Origin: a virus
Strand: one strand, 5' to 3'
DNA: 50,114 bases
Virus record (IMG/VR): IMGVR_UViG_3300045993_000341
Coordinates: 1 to 50,114 of that record
The notes under the pieces are model-generated. The model made no database searches. It saw only the letters and a list, made by a program, of their open reading frames with translations, and was not told where the DNA came from. Both the position numbers and the translations under genes were made by a program. Below are positions 1 through 50,114 of this stretch, piece after piece. Position 1 is the first letter of the stretch; each line of letters opens with the position of its first letter.

Positions 1-22
1 CTTTAAAATCTAGATTCATCAT
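1..22 (-). CDS. 5' fragment of a gene cut by the window edge
   Basis: An ATG at 22 overlaps the stop of the dsbA-like gene (TAATG) and opens a frame that runs off the window (MMNLDFK...). In T4 the gene after dsbA is rnh (RNase H), but seven residues are too few to identify it. Confidence 0.35.
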
Positions 23-303
23 TACTCCTGTGGTCCGAAGACTTTTTCATACAATTCAACAATGTTTTCTTGGTCAACTGACACGGCAGCCAAGTTCTGC
101 TTATGGTAAATCTTTGCCATCTTGACGAGGTAACCCTTAGGCAACTCAGAGCCAGTGGAAAGATCGGCAAATAGATTCTTGAGAAAATCCTTTTCACCTT
201 CAATTCGGGTAAACGATGCGGAAGCCTCTTGCATTGCATCTTTGATAGCCTTCAGGACGATTGGGTCATTGGGCATTGTGATTTGGTTGGTTTCGACGAT
301 CAT
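22..303 (-). CDS. dsbA: DsbA-like double-stranded DNA-binding protein (late transcription)
   Basis: 93 aa. In T4 DsbA is a small DNA-binding protein associated with late promoters. The C-terminal half aligns with T4 DsbA: a YHKxN segment near residue 66 followed by IVELYEKVFG at the end (T4 has VVELYDTVF). Length matches T4 (89 aa). The gene follows a small ORF in the place T4 gives to gene 33, so this looks like the conserved 33-dsbA late-transcription block. Confidence 0.75.
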   Translation of the reverse strand: MIVETNQITMPNDPIVLKAIKDAMQEASASFTRIEGEKDFLKNLFADLSTGSELPKGYLVKMAKIYHKQNLAAVSVDQENIVELYEKVFGPQE

Positions 304-327
304 AATATGTTCACTTCTTTCTTGGGG

Positions 328-558
328 TTACAAACTATATAGCATTTTGATTAACTGGTTTACTTCCTCTTCCTTCGTAAAGAACTGAAGTTTGAAGTTG
401 GATTCCAGCATATCCTGAACCACTATCAGGAATGTTTTCTCAGTCACATCATTGTCCATCATGGACAATTTGACCAGGAACCGATTGTTAATAAGAAATT
501 TCTTAGACTTAATCAGTTCCTGGAAATGACTTTGCGGTTTTTTAGTTTTCTTTTCCAT
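328..558 (-). CDS. Small protein, positional candidate for late co-activator gp33
   Basis: 76 aa, basic N terminus (MEKKTKKPQ), mostly helical and rich in Leu/Phe, ending in a hydrophobic tail (LIKMLYSL). T4 gp33 lies directly upstream of dsbA and uses a hydrophobic C-terminal tail to contact the sliding clamp; position and tail fit that role. I do not see enough sequence identity to be sure, and the protein is shorter than T4 gp33 (112 aa). Confidence 0.4.
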   Translation of the reverse strand: MEKKTKKPQSHFQELIKSKKFLINNRFLVKLSMMDNDVTEKTFLIVVQDMLESNFKLQFFTKEEEVNQLIKMLYSL

Positions 559-593
559 ATAGGTACCAATCGTTGATACCCATATTTAATAGA

Positions 594-1031
594 TTACTTG
601 ATTGCAATCATTGATGGCTTGGTTTTCTCGGGAACCAGTTTGGTTAAACTAATTGTAAGAATTCCATCTGCCATTTGAGCATCGGTCACCTTGATGTTGG
701 TCTCAAGCAGGAATCTGCGTTCAAAATTGCGTTGAGCAATTCCGTTCCAGATCCATTTTTGACCAGCCATATCGGCAGTCTTGCTCTTTTCACCTTTAAC
801 AATCAGGGTGTTATCAGGTCCATTTTCGAGAGTTACCTCTGACTTGGAGTAACCAGCCAGAGCAATTTCGATTGCATAATTATTTTCAGATGTCTCAATG
901 ATGTTGTAAGGAGGAAACGAACTTTGTGGTTGTTTACCTTCATAGAACACCGAGAGTCGGTCCGTGAGGGTTTGAGCACCAATAAAATCTTTGTAAAGAT
1001 TGTTGATGACGGAAGGGTCGAGATATGCCAT
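594..1031 (-). CDS. hsp20: Hsp20/IbpA-type small heat-shock chaperone
   Basis: 145 aa, ATP-independent holdase of the alpha-crystallin family. A beta-rich alpha-crystallin domain spans about residues 42-140, with the family pattern PPYNI near the domain start, the AIEIALAGYSKSEV strand pair and the DGILTISL motif near the C terminus. The final IAIK resembles the I-x-I/V tail that seats into neighbouring subunits. Hsp20 genes are common in T4-like cyanophages and relatives, where they are thought to help virion assembly or folding late in infection. Confidence 0.85.
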   Translation of the reverse strand: MAYLDPSVINNLYKDFIGAQTLTDRLSVFYEGKQPQSSFPPYNIIETSENNYAIEIALAGYSKSEVTLENGPDNTLIVKGEKSKTADMAGQKWIWNGIAQRNFERRFLLETNIKVTDAQMADGILTISLTKLVPEKTKPSMIAIK

Positions 1032-1105
1032 GTTAAACTCCTATAAGCAAGTTTTTTCTTCAATTTACTACAGACCCCGAAGGCATCTATAGATTCAGGG
1101 TGGAA

Positions 1106-1516
1106 TTACCCTAAATTCTTTGTCCGGTTACCCAGAGTGTACTTAGCAATCAGTGACCATTCTTTTTTCTCTTTGAACGGTACTATTTTTATCTCTGAAA
1201 CAGACGACAAAAATTCGATATCAGCTTTATTTAATACGGCACAGAGGCCCCATTGCCCTAAAAATTTGGAAATTGTATTCCGTCTACGATAATCATCTTC
1301 AGAAATGTCGGCCGTTTTGCCGTCAAGTAGAAAAAGTTCCTTAAAGTGTACAATGTAGTATTTGCCCTGTTTGTGCAGGATATGACATGTCTGAAATAAG
1401 GTTTTGTTTTTCTTAGAGGGGATTCCTATTCTGGTTAGTGTTTCTTTAATTAGCAAAAATGAATCAGGTTTGTCTAAAGTAATTTCTACACCAACGCTAG
1501 GTTTTTGTTCTTTCAT
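1106..1516 (-). CDS. regA: RegA translational repressor
   Basis: 136 aa. RegA binds the start regions of early phage mRNAs and blocks initiation. The match to T4 RegA is strong: VEITLDKPDSFLLIKETLTR near the N terminus, then TCHILHKQGKYYIVHFKELF, RRRNTISKFLGQWGL and a KYTLGN ending. I start at the ATG at 1516, not at upstream in-frame codons, because GGGAAG lies 9 nt before it and the alignment begins there. The start overlaps the end of gp62 by 20 nt. The protein has about ten extra residues at each end compared with T4 (122 aa). Confidence 0.93.
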   Translation of the reverse strand: MKEQKPSVGVEITLDKPDSFLLIKETLTRIGIPSKKNKTLFQTCHILHKQGKYYIVHFKELFLLDGKTADISEDDYRRRNTISKFLGQWGLCAVLNKADIEFLSSVSEIKIVPFKEKKEWSLIAKYTLGNRTKNLG

Positions 1517-1907
1517 TATTATTCTTCCCACCATGTTTGTCCAGTTCAGCTTGTACTGCTTCCGGACCAAGTAATTTATAAATTTCTGTACCACGCTTAG
1601 TAGACACATTCATCCGAGAACAAATATACTCTACATGGTCAGTATTTAAGGTAGAAGATTCCTTCTTGGACCACATCTTTTGGAATGCACGATTCTGTGG
1701 AATTCCCTTTAGATAAAAATCATACTGGATCTTTTTATCTAACCCAGAATATTTATCCATGCACTCAGCAAAAAGAACAGTCCGATCAGAGTTAGAAAGA
1801 ATCCGATTTACCATGAACGGAGCATATTCTTTGTTGAACAGCTCGTCAGTGGTGTACAGATCTTCCTTAGTCTGAAGGATAGATTTTGCAATGTCAAATG
1901 GGCTCAT
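1497..1907 (-). CDS. 62: Clamp loader small subunit gp62
   Basis: 136 aa. With four copies of gp44 it forms the clamp loader that places gp45 on DNA. Recognisable gp62 features are the APFMVNRILS motif (about residues 29-38), LFAECMDKY, and KGIPQNRAFQKMWSKK. It is shorter than T4 gp62 (187 aa). Its ATG overlaps the gp44 stop (ATGA), as in T4, which keeps the two subunits translationally coupled. Confidence 0.88.
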   Translation of the reverse strand: MSPFDIAKSILQTKEDLYTTDELFNKEYAPFMVNRILSNSDRTVLFAECMDKYSGLDKKIQYDFYLKGIPQNRAFQKMWSKKESSTLNTDHVEYICSRMNVSTKRGTEIYKLLGPEAVQAELDKHGGKNNNERTKT

Positions 1908-2842
1908 TGGAATTGGCAGTCACGCATGACTTGGATGCAGAAGGCGGCATTGTTAATTTCTTGATCAATCGAATGTGAAGCCTTGAACTGGGATTCACCG
2001 ATCAGAAGAATCAACTGAGGGATAGATTGTGGAATTAGCAGTCCAGCAATTTTGTCATAGAACAAACGATAGAACTGAGACGAATCCATCTGGTTATTAG
2101 CAATCCACTGGCGAACCTTGGTGAATGATTTTTCCTTCAGGAAGCCTGCAAGTTCGTTAATGCCAGTATCATCAATAGTAGCCAAAATGCCGGAATCAAT
2201 AGTACCAGATGACGAATAACGTTGAAGCTCAACAATCGTCTTACGGAAGTCAGGAAAGTTCTTCGAGACCAAACCTGCCACAGATTTCTTATCATACGTC
2301 ACACCCTCGGAATCCAATACTTTACACGCAGATTTGAACATCTGAGCCATTGCCGTTTGTTTTTCATCCTTAGAGAATTTGAAGTCAATACGAGTCAGAC
2401 GAGATTGCAGAGGGGAGATGATACGCTCAGGGAAATTACACGTGAAGATAAACAGAGCATTCGAGCTGAATTCATCCAAGAATCCACGAAGTGCCGGCAT
2501 AACCGATGTGGGATTCAAGTAATCTGCTTCGTCCAGAACCACAATTTTCTTGGAGTCCGTGAATGAAACGGTAGAAACAAATTGTGTTATTTTAGTACGA
2601 AGTGTGTCAATGTTGCCATCCAATGATGCATTGATAAACAACACATCAGCGTCAAGGAAGCCAGAGATGGCATAAGCACACGTTGTTTTGCCTGTGCCTG
2701 GAGGGCCACAGAATAGATAATTTGGAAGATTACCGGACTCTAATTGTTCCTTTAGCATCTTCTTCACTGTTGCTGGAAGAACCGTATCGTCAATAGTCTT
2801 GGGACGATATTTATGTTCCCAAACTTGATTCTCAAAACTCAT
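1904..2842 (-). CDS. 44: Clamp loader ATPase gp44
   Basis: 312 aa AAA+ ATPase, the large clamp-loader subunit. It starts with WEHKYRPKTIDD, has Walker A GPPGTGKT (about residues 46-53), Walker B VVLDEAD (about 102-108) and an arginine-finger region LQSRLTRIDF (about 147-156). The C-terminal helical collar follows. Length matches T4 gp44 (319 aa). Order gp45-gp44-gp62-regA on one strand is the T4 order. Confidence 0.95.
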   Translation of the reverse strand: MSFENQVWEHKYRPKTIDDTVLPATVKKMLKEQLESGNLPNYLFCGPPGTGKTTCAYAISGFLDADVLFINASLDGNIDTLRTKITQFVSTVSFTDSKKIVVLDEADYLNPTSVMPALRGFLDEFSSNALFIFTCNFPERIISPLQSRLTRIDFKFSKDEKQTAMAQMFKSACKVLDSEGVTYDKKSVAGLVSKNFPDFRKTIVELQRYSSSGTIDSGILATIDDTGINELAGFLKEKSFTKVRQWIANNQMDSSQFYRLFYDKIAGLLIPQSIPQLILLIGESQFKASHSIDQEINNAAFCIQVMRDCQFQ

Positions 2843-2887
2843 AATAAAATTTTTCCTTTGTCACATTAGTAGGACATTACACCGTTA

Positions 2888-2951
2888 ATGTATCAAATAC
2901 GATACATACACATAGATCGGTACAAGAACACACATTCCATACCGATCTATG
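2888..2951 (-). other. Two hairpins between the clamp and clamp-loader genes
   Basis: In the 115-nt gap between gp45 and gp44 there is a 7-bp hairpin (2888-2894 with 2901-2907) and a perfect 12-bp hairpin (2911-2922 with 2940-2951). Neither is followed by a T-run on the minus strand, so they look like RNA processing or stabilising structures rather than terminators. They may set different levels of clamp and loader mRNA. Confidence 0.55.
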
Positions 2952-2957
2952 ATCACA

Positions 2958-3617
2958 TTAAGACCAGGAAGAGTTCTTTTCGTTCGCGATGTAGATTTCG
3001 TAGTTGATCGTCTTGGAAACGAACTGAGCAATCTTCTTGGAACTCAGATTGACTTCATAGATGCTTGGGGGCATTTTCAGATTTTCCAACTTGATGTACG
3101 AAGAGAATGACTGATCGGTCGTTCCGACTTCAACCGCAAAGGTGTTTGAGCTTGGATTCTTTGGGTCCAGAACCGTACAAGTAATAGACGAACCATCACC
3201 TTGAATGAGCAAATCTGTAGCCGAAAGAACAGAACCTGCCTTGATCAACGACTTCAGATCTTCCTCGGAGAGTTCAAACGAAGCATCAGTCTTGGGCATC
3301 TTGATAGCCTTGTCCGGATAGTCCAGAACTTCGGAAGCCGCAAAGACATATTGCACTTTGTTCTTACCTTGGGAAATGGTGACCGAATTGTCATTCAGGG
3401 TAAACTCGGGATCAGTAAACAAAGATACTACACCCAGGAATTCTGGCAGATTGTAGATGCCGAACTCTTGTTCAAACTCATCCTCGACTGTGGCTGTAAC
3501 AAAAATGTTCTTGGCAACAGTTCGTGTCGTAAGAACCTTGCCAGCCTTGATCAGAATGTTCTGATTGATAGATGAGAAGTTACGAAGCACTTCAAGAGTT
3601 TGTTTGGATAATTTCAT
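2958..3617 (-). CDS. 45: Sliding clamp gp45
   Basis: 219 aa. Trimeric processivity clamp for the phage polymerase and platform for late transcription. It begins MKLSKQTLEVLRNFSSIN, the T4 gp45 N terminus, and has the LKMPPSIYEV segment near residue 180. An in-frame ATG six codons upstream exists (3635), but AAGGA lies 8 nt before the ATG at 3617 and the family alignment begins there, so I use 3617. A promoter of the window's consensus lies directly upstream. Confidence 0.92.
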   Translation of the reverse strand: MKLSKQTLEVLRNFSSINQNILIKAGKVLTTRTVAKNIFVTATVEDEFEQEFGIYNLPEFLGVVSLFTDPEFTLNDNSVTISQGKNKVQYVFAASEVLDYPDKAIKMPKTDASFELSEEDLKSLIKAGSVLSATDLLIQGDGSSITCTVLDPKNPSSNTFAVEVGTTDQSFSSYIKLENLKMPPSIYEVNLSSKKIAQFVSKTINYEIYIANEKNSSWS

Positions 3618-3648
3618 TGGGAGAGTCCTTTTCATGATAAGATAGTTA

Positions 3649-3677
3649 ATTATAAACCAAATAGAAACGAAAGTAAA
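3649..3677 (-). promoter_or_regulatory. Promoter upstream of gp45
   Basis: -10 TATAAT (3649-3654) and -35 TTTACT (3672-3677), 17-bp spacer, reading toward gp45. Confidence 0.65.
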
Positions 3678-3679
3678 AT

Positions 3680-3859
3680 CTATTCTTTACAGGTTATTGT
3701 ATATGGCGGCTGTGTAGGCCAATTTGGTGTTTCAGGGACGAAAGTTGGTCGAACTGCTGGTGGTCCGAAATGAACCAAATGCGCAGTTCGTCCCTCAACG
3801 ATCACAAGCCGTTCTCGTAGCTCGTTGAGTTCTTTTCTTAGTTGTTCTACTTCGGTCAC
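3680..3859 (-). CDS. Small GTG-start protein, coiled coil then Pro-rich tail
   Basis: 59 aa. The GTG start overlaps the UDP-glucose dehydrogenase stop as GTGA, the coupling pattern used throughout this region, and the frame stays open to TAG at 3680. Residues 1-22 form a charged heptad-like helix (EQLRKELNELRERL); the rest is Pro/Thr-rich (FGPPAVRP, PNWPTQPPY). No family recognised. Confidence 0.55.
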   Translation of the reverse strand: MTEVEQLRKELNELRERLVIVEGRTAHLVHFGPPAVRPTFVPETPNWPTQPPYTITCKE

Positions 3860-4683
3860 AGTGAGTAGCTTACGTTTTGATCTTTTTCACGAGAATCAAG
3901 TTCGTACTGAGAACGGATAATATTGTTGGTGCGGACAACTTCATTCAGCACGGTAAACTCGTTGTTTGCATACCGGATGAATGCAGCAGTATCCTTGGTG
4001 AAACATGCACCACCAAAGCCGTACCGGCCATCTGGGCCCGGGACAGTAGTATGGGAAGGTCCGATACGTGGATCGTTACCAATAGCGGCTACGACTTCGG
4101 AGTAGTTTGCACCATTCTTAGCACAGATAGCTTGGAACTGATTCCAGAACAGGACCTTAGCCGATAGGAAGGTATTCATACCGTACTTCACAAATGAAGC
4201 TTCAGGAGCCGTCATGTGGAAAGTTGCAGCAGGTTTGCAAATGGAGTAATTTGTGTAAATACTTTCCAGTTTCTTCGTCATGATGATGTCGCCACCATAC
4301 ACGTTCGAGATTGGATTTTCAAAGTCCCAGTTTGCGTTGCGCTCAGTGAGGAACTCTGGGTTGTAAATGAAGTTTGGATATTCATCGGCCAAGCGTTGCA
4401 CAATATCTGGAACCACGGTAGATTTCAGGACCAACAGTGTGTCCATATCTTTCAGAGCTGCCATTGTGGATTCTACAATTGAAGAATCAATAGCACCAGA
4501 GGCAGACATAGGAGTCGGCACGGCAATGAATACTACATCGAGCTTCATGTTCTTCATCACTGAAATATCTACACCGCGATCGAGTTTAGGATCTACGATG
4601 AACAAGTTGTTGTTCTGGAAGCCGTGTGCTACAGCCTTGCCTACGAACCCATATCCGACCACACCAATATTAAGTTTACTCAT
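3856..4683 (-). CDS. ugd: UDP-glucose/GDP-mannose dehydrogenase family enzyme
   Basis: 275 aa. NAD-dependent four-electron oxidation of UDP-glucose to UDP-glucuronate is the likely reaction. The Rossmann motif GVVGYGFVGKAV is at residues 7-18, the central dimer and substrate region includes NPEFLTERNA, and the catalytic cysteine sits in GFGGACFTKD (about residues 223-232). It is shorter than cellular Ugd (about 390 aa) because the C-terminal UDP-binding domain is reduced. The gene lies directly after a UDP-glucuronate decarboxylase gene, so the two steps to UDP-xylose are adjacent. Confidence 0.85.
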   Translation of the reverse strand: MSKLNIGVVGYGFVGKAVAHGFQNNNLFIVDPKLDRGVDISVMKNMKLDVVFIAVPTPMSASGAIDSSIVESTMAALKDMDTLLVLKSTVVPDIVQRLADEYPNFIYNPEFLTERNANWDFENPISNVYGGDIIMTKKLESIYTNYSICKPAATFHMTAPEASFVKYGMNTFLSAKVLFWNQFQAICAKNGANYSEVVAAIGNDPRIGPSHTTVPGPDGRYGFGGACFTKDTAAFIRYANNEFTVLNEVVRTNNIIRSQYELDSREKDQNVSYSL

Positions 4684-4710
4684 GATTTTCCTTTCAAGTT
4701 TGTTATGTAT

Positions 4711-5661
4711 CTATTTAGTCAAAGATCTAAAGTAGGCAATTGTCTTTGCCAGACCTTCATCGAGCATAATCTCTGGTTCCCAGTTAAGAATTTCCTTAGC
4801 CTTTGAGATATCTGGACGACGTTGCTTTGGATCATCAACCGGCATATCTTTAAATGCCAGTACTGAACGAGTACCAGTTTGCTCGCGAATCTTTTCAATA
4901 AGTTCCATGAGGGTAAACTCATTTGGATTACCGATGTTCACGGGTTCGATGAAATCATCTGGAGTTTCATCCATCAGCTTACGGAAACCACGGATCAGAT
5001 CAGATACGTAGCAGAATGAACGAGTCTGTTTGCCTAAACCGTATACAGTGAATGGCTCATGCTTCAGTGCTTGCATGATAAAGTTAGATACAACACGACC
5101 ATCCTTAGGATCCATATTCGGACCATAGGTGTTGAAGATACGGACGATCTTGATAGGAACACCAAACTGCTTCGAGAAGTCAGTCATCATGGTTTCTGCA
5201 GCACGTTTACCTTCGTCATAGCAAGAGCGTGGGCCCACGGTGTTCACGTTACCGAAGTAAGATTCTACTTGAGGGTGAACAAATGGATCACCGTAGACTT
5301 CTGATGTCGATGCTTGGAATACTTTGCACCCTGGATAGTGATAAGCATAATCCAAAGCATTCTCGACACCCTTCAGTGATGTCATCAAAGTCTTATACCG
5401 ATCTGCCATATAAGCAGGTGGAGAAGCTGGACAAGCCAAATTGTAAATTTCATCAAATGGTGTACGGAGATCCAAATACGAATTACGAACATCACGAATG
5501 TGGAACTTTAAATTTAGATTACTTTCTAAATGGTCCAAATTGTTGAGACTCCCAGTTGAGAGATTGTCAATGCCTGTGACATGATAGCCATCAGCAAGGA
5601 GAGAGTTCACAAGATGTGAACCGAGAAAACCAGCAGCGCCAGTAACTAAAACTTTTTTCAT
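4711..5661 (-). CDS. uxs: UDP-glucuronate decarboxylase (UDP-xylose synthase), SDR family
   Basis: 316 aa extended short-chain dehydrogenase. It has GAAGFLG (NAD binding, near the N terminus), the STSEVYGDP strand, the catalytic YxxxK as YDEGK (about residue 150), and the RIFNTYGPNM and DPKQRRPDISKAK motifs of the UXS/RmlB group. Known UXS enzymes convert UDP-glucuronate to UDP-xylose; a related 4-epimerase or UDP-arabinose route cannot be excluded. I start at ATG 5661, preceded by GGGGTGA; an in-frame GTG at 5667 is possible. Confidence 0.83.
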   Translation of the reverse strand: MKKVLVTGAAGFLGSHLVNSLLADGYHVTGIDNLSTGSLNNLDHLESNLNLKFHIRDVRNSYLDLRTPFDEIYNLACPASPPAYMADRYKTLMTSLKGVENALDYAYHYPGCKVFQASTSEVYGDPFVHPQVESYFGNVNTVGPRSCYDEGKRAAETMMTDFSKQFGVPIKIVRIFNTYGPNMDPKDGRVVSNFIMQALKHEPFTVYGLGKQTRSFCYVSDLIRGFRKLMDETPDDFIEPVNIGNPNEFTLMELIEKIREQTGTRSVLAFKDMPVDDPKQRRPDISKAKEILNWEPEIMLDEGLAKTIAYFRSLTK

Positions 5662-5663
5662 AT

Positions 5664-5900
5664 TCACCCCATCAAATTTTCAAGAGACATTTCATCATCA
5701 TAAACTTCAGGAAAATCAATTTTCTTAATGCAACTTTTTGTAATAGCCTTCAGACGAGGCTGGTCAATAAGTGTAGCAAAATCATGAAGATCTTCCTTAC
5801 TTCTAAATCTTATCATAATAGTATAGCCTGTAAAATCTTTTGGGATAAACTCAGGTCGTACCGTTACTTCTTCTACTTCATTTTCAAAATCATCAAACAT
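5664..5900 (-). CDS. Small protein, paralogue of the next gene upstream
   Basis: 78 aa, function unknown. The central segment (FRSKEDLHDFATLIDQPRL, then TKSCIKKIDFP) matches the 98-aa neighbour at 5902-6198 in order and spacing, so the pair arose by tandem duplication. Similar small domains ending in KSIWYP-like motifs sit near glycosyltransferase and ParB-like genes in other phages (from memory). Acidic N terminus. Confidence 0.7.
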   Translation of the reverse strand: MFDDFENEVEEVTVRPEFIPKDFTGYTIMIRFRSKEDLHDFATLIDQPRLKAITKSCIKKIDFPEVYDDEMSLENLMG

Positions 5901-5901
5901 C

Positions 5902-6198
5902 TTATACCTCTACCCAGACGTACTTACCGTTAGAACCGCGTTCGCCACCTTCGAGGGGAGGATACCAAATGGATTTAGTAGAACGCTTAGCGGGGGCTTT
6001 GAGCTGTGGCTCATCGACCAAGTCAGCAAACTTGTCCAAAGCTTCTTTATCCTTGATATTCACAACCAGAATGAAAGGTGCCTCGTTGTTTTCCTGTTCG
6101 TAGAAGGGAAGATCATACCAGCCACCTGGTTCAAATCCATCCTCCTGCCCGGTCAGACAAAATAGATCAATGTCTGGATTTTTCAATTTCGTAACCAT
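5902..6198 (-). CDS. Small protein with TKSIWYP motif, paralogue of 5664-5900
   Basis: 98 aa. It has an alpha/beta segment IKDKEALDKFADLVDEPQL followed by TKSIWYPPLE, a pattern I recognise from small phage proteins next to TET-associated glycosyltransferase-type genes. The start overlaps the stop of the glycosyltransferase gene (TAATG), so it is co-translated with it. Catalytic activity is not evident; an accessory or DNA-binding role is inference. Confidence 0.7.
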   Translation of the reverse strand: MVTKLKNPDIDLFCLTGQEDGFEPGGWYDLPFYEQENNEAPFILVVNIKDKEALDKFADLVDEPQLKAPAKRSTKSIWYPPLEGGERGSNGKYVWVEV

Positions 6199-7124
6199 TA
6201 CTTCACTCCAAATTCTGCTTCAAGGTAGTTGTCTGTATTTAGTACAGTGTACTTCGAGGTGATATCATCCTCATTAGACAACTTAACCAATTTTAAACCA
6301 TAAGCATTGGGATCACGAGAAATTTTTGCATCGGCGCGTAGCTTAAGCTTATTGTTCCGTTGGAATGAAGAATAGTCAACTGAGTGGTGCCAACGTCCCC
6401 ATTTCTGAGTAATTTCTACTACATCTGGATGTTGGTCATACAGACTCTTGGCAAATGTGTACCGATTGTCAAACTCTTGAGTATTTCCCAGTTTATAGAT
6501 TTCCTCAGTGTTGCCGCCCTTCATAGTCAGTGTAGCTGCTTTACCACAAGTAAACTGATTCAGTAGAACCGTGCAATTGCCGTCCTTCAGGATTCGTAGT
6601 GAAAGATCCGTATCCTCATTGTACCGACCACGCCATCGGTGTTCGACTGAGTTGTCAAGCAAGATGCACGAGTAGATTCTAGTGTTCAAATAGTAAGGAG
6701 CCTTCTTGACGAACGAAGGTGTGAAGTAATGGTAGTTCAGACCAGACATCTTCACGTTTTCAAATCGGTCAGTAAAATCCTCACAGACTCGGAATGGAGC
6801 AGTAGAGCGGACACGCAGCTTAGAATTCTTGTGCAGACGGTAAAGGTACCGAATATTGTCATCAAGAATCCAGTGGCGTTTATGACCCTCAGAGATGGAA
6901 TGTTCCCAGACCCAATTACGAGCTGGGATGCCACCTTGACCAAGATTGGAAAATGGAAGCACTAGGATTTTCTTGGGATCAATCACAGCCGCATAAGCAT
7001 CATACTCTTGCGGTTCAATGACGATTCGATAATCTGCACCTATCTCTTCAAGAGTACGAGAGGTCATCCGGGATTCGGACCGACCCTTGGAAATGATATA
7101 GATTGGATAGCGTGTCTGCTTCAT
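6198..7124 (-). CDS. Probable TET-associated (GREB1-like) glycosyltransferase
   Basis: 308 aa. GT-A-like fold signs are YPIYIISKGR at the N terminus (the S-x-GR motif of the TAGT/GREB1 family), ILDDNI (about residue 90, a DxD-like metal/sugar-nucleotide motif) and GRYNEDTDLSLRIL (about residue 170, the acidic ED.DL motif). The TAGT family was described next to TET/JBP oxygenases and hydroxymethyl-base phages, where it is thought to glycosylate hydroxymethylpyrimidines in DNA. The adjacent UDP-xylose pathway fits a sugar-donor supply. The substrate is inference. Confidence 0.65.
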   Translation of the reverse strand: MKQTRYPIYIISKGRSESRMTSRTLEEIGADYRIVIEPQEYDAYAAVIDPKKILVLPFSNLGQGGIPARNWVWEHSISEGHKRHWILDDNIRYLYRLHKNSKLRVRSTAPFRVCEDFTDRFENVKMSGLNYHYFTPSFVKKAPYYLNTRIYSCILLDNSVEHRWRGRYNEDTDLSLRILKDGNCTVLLNQFTCGKAATLTMKGGNTEEIYKLGNTQEFDNRYTFAKSLYDQHPDVVEITQKWGRWHHSVDYSSFQRNNKLKLRADAKISRDPNAYGLKLVKLSNEDDITSKYTVLNTDNYLEAEFGVK

Positions 7125-7132
7125 GTTTTTCC

Positions 7133-7576
7133 TTAGACGTATTTAGTCAAGTCTGGTGCAACGTAATTCTTACCTTTGCCAATCTTGCCACCAGGCTGAA
7201 TGACTGCCTTACCATCTTCAAACTTAGAGTCGTTTGAATTCAGCACTTCGTCATCGGCACCATTCTTGTCAAATCCTGCAAGGAATGCAACACCGTTCAG
7301 AGTCACATCAATGTCGCAGAGAGCATCCAAACATGCTACACGATCTTGTGTGCCAAGTTGTTTGCCGTTCTTCTTGAGTTCGTTGCCGATCTTGTGCATC
7401 ATTGCAGCTACCATACGAAGGTCAATGTTACCATCCGTATAGTCAACGAAGCGAACTGACTCGAAGAACTCAGCCATTTCTTCGATCATGACTCCAGATT
7501 GGACAGAGAAGGATTCTCCAGAAGGTTCTTTTCCTGCAACCTTGAGCCAGTTGGAGACGCGGTCATAATTTCTCAT
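7133..7576 (-). CDS. MazG-like all-alpha nucleotide pyrophosphohydrolase
   Basis: 147 aa, all-alpha NTP pyrophosphatase superfamily. The metal-binding pattern is EEMAEFFESV (about residues 31-40) and DALCDIDVTLNG (about 84-95), an ExxE...ExxD-type arrangement. The C-terminal stretch (GGKIGKGKNY) is shared with other phage members. Phage MazG-like enzymes hydrolyse (d)NTPs or alarmones; substrate not predictable here. Confidence 0.72.
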   Translation of the reverse strand: MRNYDRVSNWLKVAGKEPSGESFSVQSGVMIEEMAEFFESVRFVDYTDGNIDLRMVAAMMHKIGNELKKNGKQLGTQDRVACLDALCDIDVTLNGVAFLAGFDKNGADDEVLNSNDSKFEDGKAVIQPGGKIGKGKNYVAPDLTKYV

Positions 7577-7584
7577 TGTTTTCC

Positions 7585-8100
7585 TTATTTAGATTGTTTG
7601 TTCATTACATCGATGATATACTGTGCCTGATAGGTAGCATCATCTAGAGCGTTGTGGTAAGTACCTTGCCGAACTGTGTCAGCCTTAAACATTGCCTTGA
7701 ATGTCCGGAAACATCTAGCATGTAGGTACTTCCAAGGATGTTGTATATTTAGCGCGGAATAGTTTGCTTCCATGATCACAAGGTCGAAGTCTGGACCACA
7801 AGCCCAAGTGGGAACTGATTTGGTTCCATACCACTCTGAGAACATTGCTAGAGCTTCCGAAAGAGGAACTCGGTTATGTTTTAGAGCATCAAAGGCTTCA
7901 GGTTTTTGAGTTTTCCACCAGTCAAGAGTAGATTTCTGGAAGTCCAAACCTGCATTTTTAGATGATATAGGATCTACATTGATGTAGAAGGTATCTAGGA
8001 TTTGCTTATCGTTGAATTTTAAAGCACCAATAGAAGCTAGGGCAGCATTCTTTTTAGTAGAGAAAGTTTCAATGTCAATCATTACATCAAAATCGGCCAT
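7585..8100 (-). CDS. dexA: DexA-like 3'-5' exonuclease (DEDD family)
   Basis: 171 aa RNase H-fold exonuclease. DEDD residues are seen as MIDIET near the N terminus, GPDFD near residue 102 and HNALDDA near residue 150. T4 DexA (exonuclease A) is larger, but this Rv2179c-like short form is common in phages. Likely role: degrading single-stranded DNA or RNA ends during host DNA breakdown or repair. Confidence 0.75.
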   Translation of the reverse strand: MADFDVMIDIETFSTKKNAALASIGALKFNDKQILDTFYINVDPISSKNAGLDFQKSTLDWWKTQKPEAFDALKHNRVPLSEALAMFSEWYGTKSVPTWACGPDFDLVIMEANYSALNIQHPWKYLHARCFRTFKAMFKADTVRQGTYHNALDDATYQAQYIIDVMNKQSK

Positions 8101-8152
8101 TTTCTAATCCCTTAGAGTTGTGTTTCATAATAAAGTTTCCTTACAAGGTTTT

Positions 8153-8180
8153 ATTCTATCAAAAATAGATTCAAAGTAAA
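8153..8180 (-). promoter_or_regulatory. Promoter reading toward dexA
   Basis: -10 TAGAAT (8153-8158) and -35 TTTACT (8175-8180), 16-bp spacer; same type as the promoters before gp45 and gp32. Confidence 0.6.
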
Positions 8181-8188
8181 ATTTAGTT

Positions 8189-8331
8189 GGACTAGCGGAA
8201 GCTACAGTCCCGAGGTGAAACCGAGTGGCTGGTCTATTGCTGTGCACAAGTTACTTTAGCAATAAGTTTTAAGAATACTCTAAAGGTAATAGCTATAGTA
8301 TCCCTCCATTGTATTCCGGGTAAGCTAGTCC
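8189..8331 (-). ncRNA. Candidate structured small RNA
   Basis: A 143-nt unit closed by a perfect 8-bp stem (GGACTAGC at 8324-8331 with GCTAGTCC at 8189-8196). Inside is a 6-bp hairpin (ATTGCT...AGCAAT) and further G/C-rich helices. It lies just downstream of a promoter (8424-8451), contains no open frame, and ends immediately before the next promoter, the layout of a small-RNA gene. No known family recognised. Confidence 0.5.
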
Positions 8332-8423
8332 CTAGCTCTAATTCTTTCTACTCCAGCTTCCAAAGTCTATGAACAGAATATAGTTCAACTTTAGTTGAAC
8401 ACAACTATCCTTTCTATAGAATA

Positions 8424-8451
8424 ATTATAACATCCGTAGAACTTTTGTAAA
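8424..8451 (-). promoter_or_regulatory. Promoter driving the 8189-8331 RNA and dexA operon
   Basis: -10 TATAAT (8424-8429), -35 TTTACA (8446-8451), 16-bp spacer, minus strand. Confidence 0.65.
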
Positions 8452-8555
8452 ATCTTTTTTACTGTGCTTACAAAGTCATGAGCTTCAAGGAAAAATTTAC
8501 ATTAAAGCTTCTGTGGTATATAATCAACCATCAAACTTTAACATTGAAAGGCCAC

Positions 8556-10211
8556 ATGGCAAATCGTGATCAAGAGATTCTAACCGCATTTAAAACACTA
8601 GGATTTTCTCCTAGGAATAATCAGGTTGAGATCATCAATAATGTAGTGTCATCTTTCTTGGATGAAAAGAAGAAGAATGTAATTCTTTGTGCAGGAACTG
8701 GTATCGGTAAGTCTATCATTGCAGCCGTTGTTGCAGAGGTTCTTAAGGTTGTGGCTGATTCCAACCTCTCTGGTATATATTTATCCTCGACCAATCAGCT
8801 GATTGACCAGTACGGGGATTCTTTCAAGCACCTTCCCGAGATGAAGTTCTTCCGTATTAAGGGTGCTCGTAACTACGGCTGTGAGTACTTCATCGAACGT
8901 GGTAACAAATTTGCGACCGGTGAGGATTGCGTCAAGACCGAACTCTCGGACATGGAATGCAATAAGTACTGTAACAAATGCAAGTACGATCAAAATAAGA
9001 AGATCATCAACAAGACGGAAAATCTGATTACGAACTACTCGTACTTCATGATTTCAAAGTTGAAGTCCGAACATCTCTTGGATCGGAATCTACAGGTATT
9101 TGATGAGGCCCACTTGCTCAACGATACCTTCTGCTCTCAAGTTTCTATTGATGTGTCCGTAGATTCACTGACCAAACTGTGCGAAAATCTAAACGACCTG
9201 AACGGCAAGGCTGATAATCAAAAGGCCGATCTGATCATGTTCCGCAAAGAGATTGAACGCCACGGAATCCATATCGGAAACTACAAGGCAAAGATCAAAG
9301 AACTTCTAAACATCTACAAATCAGTTTCGGATGTTGCTAACCATCAAGCCGCTCTGATCCCAGATCTTAAGGCAAAGAACAAGGTTCGTAAAGTCGGTTC
9401 ACGATTTTCTAGACTTGGGGATTTGATTGAATCATTCTTCGAGCATGACTATGACCACGTTTTTGATGACACTGTTGACAAGCAAATTTCTATCAAACCG
9501 ATCTTCGTCTCGGACATGATGAGCCTTCTGCTTGGTCGTTACAATCTATTTATGTCGGCTACGATCTCAAAGGATTTTGCCAAGACAACTTTCAACCTGG
9601 CTCCAGCTGATACGGCTTACATCAATCCAGAAGAGATCTTCCCCAAGGAAAACAAGCCAATTTTCTTCATCGGCAAAGAGAACCTGAACTATCAAAAGAT
9701 GAAGGATCCTCAGACGTTCAAGGATATGGCCAAGGTAATTCAGTACATCGTAGAACATCACAAGAATGATAAGGGCATCATTCTAGTTCCCTCGTTCTAT
9801 GCGTCTAGGATGCTGTCTCAGGCGATTCCAAAGTCTGTCCGATTGTTCCTACATGAACAAGGAACTAATTCGGCTGAGATCGTAGAAGAGTTTCGGAAAC
9901 ATAATGGCTCGGGTGTTCTCATGTCACCTTCCATCTTCGAAGGTTTGGACTTTAAGGATGATGAATCGCGGTATCAGATTATTTGTAAGACACCTTATGC
10001 ATCACTCGGTGATCTGCGAGTAAAAAAGATTGCCGATTCGTATGGAACAATTTACAAAGAGATGACTCTGTATAAAATACTCCAAGGAATCGGCAGGTCT
10101 ATACGGTCTTCTGAGGATACCGCGGTAACTTATTTCCTTGATAAGTCCTCAGAAACTCTGTTCAAATCTTCCCAGAATATCTGGGTTGATAGATACGATC
10201 TTAAGCGGTAG
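8556..10211 (+). CDS. DinG/XPD-like superfamily 2 helicase with iron-sulfur cysteines
   Basis: 551 aa from ATG 8556, chosen because AAAGG lies 4 nt before it. Walker A AGTGIGKS (about residues 46-53), DEAH box as VFDEAHLL (about 182-189), and a cysteine cluster between them (YGCEYF, GEDC, MECNKYCNKC) matching the Fe-S domain of XPD/DinG helicases. The C-terminal helicase half has LVPSFYASRM, SIFEGLDFKDD and QGIGRSIRSSED (motif VI). Predicted 5'-3' unwinding in replication or repair. It is one of only two plus-strand genes and converges with the ClpP-like gene, overlapping it by 11 nt. Confidence 0.85.
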   Translation: MANRDQEILTAFKTLGFSPRNNQVEIINNVVSSFLDEKKKNVILCAGTGIGKSIIAAVVAEVLKVVADSNLSGIYLSSTNQLIDQYGDSFKHLPEMKFFRIKGARNYGCEYFIERGNKFATGEDCVKTELSDMECNKYCNKCKYDQNKKIINKTENLITNYSYFMISKLKSEHLLDRNLQVFDEAHLLNDTFCSQVSIDVSVDSLTKLCENLNDLNGKADNQKADLIMFRKEIERHGIHIGNYKAKIKELLNIYKSVSDVANHQAALIPDLKAKNKVRKVGSRFSRLGDLIESFFEHDYDHVFDDTVDKQISIKPIFVSDMMSLLLGRYNLFMSATISKDFAKTTFNLAPADTAYINPEEIFPKENKPIFFIGKENLNYQKMKDPQTFKDMAKVIQYIVEHHKNDKGIILVPSFYASRMLSQAIPKSVRLFLHEQGTNSAEIVEEFRKHNGSGVLMSPSIFEGLDFKDDESRYQIICKTPYASLGDLRVKKIADSYGTIYKEMTLYKILQGIGRSIRSSEDTAVTYFLDKSSETLFKSSQNIWVDRYDLKR

Positions 10212-10923
10212 GCTTTTTGGTTCTCTTCTTGAGGACCACATCAGCCACAATTTCAGCAACATCTGCAACTTCAGGAGCCACTGGTGTCACAACTGGTGGC
10301 TTTTTAGTTTTAGGAGCTTTGTGATGAGCTGCTGCATTTTCCTCTTGGTACTTTTGCTTGTTCTGAAGACGCTTGGCAATTTCTTTGTCATCAAACCAGA
10401 ACTCTACACCCTTGTGAACATCTACAATTTCAGCTGGAGTCAAGAATCCACCATAAGTAGTCTCAAGAATCTGCTTGATCTGCTTTGTAGAGAAGTCAAC
10501 GTTCGACTTGATCTGACCAGTAGATCCAAACGCGCTATATGAAGCAGTATGAACTAGCATGTGAGCAGACTTCGTGACCATGACCTCAGCACAATTCAGT
10601 GTGATGATTGAAGCTGCTGAATGACATTTGCCCGTGATAATTGCTCGGACAGAAGCCGATGAGGCCTTGACTGCCTCAATGATTGATAGAGCACCATCCA
10701 GATCGCCACCAGATGATCCCATGACAAAGACGAATTGGTCATATTCCTCTGCATTGTAAAGCAGATGGTTCAGCTCACGATACTTTGCAGGAGCACCAAT
10801 ATCTTCATCAAAGAATATTGTGTGGACGGAAACCGCTGTTCTGTGAGATTTGATCATGGATGGAAAATTATCCTGTTGTATCAATTCGATGATCTGATCG
10901 TTATCGTTATTTCTCATTTTCAT
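10201..10923 (-). CDS. ClpP-like serine protease/hydrolase fold protein
   Basis: 240 aa. Crotonase/ClpP fold with GSSGGDLDGALSI (oxyanion region, about residues 69-81), a nucleophile serine in KCHSAASI (about 98-105) and histidine in MLVHTAS (about 121-127). A charged, Lys/Pro/Ala-rich tail (from about 195) replaces the usual end. Possible roles are processing of phage proteins or proteolysis of host factors. The start overlaps the nuclease gene's stop (ATGA). Confidence 0.75.
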   Translation of the reverse strand: MKMRNNDNDQIIELIQQDNFPSMIKSHRTAVSVHTIFFDEDIGAPAKYRELNHLLYNAEEYDQFVFVMGSSGGDLDGALSIIEAVKASSASVRAIITGKCHSAASIITLNCAEVMVTKSAHMLVHTASYSAFGSTGQIKSNVDFSTKQIKQILETTYGGFLTPAEIVDVHKGVEFWFDDKEIAKRLQNKQKYQEENAAAHHKAPKTKKPPVVTPVAPEVADVAEIVADVVLKKRTKKPTA

Positions 10924-11591
10924 AACTTCTTTTCCTTATCGGTTAGTTTTATTAGTTCTTTCATCCACTTGACTGATGGTTCTATGAATACCTCGATGTT
11001 CGCACCACCTTCGACTACCATTAGAATAACCAGATCACTTATTCTAATTCCATATCTTTCAAACACCATGCATGCATAAGCCGCGCACTGTAGGAAATAA
11101 GCATTGATGTCTTCTTTGTACTTCAGACGAGATGAAGTTTTAAAGTCAACGATTGCCAATTTTCCATCATATTCGGCTATGCAATCTACTGTCCCTGCCA
11201 AACCTATCATCTTTGAGTACATTTGGTGTTCTAGCACAAAGACATTATCTACATGCTCTTCCAAATGCTTTTTCATGGTAAGAAAATCTTGTTTGTAAAA
11301 CATAGAGATGTCAGACCATTCCCTATTTAGGAGGAGGTTCTCACAAGCAAGGTGAATTGCAGTCCCACGAGTAGCGGCAGCTTTAGTAATCCTATCTGCT
11401 TCCTTGTGTCCTACAGCTTCTCTCCAAGCAGCAATGCTTTCTTTCCCGGTGCTAAATTGACCCACGAAGGAAGTAACTGATCTGTACTTATTTCCTTCTG
11501 GGTCAAAATAATATCTAATAGGCCCAGAATCATCTCGCACGAGTTCAAAATTCTGGGGTTTCACATTTTCATAACGAATAAAGTTTTTCAT
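10920..11591 (-). CDS. PD-(D/E)XK exonuclease (RecB/Cas4-like)
   Basis: 223 aa. The nuclease core is visible as RGTAIHLACENLL (about residues 75-87, motif with H), GLAGTVDCIAEYDG (catalytic D) and LAIVDFKTSS (D-x-K), followed by YFLQCAAYACM (QxxxY motif). This is the single-domain phage exonuclease family. It lies in an operon with a protease and PhoH. Confidence 0.85.
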   Translation of the reverse strand: MKNFIRYENVKPQNFELVRDDSGPIRYYFDPEGNKYRSVTSFVGQFSTGKESIAAWREAVGHKEADRITKAAATRGTAIHLACENLLLNREWSDISMFYKQDFLTMKKHLEEHVDNVFVLEHQMYSKMIGLAGTVDCIAEYDGKLAIVDFKTSSRLKYKEDINAYFLQCAAYACMVFERYGIRISDLVILMVVEGGANIEVFIEPSVKWMKELIKLTDKEKKL

Positions 11592-11592
11592 G

Positions 11593-12171
11593 TTAGTCCG
11601 AAAAAGTTCTAATTTTCCAAATATCTTCTAAAGGTCCAGATTGTGAAATTGGAAATATTGTACATTCAGTTAATTTCTTATGAGTTGTAAATTCATTGAA
11701 ATGGTGCGCATCAGAAGAAGATGAAGTATTGCTATAACTAGTTGGAGTTGAGACATTATATCCATGTTTCCTAGCTAATGCTTTTGCAATTCTATGGTAG
11801 TGATCAAACATTCCATTCTCATTATGCCCCACAATTCTAACAGAATGTCCTTGATCCATCAATCCTTTTGCATGATGAAACATCGTGGCAACAAATCTTG
11901 GGTTAGGTTTGTCTGAGTGTAACATAGTGCCGGTGATATTTCTTACATCGTGATGAATTTCATAAGCACCTTTTCTTTTAAAAGATGTCAAACTACCATG
12001 AGTTTTTGGATCACCACCTAGTTCATATTCATGGTAATCTGTCACCCCAGCACTTTTCATTGCTTCATGATCCATTTTTGGAAATACTTCTTTCTTTTCG
12101 TGTGGTGCATCAAAAGATTCTAGAAGTATTGTAGCTTCATTTATTTTTTCTAGATAGGTTTTAAATCTCAT
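11593..12171 (-). CDS. Unknown protein with capsid-targeting-like N terminus
   Basis: 192 aa from ATG 12171; a GTG at 12195 extends it by eight residues. The N terminus MRFKTYLEKINEA resembles the T4 capsid-targeting sequence (T4 IPIII starts MKTYQEFIAEA), including an I-x-E/A site of the type cut by prohead protease. The body is His-rich (EIHHDVRN, MFHHAKGL, FDHYHRIA) with a Ser/Thr stretch. No enzyme family recognised; could be an internal head protein. Confidence 0.6.
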   Translation of the reverse strand: MRFKTYLEKINEATILLESFDAPHEKKEVFPKMDHEAMKSAGVTDYHEYELGGDPKTHGSLTSFKRKGAYEIHHDVRNITGTMLHSDKPNPRFVATMFHHAKGLMDQGHSVRIVGHNENGMFDHYHRIAKALARKHGYNVSTPTSYSNTSSSSDAHHFNEFTTHKKLTECTIFPISQSGPLEDIWKIRTFSD

Positions 12172-12175
12172 AAGT

Positions 12176-12994
12176 CTATAGTCCAAGTTTCTCACATGCC
12201 ATAATCCAGCTCTTAACGAATGCCGATCTTACGATGTCGTCGGTAGTAAATCGGAATGATCTAAACTCTGGCATTAGCCGGGTAGCAGATAGGAAGTCTC
12301 TGAAACCGGATACGTCGTTCTTTGACTTTATCAAGTCATCCTGCTTACCATCACCACAGCAGATAAGAATTGTGTTCTCACCGACACGGGAAATAACAGT
12401 AGAAATTTCATGCCAGTTCAAATCCTGGATTTCATCTACAAGTACAATAGCATCTCGGAACGTTGTGCCGCGTAGGAAAGAAGATGACATGAATTCAATC
12501 TTGCCAGTTTCCTTCAGCTTCTCATAAGCATGCTTGTTGTTTGTAAGTTCCGCGCAGATTTGTACGTACGGCATTTCATATACAGCCATCTTCTCATCCA
12601 AGTCACCTGGTAAGAATCCCATGTCCCGAGTAGGAACAGAAGATCGTACGATGATTAATTTCTTGAATCTTGAGTCCTGATATAGAATCTCAAGCAGTGC
12701 AAAATACACGGCCATAAAGCTCTTACCAGTTCCTACTGTACCATGGAGGATATATCCATCGGCATCACCATTCTCCCAAGCTTGGAAGAAACATTTCTGT
12801 GTCTCTGTTAGGGGTGACAATTTCTTAATGTCAGCCAGTTTAACCATTTTGCCAGCATTAGGTAATACCTTCGCTGTCATCTCATTTATCAGTTCTTTTT
12901 CTAATTGTTTCTGTTGTCGAACAAGCCGTTTTGCTGTACGTTCGGTTTGTGTTGATGATGATACTTTCCGCGGTGTTACTGGTGCTCTGGCCAT
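12176..12994 (-). CDS. phoH: PhoH-like ATPase
   Basis: 272 aa. Walker A GTVGTGKS (about residues 83-90), FLPGDLDEKM (PhoH signature), SFLRGTTF and VDEIQDL (Walker B). N-terminal 45 residues are basic and coiled. PhoH proteins are ATPases linked to RNA metabolism and are frequent in marine and freshwater myoviruses. Confidence 0.88.
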   Translation of the reverse strand: MARAPVTPRKVSSSTQTERTAKRLVRQQKQLEKELINEMTAKVLPNAGKMVKLADIKKLSPLTETQKCFFQAWENGDADGYILHGTVGTGKSFMAVYFALLEILYQDSRFKKLIIVRSSVPTRDMGFLPGDLDEKMAVYEMPYVQICAELTNNKHAYEKLKETGKIEFMSSSFLRGTTFRDAIVLVDEIQDLNWHEISTVISRVGENTILICCGDGKQDDLIKSKNDVSGFRDFLSATRLMPEFRSFRFTTDDIVRSAFVKSWIMACEKLGL

Positions 12995-13009
12995 TATTTT
13001 CCCTTTAAG

Positions 13010-13285
13010 TTATAAGAAAGTCGAAGTGTGATTTAGCTGTGATCCTGCTGCTTGTTTATGGATTTTGTTTAGAACTTCTTTGAAGCCGGCCGGGATGGCG
13101 CGGCCATACGAACCTGGAACAGTGGTAGAATAACCTACCAGCGGTGCAGACAATAAGCGTGATAGTTTACCCACTTCAGAGCAATAGGGGCAGACATCAG
13201 CTTCTACATTGTCGCGGTCATCCATTCGTTTGGATTGCTCACATGCTTGATTGCAATTTGAGCAGTGGTAGTCATAGAGTGCCAT
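13010..13285 (-). CDS. FmdB-like zinc-ribbon protein
   Basis: 91 aa. N terminus MALYDYHCSNCNQ and CPYC form the CxxC...CxxC zinc ribbon of the FmdB family. The rest (VPGSYGRAIPAGFKEVLNKIHKQ) is like phage homologues, which are usually uncharacterised. Overlaps the end of the upstream membrane-protein gene by 14 nt. Confidence 0.75.
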   Translation of the reverse strand: MALYDYHCSNCNQACEQSKRMDDRDNVEADVCPYCSEVGKLSRLLSAPLVGYSTTVPGSYGRAIPAGFKEVLNKIHKQAAGSQLNHTSTFL

Positions 13286-13511
13286 TTTTCTTCTTTTCTT
13301 TTAAGATTGTGTTGGTCTTTTCTATTTTGTACAAAATATTGTACATCTCGGTTGGGACTAAAATCAAAGTGAAACACAATGATAGTATAGCCGCAACCAG
13401 GTGAGCAATTATTGCCGGTACGATAAGAATTAAAGTACAGACAAATATTTTGAACTGAGAATAGGCCGACAATTTTTGATTATCTAGCATATTTCTAGTT
13501 ATCTGGATCAT
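13272..13511 (-). CDS. Small integral membrane protein
   Basis: 79 aa with a hydrophobic segment from about residues 21-52 (FKIFVCTLILIVPAII then LVAAILSLCFTLIL), enough for one long or two short membrane helices, and a Lys-rich C-terminal tail. The ATG overlaps the upstream stop (ATGA). A holin or inner-membrane modulator role is possible but unsupported. Confidence 0.6.
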   Translation of the reverse strand: MIQITRNMLDNQKLSAYSQFKIFVCTLILIVPAIIAHLVAAILSLCFTLILVPTEMYNILYKIEKTNTILKEKKKNGTL

Positions 13512-13807
13512 GCAAGAGCGATCTTCGTTGGTGGTACAATGATCTTCTTGAAGCGTTCATTGTAGTGGTTTAGCAATTCCTCAGATGGGAAAGCAATACC
13601 TGTGACAGAAGATGGAACGGCAAATCCGGCTTCCTTATCTGCATACGGCATGAATTCCAAAAGTCCCATACGACCTTGACCGCGTTCATCTACGTCCGTT
13701 ACCAGCTGTAGAATATCACGGCAGATGTATGAACCTGGGTTCTCTGCTACGGTCGCTAGGATTTCTGTGCCGTCGATTAGTTTCAAAATTACTACTTGAG
13801 TTTCCAT
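13508..13807 (-). CDS. Probable Sm/Hfq-like small beta protein
   Basis: 99 aa. The pattern VILKLIDGTEILATV, then GLLEFMPYAD and VTGIAFPSEELLNHY resembles small phage proteins with an Sm-like beta barrel. Suggested role: RNA binding. The assignment rests on motif shape only. Confidence 0.5.
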   Translation of the reverse strand: METQVVILKLIDGTEILATVAENPGSYICRDILQLVTDVDERGQGRMGLLEFMPYADKEAGFAVPSSVTGIAFPSEELLNHYNERFKKIIVPPTKIALA

Positions 13808-13809
13808 TT

Positions 13810-13971
13810 TTAATTCTCACTTTCATCATAAGGGGTTTTATCTATCGTTTGGATGTCTTCACATCCTTTACACTTGAGGCCGAAACAGATGTAGCCATCT
13901 TCTTTCCAGGTTATGACATCAACTTTATTTCTGCCGAATATGTGTAAAATTTTATGGATCAGTTTTTGCAT
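13810..13971 (-). CDS. Short hypothetical protein
   Basis: 53 aa from ATG 13971 (MQKLIHKILHIF...). A TTG at 13998 would put the start inside a terminator hairpin and is unlikely. There is no clear ribosome-binding site. One CKGC pair suggests metal binding. Low confidence as an expressed gene. Confidence 0.4.
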   Translation of the reverse strand: MQKLIHKILHIFGRNKVDVITWKEDGYICFGLKCKGCEDIQTIDKTPYDESEN

Positions 13972-13975
13972 AGCT

Positions 13976-14009
13976 AAAAAGGGATCGGACTGTATCAATC
14001 CGATCCCTT
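13976..14009 (-). terminator. Rho-independent terminator
   Basis: Perfect 9-bp stem (13981-13989 with 13999-14007) followed on the minus strand by a TTTTT run; ends the HTH gene transcript. Confidence 0.8.
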
Positions 14010-14049
14010 CAGGTTTAGTTTTGATTGATACAAAACTATTTATGTGACA

Positions 14050-14286
14050 TTACATGTAGGCACGAGGTCCTGCAACAGAAAAGGCCATAGCGATCATGCG
14101 AGCCGATGGCTTACCAACCTTGTATGTAGTACCTTCAGCGGCACGACGAGTATAGATGCAAGCACCATCACGGCGCAGACGCGAAACAACCTTGGAAGGC
14201 GAAGCGACACCAAGCAGTTGAAGCTCGTGAACGGTAACACCGGTCTGGGTTGATGCAAGTTGGAGAGTGAATTGTTTCTGGTTCAT
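14050..14286 (-). CDS. Small helix-turn-helix-like protein
   Basis: 78 aa, basic. Residues 16-48 (GVTVHELQLLGVASPSKVV then SRLRRDGACIYTRR) fit a winged-helix/HTH DNA-binding pattern. It lies between gp32 and a terminator, so it may be a transcription regulator; the target is unknown. Confidence 0.5.
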   Translation of the reverse strand: MNQKQFTLQLASTQTGVTVHELQLLGVASPSKVVSRLRRDGACIYTRRAAEGTTYKVGKPSARMIAMAFSVAGPRAYM

Positions 14287-14317
14287 CGGATTTCCTAAAA
14301 TAATAAATGATGCTTTT

Positions 14318-14356
14318 CAAAAACGGGGTATGATTAAGCAACAAAATCGTACCCCG
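14318..14356 (-). terminator. Terminator after gp32
   Basis: 7-bp stem CGGGGTA/TACCCCG (14324-14330 with 14350-14356) followed by a T-run on the minus strand, five nt after the gp32 stop. Confidence 0.75.
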
Positions 14357-14361
14357 AATCT

Positions 14362-15264
14362 TTAGTCGTTAACTAGAGAATTGAAGAAAGCAGTTTCGTC
14401 TTCGTCATCTGCTTGTACAACTGGTGGAGCCTTTGGCTTAGCGGCAGGTTTTGCAGCCTTTGCTGGAGCCGGAGCTTCTTCTGCAATCTTAGACAATTCA
14501 TCAAGTTCCTTGTCATAGTCAGCAGCAGGTGTAGAACGTGGAGCATCCTGACCTGTAACCCAGAGGAATTTCTTCTTGAGTTCTTCGGGAGTCTTGAACT
14601 TATCAGCAGTCACTTCATCTTCCAAACGGTAGCAAAGTGCCAGGACTTCATCGATGCGTTTCTTACCACCAGCAATTGATTTCTTGCTAGAGAACTTGGA
14701 AGTATCGTAGTTAGGGAAGTTTGCAACAATGGTCATGCGAAGAAGGAAATCTGCACCAGCTTCTGGGTCAAACACGTTGATTGGTTCTTCACCAAGATCC
14801 TCGTCAGGCTTTGCAGCAGACACGATCTTATCAAAGATTTTCTTACCGTACTTGAATTTGAAAACCTTACCTTCATTCTCTGGATTCTCTTGGTCTTTGA
14901 TAACCAGGATATTCGAGATGTAGTTGAGTTTACGACCACGAGCGGATACGATCTTCTTGTTTTCATCCAGACCAGTATTCCACAGCTCACGGTTCACTTC
15001 AGCAATGTAGTCTTGTTGACCCAAAGTAGAGAGCGAGTTTTCAATGTACCAACGGTTGGTGCTTGGATCTTTGAAAGAGTGAGTATAAAGACGCACAAAC
15101 GGAATGTCAGTGATTTCTTTATTTGGAAGGAATCGGATTACAGCGGAACCATTTCCTGCCTTGTCCTTGGTCAATCTCCAATAGGTTTCGGAGCCTTCAT
15201 TATAATTTTTCTTTTTTGCCGTTACTGAGTCAATCTGAGTAAGGAGGGATTCGAAGTTCATCAT
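14362..15264 (-). CDS. 32: Single-stranded DNA-binding protein gp32
   Basis: 300 aa. It has the N-terminal basic cooperativity region (LLTQIDSVTAKKKN), the OB-fold core (VIRFLPNKE, HSFKDPSTNRWYIEN) and an acidic C-terminal tail (QADDEDETAFFNSLVND) that recruits partners. In T4 the core binds zinc through one His and three Cys; here the matching stretch (about residues 66-95) keeps the His but has no cysteines. AAGG precedes the start. It has its own promoter and terminator, fitting a highly expressed monocistron. Confidence 0.92.
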   Translation of the reverse strand: MMNFESLLTQIDSVTAKKKNYNEGSETYWRLTKDKAGNGSAVIRFLPNKEITDIPFVRLYTHSFKDPSTNRWYIENSLSTLGQQDYIAEVNRELWNTGLDENKKIVSARGRKLNYISNILVIKDQENPENEGKVFKFKYGKKIFDKIVSAAKPDEDLGEEPINVFDPEAGADFLLRMTIVANFPNYDTSKFSSKKSIAGGKKRIDEVLALCYRLEDEVTADKFKTPEELKKKFLWVTGQDAPRSTPAADYDKELDELSKIAEEAPAPAKAAKPAAKPKAPPVVQADDEDETAFFNSLVND

Positions 15265-15351
15265 TTTAATAGCCTTTTTAAAGTAATTTGCACATTAATT
15301 GTAGTCGCAATGTGACGGAATCGACAACTTATTTAATCAAAGCATAGTACT

Positions 15352-15379
15352 ATTCTATCAAAATAGAAAGAAAAGTAAA
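15352..15379 (-). promoter_or_regulatory. Promoter of gp32
   Basis: -10 TAGAAT (15352-15357), -35 TTTACT (15374-15379), 16-bp spacer. Confidence 0.6.
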
Positions 15380-15396
15380 ATATATTTTGACCCAGC

Positions 15397-15418
15397 AAAA
15401 AGAGGCCGAAGCCTCTTT
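15397..15418 (-). terminator. Terminator after the TROVE gene
   Basis: 8-bp stem AAAGAGGC/GCCTCTTT with a TTCG loop on the minus strand followed by Ts, three nt after the TROVE stop. Confidence 0.85.
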
Positions 15419-15420
15419 AG

Positions 15421-16833
15421 TTACAGATCGTAACGTGTCTGCATCACAGCCTTCAGCATGATAGCTTCAGGTGTAAAGTTATCCATATCTCCGGACAGCA
15501 CAGCCGAAGCAATTGCTGGGGAGAATCCAGATACCAGAGCGGCTCCTGACTTATCAAATGCTACAGGAACATTTGAATGCGCATTCAGATTCCAGAACAC
15601 GATGTTAGGAACCTTGTAACCAGCTTCCTCGTACTTCCGAGTGATCATCTGCATGGCAGAATCATCACACTCCACACATTCGTTAAATTGCATATCTGAA
15701 AACAGAATTAATGTTTCTGGCATATCAGCAGCAGGAACCTTGTTCGCAGTTGCAGTAGACAGAATCTTTGCAAAAGCGGCATGCAGATTAGTGCTCATTG
15801 ACCAGTCAGTAGCAACCATTTGGTCGATCTTTTGGTTGATGTTACCCTTCAAATGAACTAGTTGTGGCTTCTCAGAGAAGGTCAGCATACAATCCTTAAA
15901 AGGACCGACATTCTTATCTGCAAAGTACAGACCCAGAGAGACTGAGATTTCCAGACAAGTTGTAGTACCCTTCTTACCGGCCTTGCAGGTCATAGAACCA
16001 GACACGTCCACAAGTGGAAGTACCTTAGCATCACCGACATAGTTTGGCAGAGCAGCCCATTGAGCTTCAATCACATCAAGTTCTTGCTTATCCCAAGTTT
16101 GGGCATAACCAGAAATGCGACCCTTCAGCACGTCATGTGGAAAAATAGCGGAAGCATTGATCTTCGCACCATCTTCACCCTTGACCAACTTGGTGATGTA
16201 TTCACCATAGGTAGTACCATGGCGACCAAACGCCTTCTTGTACCGAGCATGAGCTACGGATGGAACATGAGAGTAGTTGATCTGATCCCAGTTACCAGCA
16301 CACATTTGTTGCTCAACGGTAGTAGACAGAGTCACCAACGACTTACGGAAGAACTTTGGGCTCATTCCGAAAAACTCACGGATTTCTCGAGCAAGTTCAC
16401 CCTTACGTGGAGTCCACTTTGCAGCAAGTCCATTCTTGGCACGGAGAGCGTCACCCAACATAGTGAATGCAACTTCCTTCAGTGGCTTGGTCTTAAAGAC
16501 AAAGAGGTCATCCCAACGACCCAACTCGGGCACCTTCTTAGCAAGAGCAATTGCTGCTTCGGGGTTGGTCTTTTCCAAATGTACCAGGACGGTACGGAAG
16601 ATTTCACGTTCACCGGCACCACCACGAACGTCACGGACCCATGCTACAATTCGTAATGCAAGATCAGAGTTTTCTGCATAGGCAGCAGTGAACTGTGGGA
16701 TGATATTCTTACCGCGGCTCGCACCGATGGCAAAGAAAAGATCCACACAGGCGTTTGCGGTAGAGGCACGAGCCTTCATACCGTTGGTGGTACGGGCAAC
16801 TTGGTTGTCGATTGCGATTGCGAATGCATTCAT
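15421..16833 (-). CDS. TROVE-domain (Ro60/Rsr-like) RNA-binding protein with vWA domain
   Basis: 470 aa. The N-terminal alpha-helical ring region has RDVRGGAGEREIFR (about residues 67-80) and VPELGRWDDLFVF (about 101-113), TROVE/DUF2828 hallmarks. The C-terminal vWA domain has a complete MIDAS, VDVSGSM (about 272-278). Ro60 and bacterial Rsr bind Y RNAs and misfolded RNAs and act with exonucleases in RNA quality control. Phage Ro homologues are known from mycobacteriophages. The gene follows a 480-nt structured leader with its own promoter. Precise relation (classical TROVE or DUF2828) is uncertain. Confidence 0.82.
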   Translation of the reverse strand: MNAFAIAIDNQVARTTNGMKARASTANACVDLFFAIGASRGKNIIPQFTAAYAENSDLALRIVAWVRDVRGGAGEREIFRTVLVHLEKTNPEAAIALAKKVPELGRWDDLFVFKTKPLKEVAFTMLGDALRAKNGLAAKWTPRKGELAREIREFFGMSPKFFRKSLVTLSTTVEQQMCAGNWDQINYSHVPSVAHARYKKAFGRHGTTYGEYITKLVKGEDGAKINASAIFPHDVLKGRISGYAQTWDKQELDVIEAQWAALPNYVGDAKVLPLVDVSGSMTCKAGKKGTTTCLEISVSLGLYFADKNVGPFKDCMLTFSEKPQLVHLKGNINQKIDQMVATDWSMSTNLHAAFAKILSTATANKVPAADMPETLILFSDMQFNECVECDDSAMQMITRKYEEAGYKVPNIVFWNLNAHSNVPVAFDKSGAALVSGFSPAIASAVLSGDMDNFTPEAIMLKAVMQTRYDL

Positions 16834-16858
16834 GATATTCTCTCTTTCATTAATAAAC

Positions 16859-16935
16859 AGGTTAAAACTATTTCACGGCATAGCTGCCTTCTTTGAAGCC
16901 GGAACCCCGGCAATGTGTTTTGCTGAACTTAACCT
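16859..16935 (-). ncRNA. Y-RNA-like element E1
   Basis: 77 nt. The 5' strand is AGGTTAA followed by GTTCAGCAAAAC; the 3' strand TTAACCT closes a 7-bp stem (16929-16935 with 16859-16865). Inside are three hairpins: GCCGG/CCGGC with a GGTT loop, CTTC/GAAG and GGCA/TGCC. It ends 26 nt before the TROVE start codon, so it could also be an autoregulatory site. Confidence 0.55.
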
Positions 16936-17122
16936 AATTCTACAGGATGGTGTGGAGTTGAAATTTATTTTCTGGTTGTCACATTAGGGAATAATCCCGT
17001 CATCCACAAACAACCCTATCAACAGTTCATGTTGCCTAGCAAATGTAAGTTTTCTACCACTTGCAATATAGCTGGTACTTTGCCAGCCTATCTATTCCTT
17101 CTGTGTCCGCATATTTCTACAC

Positions 17123-17185
17123 GGATAAAGTATTCCTACCACATTCTATAGCAATAGCCGAATTTTTAAATGCTGAACTCATCCT
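17123..17185 (-). ncRNA. Y-RNA-like element E2
   Basis: 63 nt. 5' strand AGGATGA then GTTCAGCAT; GGATGA pairs with TTATCC (17123-17128) with one G-U pair. Inner pairing ATTC/GAAT. Shares the family 5' motif with E1, E3, E4 and, more loosely, E5. Confidence 0.45.
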
Positions 17186-17322
17186 AGAATCACAACGGGA
17201 TAGTTGTTATAGACTTTTTACAAGATCTAGAGCTTGTTTGTTTCAGAATCCGGAGTTTGTTGTCCGGGTATCTTGAAACGTCCTTTAAGTTTTAAGTTGC
17301 AGAACCTATCCCAATACTTCCA

Positions 17323-17351
17323 ATTATACACCCATTAGAAACGGATGTAAA
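17323..17351 (-). promoter_or_regulatory. Promoter of the TROVE/non-coding RNA unit
   Basis: -10 TATAAT (17323-17328), -35 TTTACA (17346-17351), 17-bp spacer; reads into the 480-nt leader. Confidence 0.7.
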
Positions 17352-17352
17352 A

Positions 17353-17907
17353 TTATTCTTCAATCTTTGGTTTATGTGCATCACAGCGAACTGCGATCCA
17401 ACCACCAGAATTCCCAGTATCACCAGGTGCGCCACATTCATCACAGGTCACAGCTGACATCGATTCTGCCATGTGCATTAGACCCGAGATGTATTCATCA
17501 CCACCGTTATAGTAAAATCTAAGTGTACCAAATTTTTCCTTGACTTGTACAGCCACTACTTGGGGAACAAGCTCAGGAACTGGCCAACCCTCAGATTTTT
17601 CCAAACTTTCTTTGTAATAGACCAATTGTTCTTCGGTATTGACAAAGTCATAATATTCACCGAACGGTTTCCAATTACCGATCCCTGCTTGTTGACGCAT
17701 GTGATTGTATTTCAGAGCACGTTCACGTCTCTCTGCGATACTATTTATATGAAATTGAGTGGCAGAACAAAGCTGATTGATAATATTGTACCAACCGTCA
17801 CCCACACAAAGTCCCCAGCACATACAAGTTTCTTGCATATTCCCATTTCGCTGAGCAAAGATGAGTGGATATTTAGTGCATAGCTTTTCGTCGAGTTCAG
17901 GAGTCAT
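17353..17907 (-). CDS. Hypothetical protein with C-terminal zinc-binding cysteines
   Basis: 184 aa. N terminus has several Cys (ETCMCWGLCVGDGW); VKEKFGTLRFYY (about residue 123) is a motif of a conserved phage/bacterial hypothetical family; the C terminus has CDECGAPG and VRCDAH, a four-ligand zinc site. Function unknown. Overlaps the upstream ORF by 11 nt. Confidence 0.7.
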   Translation of the reverse strand: MTPELDEKLCTKYPLIFAQRNGNMQETCMCWGLCVGDGWYNIINQLCSATQFHINSIAERRERALKYNHMRQQAGIGNWKPFGEYYDFVNTEEQLVYYKESLEKSEGWPVPELVPQVVAVQVKEKFGTLRFYYNGGDEYISGLMHMAESMSAVTCDECGAPGDTGNSGGWIAVRCDAHKPKIEE

Positions 17908-18190
17908 AATTCACATCTTTCATAAATTGTTCTACGATCCAACCTTGTACTGCATTCATGGCAGCACGAAGATATGCAAGTCGTTCACGGTCTTCAAATA
18001 TGCCGGCACCTTTTGGTGCAGCCTGATAAACAATATCTCCACCCCAATCTGGGCAAGACACAGAGAAATTTCCATGTTTGATCCGCATGTATGCAACTGG
18101 TTTACCTTCTGGATCAAACACATCATACGATTCAGGACAAGCAATGCACGTGAGGGTCAGCTTATAGCCGTCGATATATAGATTGTACAT
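17897..18190 (-). CDS. Hypothetical protein
   Basis: 97 aa, start coupled to the NADAR stop (TAATG). Beta-rich N terminus (MYNLYIDGYKLTLTC), then a helical tail. No family recognised. Confidence 0.6.
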   Translation of the reverse strand: MYNLYIDGYKLTLTCIACPESYDVFDPEGKPVAYMRIKHGNFSVSCPDWGGDIVYQAAPKGAGIFEDRERLAYLRAAMNAVQGWIVEQFMKDVNYDS

Positions 18191-18642
18191 TATGTTATCC
18201 TTGAATTGTTTCTAATTTTCATTAGCATTTCACCAAGATTATTGTGGCCAATCCCATCACATTTACCCCAGTATGTATCTTTCCAGTAGTTAGTTTCTTC
18301 TAAATAAGCATCACCAGTCGCCAATAACATATTTCTCTCGGGAATATTTCTAAACTTAGCCTGCAATGCAATCAACATTGCAGTTTTTCTATAGTCGTTC
18401 CAATCTGGTCTAAGTGTTACTTTTGACCCTATTTTCTTAGCATCTTTAGGTGTTTCAGCGCAGATGATCATCTGCTGATATTCTGGATCAAATGATTTCT
18501 GGTACATATAAGCATGTTCAGAAGATTTAAATGGAATATCATACACTAAGCATGTACACAAATGATAGTTCGAAAGAAACCTATACTCCCCAAAGAATCC
18601 CAGAATTGGTGTATCTATCCTTTTGTCTTCAAAGAGATTCAT
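18190..18642 (-). CDS. NADAR-family (YbiA/RibX-like) N-glycosidase
   Basis: 150 aa. Characteristic motifs are GFFGEYRFLSNYH (about residues 15-27), SSEHAYMYQK (about 39-48), TPKDAKKIGSKVTLRPDW and LEETNYWKDTYWG near the end. NADAR enzymes cleave N-glycosidic bonds; some members remove ADP-ribose from guanine in DNA and act as antidotes to DarT2-type toxins. A phage copy could undo DNA ADP-ribosylation defence. Start overlaps the upstream stop (ATGA). Confidence 0.85.
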   Translation of the reverse strand: MNLFEDKRIDTPILGFFGEYRFLSNYHLCTCLVYDIPFKSSEHAYMYQKSFDPEYQQMIICAETPKDAKKIGSKVTLRPDWNDYRKTAMLIALQAKFRNIPERNMLLATGDAYLEETNYWKDTYWGKCDGIGHNNLGEMLMKIRNNSRIT

Positions 18643-18983
18643 CGCGGTAAACTGTAAGCACGGCCTTGTGGATCAACCCAGAGTCCTGACTGCCAAACAT
18701 AGGTCAGCCGAGTTCCGTCCTGTAGATACACCACAGCCGGAGCTTGGGGTTGTTGAGGAACCACATACACAGGAGCAGGCTGAACATAGACCGGAGCTGG
18801 TTGGACATACACCGGTTCGCGGTTCTGCATGATCAGAGCTGTTCCCAGCGAACCGATCAGCAATCCTACACCAAGATCATCCGAGCGACCGAAGTGGCCG
18901 TATCCGTGAAGATGTTGAGCCGAAGCCGAAACAGCCGCAGTAGCAAGTACGGCACCTGCAACAAGAGTTTTAAGAGTTTTCAT
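18639..18983 (-). CDS. Secreted or periplasmic protein with proline repeats
   Basis: 114 aa from ATG 18983 with AAAGG upstream. A clear Sec signal peptide (KTLKTLVAGAVLATAAVS, cut after SASA). The mature part has a His/Gly start, a short hydrophobic stretch (GVGLLIGSLGTALIM) and tandem VYVQPAP repeats. Envelope location is likely; function unknown. Confidence 0.7.
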   Translation of the reverse strand: MKTLKTLVAGAVLATAAVSASAQHLHGYGHFGRSDDLGVGLLIGSLGTALIMQNREPVYVQPAPVYVQPAPVYVVPQQPQAPAVVYLQDGTRLTYVWQSGLWVDPQGRAYSLPR

Positions 18984-19001
18984 TTCGTTACCTTTTGATA
19001 G

Positions 19002-19030
19002 ATTATACAATACACATCAATATGTGTATA
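19002..19030 (-). promoter_or_regulatory. Promoter for 18983-18639
   Basis: -10 TATAAT (19002-19007), -35 TATACA (19025-19030) in a CATATTGATG context, 17-bp spacer. Confidence 0.6.
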
Positions 19031-19921
19031 TTAATTCGTAAGACTGTACTGTGCCATCTTCATGAACTTTTCGCCTGTGAACTTTTGACCGATGCGGATC
19101 ACTTGGATCAGGGTACGCATCGAAACTTCACGAGCCTTTTCTTTGTGTTGGTTGATGATCTTCAGAGACATACGCTTCACAGAGAGTTCAGCTTCAGGCA
19201 TGAATTCCGAATCTTCAAGGATGTGCTTCATGCGTTCGATTTTTTCTTCCAACTTCATGGACACATCAACACAAACTGCACGAGTACGCAGAGCTTGGGG
19301 AATCTTGTCCTTGTTCAGGTTAGAAATAAAGATCACACCACCTGTGAAACGGAAAGAGCGTGGGAGGTCTTCGTCACGGCTTTCAGCATTCCAAGAGATG
19401 ATACGTTCTGCATTTGAATCCAGAGCACCCTTCAGCAGGTTAGCAGCAACAGCATCAGAGAACACGTTATCGCAGTCATCCAGGATCAGAATTGAGTCCT
19501 TGTTTTCGTACAAGAGGCGATACAGAGCCTTGGGTGTAGAGTAACCTTTCACCACACGATAGTGCTTACGTGGCAGAGCTTGACCTTCAACAAACGATTC
19601 CAGGTTAGACACATCAACGTAACCTTCGGCCTTCAGAGCCTTGTTTACAGTGTAGGTCTTGCCAATGCCACCAGAACCTGTCAAAATGACAGACGGTTGG
19701 ATCTTTTCAGCAACCATGGAAACGTAGTTTTCGATGAACTCGAAACGTTCGTTGATAGAGAATTCGGATTCGGTAGCCTCAACCACGGCAGCTGCAACAG
19801 CATTCTTGCCGTAAGACTTTTTGAACAAATACTGAATGTGTGATTCGTTCTTGGACTTACGGACCTTGCCGTCCACATCTGTGAAGGAGAAAGTACCAGA
19901 GTTGTTTTCGATTTTAGCCAT
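19031..19921 (-). CDS. AAA+ ATPase
   Basis: 296 aa. Walker A GSGGIGKT (about residues 83-90), Walker B LILDDCD (about 144-150), sensor/arginine region FISNLNKDKIPQALRTRA. Similar stand-alone AAA ATPases are frequent in T4-like phages with no assigned role. Confidence 0.78.
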   Translation of the reverse strand: MAKIENNSGTFSFTDVDGKVRKSKNESHIQYLFKKSYGKNAVAAAVVEATESEFSINERFEFIENYVSMVAEKIQPSVILTGSGGIGKTYTVNKALKAEGYVDVSNLESFVEGQALPRKHYRVVKGYSTPKALYRLLYENKDSILILDDCDNVFSDAVAANLLKGALDSNAERIISWNAESRDEDLPRSFRFTGGVIFISNLNKDKIPQALRTRAVCVDVSMKLEEKIERMKHILEDSEFMPEAELSVKRMSLKIINQHKEKAREVSMRTLIQVIRIGQKFTGEKFMKMAQYSLTN

Positions 19922-19955
19922 TTTGTTTTCCGTTGTGTTTTGGAGAAGTTGGTTA

Positions 19956-19984
19956 ATTATAAAACAACTGCGAATATATGTAAA
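19956..19984 (-). promoter_or_regulatory. Promoter of the AAA+ ATPase gene
   Basis: -10 TATAAT (19956-19961), -35 TTTACA (19979-19984), 17-bp spacer. Confidence 0.7.
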
Positions 19985-20194
19985 TTACTTAGACAGAAGC
20001 CACACACCGGCATCAAAACCCTTGGTGAAATCTGCCTGAGCTTCTTCTTCACCTGGCTGATTGTAGGGATTGTCATATACACACCCAGCATTTAGATGAT
20101 CTGAAGCATGGGCAAAACCTTGGTTGTACGGAGTCGGCATTCCGGCGTTCCCAGTACCGCGGCTTGGTCTTTGTAAAGTGTATTTCGTTTCCAT
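19985..20194 (-). CDS. Small protein resembling ribosome modulation factor
   Basis: 69 aa. The pattern YNQGFAHAS...CVYDNPYNQPGEE...FTKGFDAG echoes the Y-x-x-G and C-P-Y spacing of RMF-like proteins, which bind ribosomes. Similarity is weak. The ATG lies only 6 nt after the -10 box of the promoter at 20201, so the mRNA may be leaderless. Confidence 0.55.
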   Translation of the reverse strand: METKYTLQRPSRGTGNAGMPTPYNQGFAHASDHLNAGCVYDNPYNQPGEEEAQADFTKGFDAGVWLLSK

Positions 20195-20200
20195 GATGCT

Positions 20201-20229
20201 ATTCTAACATGACTGGGAATATGTGTAAA
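20201..20229 (-). promoter_or_regulatory. Promoter with start codon at +1
   Basis: -10 TAGAAT (20201-20206), -35 TTTACA (20224-20229), 17-bp spacer; ATG of the next gene at 20194. Confidence 0.65.
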
Positions 20230-20306
20230 TTACTAGTCCAACGATCTAATTTTGTGTGGGAATAGTAACATACCTAGAGCCAACTGGACGACCGTTCTAC
20301 GACGAT

Positions 20307-20561
20307 CTAAGCAGGGTTCTTAACCATAGCCATGTTACCGAGTATGTCTATGTGTATCTTTGGTGCGAAGATATCAACTCGAAACTTATCTGCTTCAATT
20401 TCTTCCACTTCCATATATGCACCAATTTTGGCATATTTCTTTACATACCGAGCCAAACGTTTAACTGTTTGAATTGAAACCAATTTAGATATTGTTTCTT
20501 TTTGTTTGTAGTTATTACGATATTCTGTTTCTGCAGCTTCGGTTGAATATACTCTTCTCAT
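20307..20561 (-). CDS. Hypothetical protein
   Basis: 84 aa, basic helical N terminus and beta-like C terminus (MEVEEIEADKFRVDIF). Start overlaps the GNAT stop. No family recognised. Confidence 0.55.
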   Translation of the reverse strand: MRRVYSTEAAETEYRNNYKQKETISKLVSIQTVKRLARYVKKYAKIGAYMEVEEIEADKFRVDIFAPKIHIDILGNMAMVKNPA

Positions 20562-21094
20562 TTACATATTCCTTTATCAATAATGCACATACGAACTTCA
20601 TTCAGACGAGATAATGGCACTGGATATTGAATGTTTACCGATGCCTCAGTATCTGTGCCATGGGTCATAACGGACATACCGAATTTCTTTGCAATATGCC
20701 GCATAGCAGAGTTTTGAGATAGACATACCATATAGATACGTGTTATCTGAAATTCCGTGACTAACTGATAACCACGAGCAAACAATAACTGTCCTAATTT
20801 CTGGCCACGGTAATTCGTATCAACCGTAAATGCAAATTCAGCCACGTCATCTGCTATAGCAATATGTAACGTAGCAATAAGCGTTTCGCCATCAAATACT
20901 CCATACCAAAAGCCTTGATACTTATCTTTATCGATGAATGAATTTAGAACGTAATTGCCAATCTTTTCATCTGATAATTGATACCCAAAACGAAGATAAC
21001 GATCTGACTCGGGTAATGCAATAATATGGTGAGCAATTGCTACCACGTGATTTGATCGTAATCTGATTAATGAATAATCTGTAAAATTCGACAT
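20558..21094 (-). CDS. GNAT-family N-acetyltransferase
   Basis: 178 aa from ATG 21094, preceded by AAGGA; a longer frame upstream is not supported. The acetyl-CoA binding motif appears as VDTNYRGQKLGQLLFARG (about residues 91-108), with FAFTV before it and the SQNSAMRHIAKKFGM helix after it. Substrate unknown. Confidence 0.8.
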   Translation of the reverse strand: MSNFTDYSLIRLRSNHVVAIAHHIIALPESDRYLRFGYQLSDEKIGNYVLNSFIDKDKYQGFWYGVFDGETLIATLHIAIADDVAEFAFTVDTNYRGQKLGQLLFARGYQLVTEFQITRIYMVCLSQNSAMRHIAKKFGMSVMTHGTDTEASVNIQYPVPLSRLNEVRMCIIDKGICK

Positions 21095-21095
21095 T

Positions 21096-21539
21096 TTAAT
21101 CCTTGAAATGTACAAACTTAGTAAACATACCCGAGTATTTCTTTTTCGTATCTTCGTATGACCGCGGATGAATATCATCGAAATACACTTCAGATACTCC
21201 AGCTTGAATCATCAAAGCAGCACATGGCATACAAGGCGAATGTGTAATGAATACAGTCCCACCTTTGAGTGAAATACCGCGTCGCGCACAATGTGCAATC
21301 AAATTTGGTTCTGCGTGAATCGTATCTGGTTTTGTTACGAGATAACTTCCGCCATCCTCATTATGAATTTCATCCTCGCAGCAATTATCCATACCTCTCA
21401 CGGTACCATTATATGCAAATGCAATCATGTCTCCATTGGAATCACAGGCTACTGCACCTACTTTGAGTCTGACTGCCGATGACTGGCCTGCTGCCAGTTT
21501 GGCAACTTCCATGTAAAATTTCTGATCTTTTAGTTTCAC
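21096..21539 (-). CDS. cd: dCMP deaminase-like zinc deaminase
   Basis: 147 aa. Zinc motifs HAEPNLI (about residues 75-81) and SPCMPCA (about 102-108) define the cytidine/deoxycytidylate deaminase family. In T4 dCMP deaminase makes dUMP for thymidylate synthesis. Here a late-evolved tRNA or nucleotide substrate is possible, but dCMP is the simplest reading. Confidence 0.82.
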   Translation of the reverse strand: MKLKDQKFYMEVAKLAAGQSSAVRLKVGAVACDSNGDMIAFAYNGTVRGMDNCCEDEIHNEDGGSYLVTKPDTIHAEPNLIAHCARRGISLKGGTVFITHSPCMPCAALMIQAGVSEVYFDDIHPRSYEDTKKKYSGMFTKFVHFKD

Positions 21540-21564
21540 TTTCGAATCCTTTTGATTAGATTCA

Positions 21565-21592
21565 ATTGTACCATAATTAGAAGCTATGTAAA
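21565..21592 (-). promoter_or_regulatory. Promoter of the dCMP deaminase/GNAT operon
   Basis: -10 TACAAT (21565-21570), -35 TTTACA (21587-21592), 16-bp spacer; -35 overlaps the end of the upstream gene. Confidence 0.55.
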
Positions 21593-21814
21593 ATCTTTGA
21601 TCTCTGGAAACCAGAACTTGTGTTCTTTTTCGATTTCAAGCAATGCTGTAGCAATTGATAGACCGTATCCAATTTTGTAATCCGCAGCGTCATGTTCGAT
21701 GATCCCGTTAATATAAGTAAGGAATTCTTTCTCACCCCACAGAAGTACCAAATTCTGGTACATTTCTGGATGGTAAGATTTGATCGTCAGGAAGTGATCT
21801 TCTACGGACTGCAT
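21584..21814 (-). CDS. Hypothetical protein
   Basis: 76 aa from ATG 21814 (MQSVEDHFLTI); an earlier TTG at 21823 is less likely. Aromatic and acidic, helical. Two nt from the stop of the holin-like gene. Function unknown. Confidence 0.6.
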   Translation of the reverse strand: MQSVEDHFLTIKSYHPEMYQNLVLLWGEKEFLTYINGIIEHDAADYKIGYGLSIATALLEIEKEHKFWFPEIKDFT

Positions 21815-21816
21815 GA

Positions 21817-22047
21817 TTACCAAACAATTGGTTCTGTCGAGATCTTACGTAGTCCAAGATTGATGAACGACATAGCGATAGCTTGCAATTCTGGAGAAAC
21901 AATAAAGCCCCATTTGATCTGAGCTACTAGTACCAAAGCTGCCAGGATATTTGCCCAGAAAGTCTTTGAAACATACCATTTCTTACCTGTAGCATTTGCT
22001 ACCATAATCTCTGCCGCTGCCAAGGTTACATTTGATTCTACTGTCAT
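21817..22047 (-). CDS. Holin-like small membrane protein
   Basis: 76 aa with AGGAG upstream. One membrane helix (FWANILAALVLVAQIKWGFIV, about residues 30-50) preceded by KKWYVSKT and followed by an amphipathic helix and LRKISTEPI. This layout (SKTFW helix, then LRK.T..PI) occurs in many small phage membrane proteins annotated as holins. Lysis role is inference. Confidence 0.55.
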   Translation of the reverse strand: MTVESNVTLAAAEIMVANATGKKWYVSKTFWANILAALVLVAQIKWGFIVSPELQAIAMSFINLGLRKISTEPIVW

Positions 22048-22056
22048 GTTTATCTC

Positions 22057-22719
22057 CTAGAAATTTGTTGCATTTTTGATAAGCGTTGGTACATCAACAT
22101 TGGTGTACGGCCGTACCTTTTCATTTGGTTGGTTCAGAGCATAATAGAACTCTGTTGCGACTTCGTTCTTGTACACAATCTTCCAGTAACCCATTGGAAT
22201 TGGAATATTTGAACCAGGCATCATCTGTGGGTGAGAATACATAGCAAGAGTAACTACTTTGTAATCAACCGAGTCGGCATCGAATTCGGATCTGATTTTC
22301 ATCTCAAGAGTTTTCCAAGAGTTTCTGTTCAGAGTTGGCTCTTGTGGAGTCATGTTTGTGAGCAAGAATGTGGATTTCATTTCTTCTGGAGTATGAGAAT
22401 CTCCCGCTGGAGCCATATGACCGCGGTCATAGTCGGACTTGTAATAATCTAAATTGGTAGGTGATGATTTTCCAACTCGTGCATCTGCTTTAAAAGCATT
22501 TACACGATCAACTGCTCCGGATCCCTTAGACTTCTGAAGCCACTCAGAGGACATAACCGTAGCTTTGTTGTTTTTATCAAAACGATCTACGAAGAAAGTA
22601 TTACAAAGTTCCACTGTACCAACAGGCATAACTGTGAGGCTCTTTGGATAGAATTGTGGGCAAGCAGCATATGCGTTTAGAGCAAGGAATGCTGCCGCTA
22701 GTATCAGAAATTTTTTCAT
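22057..22719 (-). CDS. Secreted DNA/RNA non-specific endonuclease (NucA-like)
   Basis: 220 aa. Signal peptide KKFLILAAAFLALNAYA, then a beta-beta-alpha metal nuclease with the DRGHMAPAGD motif (about residues 97-106) and the metal-ligand LTNMTPQEPTLNRNSW region. The enzyme should act in the periplasm or outside the cell. Phage-encoded secreted nucleases may degrade incoming competitor DNA or debris DNA at lysis. Start overlaps the nucleotidyltransferase stop (ATGA). Confidence 0.85.
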   Translation of the reverse strand: MKKFLILAAAFLALNAYAACPQFYPKSLTVMPVGTVELCNTFFVDRFDKNNKATVMSSEWLQKSKGSGAVDRVNAFKADARVGKSSPTNLDYYKSDYDRGHMAPAGDSHTPEEMKSTFLLTNMTPQEPTLNRNSWKTLEMKIRSEFDADSVDYKVVTLAMYSHPQMMPGSNIPIPMGYWKIVYKNEVATEFYYALNQPNEKVRPYTNVDVPTLIKNATNF

Positions 22720-23408
22720 TGTGAGAGTTTATCCAATTTGTTGTTTAGTTTATCAATCAGACCACGATTACGTAGATCTTTATACAGCACATTTTCCACG
22801 GAGAATTCGCCTGCACCTTCTAGTCCAGCCGATCTCATTCTCCATAGTTTAGTCTTGAATTCCATGATAGCTTCCTCTGTGCCATCTTTGATCAGATTCT
22901 TAGCCGTCTGGATGTAGAATTTAATCTTGTCAATTACCTTCGGATCATTCAGAACTTCGATGTGGTCTAGGTGCTTTGGTTCAATCAGCCATTTGTCATG
23001 GAGCAGAGAATATACACCTTGGCCACCCGGGAAATGTTCCTTCTCATCCTGAATGTAGTATTCGACTGGGTAACCTTCAATTTTCAGCTCTGGGTGTTTC
23101 TTTGTCCACTCAGATTTCTTATCGAATAGCTCCGTTGTATCAAGATCAGTCTCATTGCACATCACGTGTACATCTATGTCCGAAAACTTAGTGTAGTTAT
23201 AGTTGCAATTCCCTCCGGTCATAACGATGTCATTGATCAAGGTAGATGGAACACCAGAAAATGTGGCAAACTTCTTGGCGTTCTCAATTAAGTAAGGAGC
23301 TACTGTGGGATTCAGCTCAGAGCTATGCCACAGCTTCTTGTTCAAAGTTGGATGATATTTGATTGTCAATTGGAACTTTTCCGAAAGGTATTGGCTGAAA
23401 GTTTTCAT
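22716..23408 (-). CDS. Nucleotidyltransferase-fold protein with capsid-targeting-like N terminus
   Basis: 230 aa. Pol-beta-like NTase motif TGGNCNYNYTKFSDIDVHVM (about residues 64-83; D-x-D metal ligands) with a later acidic strand (GYPVEYYI). The N terminus MKTFSQYLSEKF strongly resembles T4 capsid-targeting sequences, including an L-S-E site suited to prohead protease. It may be packaged and injected. Target of nucleotidyl transfer unknown. Confidence 0.7.
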   Translation of the reverse strand: MKTFSQYLSEKFQLTIKYHPTLNKKLWHSSELNPTVAPYLIENAKKFATFSGVPSTLINDIVMTGGNCNYNYTKFSDIDVHVMCNETDLDTTELFDKKSEWTKKHPELKIEGYPVEYYIQDEKEHFPGGQGVYSLLHDKWLIEPKHLDHIEVLNDPKVIDKIKFYIQTAKNLIKDGTEEAIMEFKTKLWRMRSAGLEGAGEFSVENVLYKDLRNRGLIDKLNNKLDKLSQ

Positions 23409-23423
23409 ACTATAAAATATAGG

Positions 23424-24152
23424 TTAAGCAAACAGTGAAGTAGAATAGATTTTGGTCTTATTTATAAGTACGGCAAAGAATTCATACACCTTGTCTACCA
23501 GAGCCGCACATTTGAAAGCATTATCAATTGAATGGCAAGTTTCGCATTGGTCCGAGGTTACTGGGTGACCAGCAGCATAAGAAGATTTACCAGGTGCATA
23601 GGTACCGTTGTGGCAATTTACACAACCAGTTGTAATACCGGCATGAATCGTAGCATGGTTAACTACCCAGCTTTGAGTCGTATGGCAAGACCCACAATCG
23701 GCTTGTGTCGGAACGTGTGTAAGAGCCTTTTGCTTCGCACCACCAAAATTCTTACCATAGTTCAAATATGAACCATTGTGGCATGAATCACATCTCTGAG
23801 CCGTAACAACCGTGTGATCCATGTTTACTGTAGAAGTAAATGCAGTAGTTCTGTGGCAATATGAGCACTCAACGATCTGAGTTGGGATATGGAATTGCGA
23901 ACGACCCACCGTAGTTCTTAGAGGATCTCCATTGTGACAAGTAACACAAGATTTTGGAGTACCAACGAAGACACCGCCTTTGTGGCAAGATGCGCACGTG
24001 TTACATTGCCCTGTACTTAGATGAGCTCCATCCAAAAGGAATGCAGGGTGAGACTGCTCATATAAGGTACACTCGGCCGCTTGGGCAGTGGTGGCGGTAA
24101 ATAGAGTTCCCGCTATGACTAGGGCTAAGCCCATGAAAAGTTTTTTAAGCAT
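23424..24152 (-). CDS. Secreted seven-haem c-type cytochrome
   Basis: 242 aa. Signal peptide (KKLFMGLALVIAG to TTAQA) and seven CXXCH haem sites: CASCH, CVTCH, CSYCH, CDSCH, CGSCH, CVNCH, CETCH. Non-motif histidines in HIPT, DHTV, HVPT and GHPV are spaced to act as distal ligands, as in low-potential bis-His cytochromes. The first about 125 residues are paralogous to the 168-aa cytochrome just upstream. A hydrophobic, helical tail (VYEFFAVLI) ends it. Electron carriage in the periplasm or through the outer membrane is likely. Confidence 0.88.
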   Translation of the reverse strand: MLKKLFMGLALVIAGTLFTATTAQAAECTLYEQSHPAFLLDGAHLSTGQCNTCASCHKGGVFVGTPKSCVTCHNGDPLRTTVGRSQFHIPTQIVECSYCHRTTAFTSTVNMDHTVVTAQRCDSCHNGSYLNYGKNFGGAKQKALTHVPTQADCGSCHTTQSWVVNHATIHAGITTGCVNCHNGTYAPGKSSYAAGHPVTSDQCETCHSIDNAFKCAALVDKVYEFFAVLINKTKIYSTSLFA

Positions 24153-24188
24153 GTAGCCCTCTGATTGTTTTAGTTATCTACTATTTAA

Positions 24189-24695
24189 TCAGTCCCAACT
24201 TCTATATAACGAGCCTTTGGTGCCGAGTGGTCGATGACATCCGACTTGAGAACAGTCTAATGGCACAGGAGTCTTCTGATTGTGTGTAATAGACATTCTT
24301 TGCTGATTGCCAAGATATCTTGGGCTTGTAGAAGAATGACAGGCGATACATTTTATTACACCAAGAGCTGGGTGATTCATAGTCACAGAGGTGGCAAATG
24401 ATACCGTCTTGTGACAAAAGTCACATTCTACCAGATTTGTTGGGATATGTAGTAATGGTCGACCTACTGTGAGTCTAGATGGATCTCCATTATGACATGT
24501 GACGCAAGATCTAGGTGTTCCATTGAAGATTGATCTGATGTGACATTGACCACATGACTGACATTTACCTGTAGATAAATGAGCTCCAGTTAGAGGATAA
24601 AGTGGGTGCATTGTTTCATATAAAGTACACTCAGCAGAGAATGTACTCGAGCACCCAAGCAGTAAACATGCACCAAGAAATTGCTTAAAATTCAT
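24189..24695 (-). CDS. Secreted multihaem c-type cytochrome, shorter paralogue
   Basis: 168 aa with AGGA upstream and a signal peptide (MNFKQFLGACLLLGCSSTFS). Four CXXCH sites (CGQCH, CVTCH, CDFCH, CIACH) and a fifth CX4CH (CSQVGCH) of the type seen in some multihaem cytochromes. It begins like its neighbour (ECTLYE...GAHLSTG, then SCVTCHNGDP and HIPT). Its start overlaps the porin stop by 11 nt, so barrel and cytochrome are translated together. Confidence 0.85.
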   Translation of the reverse strand: MNFKQFLGACLLLGCSSTFSAECTLYETMHPLYPLTGAHLSTGKCQSCGQCHIRSIFNGTPRSCVTCHNGDPSRLTVGRPLLHIPTNLVECDFCHKTVSFATSVTMNHPALGVIKCIACHSSTSPRYLGNQQRMSITHNQKTPVPLDCSQVGCHRPLGTKGSLYRSWD

Positions 24696-26259
24696 ATTTC
24701 AGTCCTATTACAAAAGTTTTGTCCAGAACATCTCGAATCTTATTCAAAATGAGCATTAGCTCGAACATTCCATTCTTGCCAAGTGGTTGGTGAGTAGCAA
24801 GTGAAAGTGCTTGTGATGTAGATGTCTGAGTGAACATTGTGTCCAATCTATATGGTCCGAGTGAGGTAGAATCCAGCAGTGTAGCAACGTAGTTGTTTTG
24901 TATGCCCATCTGATATGTGAGAAACATTGTAAGTGCATGCCCGGGTATCAATTTTGCATTTAGAGCAGAAAATGAAATAGCATTAGATCTAGAGAATCCA
25001 TCCTGCGATTGGTTCCCAGTCATCTCTGCATACTGATAGTCCGTCGATAAAGACCAATCACCTTTGGTAGTTGAAATACCCAGAGCAAAATTAGTAGACA
25101 TAGAAGTCTCTGCTATAATGTAATCATACAGCTGTTCCCGAGATATACCAGAACGAACCAAAGCCTCGTTTACTGAGTTATACGGTACCTTTGAATCAAG
25201 TAGCAGACCCAGTTGAAGTGCTTTATCACCATATAGAACTGGTGACTTCCGTTTGTCATATAGAATAAAGTAACTACCAAAATTCAGGTCATCACGAGCT
25301 TGCATGGTCACTGAGTTGATTTGTCTATATGCAATGTCATATTCAGTAATGAACGTAGTCGAGAGTCCGTTCTTGAAGTATCGAATATCAGTTCCGATGG
25401 CTTGCCGTTCAACAAATGAATCTGCTATCTGCTCATTGAAATAGACAGTGTACACTGTCGAGTCTATAAGCTGTGTTCGAGAGCCGCCAAAGAATGCTCG
25501 TTTGGTATCTGAATAGTTTAGAGCAGGTGACCCAGAAACTAATCTATACTCTACATCTGACCGAGAACCCATAGATAACTGAGCACCATCAAATTTACCA
25601 AGTATGCCAATTCCTGGATCTTGTCGACCAAGTTTTAGACCAAAATTTCTAAATGTATCTACAACCTCGACCGATGCCTGGTTTAACAGATACCGATCTT
25701 TGTCGGATTTACCCTCAACGTTCCGAATGTTTTCCTTGAAATTAATCTTCGTAGTATATTCGTCACGTTCAAACTTACCAGATGTAGATATATTTGAGAT
25801 GTAGGATCTATCGGACTCTGAGCTTATCATATATGTAGAAACAGCACCTTCTACAGTTGATGTATTTGCCACACGGGGTTTATCTGGCGACTGTGGAGCA
25901 GTATCGTGCTGTGGGTTAGCGACCTCTAGAGTAAGTAGGCGCCTTCTCATTGATTCAAGTATCTGAGAATCTGGGTACATAGCAATGTACGCTCTATACT
26001 CACCCATAGCTTTTGTGGGTTTTCCTGAGCGTTCATAAGCAACACCAATTCGTGCCTGAGCTTCTTGAGTAAATTTATTCTGTGGGAGTAGAAGGACTTT
26101 GTTTAAGATTAAGATTGCTGTGTCATAATCTTGAGCCCTGAGAGCATCTCGTGCTGTTTCCATTTGAACTGAAATGACGGAGATGTCTATATCCGGCTGA
26201 GTTTGTGAACTGGCCGCAAAAGAGATAAGTAACAATATAGTAGACAGCCATTTCCGCAT
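24685..26259 (-). CDS. Outer-membrane beta-barrel protein with N-terminal TPR domain
   Basis: 524 aa from ATG 26259. Signal peptide MRKWLSTILLLISFAASS; residues about 30-110 form TPR repeats (ARDALRAQDYDTAILILNKVL; AQARIGVAYERSGKPTKAMGEY); then a linker and about 380 residues of alternating beta strands ending in KYEF, the C-terminal aromatic signal for BAM assembly. Paired with two multihaem cytochromes it matches the logic of porin-cytochrome conduits (MtrAB, PioAB). A start at 26325 is open, but its ATG lies in a 6-bp hairpin and would bury the signal peptide. Confidence 0.75.
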   Translation of the reverse strand: MRKWLSTILLLISFAASSQTQPDIDISVISVQMETARDALRAQDYDTAILILNKVLLLPQNKFTQEAQARIGVAYERSGKPTKAMGEYRAYIAMYPDSQILESMRRRLLTLEVANPQHDTAPQSPDKPRVANTSTVEGAVSTYMISSESDRSYISNISTSGKFERDEYTTKINFKENIRNVEGKSDKDRYLLNQASVEVVDTFRNFGLKLGRQDPGIGILGKFDGAQLSMGSRSDVEYRLVSGSPALNYSDTKRAFFGGSRTQLIDSTVYTVYFNEQIADSFVERQAIGTDIRYFKNGLSTTFITEYDIAYRQINSVTMQARDDLNFGSYFILYDKRKSPVLYGDKALQLGLLLDSKVPYNSVNEALVRSGISREQLYDYIIAETSMSTNFALGISTTKGDWSLSTDYQYAEMTGNQSQDGFSRSNAISFSALNAKLIPGHALTMFLTYQMGIQNNYVATLLDSTSLGPYRLDTMFTQTSTSQALSLATHQPLGKNGMFELMLILNKIRDVLDKTFVIGLKYEF

Positions 26260-26341
26260 GGCATATTTAATGGTGGTAATGGTGAGAATCAAACTCACTT
26301 TGGGCACCGTATGAAGGTGGTGCATTATCCTAATGCTACAT

Positions 26342-26444
26342 TACCATATCTAAATACACTAGAGGAATCGAACCTCACCCGGTGCATGCTGTTCCGGTAG
26401 CTCCAAGCGTCGTTGATCAAACGATAGTGTATTTAGATATGGTA
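26342..26444 (-). ncRNA. tRNA-like unit enclosed by a 20-bp inverted repeat
   Basis: A perfect 20-bp inverted repeat (26342-26361 and 26425-26444) surrounds a cloverleaf-like core: 7 inner acceptor pairs (ATACACT/AGTGTAT), a D-arm-like CGTT/AACG hairpin and a T-arm GAGG TTCGATT CCTC. The anticodon region is long (about 34 nt) and gives no clear anticodon. There is no encoded CCA. Confidence 0.55.
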
Positions 26445-26513
26445 GGGCTCCACGGTACTGCCCCGTGTTCTTCTGATTAAAAGTCAGATATTTCACTTTA
26501 AAATTTGAACCCC
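26440..26513 (-). tRNA. tRNA-Lys(TTT) with unusual D- and T-loops
   Basis: Acceptor GGGGTTC/GAGCCCT with A73 and CCA; D-arm ATTT-TAAAGTG-AAAT has no GG; anticodon arm TCTGA-CTTTTAA-TCAGA; T-arm CACGG-GGCAGTA-CCGTG lacks TTC. Full cloverleaf but a non-canonical elbow. Its CCA overlaps the neighbouring 20-bp inverted repeat. Confidence 0.75.
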
Positions 26514-26518
26514 GTTGA

Positions 26519-26593
26519 TGGTCCTCTGCCACGGTAACGATCCGTGTTCTTCCGGGTAAGAGCCGGGAGCTTCACCATTAAAGCTTGCAGAAG
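26519..26593 (-). tRNA. tRNA-Lys(CTT)
   Basis: Acceptor CTTCTGC/GCAGAGG, A73, CCA; D-loop TAATGGTG; anticodon loop CTCTTAC; T-arm CACGG-ATCGTTA-CCGTG with A54/T58 in place of T54/A58. Confidence 0.75.
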
Positions 26594-26677
26594 AGATTGT
26601 GTATAAAAATTTCTTTTACGTGCAACCACAAACCATACAACGGGGTTCATGATTACACTAGCGTTTGCCAGTGTGTT

Positions 26678-26863
26678 TCATATAGTTTCTGTACTTTCTT
26701 TGATGTCAATATTTGCGAAGTATTCTTGTTTAAGATTTCCTCCACCTACTTTACTTAATCCTTCGATAGGATTCTTTTTGTGGCCGAAGCCGTTAACTTT
26801 TTGTCGTTTGCACATTAAGCAACCTGCACGTGCATTCTTTGGTTTACCGCGTTTGTGGTTCAT
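26678..26863 (-). CDS. Small basic protein with GCLMCK motif
   Basis: 61 aa. N terminus MNHKRGKPKNARAGCLMCK followed by GFGHKK. The RGKPKNARAGCLMCK motif recurs in small phage and bacterial proteins of unknown role. It lies inside the tRNA array. Confidence 0.65.
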   Translation of the reverse strand: MNHKRGKPKNARAGCLMCKRQKVNGFGHKKNPIEGLSKVGGGNLKQEYFANIDIKESTETI

Positions 26864-26871
26864 ATGTAATC

Positions 26872-27165
26872 CTAATGTACTAAAGCTGCCTTGAGAATTG
26901 CAATTTGCTTCCGTAGTTCTGCATTAATTTCTCGTTCCTCTTGGAGGTCATGCTGACATTGAAATGATTCATCTTTCCAAGTCTCAGTGACCGTATTCAG
27001 TAATCCTATCTGTGAATCGGAGATGGTGTCCTTCTCTTCAAGGTATTCTAATTGGTCTGCTAATTGAAGTAACAACAGAGTCATTTTGACGAGAAATTTT
27101 TCGTCAATCACTTCTGTGTTAATAATCTCCTTAGCGGTCTTTTTTAGATATTTTACGGTGATCAT
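26872..27165 (-). CDS. Hypothetical helical protein
   Basis: 97 aa from ATG 27165 (MITVKYLKKT); a TTG at 27171 is possible. Mostly helical, with a C-terminal coiled coil (LQEEREINAELRKQI). Sits between tRNA-Thr and the small basic protein gene. Function unknown. Confidence 0.55.
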   Translation of the reverse strand: MITVKYLKKTAKEIINTEVIDEKFLVKMTLLLLQLADQLEYLEEKDTISDSQIGLLNTVTETWKDESFQCQHDLQEEREINAELRKQIAILKAALVH

Positions 27166-27195
27166 ATTCAACTTTTTGTTGAATATTTAATGTTT

Positions 27196-27270
27196 TGGTG
27201 CCTATTGTAGGAATCGGACCTACGATCTCTCGCATACCAAGCGAGCGCAATACCACTATGCAAAATAGGC
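27196..27270 (-). tRNA. tRNA-Thr(GGT)
   Basis: Acceptor GCCTATT/AATAGGC, A73, CCA; anticodon arm CTCGC-TTGGTAT-GCGAG; T-loop TCCGATT (C at position 55). Confidence 0.85.
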
Positions 27271-27275
27271 TAAAA

Positions 27276-27350
27276 TGGAGGGCCGTGAGGGAATCGAACC
27301 CCCGTCTAATGCTTCGAAGGCAATAATTCTGTCCGTTGAAATAACGGCCC
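27276..27350 (-). tRNA. tRNA-Arg(TCG)
   Basis: Acceptor GGGCCGT/ACGGCCC, T73, CCA; anticodon loop CTTCGAA; T-arm GGGGG-TTCGATT-CCCTC. The D-arm is weak. Confidence 0.8.
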
Positions 27351-27355
27351 ATGTT

Positions 27356-27430
27356 TGGTACCCGAGGAGAATTTTGAAATCTCGACCTTCGCAGTGTAAG
27401 TGCGTTGCTCTACCTCTGAGCTACCCGGGC
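27356..27430 (-). tRNA. tRNA-Val(TAC)
   Basis: Acceptor GCCCGGG/CTCGGGT, A73, CCA; D-arm GCTC-AGAGGTA-GAGC; anticodon loop CTTACAC; T-loop TTCAAAA. Confidence 0.85.
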
Positions 27431-27435
27431 ATATT

Positions 27436-27509
27436 TGGTACATCGTGAAAGAATCGAACTTTCGTACTCGCCAAGTCAAAGCGGTATTCTACCATTGAAC
27501 TAACGATGC
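27436..27509 (-). tRNA. tRNA, anticodon by position GAC (Val), uncertain
   Basis: Acceptor GCATCGT/ACGATGT, A73, CCA; D-arm GTTC-AATGGTA-GAAT; T-arm GAAAG-TTCGATT-CTTTC. By spacing the loop is TTGACTT, giving GAC, but T37 is unusual and the stem has a C-A mismatch. Confidence 0.6.
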
Positions 27510-27515
27510 ATAATT

Positions 27516-27593
27516 TGGTGCGGATGGTGAGACTCGAACTCACAGAACTACTCCTTTTGAGAGAGCCGGCTTTACCAATTTGCCCACATCCGC
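27516..27593 (-). tRNA. tRNA-Leu(CAA)
   Basis: Acceptor GCGGATG/CATCCGC, A73, CCA; anticodon loop CTCAAAA; T-arm GTGAG-TTCGAGT-CTCAC; the variable region is short for a leucine tRNA. Confidence 0.8.
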
Positions 27594-27602
27594 ATAAATG
27601 TA

Positions 27603-27713
27603 TTGAATGAGCAAGATTACGAGGAGTGGACCCTGCCCTTATAGTCGTCGTTCAAGCATTTTATCTCCACAACAATGCAAGACACACCGGCCACTATCGA
27701 GGCTCTCATTCAA
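27603..27713 (-). other. Inverted-repeat-bounded non-coding unit
   Basis: 9-bp inverted repeat TTGAATGAG/CTCATTCAA at the ends, 111 nt, no ORF. No clear cloverleaf inside. Confidence 0.4.
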
Positions 27714-27717
27714 ATCT

Positions 27718-27792
27718 TGGTACCCCTGAGTGGAATCGGACCACTGTCTCTGGCTTCGCAAACCAGTATACTTTCCATTGTACTACAGGGAT
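27718..27792 (-). tRNA. tRNA-Arg(GCG)
   Basis: Acceptor ATCCCTG/CAGGGGT, A73, CCA; anticodon arm CTGGT-TTGCGAA-GCCAG; T-arm AGTGG-TCCGATT-CCACT. Confidence 0.78.
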
Positions 27793-27798
27793 AAATTT

Positions 27799-27875
27799 TG
27801 GTGCGGATGGTGGGACTCGAACCCACAGCTTACGGCTTCTAAGACCGCTGCGTTTACCAATTTCGCCACATCCGC
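27799..27875 (-). tRNA. tRNA-Leu(TAG)
   Basis: Acceptor GCGGATG/CATCCGC identical to tRNA-Leu(CAA), A73, CCA; anticodon arm GCGGT-CTTAGAA-GCCGT; T-loop TTCGAGT. Confidence 0.87.
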
Positions 27876-27880
27876 GTTAA

Positions 27881-27975
27881 AACAATTTAGGGGTGACCTG
27901 AGGGTACCGCCCCCTCTTAACTAAGTTCACAGCCTAGGTCATTACTTTTATGATAAGGCCACACCTAAATTGTCT
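27881..27975 (-). tRNA. tRNA-His(GTG) inside a 10-bp inverted repeat
   Basis: Core acceptor GTGGCCT/AGGTCAC with C73, as expected for tRNA-His; D-arm TCAT-AAAAGTA-ATGA without GG; anticodon arm CTAGG-CTGTGAA-CTTAG; T-arm GAGGG-GGCGGTA-CCCTC. No CCA (C73 then CCT). The flanks ACAATTTAGG/CCTAAATTGT extend the acceptor stem. Confidence 0.7.
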
Positions 27976-27979
27976 TTAG

Positions 27980-28054
27980 TGGCAGGGATACTAGGATTTG
28001 AACCTAGACTGACGGTTTTGGAGACCGCGATGCTGCCAATTACACTATATCCCT
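27980..28054 (-). tRNA. tRNA-Trp(CCA)
   Basis: Acceptor AGGGATA/TATCCCT, G73, CCA; anticodon arm GCGGT-CTCCAAA-ACCGT; T-loop TTCAAAT. Confidence 0.9.
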
Positions 28055-28063
28055 GTAAATCCA

Positions 28064-28216
28064 TTAAGCTGCCATTTTAGCAGCAATTTTCTTTCGCTGT
28101 TTGGTTGCCTTCAAACCCAATTTGTCCAACTGGGCCAATTGGTCCGTTGGTGACAACTTTGCCCACGCTGTATTACGAGCCACGGCCTCTGAATGCTTCA
28201 CACTTCTATCTTTCAT
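28064..28216 (-). CDS. Small basic protein within the tRNA array
   Basis: 50 aa, ATG at 28216 with a GGAG sequence upstream. MKDRSVKHSEAVARNTAWAK then LSPTDQLAQLDKLGLKATKQRKKIAAKM. Amphipathic and Lys-rich; may bind RNA. Similar tiny proteins occur in other phages (from memory). Confidence 0.65.
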   Translation of the reverse strand: MKDRSVKHSEAVARNTAWAKLSPTDQLAQLDKLGLKATKQRKKIAAKMAA

Positions 28217-28251
28217 TTGGAGTACTCCATCTAGTTAAAAATCAATAATAT

Positions 28252-28342
28252 TGGCACCCCGTGAAGGAATCGAACCTTCTAACCGTGATTCAAAGTCACG
28301 TATGCATGCCATTGCATATACGAGGAGTATGTATAACAGGGT
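28252..28342 (-). tRNA. tRNA-Gln(TTG) with an inserted hairpin
   Basis: Acceptor ACCCTGT/ACGGGGT, G73, CCA; anticodon arm CGTGA-CTTTGAA-TCACG; T-arm GAAGG-TTCGATT-CCTTC. Between acceptor and anticodon stem there are 35 nt instead of about 19, including an extra ATAC-TCCTC-GTAT hairpin. Its first 5 nt overlap the 3' strand of element E3. Confidence 0.78.
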
Positions 28343-28456
28343 CACTTTAATTGGCGGCTGCTCTACCAACTGAGCTACGTAAAAGGTTTCACACTAATAC
28401 GGTGAGACTCGAACTCACGACAGGCTGCTTGGATTTAAGTATGCTGAACTGACCCT
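28338..28456 (-). ncRNA. Y-RNA-like element E3 with a circularly permuted tRNA module
   Basis: 119 nt closed by AGGGTCA (28450-28456) and TGACCCT (28338-28344). Inside, in order: family motif GTTCAGCA; an anticodon-type 3' strand GCAGC; T-arm GTGAG-TTCGAGT-CTCAC; CGTA, a loop, TACG; D-arm GCTC-AGTTGGTA-GAGC; strand GCCGC. The T half precedes the D half, the acceptor end is closed by a loop, and the two ends of the RNA extend the anticodon-type stem. This is the layout of bacterial YrlA Y RNAs. Confidence 0.65.
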
Positions 28457-28465
28457 AAAGATAAC

Positions 28466-28525
28466 AGGATAATTTTTACGGTTTTGATTAAAAGTCAAAT
28501 GTATTTGTTTTGCTGAACTTATCCT
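28466..28525 (-). ncRNA. Y-RNA-like element E4 with a lysine anticodon-arm mimic
   Basis: 60 nt closed by AGGATAA/TTATCCT (28519-28525 with 28466-28472). Family motif GTTCAGCAAAACAAATAC, then a hairpin TTTGA-CTTTTAA-TCAAA that equals a tRNA-Lys(TTT) anticodon arm. There is no T-arm or D-arm pair. Confidence 0.5.
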
Positions 28526-28531
28526 AAATTT

Positions 28532-28621
28532 TGGCGGAGAATCAGGGAGTCGAACCCTGTAAGCTACTTTCGTAACTTTACTGATTAGCAATCAGCTGCA
28601 TTACCGTCCTGCCCATTCTCC
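28532..28621 (-). tRNA. tRNA-Ser(GCT)
   Basis: Acceptor GGAGAAT/ATTCTCC, G73, CCA; anticodon arm CTGAT-TGCTAAT-CAG type with GCT; long variable arm; T-loop TTCGACT. Confidence 0.87.
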
Positions 28622-28625
28622 ATTC

Positions 28626-29189
28626 TTACTGTAACCGAGCACGTGAGTGCTTAGGTAGATGTGCTGTAAGAAATTCCATCTGATCTGCAAGAATATTTCT
28701 ATTTGCAAGAATCAGAGCTTCTGCACGGTCAGGAATGTATGGAGCATATAGCAACGTAAGTCCTGCCTTTTCTACCGACTTGTCATCTTTATAGTTATTG
28801 CAAGGCTTGCAAGCAGTAACCACATTCATCCAAGTATTCGGACCACCTTTGGAAACAGGAACAATGTGATCCCGTGTAGCATCATGATCTCTCACGTGCG
28901 AACCACAGTAACAACAAATATGTCTGTCTCGACCAAATAGATTTCTATTGGTCAGTGGGACTGATCTATTCTTTGTACGACCAAGTGAGCGAATAGCTAC
29001 AATTGATGGCACAGACACAGTTGATTGTTCACCGGTCAGTCTTGAATTTCCACCACGGTAAATGGTTTCGTCACCAAGAGACCAAGCAATCAAATCTTTA
29101 ACTTTGTAACAAACTCCTTCTTCCCAAGTGGACCAGCGTTGTGGAATTCCAGCTGAGTCAAGAGTCAATACTAATGGATGATTTCTCAC
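28626..29189 (-). CDS. HNH endonuclease
   Basis: 187 aa. C-terminal HNH domain with CCYCGSH, RDHIVPVSKGG (about residues 110-120) and the N/H region NVVTACKPCNNYKDD; two CxxC pairs bind structural zinc. The N-terminal 85 residues are the DNA-recognition or accessory part. Position inside a tRNA array is typical for a free-standing homing endonuclease, but this family also occurs as a fixed phage gene. Confidence 0.83.
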   Translation of the reverse strand: MRNHPLVLTLDSAGIPQRWSTWEEGVCYKVKDLIAWSLGDETIYRGGNSRLTGEQSTVSVPSIVAIRSLGRTKNRSVPLTNRNLFGRDRHICCYCGSHVRDHDATRDHIVPVSKGGPNTWMNVVTACKPCNNYKDDKSVEKAGLTLLYAPYIPDRAEALILANRNILADQMEFLTAHLPKHSRARLQ

Positions 29190-29216
29190 AATGCCCGTCC
29201 TTTCTATAATTAAGTT

Positions 29217-29308
29217 TGTTTAGTGTGACAGGATTTTCACCTGCAAACCCTCCTAGCACAAGCTTTACAGCTTATCCGCCGGCATTCTAAATGTTGAACT
29301 ACACACTA
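29217..29308 (-). tRNA. Degenerate tRNA-Tyr-like unit (GTA)
   Basis: TAGTGTG/CACACTA acceptor extended by two pairs; D-arm-like GTTC...GAAT; arm ATAAG-CTGTAAAG-CTTGT with an 8-nt loop containing GTA; T-arm CAGG...CCTG with loop TGAAAAT. No CCA; extra palindromic GCCGGC. Probably a decayed or atypical tRNA; a better tRNA-Tyr lies at 31490. Confidence 0.45.
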
Positions 29309-29313
29309 AAATT

Positions 29314-29386
29314 TGGTTGCGTACCCCTGAATTGAACAGGTCCTGAGGGTTATGAGCCCACCGTGCTACCATCACACTCGGCCGCG
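29314..29386 (-). tRNA. Initiator-like tRNA-Met(CAT)
   Basis: Anticodon loop CTCATAA on a stem ending GGG/CCC, and a C1-A72 mismatch at the acceptor end: the two marks of bacterial initiator tRNA. A73, CCA; D-loop has GG; T-loop TTCAATT. Acceptor pairs 5 and 6 are also mismatched, so the stem is weak. Confidence 0.7.
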
Positions 29387-29611
29387 ATATTCATCTGCTT
29401 ACGATTATGCAGAGTATGTGTCGATACTAGAGGTACTCAGTGGAGTACTTAGTCCATACCGATTTATTCATCCGCTTACTTGATACGGAACTTAGTTTTT
29501 TGAAGGCCAAGTAGTGTAATAACGCCTACAACTTACGGATGTTAATCGGACGCCTGAGTAGCCAACAAAGCTACTCTACCGGTGACGTCAAACGGTCCTA
29601 AGGGGATCCTT
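29387..29611 (-). other. Non-coding stretch with hairpins
   Basis: 225 nt without an ORF. Visible hairpins: GTACTC/GAGTAC with CACT loop, AGTAGC/GCTACT, AGTAT/ATACT, and a short direct repeat GTAAGC-GATGAAT. No tRNA recognised. Confidence 0.4.
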
Positions 29612-29696
29612 TGGTGCAGCTGGTCGGAATCGAACCGACACGGATTTCTCCACTAGCTTCTTAGACTAGCGTGGCTACCAATTACACCACAGCTGC
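29612..29696 (-). tRNA. tRNA-Leu(AAG)
   Basis: Acceptor GCAGCTG/CAGCTGC, A73, CCA; anticodon arm CTAGT-CTAAGAA-GCTAG; variable arm TGGA-GAAA-TCCG; T-loop TTCGATT. Confidence 0.85.
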
Positions 29697-29701
29697 AATA
29701 C

Positions 29702-29798
29702 CCAATTCAAAACACACTGCCAAGAACTCCTGAGCGGTTAACCTCAGTCCTAATGTTCACACAAGAAACCACTAATGTGGGAATGTGTTTTGAATTGG
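29702..29798 (-). ncRNA. Inverted-repeat-bounded tRNA-like unit
   Basis: 15-bp perfect inverted repeat (29702-29716 and 29784-29798). Inside are a CCAC/GTGG hairpin and a CTGAG/CTCAG hairpin with loop GTTAACCG. No clear anticodon and no CCA. Confidence 0.45.
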
Positions 29799-29870
29799 TG
29801 CCCCAGGACGGAATCGAACCGCCACACCCTGCTTACAAAACAGGACCTCTACCACTAAGGATACAAGGGC
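29796..29870 (-). tRNA. tRNA-Thr(TGT)
   Basis: Acceptor GCCCTTG/CTGGGGC, A73, CCA; anticodon arm CCTGT-TTTGTAA-GCAGG; T-loop TTCGATT. Confidence 0.83.
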
Positions 29871-29876
29871 TAAAAT

Positions 29877-29951
29877 TGGTATGAGCACCCGGTTACGCTC
29901 CGGGATCTTCTGTTTGGCAAACAGATACACGAACTACTGTGCTATGCCCAT
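29877..29951 (-). tRNA. tRNA-Gly(GCC) with unusual elbow
   Basis: Acceptor ATGGGCA/TGCTCAT, A73, CCA; D-arm GCAC-AGTAGTTC-GTGT without GG; anticodon arm TCTGT-TTGCCAA-ACAGA; T-arm CCCGG-AGCGTAA-CCGGG. Confidence 0.77.
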
Positions 29952-29988
29952 GTTGTTCTTATTTTTATTCTTTAATCTAAACTACTAG

Positions 29989-30063
29989 TGGTCCGCCGTG
30001 AGGGAATCGAACCCCCGTTCGGACGTTAGAAGTGTCCTGTATTTTCCACTATACGAACGGCAG
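29989..30063 (-). tRNA. tRNA-Arg(TCT)
   Basis: Acceptor CTGCCGT/ACGGCGG, A73, CCA; anticodon loop CTTCTAA on GGAC/GTCC; T-arm GGGGG-TTCGATT-CCCTC. Confidence 0.85.
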
Positions 30064-30073
30064 ATAATATCAC

Positions 30074-30153
30074 AGGATCGTTCTCTACTTTTTGATTTAA
30101 GTCAGAACATCGAAACTGACAGCCAAATGTATTTGGTTTGCTGTAACGATCCT
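30074..30153 (-). ncRNA. Y-RNA-like element E5
   Basis: 80 nt closed by a perfect 9-bp stem AGGATCGTT/AACGATCCT. Inside: ACAG...CTGT enclosing CCAAA/TTTGG, then GTCAG/CTGAC. The CAGCAAAcCAAATACATTTG stretch is nearly shared with E4. No tRNA module. Confidence 0.55.
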
Positions 30154-30158
30154 AAAAC

Positions 30159-30232
30159 TGGTCTCGGTAGTAGGAATCGAACCTACGCTCCTTGGTCCCA
30201 AACCAAGAGTGATACCATTTCACCACACCGAG
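30159..30232 (-). tRNA. tRNA-Pro(TGG), copy 1
   Basis: Acceptor CTCGGTG/TACCGAG, A73, CCA; anticodon arm CTTGG-TTTGGGA-CCAAG; T-loop TTCGATT. Confidence 0.9.
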
Positions 30233-30248
30233 TATAATCTATTTATTC

Positions 30249-30322
30249 TGGAACACCTACTCAGAATCGAACTGAGTTCAACGGGTTTGCAATCCGCTGC
30301 CTATCCAACGGGCTCTAGGTGC
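30249..30322 (-). tRNA. tRNA-Cys(GCA)
   Basis: Acceptor GCACCTA/TAGGTGT, T73, CCA; anticodon loop TTGCAAA; T-arm CTCAG-TTCGATT-CTGAG. Confidence 0.87.
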
Positions 30323-30327
30323 ATATA

Positions 30328-30420
30328 TTAGTAAGCAGGCTGAAATAGAATGGTGCGGATTCGAACCGCCTGTTAGTTCCCAGGACATTCCATGCCCGTT
30401 TCAGTCAGGCCCTGCTTAAT
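30328..30420 (-). ncRNA. Inverted-repeat-bounded tRNA-like unit
   Basis: Outer stem AAGCAGG/CCTGCTT and inner CTGAAA/TTTCAG. Three hairpins follow: GGGCAT/ATGTCC, CCTG...CAGG and T-arm GCGG-TTCGAAT-CCGC. Cloverleaf-like, no credible anticodon, no CCA at the end. Confidence 0.5.
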
Positions 30421-30421
30421 T

Positions 30422-30513
30422 TGGCGGAGAGCAGAGGAGTCGAACCCCATCCTATTTCTAAGAACCTGGTTTTCAAGGCCAGTCGCAGGACCATCCCCGC
30501 TGCATTACTCTCC
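30422..30513 (-). tRNA. tRNA-Ser(TGA)
   Basis: Acceptor GGAGAGT/GCTCTCC, G73, CCA; anticodon arm CTGGC-CTTGAAA-ACCAG; long variable arm; T-loop TTCGACT. Confidence 0.87.
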
Positions 30514-30520
30514 ATATCTT

Positions 30521-30599
30521 TGGTGGGGTGTCTAGGAATCGAACCTAGTTCTACTGCTCTTCAGGCAGTCGCTGAAATGACCACACTAGCTCACACCCC
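30521..30599 (-). tRNA. tRNA-Phe(GAA)
   Basis: Acceptor GGGGTGT/ACACCCC, A73, CCA; anticodon arm ACTGC-CTGAAGA-GCAGT; T-arm CTAGG-TTCGATT-CCTAG; long D region. Confidence 0.85.
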
Positions 30600-31063
30600 G
30601 AAATTTAGCCCACCGCTTCGTTAGGACTCTTACCCCAGTTTTTCTCAAATGCTACCCACATACGCTAAACGATATGGACACCTGACGCAGTATATCACTG
30701 CAAAGAGCACCGCGTAGGGATGATGCTCTACTGTTTACTTTGTGGCTCTTGCTTTCCACTTGATTCAATTCATACCGACCTGGAGGATTTATACCCCCGT
30801 CTTTTCTAGACCCACGTCAGCTGTGGATGACGATTTTCTTCTTGCAAGAAACTTGCTTTGTAAAATTCATCATGCTTCTGTTTCTTGGTTTGCATGGGAC
30901 CTCAGAATCGTTAGATTAAGATTCGAGCCTTCGGCTTAGATTCTTGGAATGTCTAGGGTATAGATCATCCCGTTGTTTCACTTTCCCACAAACCTTTCGG
31001 CCAATTTGTCTTTCGAGAAATTGTTAAGTTGAAACTTTGTAGAGAGCGACTCTACCATTCTGC
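30600..31063 (-). other. 464-nt non-coding, hairpin-rich stretch
   Basis: No convincing gene. A 29-codon frame on the minus strand near 30810-30900 (ATG CAA ACC) has GAGGT before it but is too short to trust. Hairpins: AGAGCA/TGCTCT, GCAGT/ACTGC, AGCC-GAA-GGCT and GGGGG-TATAAAT-CCTCC, the last with T-arm dimensions. May hold further RNA genes of unknown class. Confidence 0.4.
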
Positions 31064-31137
31064 TGGTGCCCACGTAAGGAATCGGACCTTCGTCTAACGA
31101 TTATCAGTCGTTTGCTCTACCATTGAGCTACATGGGC
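31064..31137 (-). tRNA. tRNA-Ile(GAT)
   Basis: Acceptor GCCCATG/CGTGGGC, A73, CCA; anticodon arm AACGA-CTGATAA-TCGTT; T-loop TCCGATT. Confidence 0.88.
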
Positions 31138-31196
31138 AAATTAATTGAAGTCCTGCTTGCCGTTGTGGTGCAGGGAACCATGGCGTCTTCAAATCT

Positions 31197-31271
31197 TGGA
31201 GTCGCATAGGGGTTACGATCCCCTCTACTCAGCTTGAAAGGCTGATGACCTCACCAGAAGTCCAATGCGAC
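31197..31271 (-). tRNA. tRNA-Glu(TTC)
   Basis: Acceptor GTCGCAT/ATGCGAC, T73, CCA; anticodon arm TCAGC-CTTTCAA-GCTGA; T-arm AGGGG-ATCGTAA-CCCCT with A54/T58. Confidence 0.83.
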
Positions 31272-31278
31272 ATTAAAA

Positions 31279-31373
31279 TGACTTCCCAGACAGGAATCGA
31301 ACCTGTGTTATCCGGATCACATCATCCGTGACCACTCCATCGGCATCCGCGCGGATGATGCCTACACTGGGAA
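31279..31373 (-). tRNA. Atypical tRNA-like gene, anticodon unclear
   Basis: Acceptor TTCCCAG/CTGGGAA with G73 then TCA instead of CCA; T-arm ACAGG-TTCGATT-CCTGT. The D-arm place holds a 6-bp hairpin GGCATC/GATGCC, and the next hairpin CGGAT/ATCCG has loop GATGTG. Identity not assigned. Confidence 0.5.
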
Positions 31374-31385
31374 ATAAAATTGGGC

Positions 31386-31483
31386 ACAATGCTAAGCTGA
31401 CCATCTAGGAATCGAACCTAGCTTATTCTCCGTTAACAGCGGAGCGCCTACACCATGTTTGCTTATGGTCAGCTTAGCATTGT
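31386..31483 (-). tRNA. tRNA-Asn(GTT) inside a 19-bp inverted repeat
   Basis: Core 31397-31471: acceptor TGACCAT/ATGGTCA, G73, anticodon arm CTCCG-CTGTTAA-CGGAG, T-arm CTAGG-TTCGATT-CCTAG. The acceptor helix continues for 12 further pairs on both sides (31386-31404 with 31465-31483). No CCA encoded. Confidence 0.83.
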
Positions 31484-31489
31484 AAAACT

Positions 31490-31574
31490 TGGTGGATGAT
31501 GATGGTAACGATCCATCAGAGCTTAAAGCGCCGGGTTTACAATCCGGACCGTCTCCTTAACGGTATAATCATCC
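31490..31574 (-). tRNA. tRNA-Tyr(GTA)
   Basis: Acceptor GGATGAT/ATCATCC, A73, CCA; anticodon arm CCGGA-TTGTAAA-CCCGG; long variable arm; T-arm GATGG-ATCGTTA-CCATC. Confidence 0.83.
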
Positions 31575-31987
31575 AAAATCTAGGAGGAATACACGGCGTT
31601 ATTATAACCACGTTAAAGGGTTAATATAACTTCTGTCCTCGGCAGGTTTGCCGCTGTTGTTTGCCCTCGACTCCCTACTGGACCGACTTTGCTCATCATT
31701 CGTCATGTAGTCGTTTCGCTATGAAGCTATACTCTATGTGCTACATGAAGACCGGAAACTCTGTTCCGGCTCGGTTTCCATCTACTCTACTACTAACTAA
31801 CAACTTAGTATCTATCATTCTAAAGCATATATGTCGCCACAAAGCTATGACATAATTGTTCTGCAAGCTTAATATCGCAGAGTCGCTTTATGCTTTAGAA
31901 TGACACCCTATTTCTAGGGTCATTCTGTCTACTAAATTGTTAATGAACTTTCAAGTGTAACTCTATCATTTCACTTGGTATGGATTT
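31575..31987 (-). other. Non-coding leader of the promoter-proximal tRNA group
   Basis: Transcribed from the promoter at 31988-32016. Contains a hairpin with a GAAA loop (about 31903-31926) and a unit bounded by a 14-bp inverted repeat (31816-31829 with 31889-31902). No ORF of note. Confidence 0.5.
31926..31980 (-). repeat. Promoter-leader repeat A, copy 1
   Basis: 55 bp identical to 34266-34320. Each copy lies just downstream of a strong promoter (31988 and 34328), so both tRNA sub-operons share the same 5' leader. Confidence 0.9.
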
Positions 31988-32016
31988 ATTATAACATACA
32001 CATCAATATGTGTAAA
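31988..32016 (-). promoter_or_regulatory. tRNA operon promoter (proximal, group 1)
   Basis: -10 TATAAT (31988-31993), -35 TTTACA (32011-32016), 17-bp spacer, CATATTGATG after the -35. Confidence 0.78.
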
Positions 32017-32026
32017 TTATTTCTTC

Positions 32027-32161
32027 ATTGTCTGCTAGGTAAGTTAATGAGAAATTTCCCTTACCCTGTTACTCTGTATCAGACTAATTCCACGCCAACA
32101 ACTTTCATTAGATGGGGTATCTTAGCATCAACCTACGGCTCTCTGTGTTCGAGCAGACAAT
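32027..32161 (-). ncRNA. Structured RNA between tandem promoters (group 1)
   Basis: 135 nt closed by a perfect 10-bp stem ATTGTCTGCT/AGCAGACAAT; an inner hairpin GGTAAG/CTTACC. Lies between promoters at 32214 and 31988. Its counterpart is at 34372-34584. Confidence 0.5.
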
Positions 32162-32164
32162 AAA

Positions 32165-32210
32165 TTTTTAAAGAACCTATCCAACAGAAGCGATGTTTTG
32201 TTGGTATGGA
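32165..32210 (-). repeat. Promoter-leader repeat B, copy 1
   Basis: 46 bp identical to 34585-34630; the 5' leader after the promoter at 32214. Confidence 0.9.
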
Positions 32211-32213
32211 TTT

Positions 32214-32242
32214 ATTATAACATACACATCAATATGTGTAAA
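32214..32242 (-). promoter_or_regulatory. tRNA operon promoter (distal, group 1)
   Basis: -10 TATAAT (32214-32219), -35 TTTACA (32237-32242), 17-bp spacer. Confidence 0.78.
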
Positions 32243-32247
32243 TTATT

Positions 32248-32322
32248 TGGCAGTCCCAAGGGGTAACGATCCCCTTCTTCAACAGTGACAGTGTTGTGTG
32301 CGTCCATGAACACTTTGAGACT
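32248..32322 (-). tRNA. tRNA-Asp(GTC)
   Basis: Acceptor AGTCTCA/TGGGACT, G73, CCA; D-arm GTGT-TCATGGAC-GCAC; anticodon arm CAACA-CTGTCAC-TGTTG; T-arm AGGGG-ATCGTTA-CCCCT. Confidence 0.85.
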
Positions 32323-32329
32323 AAATTTT

Positions 32330-32406
32330 TGGTGTCCCTGATCGGACTCGAACCGACAGATTATGGATTTTAAGTCCACTGCCTAGACCAATTTGGCTAC
32401 AGGGAC
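32330..32406 (-). tRNA. tRNA-Leu(TAA)
   Basis: Acceptor GTCCCTG/CAGGGAC, A73, CCA; anticodon arm GTGGA-CTTAAAA-TCCAT; T-loop TTCGAGT. Its 5' end overlaps the last codons of the GIY-YIG gene. Confidence 0.88.
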
Positions 32407-33051
32407 TTTTAATTTTCTACCTTTAGACCAACCATCAGGTATAAAGTCTGTTTTCTTTATTTTCTTATTTTCTTTCCCATTCGTAATCCACATAGATCCA
32501 AATTGAGAATTTTTATTCCCGGATTGTTTTTCTTTCATATGATCTGACATAAACTTTATAAATTCCGGTGTATGAGATTTACCAAGAAAAGAAGTTCTAC
32601 CAGAATCAATGAAATTTTTATTAGTTCCATTTTTGAGTATGTTCGCCTGACCACCAAGTGATGAAACAACTTTCTGATAATCATCACCATATTTTTCACA
32701 TAATACTTCATTGGTTCTTACTCTGCCCAATTTTGTTCTTTCTAGATGGAGATCAGAACTATCATTAAGATAATCAAACCCACCCAAACCACCTCTTCTG
32801 AGGTTGTAAGTATCTTCTCTACTCAAAAATTCTTCATTTACAATTTGAAATTCACGGGCAAACATCTCTTCTTGAGACTCAAATGTCTCAAGAATAGTTT
32901 TGGTAAAATTTTCAATCCCATGCTTTTTGATTGCCCGAGTAATAATTTTACCAGAACCCATATAGCCATCATCTAACTTTTTAGTTTTATGAACACCTAT
33001 ATAGATTTTACCATTGATATTGTTTCTAATTTCGTATAAGTAATAGTGCAT
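32383..33051 (-). CDS. GIY-YIG homing endonuclease (Seg-like)
   Basis: 222 aa with GGAG upstream. N-terminal GIY-YIG domain: HYYLYEIRNNINGKIYIGVHKT (first 22 residues, given here in two halves: YYLYEI and KIYIGVHKT), Arg in YMGSGKIITRAIKKHG, catalytic Glu region about 60-75. The C-terminal part has NUMOD-like LGKSHTPEFIKFMSDH and SMWITNGKENKKI modules for DNA contact. AT-rich relative to neighbours. Its 3' end runs into tRNA-Leu(TAA), as expected for an element that targets a tRNA gene. Confidence 0.85.
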   Translation of the reverse strand: MHYYLYEIRNNINGKIYIGVHKTKKLDDGYMGSGKIITRAIKKHGIENFTKTILETFESQEEMFAREFQIVNEEFLSREDTYNLRRGGLGGFDYLNDSSDLHLERTKLGRVRTNEVLCEKYGDDYQKVVSSLGGQANILKNGTNKNFIDSGRTSFLGKSHTPEFIKFMSDHMKEKQSGNKNSQFGSMWITNGKENKKIKKTDFIPDGWSKGRKLKVPVAKLV

Positions 33052-33081
33052 TTGTATCTCCTATTACTATTTAGTGAAAGC

Positions 33082-33159
33082 ATGAGCGGGATAGGAGATT
33101 CGAACTCCTACTTTCAGCTTGGAAGGCTATCGTGCTAAACCGTTGAACACCAATCCCGC
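33082..33159 (-). tRNA. tRNA-Gly(TCC)
   Basis: Acceptor GCGGGAT/ATCCCGC, T73, followed by CAT rather than CCA; anticodon loop CTTCCAA; T-arm GTAGGAG-TTCGAAT-CTCC type. Confidence 0.8.
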
Positions 33160-33246
33160 ATAAAACAAAAGAAAGTCCGTTACTTACCAAGGAAAGGTTC
33201 TACCTGTTACTTCCTTATAGCATTTTCGCCTCGACAACTTTCAAAC
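33160..33246 (-). other. Hairpin-rich spacer
   Basis: Bounded by GAAAGT/ACTTTC and containing AAGGAA/TTCCTT around AGGT/ACCT. tRNA-like size, but no arms can be assigned. Confidence 0.35.
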
Positions 33247-33320
33247 TGGTCAGGGTACTAGGAATCGAACCTAGGCTTCAAGCTTCCAAAACTCGTAGAC
33301 TACCATTATCTCATACCCTG
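33247..33320 (-). tRNA. tRNA-Pro(TGG), copy 2
   Basis: Acceptor CAGGGTA/TACCCTG, A73, CCA; anticodon arm CGAGT-TTTGGAA-GCTTG; T-arm CTAGG-TTCGATT-CCTAG. Sequence differs widely from copy 1. Confidence 0.83.
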
Positions 33321-33405
33321 TAAATTCATGAAAGTTCCGATAACACCCATCGTCACTTACAACCGTTGTGAAACCATGCATCAAAACAAGATTTCTATTT
33401 GCTCT

Positions 33406-33481
33406 TGGTGGAGCTGTGGGGTAACGATCCCCAATCTTCGCATTGCAAGTGCGACGTGTAGCCCTCTATCACTACAACCCC
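33406..33481 (-). tRNA. tRNA-Ala(TGC)
   Basis: Acceptor GGGGTTG/CAGCTCC, A73, CCA; anticodon arm TCGCA-CTTGCAA-TGCGA; T-arm TGGGG-ATCGTTA-CCCCA. Confidence 0.85.
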
Positions 33482-33506
33482 AAAATATTCTTAAAGTTGA
33501 TGTCTG

Positions 33507-33580
33507 GAATTATGATACTAGGAATTGAACCTAGTCACCCGGGCGTTCAACCCGGTATGCATCCGTTACATCTTATCAAA
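33507..33580 (-). tRNA. tRNA-like gene, anticodon by position GAA
   Basis: Acceptor TTTGATA/TATCATA (one mismatch), A73 then TTC; anticodon arm CCGGG-TTGAACG-CCCGG gives GAA but with C37; T-arm CTAGG-TTCAATT-CCTAG. Lies within a 13-bp inverted repeat (33488-33500 with 33661-33673). May be a decayed tRNA-Phe. Confidence 0.5.
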
Positions 33581-34087
33581 TCTGCAGGAATTCTACACTT
33601 CACTCGGCAAAGCGAAGGAACTTACCTGACCAAACACAACCCGTCTTCGGATTGCCGTCCTCAACTTTAAGAACACTAACTAACATTTTAAAACACACTG
33701 CGTATCTTAGTCACAGCACTATGGAGCAACCCCGTACCTTCAGACCCAAACAACAAGACCGCGAATCTTGTCCGACCTGCAGTATGTTTTAAAATGATCA
33801 CTCAGATCATCACAGAAGGGATCCCTTCTGTGTGGGTTCTTTATCCGCTTAACCGAGTTCCGACGTGGCAAGGTCGTTGTTACCACAAACAAAGTTAAGT
33901 TTCGAGTTAATCATCCTTTTAAGTACTTCATGTAAGTTTTCGAGGCATTACTGACTGTGGCGAACTTGTCTAGAATGACGCACATATTTTATTGAGCAGC
34001 GAGTACTTAAAAAACTGATTTCTATTATCTTTGAACTATTGTCACATACCGTTTCGGGCACATTATCGTTATTCTATTGTCACAGAA

Positions 34088-34194
34088 GATCATATTTTAG
34101 TACATTTGCAGGACTCGAACCTGCCAATTCAACTCGGTCGAACTATATCCCTCATATCTGCATGGCCTACGCATTTATGTACTAAAATATGATC
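34088..34194 (-). ncRNA. tRNA-like unit inside a 17-bp inverted repeat
   Basis: The 17-bp repeat ends in acceptor-like GTACAT/ATGTAC. Inside: a D-arm-like TGC-GTAGGCCAT-GCA hairpin, an ATAT/ATAT arm, a possible variable arm TTC...GAA, and T-arm GCAGG-TTCGAGT-CCTGC. No clear anticodon, no CCA. Confidence 0.5.
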
Positions 34195-34265
34195 CCTCCA
34201 ACCGTGCCGAATAGCAACCAGTTGTCATCCCGACATTGGACTGTGAAGTCGATGTAGAGGAATCG

Positions 34266-34320
34266 TGTCTACTAAATTGTTAATGAACTTTCAAGTGTAA
34301 CTCTATCATTTCACTTGGTA
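34266..34320 (-). repeat. Promoter-leader repeat A, copy 2
   Basis: 55 bp identical to 31926-31980. Confidence 0.9.
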
Positions 34321-34327
34321 AGGAATA

Positions 34328-34356
34328 ATTATAACATAACTTTCATTATGTGTAAA
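34328..34356 (-). promoter_or_regulatory. tRNA operon promoter (proximal, group 2)
   Basis: -10 TATAAT (34328-34333), -35 TTTACA (34351-34356), 17-bp spacer. Confidence 0.75.
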
Positions 34357-34371
34357 TTATTTCTTCATTCG

Positions 34372-34584
34372 GTTGTTGTCAGGGAAATTTCTTACATTAC
34401 GCTAATCACAGTCCTCGCGGATTCTGCGGTTCGTTACCTCACATCCAGCCTACACTAGAGTCTGGAATTGCTACCCTTCACTTGCGTGACGTCGGAACAC
34501 CTAATTAGTTTCACCTCACTCTTTGGGACTTAATACCCAGAGCTACCATACTCACCTTAGAGTGAGTCAGAACCTAACAACAAC
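34372..34584 (-). ncRNA. Structured RNA between tandem promoters (group 2)
   Basis: 213 nt closed by GTTGTTGT/ACAACAAC (34577-34584 with 34372-34379). No ORF. Same place relative to the tandem promoters as 32027-32161 but different inside. Confidence 0.45.
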
Positions 34585-34630
34585 TTTTTAAAGAACCTAT
34601 CCAACAGAAGCGATGTTTTGTTGGTATGGA
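34585..34630 (-). repeat. Promoter-leader repeat B, copy 2
   Basis: 46 bp identical to 32165-32210. Confidence 0.9.
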
Positions 34631-34633
34631 ATG

Positions 34634-34662
34634 ATTGTATCATACCACGGAATATGTGTAAA
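34634..34662 (-). promoter_or_regulatory. First promoter of the tRNA array
   Basis: -10 TACAAT (34634-34639), -35 TTTACA (34657-34662), 17-bp spacer, CATATTCCGTG after the -35. Confidence 0.75.
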
Positions 34663-34679
34663 TTATCTAAGAACCAACT

Positions 34680-34707
34680 AAAAAGGCCCTCTTTGTGGGA
34701 GGGCCTT
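34680..34707 (-). terminator. Terminator insulating the tRNA array from upstream genes
   Basis: 9-bp stem AAGGCCCTC/GAGGGCCTT followed by a T-run on the minus strand. Confidence 0.85.
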
Positions 34708-34734
34708 TGGTGTTCCTAAACAATCAAAGTCCCT

Positions 34735-34839
34735 CTATGTGTGATCCCATTCTGGTGTGAACTGGACCGCACGTGCAGAATCGCATCCACCATTAATGGA
34801 GGCAGGATAATTCAACAGTGATAAGAGGTTATGTTTCAT
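34735..34839 (-). CDS. Possible very small protein
   Basis: 34 aa frame (MKHNLLSLLNYPAS...) between the last membrane peptide gene and the terminator. No ribosome-binding site is visible. Confidence 0.25.
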   Translation of the reverse strand: MKHNLLSLLNYPASINGGCDSARAVQFTPEWDHT

Positions 34840-34871
34840 ATATCTATTTAGTGCAGGTAGCTAACTTTTTC

Positions 34872-35021
34872 TCAACTATTTTCGTTTTTGTTCAATCTTT
34901 TTTTGCATCCGCATCGTCTACCCTGAGAGCAGTCTTGAGAACACTTAGAAGCAGGTAACTTGCTAATTGCTATACCAATTGCTACAACACCTATTAGGGC
35001 ACAGATCAATGCTTGTATCAT
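34872..35021 (-). CDS. Small membrane peptide with Cys-rich basic tail
   Basis: 49 aa. Membrane helix IQALICALIGVVAIGIAIS then CSQDCSQGRRCGCKKR. Start overlaps the upstream stop (ATGA). A single-pass inner-membrane peptide is likely; function unknown. Confidence 0.6.
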   Translation of the reverse strand: MIQALICALIGVVAIGIAISKLPASKCSQDCSQGRRCGCKKRLNKNENS

Positions 35022-35182
35022 ACTTTACTCTTGAGTCTACTTAGACGTCTATTGTGTTCTGCATGTTCTTCGGCAGAACGGTTCACAAAGAATGCAAAAT
35101 CATAGAACATCGGTTGCCCGAGCCACAGATCCCAGTTTCCTGGATGTTCATTCTTGAATGCTTCAAAAAATTCTTTACTCAT
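35018..35182 (-). CDS. Small hypothetical protein
   Basis: 54 aa (MSKEFFEAFKNEHPGNWD...), coupled by ATGA overlaps at both ends. Charged and aromatic, C-terminal basic helix (HNRRLSRLKSKV). Function unknown. Confidence 0.6.
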   Translation of the reverse strand: MSKEFFEAFKNEHPGNWDLWLGQPMFYDFAFFVNRSAEEHAEHNRRLSRLKSKV

Positions 35183-35556
35183 AATAGGATATCTGGTATC
35201 GTCAAAGATTCTTGTTCTGCTATCTGTGCCGCTTCATTGTCCATAAAGTCCGTGAGACGAGGTACTATATCTACCCAGGCTTCTGTAAGAGTATGAGCTC
35301 TACCGCCATAAATTTTCGGTTGATGAATTTTACCTGCGTTATACATTCGTCTTAGGGCAAATTTGTATACATCTTCGTGGTGGCCTGTGTCCCAGATCTT
35401 AGTAACACGATAGTAATGGTCCCAGATAAGTTTCCAATGTACATCAGCTCGAGGATCAAATTTTGAGTTGATGATCAGAGCTAAGACATCAGAGGACTTT
35501 ACTTTCCCTTTGACTATGTCTACCATGCAGAATCCGAGACGAAGACCGATCTTCAT
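35179..35556 (-). CDS. Hypothetical protein
   Basis: 125 aa. Helical; WKLIWDHYYRVTKIWDTGHHEDVYKFALRRM (around residues 41-71, motif pieces WKLIWDHYY and FALRRM). Recognised only as a recurring phage hypothetical. Start overlaps the upstream stop. Confidence 0.65.
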   Translation of the reverse strand: MKIGLRLGFCMVDIVKGKVKSSDVLALIINSKFDPRADVHWKLIWDHYYRVTKIWDTGHHEDVYKFALRRMYNAGKIHQPKIYGGRAHTLTEAWVDIVPRLTDFMDNEAAQIAEQESLTIPDILL

Positions 35557-36374
35557 TTCAGAGTATCTCCGTGGATGTCGTCCCAGTTAATGGAATCACG
35601 CATTTCACCAATTTCTACGGCCTTGGCAAGTTTGTCTTCTTCGATGCCGTAGAAACTTAGTTCCCACATAATTGCTTCAATAGCTTCATGGAAGGTATAT
35701 TCACGGTGAACATCAAGAATTGTCTTGAGTCCAGTTACTTCCATCCCACGTTGCCATTCTTCAACAATCTTGAATTTAGAATTCAGAACGATTGGCAGAC
35801 CTAACAAAGTTTCAAGTGCCGAGAAGTCGATGCCCCAGTTGATTCTCATGCCCTTTTTGTATAGGACATAAGTCTTTTCTTCATCTTCGTACTTATCTTC
35901 TTGAAGTTCAAATCCTTGGCCATCAAAGCATGCACGAGATAGACCAGAGATTTCAGTCTTACCTGCATAGGTGAAAAGATCTGGAGCCCAATAGACTTGG
36001 AGGTATTCAATACCATCTTCGTGGTATTCTTGTTTCCAAACAATCTTTGATCGATCTACTTTCTTCCAAGCTGCCACATAATCTTTAATGAAGCAGTTGT
36101 CAAAAATCATATCGCAGATTTCTGGTTCCTTCGAGAGAAACAGGAAAACATCATCGAGAGTTACATCAGCTGTAAAAGCTACTGGTTTACCGCGCTTGTC
36201 CGTCCAAAGCAGATTCTCTGTGATGTCACGGGGAATATAATGTCCTTCGCCCTTTTCTTCATCATAAAACCACTCATTGTGAGTAAGTTTACCACCTTTG
36301 GAGAAAACCAAAGTCGGTGTAGATTCTGTTTCTTCCGCGTCTCGGTTAATCCCGAGTTGTTCAAAAATGTCCAT
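35553..36374 (-). CDS. Hypothetical protein
   Basis: 273 aa from ATG 36374 (MDIFEQLGINRD), which overlaps the upstream stop (TAATG). Acidic, mixed alpha/beta, with an HEAIEAIMWELSFYGIEEDK helix near the C terminus. Conserved among T4-like phages by my recollection; role unknown. Confidence 0.65.
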   Translation of the reverse strand: MDIFEQLGINRDAEETESTPTLVFSKGGKLTHNEWFYDEEKGEGHYIPRDITENLLWTDKRGKPVAFTADVTLDDVFLFLSKEPEICDMIFDNCFIKDYVAAWKKVDRSKIVWKQEYHEDGIEYLQVYWAPDLFTYAGKTEISGLSRACFDGQGFELQEDKYEDEEKTYVLYKKGMRINWGIDFSALETLLGLPIVLNSKFKIVEEWQRGMEVTGLKTILDVHREYTFHEAIEAIMWELSFYGIEEDKLAKAVEIGEMRDSINWDDIHGDTLK

Positions 36375-36544
36375 TATTTCTTCCATCTTTTAGTATTTGG
36401 CTTCGAACAGTAGTAAAATGGCCGTGGCTGAGTTACTACCGTCGTGGTCCATTGTGTAGGTGCCGGTGGAACATAGTAATAGTCTGGTATTTGTAACGGT
36501 ACATAATCTGTACCAGATCTAGTAAACCAATTTCTAATTCCCAT
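36374..36544 (-). CDS. Small Tyr/Pro-rich protein
   Basis: 56 aa from ATG 36544 with GGGA upstream. Composition is striking: PDYYYVPPAPTQW and RPFYYC, then a basic end (NTKRWKK). Overlaps the upstream gene by 11 nt. Function unknown. Confidence 0.55.
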   Translation of the reverse strand: MGIRNWFTRSGTDYVPLQIPDYYYVPPAPTQWTTTVVTQPRPFYYCSKPNTKRWKK

Positions 36545-36788
36545 CACAAAATCCCACAATTACTTTTAATTTCCAACAAGTAAACGAGTGAATCTTCAGA
36601 CCATCGACCGTCTCCGTTGTATGGATAGAAAACCACAGAGTTTGTAGTTTATCATCCACAAGTTGAGACCAGTGGTCATTTGCCCAAATCCATTCACCCA
36701 TCAGCTTACCGATTTTGAATTCATGATTCTTATTTGTACACGGCTTCAAATCGTAATGCTTCCGAAGTTCATCTTTTATAAGAATCAC
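36534..36788 (-). CDS. Hypothetical protein
   Basis: 84 aa, Trp-rich (GEWIWANDHW). Start overlaps the RNA ligase stop. No family recognised. Confidence 0.55.
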   Translation of the reverse strand: MILIKDELRKHYDLKPCTNKNHEFKIGKLMGEWIWANDHWSQLVDDKLQTLWFSIHTTETVDGLKIHSFTCWKLKVIVGFCDGN

Positions 36789-37840
36789 TTTTGTTTCTCC
36801 AGATATTTATTGGACACTGCCTTGAAGCTAATTCTCCTAGAAGAGTTGGCTTTAAAAACCAAACCTTCACGCAGACATCCCATCATACCTAGCACGGATT
36901 GTCCATCTGCCTTGTCCAACAGACTTTGGCAAGTTTGATCCACCAACTTTGCTTCTGTTTCCAACACTGGAGCATCAGTCAGACCAAGTGCCTTAGTGAT
37001 TTCTCTCCGAAAATACGGAGAAAAGTAAGTAAAGTTGTCGATGTCAAAAATATCAAACACAAAGAACATGTGCTTGGTCAAGTTGTAAATGTTGCCCTGA
37101 ATTCCAGGACCACAAAGTTCACCTTGAATAGCAATGTTCAAACCCGTGATAATCAACTTTTCCTTCAAACCAAGTTCAAGAGCCATCTTCCAGAAGGTGT
37201 TATCTTCAGATTCTTTCAGATCCAAATTGCGAGATGCCACACCTACTTCACCATCGCGGATATACACAGTCATAGAAGAGCCTTCAGCCTTCTCAGTGAC
37301 TTCCCATGTTTCATCTTCGAAGTGTTCTTCTACATCGCGGAAGCAATTCTGCACACGTTCCTGGTCAGTCTTGATGATGAAAGATGGGAATGTCCCACGA
37401 GCATCAGCAGAGGTAAACTCAGGTGGTGCTTCCCACTTTACAATACCCAACAGTTCGGATACATCTTCACCTTCGGAGATAAATCCACCCATCGGTTTCC
37501 CAGCAATCTCAAGCATCGCATCAGTGATGGTAGAAAGTGGAAGCAACAGACCCTGAGACAATTGCTTGCGCAGACGGATCGTGCGAAGTTTTTCACCTTC
37601 GACACCATTGTACACCTTTGGAAAATGACCCGGCTTTGTCAAGAAAGGTGCAAGAGTACTCGGCATCCAGGAATCTGGTTCTGCATACACAACACGATCG
37701 CCAACTTGATACTTGCCAACTTGATCAACAATCCACCAACCGTTCACACGGTAAGCACAGATCTTGTCTGCATCAGGGATAGACTTCACTTCGGCAATAG
37801 TTTGCACGGAAGCCATTTTGCGTACATAAACTTCTGTCAT
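36785..37840 (-). CDS. RNA ligase, Rnl5/DRB0094-like
   Basis: 351 aa from ATG 37840. N-terminal OB-like domain (residues 1-125, with YRVNGWWIVDQVGKY and GDRVVYAEPDSW), then the nucleotidyltransferase domain: motif I EKAEGSS (Lys about residue 181), motif III-like IQGELCGPG, motif IV EGLVFKA, motif V SFKAVSNKYL. This N-OB plus ligase order is that of the Deinococcus DRB0094 family, which seals 3'-OH/5'-phosphate nicks in RNA. Probable tRNA/RNA repair. Confidence 0.85.
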   Translation of the reverse strand: MTEVYVRKMASVQTIAEVKSIPDADKICAYRVNGWWIVDQVGKYQVGDRVVYAEPDSWMPSTLAPFLTKPGHFPKVYNGVEGEKLRTIRLRKQLSQGLLLPLSTITDAMLEIAGKPMGGFISEGEDVSELLGIVKWEAPPEFTSADARGTFPSFIIKTDQERVQNCFRDVEEHFEDETWEVTEKAEGSSMTVYIRDGEVGVASRNLDLKESEDNTFWKMALELGLKEKLIITGLNIAIQGELCGPGIQGNIYNLTKHMFFVFDIFDIDNFTYFSPYFRREITKALGLTDAPVLETEAKLVDQTCQSLLDKADGQSVLGMMGCLREGLVFKANSSRRISFKAVSNKYLEKQK

Positions 37841-37841
37841 A

Positions 37842-38006
37842 TCATTCACTTTTGTTTCTGCTTTCAATTATATAAATCAAGTCGTTAAGTATCTCGGCCT
37901 TAGCTCTGCACTTATCATACCACTCAGATTCACAATATGAACCTGGATTCTCGTAGGTTTCTACTTCCGAACGGAGCAGTTCTAAAATTTCTTCAACGGT
38001 AATCAT
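37842..38006 (-). CDS. Small acidic hypothetical protein
   Basis: 54 aa (MITVEEILELLRSEVETYENP...); helical. The stop lies two nt from the RNA ligase start and its ATG follows the previous stop by two nt. Function unknown. Confidence 0.55.
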   Translation of the reverse strand: MITVEEILELLRSEVETYENPGSYCESEWYDKCRAKAEILNDLIYIIESRNKSE

Positions 38007-38008
38007 AA

Positions 38009-38179
38009 TCAATCTTCATCGTTAATTCTTGGATAACCCTTATACAGGCACGAGTTGATTTTGAATACAACTTCTGCCATCTTTTGATCTTTTACCGAAT
38101 TGAAGTGGAAAGCATCCTTGACCAACTCATCACGAAGTCGTACAAGATCTTCATAGATTTTTGGATTCTGTTCGTTCAT
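38009..38179 (-). CDS. Small hypothetical protein
   Basis: 56 aa (MNEQNPKIYEDLVRLRDELVK...), helical. Just upstream of the previous gene in the same operon. Confidence 0.55.
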   Translation of the reverse strand: MNEQNPKIYEDLVRLRDELVKDAFHFNSVKDQKMAEVVFKINSCLYKGYPRINDED

Positions 38180-38421
38180 TTCAATTTCCTAAAAATTTCT
38201 TGCACTTCCGGTGTGATGTTATCAATTTGATCCATCACTTCTGCCGAAAGCATTGACAGAGCCACTTGAGCATCCGTCCAATCCTGTCCCTTCAGAGGTG
38301 CCATGTAATACTTTACTTCTTCTTGTGACTGCAACTGCCAAAGGCAATCTGCATGTTTAATCTGATTGTCGGTAAAACCGTGAACACGAACTGGTTCCAT
38401 TTTAATTCTCTTTTCACTCAT
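38176..38421 (-). CDS. Hypothetical protein
   Basis: 81 aa; the ATG at 38421 overlaps the upstream stop (ATGA). A second Met (38400) also has a purine-rich site. Acidic C terminus (DNITPEVQEIFRKLK). Confidence 0.6.
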   Translation of the reverse strand: MSEKRIKMEPVRVHGFTDNQIKHADCLWQLQSQEEVKYYMAPLKGQDWTDAQVALSMLSAEVMDQIDNITPEVQEIFRKLK

Positions 38422-38780
38422 ACAACATCATTCTTAAAGTAACCGTAGGGAAGGTTGAAATCGTAACACAGGAATTCCCAGTCACCATTACATGTACTTG
38501 ACTCCATAATCCAACGGAGTGCATCAGCACGGGTTTTGGCGCCAGAGGCAATGGTCATATCAACCAGACCCTCGAACTCGGCCTTGGCGTTCTTTTCATC
38601 TTCTTCACGTTGAGCCCATACGGCTTGTGCCTGGACATTCAAAGAGTCCAACATGGCTTCGATGTCTGCTTCCGTGCAGTTCGTAAAGTCAACCCAACGA
38701 GGACGAACGTTGTACACTTCTTTATAGAAGTCCCAATAGATGGACTGAAGTTCTTCGAGGCGTGTCATTACGTAGTCCAT
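38418..38780 (-). CDS. Hypothetical protein
   Basis: 120 aa, first gene after the promoter at 38810. Helical, Trp-rich; TRADALRWIMESSTCNGDWEF is a motif seen in phage hypotheticals. AAAGGA precedes the start. Confidence 0.65.
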   Translation of the reverse strand: MDYVMTRLEELQSIYWDFYKEVYNVRPRWVDFTNCTEADIEAMLDSLNVQAQAVWAQREEDEKNAKAEFEGLVDMTIASGAKTRADALRWIMESSTCNGDWEFLCYDFNLPYGYFKNDVV

Positions 38781-38809
38781 GATATTCCTTTGTGATTCGG
38801 TATGGGTCT

Positions 38810-38838
38810 ATTATACAACACTCAGGAATATGTGTAAA
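38810..38838 (-). promoter_or_regulatory. Promoter
   Basis: -10 TATAAT (38810-38815), -35 TTTACA (38833-38838), 17-bp spacer, CATATTCC after the -35. Confidence 0.75.
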
Positions 38839-39072
38839 TTAATTCATGATCCGATGGCCATTCTCATCGTAGAACTTGTCGCAAACCCAAAAGCCTTCTT
38901 GATCGTCAATTCCTGTGATCATAGCTTGTAGACTGCTTCCCCGTGTAGATACCCAATGACCGCCGGGCTTCCCACATTCTTCACAAATGTGCTTTGAAAG
39001 CCGAATTGCTTTAGCCACAACACGGAGCGCTTCGGCATTCTTTCTATTGGAATCTCGTTGATTGCGATTCAT
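38839..39072 (-). CDS. Small basic protein with CxxC
   Basis: 77 aa. Basic N terminus, HICEECGKPGGHW zinc-type motif and EGFWVCD. Probably a small zinc-binding protein. Confidence 0.6.
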   Translation of the reverse strand: MNRNQRDSNRKNAEALRVVAKAIRLSKHICEECGKPGGHWVSTRGSSLQAMITGIDDQEGFWVCDKFYDENGHRIMN

Positions 39073-39076
39073 TTTC

Positions 39077-39565
39077 TTACCTCAATGGTTGCCGTATACC
39101 GGTTGCTTTTTCTACCATGACAAATAGATCAACATAACTTATTTTAAGTTGTGTTGCGAAATCATTCAGCATTTGATAGTCAATCTTAAATTCTTCAATC
39201 TTAGCTTTTGCCGCTTTGAGATCTTCAAGTACAGCTTCGAAATGATCCACACAGTCTAGGTTTGCTTTCTTTACTGCTTCATTTTCTGCTTTTAATTCGG
39301 CTACTCGCCGATCTGCAAAATCTGTGTACAAATCGAGTTCTCTACGATATGAATTCTTTGTTGCTACTTCGGAGTCGTAAAGATCTTTCCGGATGTAGTC
39401 AATGTACACGCCGTCATCAAGAAGTAGAGTAACTTTACCGCGATAACCTTCTTTTGATGCTCCGCCTGAAATCATTTGCAGGCTGATTTCATCGTTACAA
39501 AAGCAAAAACTTTCCTCTGATGAAGGAGGTGATGGAGAATCCGAAGTAACTTTAGTAATACTCAT
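39077..39565 (-). CDS. Coiled-coil hypothetical protein
   Basis: 162 aa. Ser/Pro-rich start (SDSPSPPSSEES), then a beta segment, then a long coiled coil (about residues 85-135). Start overlaps the upstream stop (ATGA). Confidence 0.6.
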   Translation of the reverse strand: MSITKVTSDSPSPPSSEESFCFCNDEISLQMISGGASKEGYRGKVTLLLDDGVYIDYIRKDLYDSEVATKNSYRRELDLYTDFADRRVAELKAENEAVKKANLDCVDHFEAVLEDLKAAKAKIEEFKIDYQMLNDFATQLKISYVDLFVMVEKATGIRQPLR

Positions 39566-39732
39566 TTCTTGTATTCCTTATCAATTTCGTCAAGTATAGA
39601 ATCCCACTGCCGAGTAAGCTCTGTGATGTGTGGCTGAATCATTGGCTGTGATTGCCCAATTACCATCATGAGCCGCACGACCAAACCTTCAAGTGCAGAG
39701 CACCGTTCTTCCCAATATGTTTCTGGTTTCAT
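39562..39732 (-). CDS. Small hypothetical protein
   Basis: 56 aa (MKPETYWEERCSALEG...). Coupled by ATGA to the next gene and overlapping the previous stop. Helical. Confidence 0.55.
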   Translation of the reverse strand: MKPETYWEERCSALEGLVVRLMMVIGQSQPMIQPHITELTRQWDSILDEIDKEYKK

Positions 39733-39995
39733 ACTTCAATTTCCTCGAGGGAGTCAAATACTCGTTGTTTAGCATTTGGATAAAGAGTTTCGTATTCCGA
39801 ATCTGGTTCTCCAAGCATGTACAGAGAATTATTGGTAGCAATCAGGCCGCGGCACTTACCGACAATTCTAGAGGTCTTTATAGTTTTACCATCTGGATTT
39901 ATTCCAACTAGTGATTGTGTACGGAGTTCTGGGGCTAGATAAGCATCACCGTTGATAACAATGCCCCATTTGTCTATGAGTTTAACTTGTTTCAT
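39729..39995 (-). CDS. Hypothetical protein
   Basis: 88 aa from ATG 39995. Beta-rich, IDKWGIVINGDAYLAPELRT, then SRIVGKCRGLIATNN. No family recognised. Confidence 0.6.
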   Translation of the reverse strand: MKQVKLIDKWGIVINGDAYLAPELRTQSLVGINPDGKTIKTSRIVGKCRGLIATNNSLYMLGEPDSEYETLYPNAKQRVFDSLEEIEV

Positions 39996-39996
39996 T

Positions 39997-40248
39997 TTAA
40001 TGCCAAAAGTAATTTGCTTTTTCCCAAACGACACATTGTGCTAAGAGTGTTTCAGCCCTCTTTTGTGCCTTCTTAAATGCGTCATCAATTAGATCATGAC
40101 ATCCGTGTGGCGATGTGTCTCGTGCCGCCACATAGTCGTATGAATCCGTGGCGATCCATCGAAGCCCAAACACACCTTTTTGTTGAACGTAGTATCGTCC
40201 CTGTAGTGGAGAATGTACGATCCGAACTTTTTTGAATAGATTACTCAC
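39997..40248 (-). CDS. Hypothetical protein
   Basis: 83 aa. N-terminal beta strands (GRYYVQQKGVFGLRWIATDSY) and a helical C terminus. Overlaps the NadR stop by 8 nt. Confidence 0.6.
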   Translation of the reverse strand: MSNLFKKVRIVHSPLQGRYYVQQKGVFGLRWIATDSYDYVAARDTSPHGCHDLIDDAFKKAQKRAETLLAQCVVWEKANYFWH

Positions 40249-41293
40249 CTAATATTTCCTTTACTTTTTCCAATCGTTGTTCCATAGAACCAGTTAACAG
40301 TGTATATTCAATCCCACAGTCTGACAGTTCTTTCAAATAGTAAGCATGACCCTTGTTTCGGAACGTTTCGTCCTGGCGAGTTCCATCTTGCACCATTGGA
40401 AAATCTGGAGCACACAGGAAAACCTTGTGGTATGAATTACTATGTTCCCAGATAAGATCTTCGAGTGTTTGAGAAACTCGGCCGAACCATTCACGCGAAT
40501 AGAACTTTGTAGTCAATGGAGAAGTATCACAGTACAGGAATTCATCAATCCGAACTGCAGCTGCATAAGCATCTTCCATCTCTACCTGTTGTTGTCCAAT
40601 GTAAGCCAGGTCTTCATACCGAAGAATTCCCTTGCGTTCATCGTACAGTTGTCGGCCATATTCTGGTACAACATTTCGAGTCTTAGCATAAGTCAATGGA
40701 GAACCCAGAGCTTCCGTTAGAGTAGTTTTCCCAGTTGATTCTGCACCAAGGAACAGCACTCGACGAACGAAGTTCTTCTTCACATACCAAGGGACGTAAT
40801 ATCCTAATGTTTTGAGATCTGCACGGCATGAGGTACCGGAGACTGGATATTGTTTCCGTTCAAGATCTACCATCACGTGTTCAACGTTCACGGGATTTGG
40901 AAAATTCACGGTGAAGAACAGAGCAAGATAATTTGCAAAACCTTGGCCATATTCTTCCGAAGTGAATACTGCTTGCACAGTAGTATCAAGAGTATTCAGC
41001 AGGTACTGAGCACAAAATTTACGGTGATCATCGGCGGGAGCGTCATCTTCAAGTCCAAGAGCAACCACCAGCTCATCAAGCACAACAATCGTGACTCGGT
41101 AAGAATCTTCGGCTGTTGCTTGCTTGAGCCATTGTTCTCGGTTAACAGCAGAACAGCCCGGGAAATTCTGCGATGTATATGAGAGAATTACTACGTTCTC
41201 ACATTGATCCAATGCCTTTTTGATCACAGAGATGTGACCCATGTGCAGGGGACAGAATTTGCCTACTACAAGACCAGTTACATATTTTTTCAT
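40241..41293 (-). CDS. nadR: NadR-like bifunctional NMN adenylyltransferase/ribosylnicotinamide kinase
   Basis: 350 aa from ATG 41293. The N-terminal adenylyltransferase domain has GKFCPLHMGH (HxGH, about residues 10-19) and the SGTSCRAD signature (ISSTxxR-like); the C-terminal kinase has Walker A GAESTGKTT (about 176-184) and CDTSPLTTKFYS. Together they turn nicotinamide riboside into NMN and NAD. A PnuC-like importer is encoded at 47718-48296. The ATG is 6 nt from the -10 box, suggesting a leaderless mRNA. Confidence 0.88.
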   Translation of the reverse strand: MKKYVTGLVVGKFCPLHMGHISVIKKALDQCENVVILSYTSQNFPGCSAVNREQWLKQATAEDSYRVTIVVLDELVVALGLEDDAPADDHRKFCAQYLLNTLDTTVQAVFTSEEYGQGFANYLALFFTVNFPNPVNVEHVMVDLERKQYPVSGTSCRADLKTLGYYVPWYVKKNFVRRVLFLGAESTGKTTLTEALGSPLTYAKTRNVVPEYGRQLYDERKGILRYEDLAYIGQQQVEMEDAYAAAVRIDEFLYCDTSPLTTKFYSREWFGRVSQTLEDLIWEHSNSYHKVFLCAPDFPMVQDGTRQDETFRNKGHAYYLKELSDCGIEYTLLTGSMEQRLEKVKEILGE

Positions 41294-41299
41294 AGATTC

Positions 41300-41328
41300 A
41301 TTATAACAAACTAGTGGATATGTGTAAA
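41300..41328 (-). promoter_or_regulatory. Promoter with nadR start codon at +1
   Basis: -10 TATAAT (41300-41305), -35 TTTACA (41323-41328), 17-bp spacer, CATATCC after the -35. Confidence 0.75.
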
Positions 41329-41883
41329 TTAAATGAACGGCAGCATGTTCTCTGATTTCGACACACATGGTCTCAGGCAAAGAAACATATCGCGCTTCAG
41401 ATCAAACGGAAGATCTTCGTAGTAATAGACTTGATCTACTCGGAGGCCTCTCATGTGGGAAACCGTGGTGAGAAATCTAATCGTACCATTATCGTACTTC
41501 AGTTGGTCCATGCTTTCCACTATGCAAGGAGGTATTAGATATGAAAGTACTTTAGACAGTTCGTTCTTCAATTCTTTACGAAATGCCTGCCGCATATCAA
41601 CCCGCGGAAAAACCAGTACAATTTCTTGTTTCCGATTTGCTACGATTTCTTTTACCAGAATTTCTATGACGCGATCTGCAGTTAGCATGTTTGCAGGCTT
41701 CATAGCATCTTCGAAGCACTCGGTAAGGTATGAATCTAATGTGGGCTTATTGTCCTCTGGGAACTCAGTCTTAGCAACCTCATAGATTGTTTTATATAGT
41801 TCGGTAATGCTATCTTGCCGTTCACGTAATCTCATACGTTCTTGGATGTATGACTTTACAAATTTTTCTACAATACTTACCAT
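41329..41883 (-). CDS. Hypothetical protein with ATPase-like strand pattern
   Basis: 184 aa with GGAGG upstream. N-terminal long helix, then IVLVFPRVDMRQAF and DNGTIRFLTTVSHMRGLRVDQVYYYEDLP (motif pieces IRFLTT, RGLRVDQVYYYED). The second part resembles the Walker B neighbourhood of terminase-like ATPases, but no Walker A is present, so it would be inactive or unrelated. Confidence 0.55.
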   Translation of the reverse strand: MVSIVEKFVKSYIQERMRLRERQDSITELYKTIYEVAKTEFPEDNKPTLDSYLTECFEDAMKPANMLTADRVIEILVKEIVANRKQEIVLVFPRVDMRQAFRKELKNELSKVLSYLIPPCIVESMDQLKYDNGTIRFLTTVSHMRGLRVDQVYYYEDLPFDLKRDMFLCLRPCVSKSENMLPFI

Positions 41884-42158
41884 AGATCCTCCGAAAATAG
41901 ATCACCACCTTGATAGCCGCCAACTTTTGGTCGAATAATCTGACCAGTTCTTTGAGCACGAATGAACGCGCCTTGCCGATTCAGAAACTCACCATTTTCG
42001 TCCAAGAAACCTTGTACATCTGGACCTTTGATTCCGACTCCGTTCTTTGAAGCAATAAGACGAATTACATGGTGATGTCGATTTGGTCTCGGTAGAGAAT
42101 AGATCACACCATCATACTTAATTGCTACATCAGTAATATCTGCATATCCGTTTGTCAT
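41877..42158 (-). CDS. Conserved phage hypothetical protein
   Basis: 93 aa from ATG 42158 (MTNGYADITDVAIKYDGVIYS). Motifs SLPRPNRHHHVIR and VQGFLDENGEFLNRQGAF are shared by a widespread phage family of unknown function (from memory). Confidence 0.7.
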   Translation of the reverse strand: MTNGYADITDVAIKYDGVIYSLPRPNRHHHVIRLIASKNGVGIKGPDVQGFLDENGEFLNRQGAFIRAQRTGQIIRPKVGGYQGGDLFSEDLW

Positions 42159-42159
42159 A

Positions 42160-42351
42160 TTACCAGTCCGCCACACCTGAGATTTCAACTTCAAACTTAC
42201 CTGGAAGGCCATTGACTTTTGTGTCAACAACTAGTGTAAGAATTGACCCAATTCCAGACTGACCAGATTCTTTCAGTTCAAAAGAACGGCTGTCCGGAAA
42301 CTTTTGCATTGCAGCTAATATGTCTTCAACATTTGCTCGTGTTAGATACAT
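42160..42351 (-). CDS. Small hypothetical protein
   Basis: 63 aa, beta-rich C terminus (LTLVVDTKVNGLPGKFEVEI). Start overlaps the upstream stop. Confidence 0.55.
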   Translation of the reverse strand: MYLTRANVEDILAAMQKFPDSRSFELKESGQSGIGSILTLVVDTKVNGLPGKFEVEISGVADW

Positions 42352-42590
42352 TATAGATCCTTTAGAGTTTTCATTTTAGCTAATCCAATAGCTCGACGTA
42401 TGTTATGTTCAATATCAGCATGATCAACCAAATGTTGCCAATAGTTGGCTCCAATTCTTTGACCTGCTTTGATGCATTCTTCTGTGATCAATTTGGCATA
42501 TTCTTCTTCCCAAAGCCATGGTGCATTGCTATTCTTTGCTACACAAGCATCAGCAGCCAAACTTGAGAGTTCTTTATATCGTTCCATCAT
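42351..42590 (-). CDS. Small phage hypothetical protein
   Basis: 79 aa. ELSSLAADACVAK, WLWEEEYAKLITEECIKAG. The EYAKLIxEEC motif recurs in small T4-like phage proteins of unknown role. Confidence 0.65.
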   Translation of the reverse strand: MMERYKELSSLAADACVAKNSNAPWLWEEEYAKLITEECIKAGQRIGANYWQHLVDHADIEHNIRRAIGLAKMKTLKDL

Positions 42591-42697
42591 AAATCCCTGT
42601 AAAAATTATACCGAGCCATGTAGTTGCTCAGAGTATAAGGAGAGACGAAATTACCGTAGTCATCTGGGAAATTTGCTACGATGATACTTGAGTTCAT
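42587..42697 (-). CDS. Very small protein
   Basis: 36 aa (MNSSIIVANFPDDYGNFVSP...), coupled by ATGA overlaps to both neighbours, which is the only reason to call it. Confidence 0.4.
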   Translation of the reverse strand: MNSSIIVANFPDDYGNFVSPYTLSNYMARYNFYRDL

Positions 42698-42900
42698 TGA
42701 TCTTCTTGCCAGAACTTATCACAATCCGGGCAGCGACAGTCGTACCAATAAGAATCACATGAAGGATCATAGTTCCCAGTATTTGAGCAACCCTTCTTGG
42801 TGGCATTGGGATGATCACATGAATCTTGAATTTCTGTGATTTGATCAACCAGTGCATTGATCTTGAGCCTAAGTTTTTGTACTTTAGTTAGTTTAGTCAT
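42694..42900 (-). CDS. Small zinc-binding protein
   Basis: 68 aa. Helical start (MTKLTKVQKLRLK), then CDHP, KKGCSNTGNY, YDCRCPDCDKFW: up to seven Cys plus His for zinc. Confidence 0.6.
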   Translation of the reverse strand: MTKLTKVQKLRLKINALVDQITEIQDSCDHPNATKKGCSNTGNYDPSCDSYWYDCRCPDCDKFWQEDQ

Positions 42901-42961
42901 TTAATACCACCCTTCCACGAATCAGAAAATGTTAAATAGAATATACGCAAAGGAATTAAGA

Positions 42962-43744
42962 ATGTCATATGTTTATTTGTTAAGATGGAAATTGACTGGT
43001 GTTTGGTATTATGGTAGAAGAACTGCACCTGGATGTTCTCCGAAAGAATTTTGGGTAAGTTACTTTACATCTTCAAAGTATGTAAAGAAATATATAGAAG
43101 AACATGGACAACCGGATATAATGCAAATCAGAAAAACATTCAATGACATCAAAGAATGTGAAAACTGGGAGCATAGATTTTTACTCAAAACAAATGCTCC
43201 AATGAACAAATTCTCTCTAAATAGATCATATGCTACAGCCAAAATGAATTCTACTGGTATGGCCCCAGCCAAAAATTATTTAACTTCTGAAAGATTAGGA
43301 TTGATTTCTCTTGATGACCCGAGGTGGAAAACTGGGGAGATCGTTGGAGTTTTCAAAGATATAAAGAATGAAAAAATTAAAAAGTTAAAAGAAAACACAG
43401 TCCAAGCAAAAGATTTAACTGGTAAATTTCTAGGTAATGTTCACAAAACAGATCCAAGATGGAAAACTGGAGAAATTGTACATATTAGACAGGGAGAAAC
43501 ACAGGATCAAAAATCGAGAATCAAAAATAAACTATCGAACCAAAATAGAATTACTATTATCACACCTGAAGGACAAATTTTAAAAATTTACAACGATCAT
43601 CCACTTTATTTAGATGGTACCTACAAAGGTATTTCTGCTGGTCGAGTTTGGGTAAATAATGGGATTAATAACAAAACAATAGAAAAAAGTAAATTAGATA
43701 TTTTCATTTCCGATGGTTGGTTTAGAGGAAGAATTAAGAAATAA
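42962..43744 (+). CDS. GIY-YIG-like homing endonuclease
   Basis: 260 aa from ATG 42962 with AAGGA upstream. GIY-YIG core: YVYLLRWKLTGVWYYGRRT (first strand pair) and SSKYVKKYIEEHG; catalytic Glu region NWEHRFLLKTNAP. The C terminus carries a DNA-contact module ending VWVNNGINNKTIEKSKLD, like the end of the GIY-YIG protein at 32383. Plus strand against minus-strand neighbours and AT-rich, so probably a recent insertion. Converges with the next gene by 11 nt. Confidence 0.78.
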   Translation: MSYVYLLRWKLTGVWYYGRRTAPGCSPKEFWVSYFTSSKYVKKYIEEHGQPDIMQIRKTFNDIKECENWEHRFLLKTNAPMNKFSLNRSYATAKMNSTGMAPAKNYLTSERLGLISLDDPRWKTGEIVGVFKDIKNEKIKKLKENTVQAKDLTGKFLGNVHKTDPRWKTGEIVHIRQGETQDQKSRIKNKLSNQNRITIITPEGQILKIYNDHPLYLDGTYKGISAGRVWVNNGINNKTIEKSKLDIFISDGWFRGRIKK

Positions 43745-44543
43745 TTTTAATGTCTGTAAATTCTCTGTTAACAACACCATGATACTTTTCGTGTGTTTCC
43801 TCGGTACCGTACTTTCTAAAGGCATCTAGTGGAGTTTCATTTTCTAAAATATTAGTACTTGTACCGTAAACACCCCCTTTCCAGCTTCCTTTTTGCCGAC
43901 CAGTTTCTTTGGCAAATTCAATGTCCATCTTACGATAGAATCGTGGCTTGAAAATGTACCCCAGAAACTTACACCAGGAAGTACCTTGTCGATACATAGA
44001 AGTTTCAAGGTAGCATGTAGCTACATTTTCTTCGCCATCAAAATCCTTGAATGCAAATTTAATCTTTGGGAGTTTGTCCCTGATTGCATTCATAGAGTCA
44101 AAGTTAATTGAGCCGTTCTTATTGTCCTGATACCTAGCAAACAAAGTTCCATCTGGATTCAGATAATCAATGTACATCCGGCGCTGCTCATTCCATGGAA
44201 GAAAGATACACTTGGAGTGATCTGAATTTTTCTTATCAGTTGATGACCAGCAACCTGGTTGAATACCGTATCGAATATGAAGTGCATCTTTGTGAAGTGA
44301 GAATCCAAATTCCCGAACAATTGCATCCCAGTAACCCGAACCTGGTTTACCCCAGTCATATCTAGAAGTATCTATCCACTTCATTTTTGGTTTCAGAATC
44401 TCTGGTACTTGAAACCAATATGACCGATTGAAAAATGCTACATGAAGCAAATTCGGTTCGTCTTTGTAGTATTCTCGAGCAGTCTGAAGACCCAGAGCAA
44501 ATTGCCACTCTTTAGATACATGAGCTTCTTTAAGTTTTAACAT
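43734..44543 (-). CDS. Hypothetical protein
   Basis: 269 aa. Trp/Tyr-rich; RYDWGKPGSGYWDAIVREFGFSLH and QGTSWCKFLGYIFKPR (pieces). A recurring phage hypothetical. Function unknown. Confidence 0.65.
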   Translation of the reverse strand: MLKLKEAHVSKEWQFALGLQTAREYYKDEPNLLHVAFFNRSYWFQVPEILKPKMKWIDTSRYDWGKPGSGYWDAIVREFGFSLHKDALHIRYGIQPGCWSSTDKKNSDHSKCIFLPWNEQRRMYIDYLNPDGTLFARYQDNKNGSINFDSMNAIRDKLPKIKFAFKDFDGEENVATCYLETSMYRQGTSWCKFLGYIFKPRFYRKMDIEFAKETGRQKGSWKGGVYGTSTNILENETPLDAFRKYGTEETHEKYHGVVNREFTDIKIIS

Positions 44544-44784
44544 TTTTAGTTTCTTTAATTTTCGGTAGCATCTCTCTTACCGCTTGATAAACCGCGTCAA
44601 AATGTGCAAGATCATTAAAGGTGACTACTCCATTTTCGGTAGAATCATTGCATTGGGCAAGTTGCAAATATGCACCTCCGCCATCATCTTCTACTGAAAT
44701 ATGTGTAGCATTTTCACCAAAAATAGGTGATTCATCTTTTGTGTGAATAGAGATTTTGATCACCGTTGCGTAATATGTTGTCAT
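44530..44784 (-). CDS. Hypothetical protein
   Basis: 84 aa, beta-rich with ISVEDDGGGAYLQLAQ. Its ATG overlaps the stop that would end the full-length SLOG-like frame (ATGA at 44781-44784). Confidence 0.55.
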   Translation of the reverse strand: MTTYYATVIKISIHTKDESPIFGENATHISVEDDGGGAYLQLAQCNDSTENGVVTFNDLAHFDAVYQAVREMLPKIKETKNVKT

Positions 44785-44852
44785 TTAGTTTCCTGAGGCC
44801 AAAATATTTTGATGTGTTTATTCTTCTTGGCAGCGTAGTCGTGCGTATATCA
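44781..44852 (-). other. In-frame extension of the SLOG-like gene beyond a TGA
   Basis: After the TGA at 44850-44852 the same frame continues for 22 codons (YTHDYAAKKNKHIKIFWPQETK without the last residues shown in full elsewhere) to a TGA that overlaps the next ATG. The extension looks like the family's C terminus. Confidence 0.65.
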
Positions 44853-45206
44853 GGTGCCACCAGACGTTTGGTGAGCCTTTTGGTATGGTACTACCAAAAG
44901 TATTTCCGTTTCATCTACGATGTTTCTGTTGCGTTCAAAGTAAGAGAATGGTTTTCGAGTTTCATCGGAGTTTACAAATGCTCGAAGATCTTCCTTGGTC
45001 GGAGGATGGCAGACAATTCTTATACCCAAAGAAGTTGCTAGTTCTGCTACATCTGCATCAGCTCCGACACAATCTCCGTGATGAAGTTCTATTGACTCAT
45101 CTCGTTCGCGGCAGAATGTTACGCATTTATTCAGAAACTTGTATATAGCATCTACCTGAGTAGGTGTTGCACCTGACCTAGTTCCTGTTACACCAATTTT
45201 CACCAA
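44850..45206 (-). CDS. SLOG/DprA-like nucleotide-binding protein, interrupted by TGA
   Basis: 118 aa to the first stop. IGVTGTRSGATPTQ at the N terminus, HGDCVGADADVAELA (nucleotide loop), RIVCHPP, RNRNIVDETEILLVVP and a final QTSGGT. SLOG-type Rossmann proteins of this kind continue GGTW.T..YA....K.I.I.WP; here the Trp codon is TGA and the remaining residues follow in frame. Likely a nonsense mutation, a sequencing error or read-through. In the family, roles include NAD/nucleotide-derived signal sensing. Confidence 0.7.
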   Translation of the reverse strand: MVKIGVTGTRSGATPTQVDAIYKFLNKCVTFCRERDESIELHHGDCVGADADVAELATSLGIRIVCHPPTKEDLRAFVNSDETRKPFSYFERNRNIVDETEILLVVPYQKAHQTSGGT

Positions 45207-45520
45207 TCTTCTCCTGCTTGTTCACAATAAAGCGATTCGACCTGTCTCTGTAAACTTTCAATCTCCGTTGCCGCTTCCTCAAGCAAATCTGCAATCCGAT
45301 CTGGTTTACCTTCTTGTACAGACTTCCGTGAAGAGATCTGCCGCCGAATCTCGGCTCGTCTCTTCAGGCGGTAAACTAAATCTTGGTTTTCTTCAAGACC
45401 CTTTGGAATATATGGGCAGTGTATAGCGGAAAGCACATTGCCGTTTTTATCACGAGTTATGATTGATATGTAATCTTTAATCTCATAATAAGTTCCGCGA
45501 TCAATAAGTTCTTTAGACAT
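45200..45520 (-). CDS. Coiled-coil hypothetical protein
   Basis: 106 aa. Beta start (YYEIKDYISIITRDKNGN), then a basic helix and coiled coil (ADLLEEAATEIESLQRQVESL). Function unknown. Confidence 0.6.
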   Translation of the reverse strand: MSKELIDRGTYYEIKDYISIITRDKNGNVLSAIHCPYIPKGLEENQDLVYRLKRRAEIRRQISSRKSVQEGKPDRIADLLEEAATEIESLQRQVESLYCEQAGEDW

Positions 45521-45818
45521 GGCGTGTTTGACTGCATGTATAGCAAAGTTCTGTCATATCAGACATTAGCTTGTCACCACATGATCGACACCGCGTTGGT
45601 CCGAGGCTGTTTGCTTTGATGTTGTACTTGTGAATCTGATTCATAGCGGCTTCCCAGCCTTCTTGGAATGTTTGCCAATGATCTTCGAGTGTAGGATTGA
45701 AGTATTCACCAACTGAATTTCTTTCATAAGCAAATCTACCAACATTAGCACCAAAGTTGGGTGCAGAAATCCTTTCAAATTCTTGTCGCATCAATTCTTG
45801 AACAGATTGTGTTGACAT
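45513..45818 (-). CDS. Hypothetical protein with C-terminal zinc ribbon
   Basis: 101 aa. TFQEGWEAAMNQIHKY in the middle (a phage motif) and CRSCGDKL...CYTC, a four-Cys zinc site. Confidence 0.62.
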   Translation of the reverse strand: MSTQSVQELMRQEFERISAPNFGANVGRFAYERNSVGEYFNPTLEDHWQTFQEGWEAAMNQIHKYNIKANSLGPTRCRSCGDKLMSDMTELCYTCSQTRHV

Positions 45819-45819
45819 A

Positions 45820-46242
45820 TCAAACCTTTACTAAAGCTGTTTCGCCAAAACCATATAAGTGTTTCCGGCCGGGCTCCATGAGGATTACTTCGGTTGACTG
45901 AGTTCCATTCTTGTCCCAATTTGTCTTGATCCAAGATTCTTCATCAAATATAACCGCGATAACAAATCCATCCGGAGTGCAATCGACCGATCGTACAGTA
46001 GCCAAAGCACCTCGAACCAAGAAATGAGCCGATCCAGCCCAGCCACCTGGCATTGGATCTGGACGTTCTTTCAACATCACACGGTCACCTTCTTTGAATG
46101 GAGCAAAGCGATCCATGAGGTAATCATACGCACCTGTGATTTCAGATACATAGTAAGAGCACGGACCCTTCTGAAGCAACATCTGTGCCTCAGTAATCTT
46201 TTCCATTGCCTTGGTGAAATTTTCAAATCTATTCGTCGCCAT
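45820..46242 (-). CDS. Hypothetical protein with KOW/SH3-like segment
   Basis: 140 aa. Helical N terminus; then FKEGDRVMLKERPDP and HFLVRGALATVRSVDC look like small beta-barrel strands. Function unknown. Confidence 0.6.
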   Translation of the reverse strand: MATNRFENFTKAMEKITEAQMLLQKGPCSYYVSEITGAYDYLMDRFAPFKEGDRVMLKERPDPMPGGWAGSAHFLVRGALATVRSVDCTPDGFVIAVIFDEESWIKTNWDKNGTQSTEVILMEPGRKHLYGFGETALVKV

Positions 46243-46381
46243 TTGCTTCTTTCATTTCTTTCAACAATTGGATTGCATATTCATATCCAGACCAATTATC
46301 GACACCAGCATCTTCAAGACATGTGAGCCACGTTAGATCATCTAACATATCTTCATATTCTTTTTTGCTGATCGTCACCAT
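46229..46381 (-). CDS. Small acidic protein
   Basis: 50 aa (MVTISKKEYEDMLDDLTWL...), helical. Overlaps the start of the next gene by 14 nt. Confidence 0.55.
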   Translation of the reverse strand: MVTISKKEYEDMLDDLTWLTCLEDAGVDNWSGYEYAIQLLKEMKEANGDE

Positions 46382-46388
46382 TTCTTGT

Positions 46389-46607
46389 TCAATAAGCATC
46401 ATCTACTCCAAAATGTTTCAATAGTGCTTCCGAGGCAGTCGGACTTGCACATTTAGATTTTACCACACAAACTGCTTCAAGTACAATTTTATCTGCGAAT
46501 ACCTGAAGTGCTTTCTCAGAGAAAACATAGTACACAGTGTCGGTTCGTTCTTCAACTTGCCGGCGATTCGCCCAGACATTAGCAAGTGACTTAATTTTTG
46601 GATTCAT
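46389..46607 (-). CDS. Hypothetical protein
   Basis: 72 aa, basic start then EKALQVFADKIVLEAVCVVK. The start overlaps the upstream stop (ATGA). Confidence 0.58.
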   Translation of the reverse strand: MNPKIKSLANVWANRRQVEERTDTVYYVFSEKALQVFADKIVLEAVCVVKSKCASPTASEALLKHFGVDDAY

Positions 46608-46942
46608 GATACCAACACAGCTTCCATTACTTTATCTTCGTCCAGAATTCGGATCGACCCAGCACCAGCATTTTTGAGTTGTTCTTCAAAACCCAAGTAT
46701 ACTGAGTGAGTATACATCGAAGCTCCGTAGGCATCTTCATGACAGTAGTAAGTTGAACCCGAGTCATTCAAGAAGGCATATATCTTGCCTTCTTTGGTAA
46801 TCTTGGTAACACCAGAGCTGAGTTTCCAGGAATTAGATCCTGCAAATCCGCCGTACCATGAAGCCATTACTTTTGTAACTTTGCCATTGTCGGGAGATTC
46901 AATCTCAACCAACATCCATTTGTCTGGGTAATAATCAGCCAT
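46604..46942 (-). CDS. Conserved phage hypothetical protein
   Basis: 112 aa from ATG 46942 (MADYYPDKWMLVEIES). TKVMASWYGGFAGSNSWKLSSGV is a motif of a widespread phage family (pieces: ASWYGGFAGS, WKLSSG). Function unknown. Confidence 0.68.
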   Translation of the reverse strand: MADYYPDKWMLVEIESPDNGKVTKVMASWYGGFAGSNSWKLSSGVTKITKEGKIYAFLNDSGSTYYCHEDAYGASMYTHSVYLGFEEQLKNAGAGSIRILDEDKVMEAVLVS

Positions 46943-47210
46943 TTCTTTCACTCCTAAATTTTCGTATTGCCTTCATTACTGTGAACACAGCAATGTCAAG
47001 CTCTGTTGCTTCTCGTACATCATCTTCTGAAATAGAACCGTGACGGTGGCCCGGGTCATCTTGCATTACCCAGATCTTTCCATCTTTCTTAGTACGAAGA
47101 TATTCACCGGGAGAGACAATTCGTTCTAACCGGTGCAGTGTAACTTCGTCCTGTTCGCTCAGAGATAATTCTATATCTGAGTACACGGTTTCTGTATGTC
47201 GTAATCTCAT
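46935..47210 (-). CDS. Hypothetical protein
   Basis: 91 aa, acidic middle and basic C terminus (MKAIRKFRSERNG). Start overlaps the upstream stop. Confidence 0.58.
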   Translation of the reverse strand: MRLRHTETVYSDIELSLSEQDEVTLHRLERIVSPGEYLRTKKDGKIWVMQDDPGHRHGSISEDDVREATELDIAVFTVMKAIRKFRSERNG

Positions 47211-47563
47211 TTGATTAATCCTTGTAGTCGAGCAATTTCTGCTTTAATTCTATTCTGTTCTTCTGTATCTTTAGATAGTAACATTTTCTTTGAGTATGCT
47301 ACTGCCGCGGCACCTGGATCTTTGGCTTCAATAATCTCAAGTGGAACAATCCAATCCTTCCAGGCATCTGGGTCACGTTCGGACACTGTGCAAATTCTGA
47401 ATCCACCTTTTGTGTAGTCAATCTGAGTCAGTCGGTATCGTGGGGCAGTTCCATGGAGAATGTTGATCAATGGGTATAGGAATGATTCGATGTCATTTCG
47501 AGTATCCTCTGCTTTTTGAGTAGCATTCTTCCACTTTTCCATCAATTTTTCGAGCTTGTTCAT
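47207..47563 (-). CDS. Hypothetical protein
   Basis: 118 aa. Helical N terminus (MNKLEKLMEKWKNATQK), beta core, helical C terminus (RIKAEIARLQGLIK). Start overlaps the upstream stop (ATGA). Confidence 0.6.
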   Translation of the reverse strand: MNKLEKLMEKWKNATQKAEDTRNDIESFLYPLINILHGTAPRYRLTQIDYTKGGFRICTVSERDPDAWKDWIVPLEIIEAKDPGAAAVAYSKKMLLSKDTEEQNRIKAEIARLQGLIK

Positions 47564-47721
47564 TGCTTTTCCAATTTTTCTTTCAGAATGTTCCGTTCTA
47601 TCTCTAGCTTTTTAGCAAGTCGCATAAGACATAGATATGGAGCTGAAGTCAATTGTTCAAACTCTTGACGCATTTGGTCTAACTTATCACATTCAGGTGT
47701 AAGAGATTTGGTTTCCATCAT
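47560..47721 (-). CDS. Small helical protein
   Basis: 53 aa (MMETKSLTPECDKLDQM...). ATGA overlaps at both ends tie it to PnuC upstream and the next gene downstream. C-terminal Lys-rich helix. Confidence 0.58.
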   Translation of the reverse strand: MMETKSLTPECDKLDQMRQEFEQLTSAPYLCLMRLAKKLEIERNILKEKLEKQ

Positions 47722-48296
47722 TGCTTTACCATCAATTTCTTCCAGTTAAAGAATGACCAGACTGCGTTCACCCAGAAGAATCCATACAACACAGAGGTCA
47801 GATAAAGTTCACGACTCCAGAACAGAGGGACGGACAGAGTATTCACAAGTACCCAGACTTTCCAGTTCTCAATCGAGCGTGACATCAACAGCATCTGCGC
47901 AACTATAGAGAACGTGAGTACCGTAGAATCGATCCAGGGCGCATAAGCATTTGTGAATGAGTGTAGCATCCAACCGTACCCAATAGCGACAACTACGGCG
48001 ATCCCAATTGACATGCTCAACCATACTCGATCGGCCTTGTTTATTTCTAGTTCTTTTGTGACGGAAGTACCCTTAGATTTCCACATGACCCAGCCGTAAA
48101 TTCCGGTGATCAAGAAGAATAGCTGCAGTGTGGCATCGGCATATAGCTGAACGTTGTAGAACATGATGCCGAAGAGAGCCGAGCCGACCAATCCAGTCCA
48201 CCAGGTGTGAATTGAATTCCTACCTGCGAGAAAAATGCAGGCTACGGTAAAAAAGTTTGCCCATGCTTCGAGCGGTGTCCAAGTAAACCAAGTCAT
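47718..48296 (-). CDS. pnuC: PnuC-like nicotinamide riboside transporter
   Basis: 192 aa with GGAG upstream; about seven membrane helices. Typical PnuC features: EAWANFFTVACIFLAGRNS near the start, the GIYGWVMWKSKG motif (about residues 65-76; W.W family motif) and SRSIENWKVWVLVNTLSVPL (about 128-147). It imports nicotinamide riboside by facilitated diffusion, trapped by phosphorylation. The phage NadR can perform that step, so import and NAD synthesis are both phage-encoded. Confidence 0.85.
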   Translation of the reverse strand: MTWFTWTPLEAWANFFTVACIFLAGRNSIHTWWTGLVGSALFGIMFYNVQLYADATLQLFFLITGIYGWVMWKSKGTSVTKELEINKADRVWLSMSIGIAVVVAIGYGWMLHSFTNAYAPWIDSTVLTFSIVAQMLLMSRSIENWKVWVLVNTLSVPLFWSRELYLTSVLYGFFWVNAVWSFFNWKKLMVKQ

Positions 48297-48328
48297 ATCT
48301 AACTCCTAGATTTGTTAATGATGTGTCT

Positions 48329-48357
48329 ATTCTATCACAAAGAAGAATATGTGTAAA
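48329..48357 (-). promoter_or_regulatory. Promoter of the pnuC operon
   Basis: -10 TAGAAT (48329-48334), -35 TTTACA (48352-48357), 17-bp spacer, CATATTC after the -35. Confidence 0.7.
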
Positions 48358-48361
48358 ATTT

Positions 48362-48556
48362 TTATGGAAGTTGTAGAACGAGAGTAATCTCGGATCCAAC
48401 TCCCATACCGTAATCTGCAAGCGTGTGCAGAACATCCGATACTCGATACTTCACTCCGAGTATATAGCAGGTTTCTCCTATATGAGGCACAGATTGCACA
48501 ACTACTGAGGTGCAAGAACCATCTGGGAGTAGAATTTCGATTTCGATTTTTTTCAT
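48362..48556 (-). CDS. Small beta-rich protein
   Basis: 64 aa from ATG 48556 (MKKIEIEILLPDGSC). Beta strands with VPHIGETCYILGVKYRVSDVLH: an SH3-like small barrel is possible. Function unknown. Confidence 0.55.
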   Translation of the reverse strand: MKKIEIEILLPDGSCTSVVVQSVPHIGETCYILGVKYRVSDVLHTLADYGMGVGSEITLVLQLP

Positions 48557-48747
48557 ACGAATTTGATGCGCCAAAAAGTACGCCACATACGAGCAGCAGT
48601 GGTGAGATGGAGAGACAATGTTCCCATCATCAGGCGCCGCTTACGGAACATTCCGAATGGTTTGGCTTTTGGCTGATTCTTCAGCAGCTTATTTGCCGTT
48701 CTTTCATACGACGAGTATTTGATGTACTGAGATGAAATAAGTCTCAT
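48553..48747 (-). CDS. Small basic protein
   Basis: 64 aa, highly basic (FRKRRLMMG, MWRTFWRIKFV). Start overlaps the upstream stop (ATGA). Could bind nucleic acid or membrane. Confidence 0.55.
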   Translation of the reverse strand: MRLISSQYIKYSSYERTANKLLKNQPKAKPFGMFRKRRLMMGTLSLHLTTAARMWRTFWRIKFV

Positions 48748-49046
48748 ACTTGTCCATTCAATTTGTTGATTTCTAGTGACACAGTTTGCACCAGCTGATA
48801 ACTTGAGATAACATTTCCATCGAGCAATTTCTGACCCATGACCAAAAGCAATTCTTTATTGTCTTTGGTTGCGCCGATTGCTTTATCACCTGTGTTCATA
48901 AGAACCTGAGTTCCAGAACCAGGGTAGGTGATGATCAAATAATAGTAAACTTGAGGTACCACAAATTTGTATGTACTTACGGGACCACAGACGTGAGCGA
49001 AGTCACCAGTACCGCCATCGTCATATCCACACTTGTCACATTTCAT
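48744..49046 (-). CDS. Hypothetical protein with N-terminal CxxC
   Basis: 100 aa. MKCDKCGYDD start, His and Cys in FAHVCGPV complete a zinc site; beta-rich middle (VVPQVYYYLIITY). Function unknown. Confidence 0.58.
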   Translation of the reverse strand: MKCDKCGYDDGGTGDFAHVCGPVSTYKFVVPQVYYYLIITYPGSGTQVLMNTGDKAIGATKDNKELLLVMGQKLLDGNVISSYQLVQTVSLEINKLNGQV

Positions 49047-49270
49047 AAAAATCCCGGATTCGTAGGTAAAAATTCAGTTGCCGCATCAAGTTCTTTGTAT
49101 TTGCCGAGATCGCATCCGTCCGACGAATCCATGTCTATACAAACAAGTTTATCGGCACCAAAATTCGTATTGTTATTGGAGGCAAGCCAAGGCGGCAGCA
49201 TAATCTTACAGTAGCCGTAGCCGTCTGTGATCTCGGCCGCACAAAATCTACAGTACTTACAACTTACCAT
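49043..49270 (-). CDS. Small Cys-rich protein
   Basis: 75 aa from ATG 49270 (MVSCKYCRFC). CKYCRFC, YGYCKIM and GADKLVC provide a metal site. Overlaps the hemerythrin stop. Confidence 0.55.
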   Translation of the reverse strand: MVSCKYCRFCAAEITDGYGYCKIMLPPWLASNNNTNFGADKLVCIDMDSSDGCDLGKYKELDAATEFLPTNPGFL

Positions 49271-49655
49271 TTTCTTTAACCCAATTTGCAAATTTCATAT
49301 CTTCGTGGTCCAAATGCGACAAAAACTTTTCTTCAAAATCAGTAATGAAATTATGAGAAAAGTAAGGCGATTTATGTAATGAAGCCGCAAGAGTATTCAG
49401 ATTCTTGATGATCTGACCGTGCTGCTCACAGTGATATTCGATATAAGGATAGTCGTGAGCTACCATGAGTTCACGCTCGGTCTTACAGTGCCGATACATC
49501 ATAAGCTTTAGCTCTGTAACCAACTTCTCTGCGGCCAATTTATCTGCTTCTTTAAGACAGACGATCAAGTTGTCCAGTGTTGTGAACAGCTGAAGATGCT
49601 CGGCATCCATTTGATGGAAACCGGTGATGTAATGGACGAAGCGTTCGGGTGACAT
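49257..49655 (-). CDS. Hemerythrin-domain protein
   Basis: 132 aa four-helix bundle. Di-iron ligand pattern: HQMDAEH (about residues 14-20), MYRHCKTERE (H and E, about 53-62), HCEQH (HxxxH, about 75-79) and HLDHEDMKFANW near the end (HxxxxD). Bacterial hemerythrins bind O2 or sense/handle iron and NO. Rare in phages; fits a microaerophilic or metal-respiring host. Confidence 0.82.
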   Translation of the reverse strand: MSPERFVHYITGFHQMDAEHLQLFTTLDNLIVCLKEADKLAAEKLVTELKLMMYRHCKTERELMVAHDYPYIEYHCEQHGQIIKNLNTLAASLHKSPYFSHNFITDFEEKFLSHLDHEDMKFANWVKENGKL

Positions 49656-49657
49656 GA

Positions 49658-49798
49658 TTACTCATCCCGATTCATGTCTTCAAACACAGAGATAACGATA
49701 TACAGTGGAATATCAAGATCCTCTGCAATTTGCTTAGCAGTTAAACCTTCACCATACAGATCCATGATGAGAAGGTGGAGTTCGGACATACGGCTCAT
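49658..49798 (-). CDS. Small HTH-like protein
   Basis: 46 aa from ATG 49798 with AAGGAAA upstream. YGEGLTAKQIAEDLDIPLYIV fits a resolvase-type helix-turn-helix (pieces: LTAKQIAEDL, PLYIV). Possible small regulator. Confidence 0.6.
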   Translation of the reverse strand: MSRMSELHLLIMDLYGEGLTAKQIAEDLDIPLYIVISVFEDMNRDE

Positions 49799-49822
49799 GA
49801 TTTTTCCTTGTTTCAATGATTC

Positions 49823-49851
49823 ATTATAAACCACCGAGGAATATGTGTAAA
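49823..49851 (-). promoter_or_regulatory. Promoter of the HTH/hemerythrin operon
   Basis: -10 TATAAT (49823-49828), -35 TTTACA (49846-49851), 17-bp spacer, CATATTCC after the -35. Confidence 0.75.
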
Positions 49852-50064
49852 TTAAATGTCCATTGCACACTGATGTGTGGCATCGTGGTCACAGTCGCAT
49901 AGACTGGTGTGATCACCGAAGATTTCCTCACGGTACGGGCATGTATGCTTCTTAACGGAAGTACGCTTTTCCTTCTTGCCGAAGATTCGGTCCCAACCGT
50001 CCACATATGCTTCTTGGTCTGCACTTTTACGGGGAGCATCCCCTTTACCTGCTTCTCTGCTCAT
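49852..50064 (-). CDS. Conserved small phage protein
   Basis: 70 aa. SREAGKGDAPRKSADQEAY then GWDRIFGKK is a signature of a widespread small phage family (KGD.PR...IFGK). C terminus has C/H pairs (CDCDHDATHQC) for metal. Function unknown. Confidence 0.7.
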   Translation of the reverse strand: MSREAGKGDAPRKSADQEAYVDGWDRIFGKKEKRTSVKKHTCPYREEIFGDHTSLCDCDHDATHQCAMDI

Positions 50065-50075
50065 TTTCTCATTCC

Positions 50076-50114
50076 TTAATATTCAATGTTTCCAAGACGA
50101 TCCCAAGTTTTTAC
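50076..50114 (-). CDS. 3' end of a gene cut by the window edge
   Basis: Last 12 codons of a minus-strand frame (VKTWDRLGNIEY, TAA at 50076). AAGGA for the next gene follows it. Identity unknown. Confidence 0.4.
   Translation of the reverse strand, partial: VKTWDRLGNIEY

Follow-up and report, generated by a model that had tools for sequence, protein, structure and literature searches.

Gene cluster and phage context

The viral DNA analysed here (IMG/VR record IMGVR_UViG_3300045993_000341, positions 1 to 50,114, referred to as the window) contains a three-gene porin–cytochrome cluster on the minus strand (23424–26259). In the 5' to 3' direction, the cluster encodes a predicted outer-membrane barrel protein (524 amino acids, 24685–26259) and two secreted c-type cytochromes, termed CytA (168 amino acids, 24189–24695) and CytB (242 amino acids, 23424–24152). 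The three overlapping or adjacent genes described in the initial annotation were all recovered, and the barrel and CytA genes overlap by 11 bases. An alternative, longer reading frame of the barrel protein starts at 26325 and overlaps a tRNA-Met gene (26271–26345). An array of 29 tRNAs predicted by ARAGORN is located directly upstream of the cluster (26271–33580, minus strand). Two tRNAs of the tRNA region (26271–34700) overlap or are of duplicated types, and direct repeats of about 100 bases occur near 31.9–32.0 and 34.3 kb.

Further phage genes in the window encode a T4-type gp32 single-strand DNA-binding protein (14362–15264, minus strand; PF08804, phrog_224 with an E-value of 5e-88, tblastn matches to T4-like phages), a clamp loader, an exonuclease, an RNA ligase, a dCMP deaminase, PhoH, and a glucosyltransferase of the HMC-DNA type. 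A phrog_2 match was rejected as a terminase, because it corresponds to the PhoH-like protein. The cluster was also considered as a known defence family and rejected, as PADLOC gave no match. Directly 3' of cytB (22057–23408) lie genes for a nucleotidyltransferase-like protein without assigned function (phrog_36119) and for a DNA/RNA non-specific endonuclease (PF01223) that appears to be secreted. Adjacent genes resembling UDP-glucose dehydrogenase, a nucleotide-sugar epimerase, and an HMC-DNA glucosyltransferase (3856–7124) suggest sugar-modified phage DNA or nucleotide-sugar synthesis. The nicotinamide-nucleotide adenylyltransferase-like gene at 40241–41380 (phrog_3462) is possibly a second redox-related auxiliary gene involved in NAD supply.

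The first 48978 bases of a second record, IMGVR_UViG_3300045918_000214 (G001, 68,895 bases), are 100% identical to window positions 1137–50114, including the borders of the cluster, and this record additionally carries the gene of a T4-type major capsid protein gp23 (61971–63086, E 1e-131). An assembly chimera or mis-binned bacterial DNA might be suspected, since every phage record was assembled from a metagenome and some reads may be common to G001 and the window. The identity by itself therefore cannot rule out a shared error; homologous clusters elsewhere do. These clusters were found in many assemblies, with gp23 or terminase genes on the same contigs, and their sequences form a phage-only group. 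The overlap running on to gp23 and the homologous clusters in many other phage contigs led us to reject an assembly accident, which the initial annotation had named as a concern; for the window, a chimera is hardly credible, and for the clusters as a class it is already refuted.

Cytochromes and barrel protein

CytB contains seven CXXCH motifs. CytA contains four and, in addition, a CX4CH motif (C148–H154), which is kept in nine of nine aligned sequences and is a plain CXXCH in two relatives (L013 and L086). This is in accordance with the two multihaem cytochromes of seven and four to five haems described earlier. In 20,000 shuffles of each protein, the mean number of CXXCH motifs was 0.07 for either, with maxima of three for CytB and two for CytA. 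None of the other open reading frames of at least 60 amino acids in the window has even one such motif, and no protein with at least two besides CytA and CytB is encoded in the window or in G001. Both cytochromes match c-type families (Cytochrom_CIII above the Pfam cut-off for CytA, Cytochrome_C7 and Paired_CXXCH_1 for CytB), and they are paralogues with 51% identity across 116 residues. Matches to decahaem families were far below the cut-off, and those to OmcA/MtrC were absent or below the threshold. The nearest solved structures to CytB in profile comparisons are the c7-type "nanowire" proteins of Geobacter (PDB 3ov0 and 3ouq, E 8e-6 and 4e-4). CytB shares their repeating c7-like haem units, with the likeness limited to about 90 residues; in the comparison made, the Geobacter proteins have no porin partner, unlike CytB. 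The AlphaFold model of CytB was poor (pLDDT 40.7) and was set aside, which may be expectable for a haem-packed protein, because AlphaFold does not model haems.

Besides the seven proximal histidines, exactly seven others (positions 35, 44, 88, 113, 146, 170, and 196) are invariant in 10 of 10 phage CytB sequences. As their number equals that of the haem sites, they are candidate distal ligands, one per haem, which fits seven bis-histidine electron-transfer haems. The cytochromes might instead form a periplasmic redox buffer that stores or dumps electrons or handles metals or oxidants, with the barrel merely importing a substrate. The cytochrome c7-type domains and the phages without a long periplasmic cytochrome are compatible with such a buffer. 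It is nevertheless unlikely, since neither CytA nor CytB has a catalytic domain, the candidate second histidine ligand for all CytB haems favours electron transfer over catalysis, and the pairing with a wide barrel of the type described below is constant.

The barrel protein was characterised by its translation, weak TPR matches, an AlphaFold model, and homology to bacterial porins. A signal-peptide-like start (the signal peptides of all cluster proteins were judged by eye only) is followed by a TPR-like helical domain (residues 27–114), predicted to be periplasmic, and by a predicted 22-strand outer-membrane beta-barrel (132–523). The model, built from a 22-sequence alignment, has a mean pLDDT of 84.4 and a pTM of 0.64 and displays 22 long strands with a three-helix insert. 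Thus, the barrel part of the proposed TPR-plus-barrel architecture holds in structure prediction, whereas the TPR part is represented by matches below the Pfam cut-off and by the helical domain of the model. An N-terminal AMIN domain above the Pfam cut-off was detected in the barrel proteins of L010, L012, and L020 and is lost from that of the window. Foldseek returned general large barrels only, including pilus-usher and Cir (TM approximately 0.45–0.49, i.e., below 0.5), and no specific family. Known 22-strand barrels contain a plug domain, so that space for a small cytochrome inside the modelled phage barrel is plausible.

The initial annotation had likened the cluster to MtrAB/PioAB conduits. 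The design is shared with MtrAB, MtoAB, and PioAB in that an outer-membrane barrel and a secreted multihaem cytochrome are encoded together, here in a phage. The family assignment, however, did not hold: the barrel has no match to the MtrB/PioB family (PF11854) at E-values up to 1, and MtrB is absent among its profile matches to solved structures. MtrB/PioB-type barrels have 26 strands, in contrast to the 22 predicted here, and instead of a decahaem MtrA-type cytochrome the phage encodes proteins with seven and five haem sites, whose matches to decahaem families are below the threshold.

Relatives in viruses and bacteria

The search for related clusters envisaged in the initial annotation was productive for phages and bacteria alike. 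Profile searches of IMG/VR gave 21 loci for CytA and 21 for CytB. After near-identical contigs had been merged, 14 to 15 distinct viral genomes with the cluster remained (contigs of 11 to 369 kb); the lower figure applies if G004 and G013, which stem from a single metagenome (3300045970) and each break off at the cluster, are opposite ends of one genome, as they may be. Wherever no contig end interrupts the cluster, the barrel and CytB are both encoded. CytA is present in most clusters and missing from L019, L092, and L099, in which the smallest form of the cluster, barrel and heptahaem CytB alone, was observed. Phage hallmark genes are located on the same contigs as the cluster: gp23 on seven genomes (G001, which is that of the window, G010, G012, G013, G014, G422, and G423; the 14 control genomes gave no match), terminase on G004, G010, G012, and G014, and a T4-type rIIA gene together with a phage structural protein on G002. 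Transfer RNA genes (ARAGORN) adjoin the cluster in several relatives. A predicted tRNA with the amber-reading anticodon CTA (L011, 4703–4777) possibly serves stop-codon suppression, and L005 encodes, upstream of its cluster (1137–1829), a response-regulator receiver domain whose C-terminal part is hydrophobic. Among 50,697 deposited phage genomes, no relatives of the barrel, CytB, or the inner-membrane protein described below were found.

This small inner-membrane protein (145–158 amino acids) is encoded by a fourth gene in five phages (G002, G012/G015, G010, G014, and G419). The gene directly follows the cytochrome genes in G002 and G012/G015 (145–156 amino acids), lies just upstream of the barrel gene in G010, and elsewhere on the contig in G419. 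In G014 (328 kb), it is located about 65 kb from the cluster (L048, 6263–7298), away from any multihaem gene and behind a gene whose small secreted product resembles outer-membrane proteins. The protein contains the motif WX3HX13H twice (W54-H58-H72 and W120-H124-H138, numbering of G002) and an SGXXG motif (S96–G100 in G002), all of which are invariant, and on the basis of these motifs it is predicted to hold two b haems. The gene was not found in the window or G001, both of which may be incomplete, nor in the 179-kb and 369-kb relatives.

When the CytB profile was run against 84,980 species genomes of bacteria and archaea, 16 loci with 28% to 41% identity were identified, none of them close to the phage-type CytB. 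At many of these loci, genes for a homologue of the inner-membrane protein, a cytochrome with 18 to 24 CXXCH motifs, a larger cytochrome with 18 to 56, and a TPR/barrel protein lie side by side; the phage barrel profile matches these TPR/barrel proteins at E-values of 1e-34 to 1e-98. Barrel homologues occur in 22 of 399 genomes of the order containing the Gallionella MAG, and in the neighbourhoods read in that order the large cytochrome has 10 to 59 haem sites. By organism group, gene set, haem numbers, and motifs, rather than by alignment to named sequences, the bacterial clusters were identified as PCC3, which has been described from Sideroxydans and Leptothrix and is complete in 26 Gallionellaceae genomes (He et al., 2017, PMC5566968; PMC10734462). 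Two WX3HX13H motifs and SGXXG are the signature of the PCC3 inner-membrane protein, for which two b haems and electron exchange with quinones have been proposed (PMC5566968). In Gallionellaceae and their relatives PCC3 is predicted to be a conduit, by which iron-cycling bacteria probably move electrons across the envelope.

Several parts of the phage cluster have counterparts in PCC3. The phage TPR/barrel protein, with its 22-strand model, is homologous to the PCC3-kind porin, the multihaem cytochromes are homologous as well, and the genes are clustered in both. The inner-membrane protein of the five phages is likewise homologous, including both WX3HX13H motifs and SGXXG. In several bacterial clusters, the large cytochrome ends in a sequence that matches the end of CytA in the window's group of phages (DCSxxGCHRPxGxxGxxYRSW). 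The differences concern above all the cytochromes, which in the phage have seven and five haems compared with 10–59 and 18–27, the phage version being half the size. Both phage cytochromes are related to the large PCC3 cytochrome; with five (CytA) and seven (CytB) sites, neither corresponds to a large extracellular cytochrome of 10–35 or more haems, and the periplasmic 21–27-haem cytochrome has no phage counterpart. The phage inner-membrane protein is missing from most records and lacks the loop of about 150 amino acids that precedes the last helix of the approximately 300-amino-acid bacterial proteins. The gene order also differs between the two, and the phage version is virus-borne. Because two defining parts of PCC3 are absent (the large extracellular and the 21–27-haem periplasmic cytochrome), we regard the phage cluster as a miniaturised variant and not as a member of PCC3.

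A tree built from 10 phage barrels and 12 bacterial ones separates the two sets by a branch with a support of 100/100, and the phage cytochromes have extra cysteines in common (positions 28 and 50 in CytB) that were not seen in the bacterial protein starts read. As far as the sampled bacteria allow, both observations point to a long separate evolution of the cluster in phages rather than a recent acquisition. Between the window and L005, the barrel (49% identity) changes faster than CytA (70%) and CytB (84%); synonymous change is saturated in this pair. For the pair L018 and L021, dN/dS values of 0.13 (barrel), 0.04 (CytA), and 0.07 (CytB) demonstrate at the sequence level that the genes are under purifying selection. 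Jumbo phages carry many accessory genes, and the cluster could accordingly consist of host-derived passengers without function. Such passengers are very improbable in view of the dN/dS values (0.04–0.13), the conserved gene order, and the deep phage-only group.

The fast change of the barrel is expected of an exposed protein and would also suit a remodelling of the host surface. In this reading, receptors would be blocked or replaced by the phage-made barrel (superinfection exclusion), and the cytochromes would accompany it as accessories in the periplasm or as passengers. Outer-membrane barrels can be phage-encoded, several being contained in the viral structure library. However, all barrel genes recovered uncut are linked to CytB, the haem proteins are the best conserved part of the cluster, and the barrel is homologous to PCC3 porins, so that surface remodelling appears quite improbable, even more so than the redox buffer.

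Possible role in electron transfer

The cluster probably represents a miniaturised, PCC3-related electron conduit and thus an auxiliary metabolic module of the phage. The initial annotation had put forward the general idea of a porin–cytochrome conduit, which is substantiated by the conserved cluster, the wide predicted barrel, the invariant candidate axial histidines, the homology to bacterial clusters, and the inner-membrane protein in five phages. The sequences directly show the gene content, its conservation, purifying selection, the haem sites and the candidate axial histidines, PCC3 homology, and linkage to phage genes, and the outer-membrane barrel is predicted from the model; complex formation, electron transfer, its direction, and the benefit to the phage we infer.

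The proteins would be produced during infection, with haem maturation by the cytochrome c machinery of the host. The barrel would form a wide channel in the outer membrane of the host, its TPR domain being located in the periplasm, and CytB with its seven haems would serve as the constant wire, either threading the barrel or docking to it. This pair, which is always kept, would be the functional analogue of MtrB and MtrA. In most phages, CytA with its five haems would lengthen the wire, and in five the inner-membrane protein would couple it to the quinone pool. Phages without this gene, perhaps including that of the window, would depend on host partners for the quinone link. Electrons would then move either from the quinone pool to an acceptor outside the cell or from a donor outside to the pool. 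By analogy with cyanophages, the gain for the phage is probably that quinone turnover and the proton-motive force are kept up until lysis.

Some observations count against a conduit. At approximately 10 Å each, seven haems would reach across an outer membrane but fall short of the full width of the periplasm, so that shuttling by CytB or by a cytochrome of the host would be required; nor can 12 haems by themselves bridge that width. The phages lack the 21–27-haem cytochrome, and neither the window nor the 179-kb and 369-kb relatives contain the inner-membrane gene. PCC3 itself has been proposed for electron uptake from outside, yet in Sideroxydans ES-1 it was found to be down-regulated on Fe(II)-citrate (PMC8788666). 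It is a tentative extension, about which we are somewhat doubtful, that these large phages form a lineage with an envelope-spanning route of their own, consisting of the two-b-haem inner-membrane protein, the heptahaem cytochrome, and the porin with the second cytochrome, by which they control the outside electron exchange of the infected cell.

The well-known viral energy genes work in photosynthesis or inner-membrane respiration, and cyanophages carry photosynthesis genes (psbA and others). These are likewise phage-borne electron transport genes thought to sustain host energy during infection, but they encode other proteins that act in another cell compartment, without an outer-membrane conduit. 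The statement in the initial annotation that no phage is known to have been described with such a conduit agrees with our search, as no report of phage-borne porin–cytochrome or multihaem genes was found in the literature searched (preprints and most subscription papers lay outside its scope). PCC3 was proposed in 2017, and with as many as 59 haem sites its bacterial forms are difficult to express; the phage cluster is a short version, which makes the conduit idea directly testable, and may be the smallest working form of a PCC3-type conduit. If the interpretation is correct, a virus-supplied outer-membrane conduit would extend the range of viral energy genes to extracellular electron transfer and would link phages directly to the redox cycling of metals and humic substances. 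The findings suggest that phages with this cluster help to run the respiration of the cells they infect.
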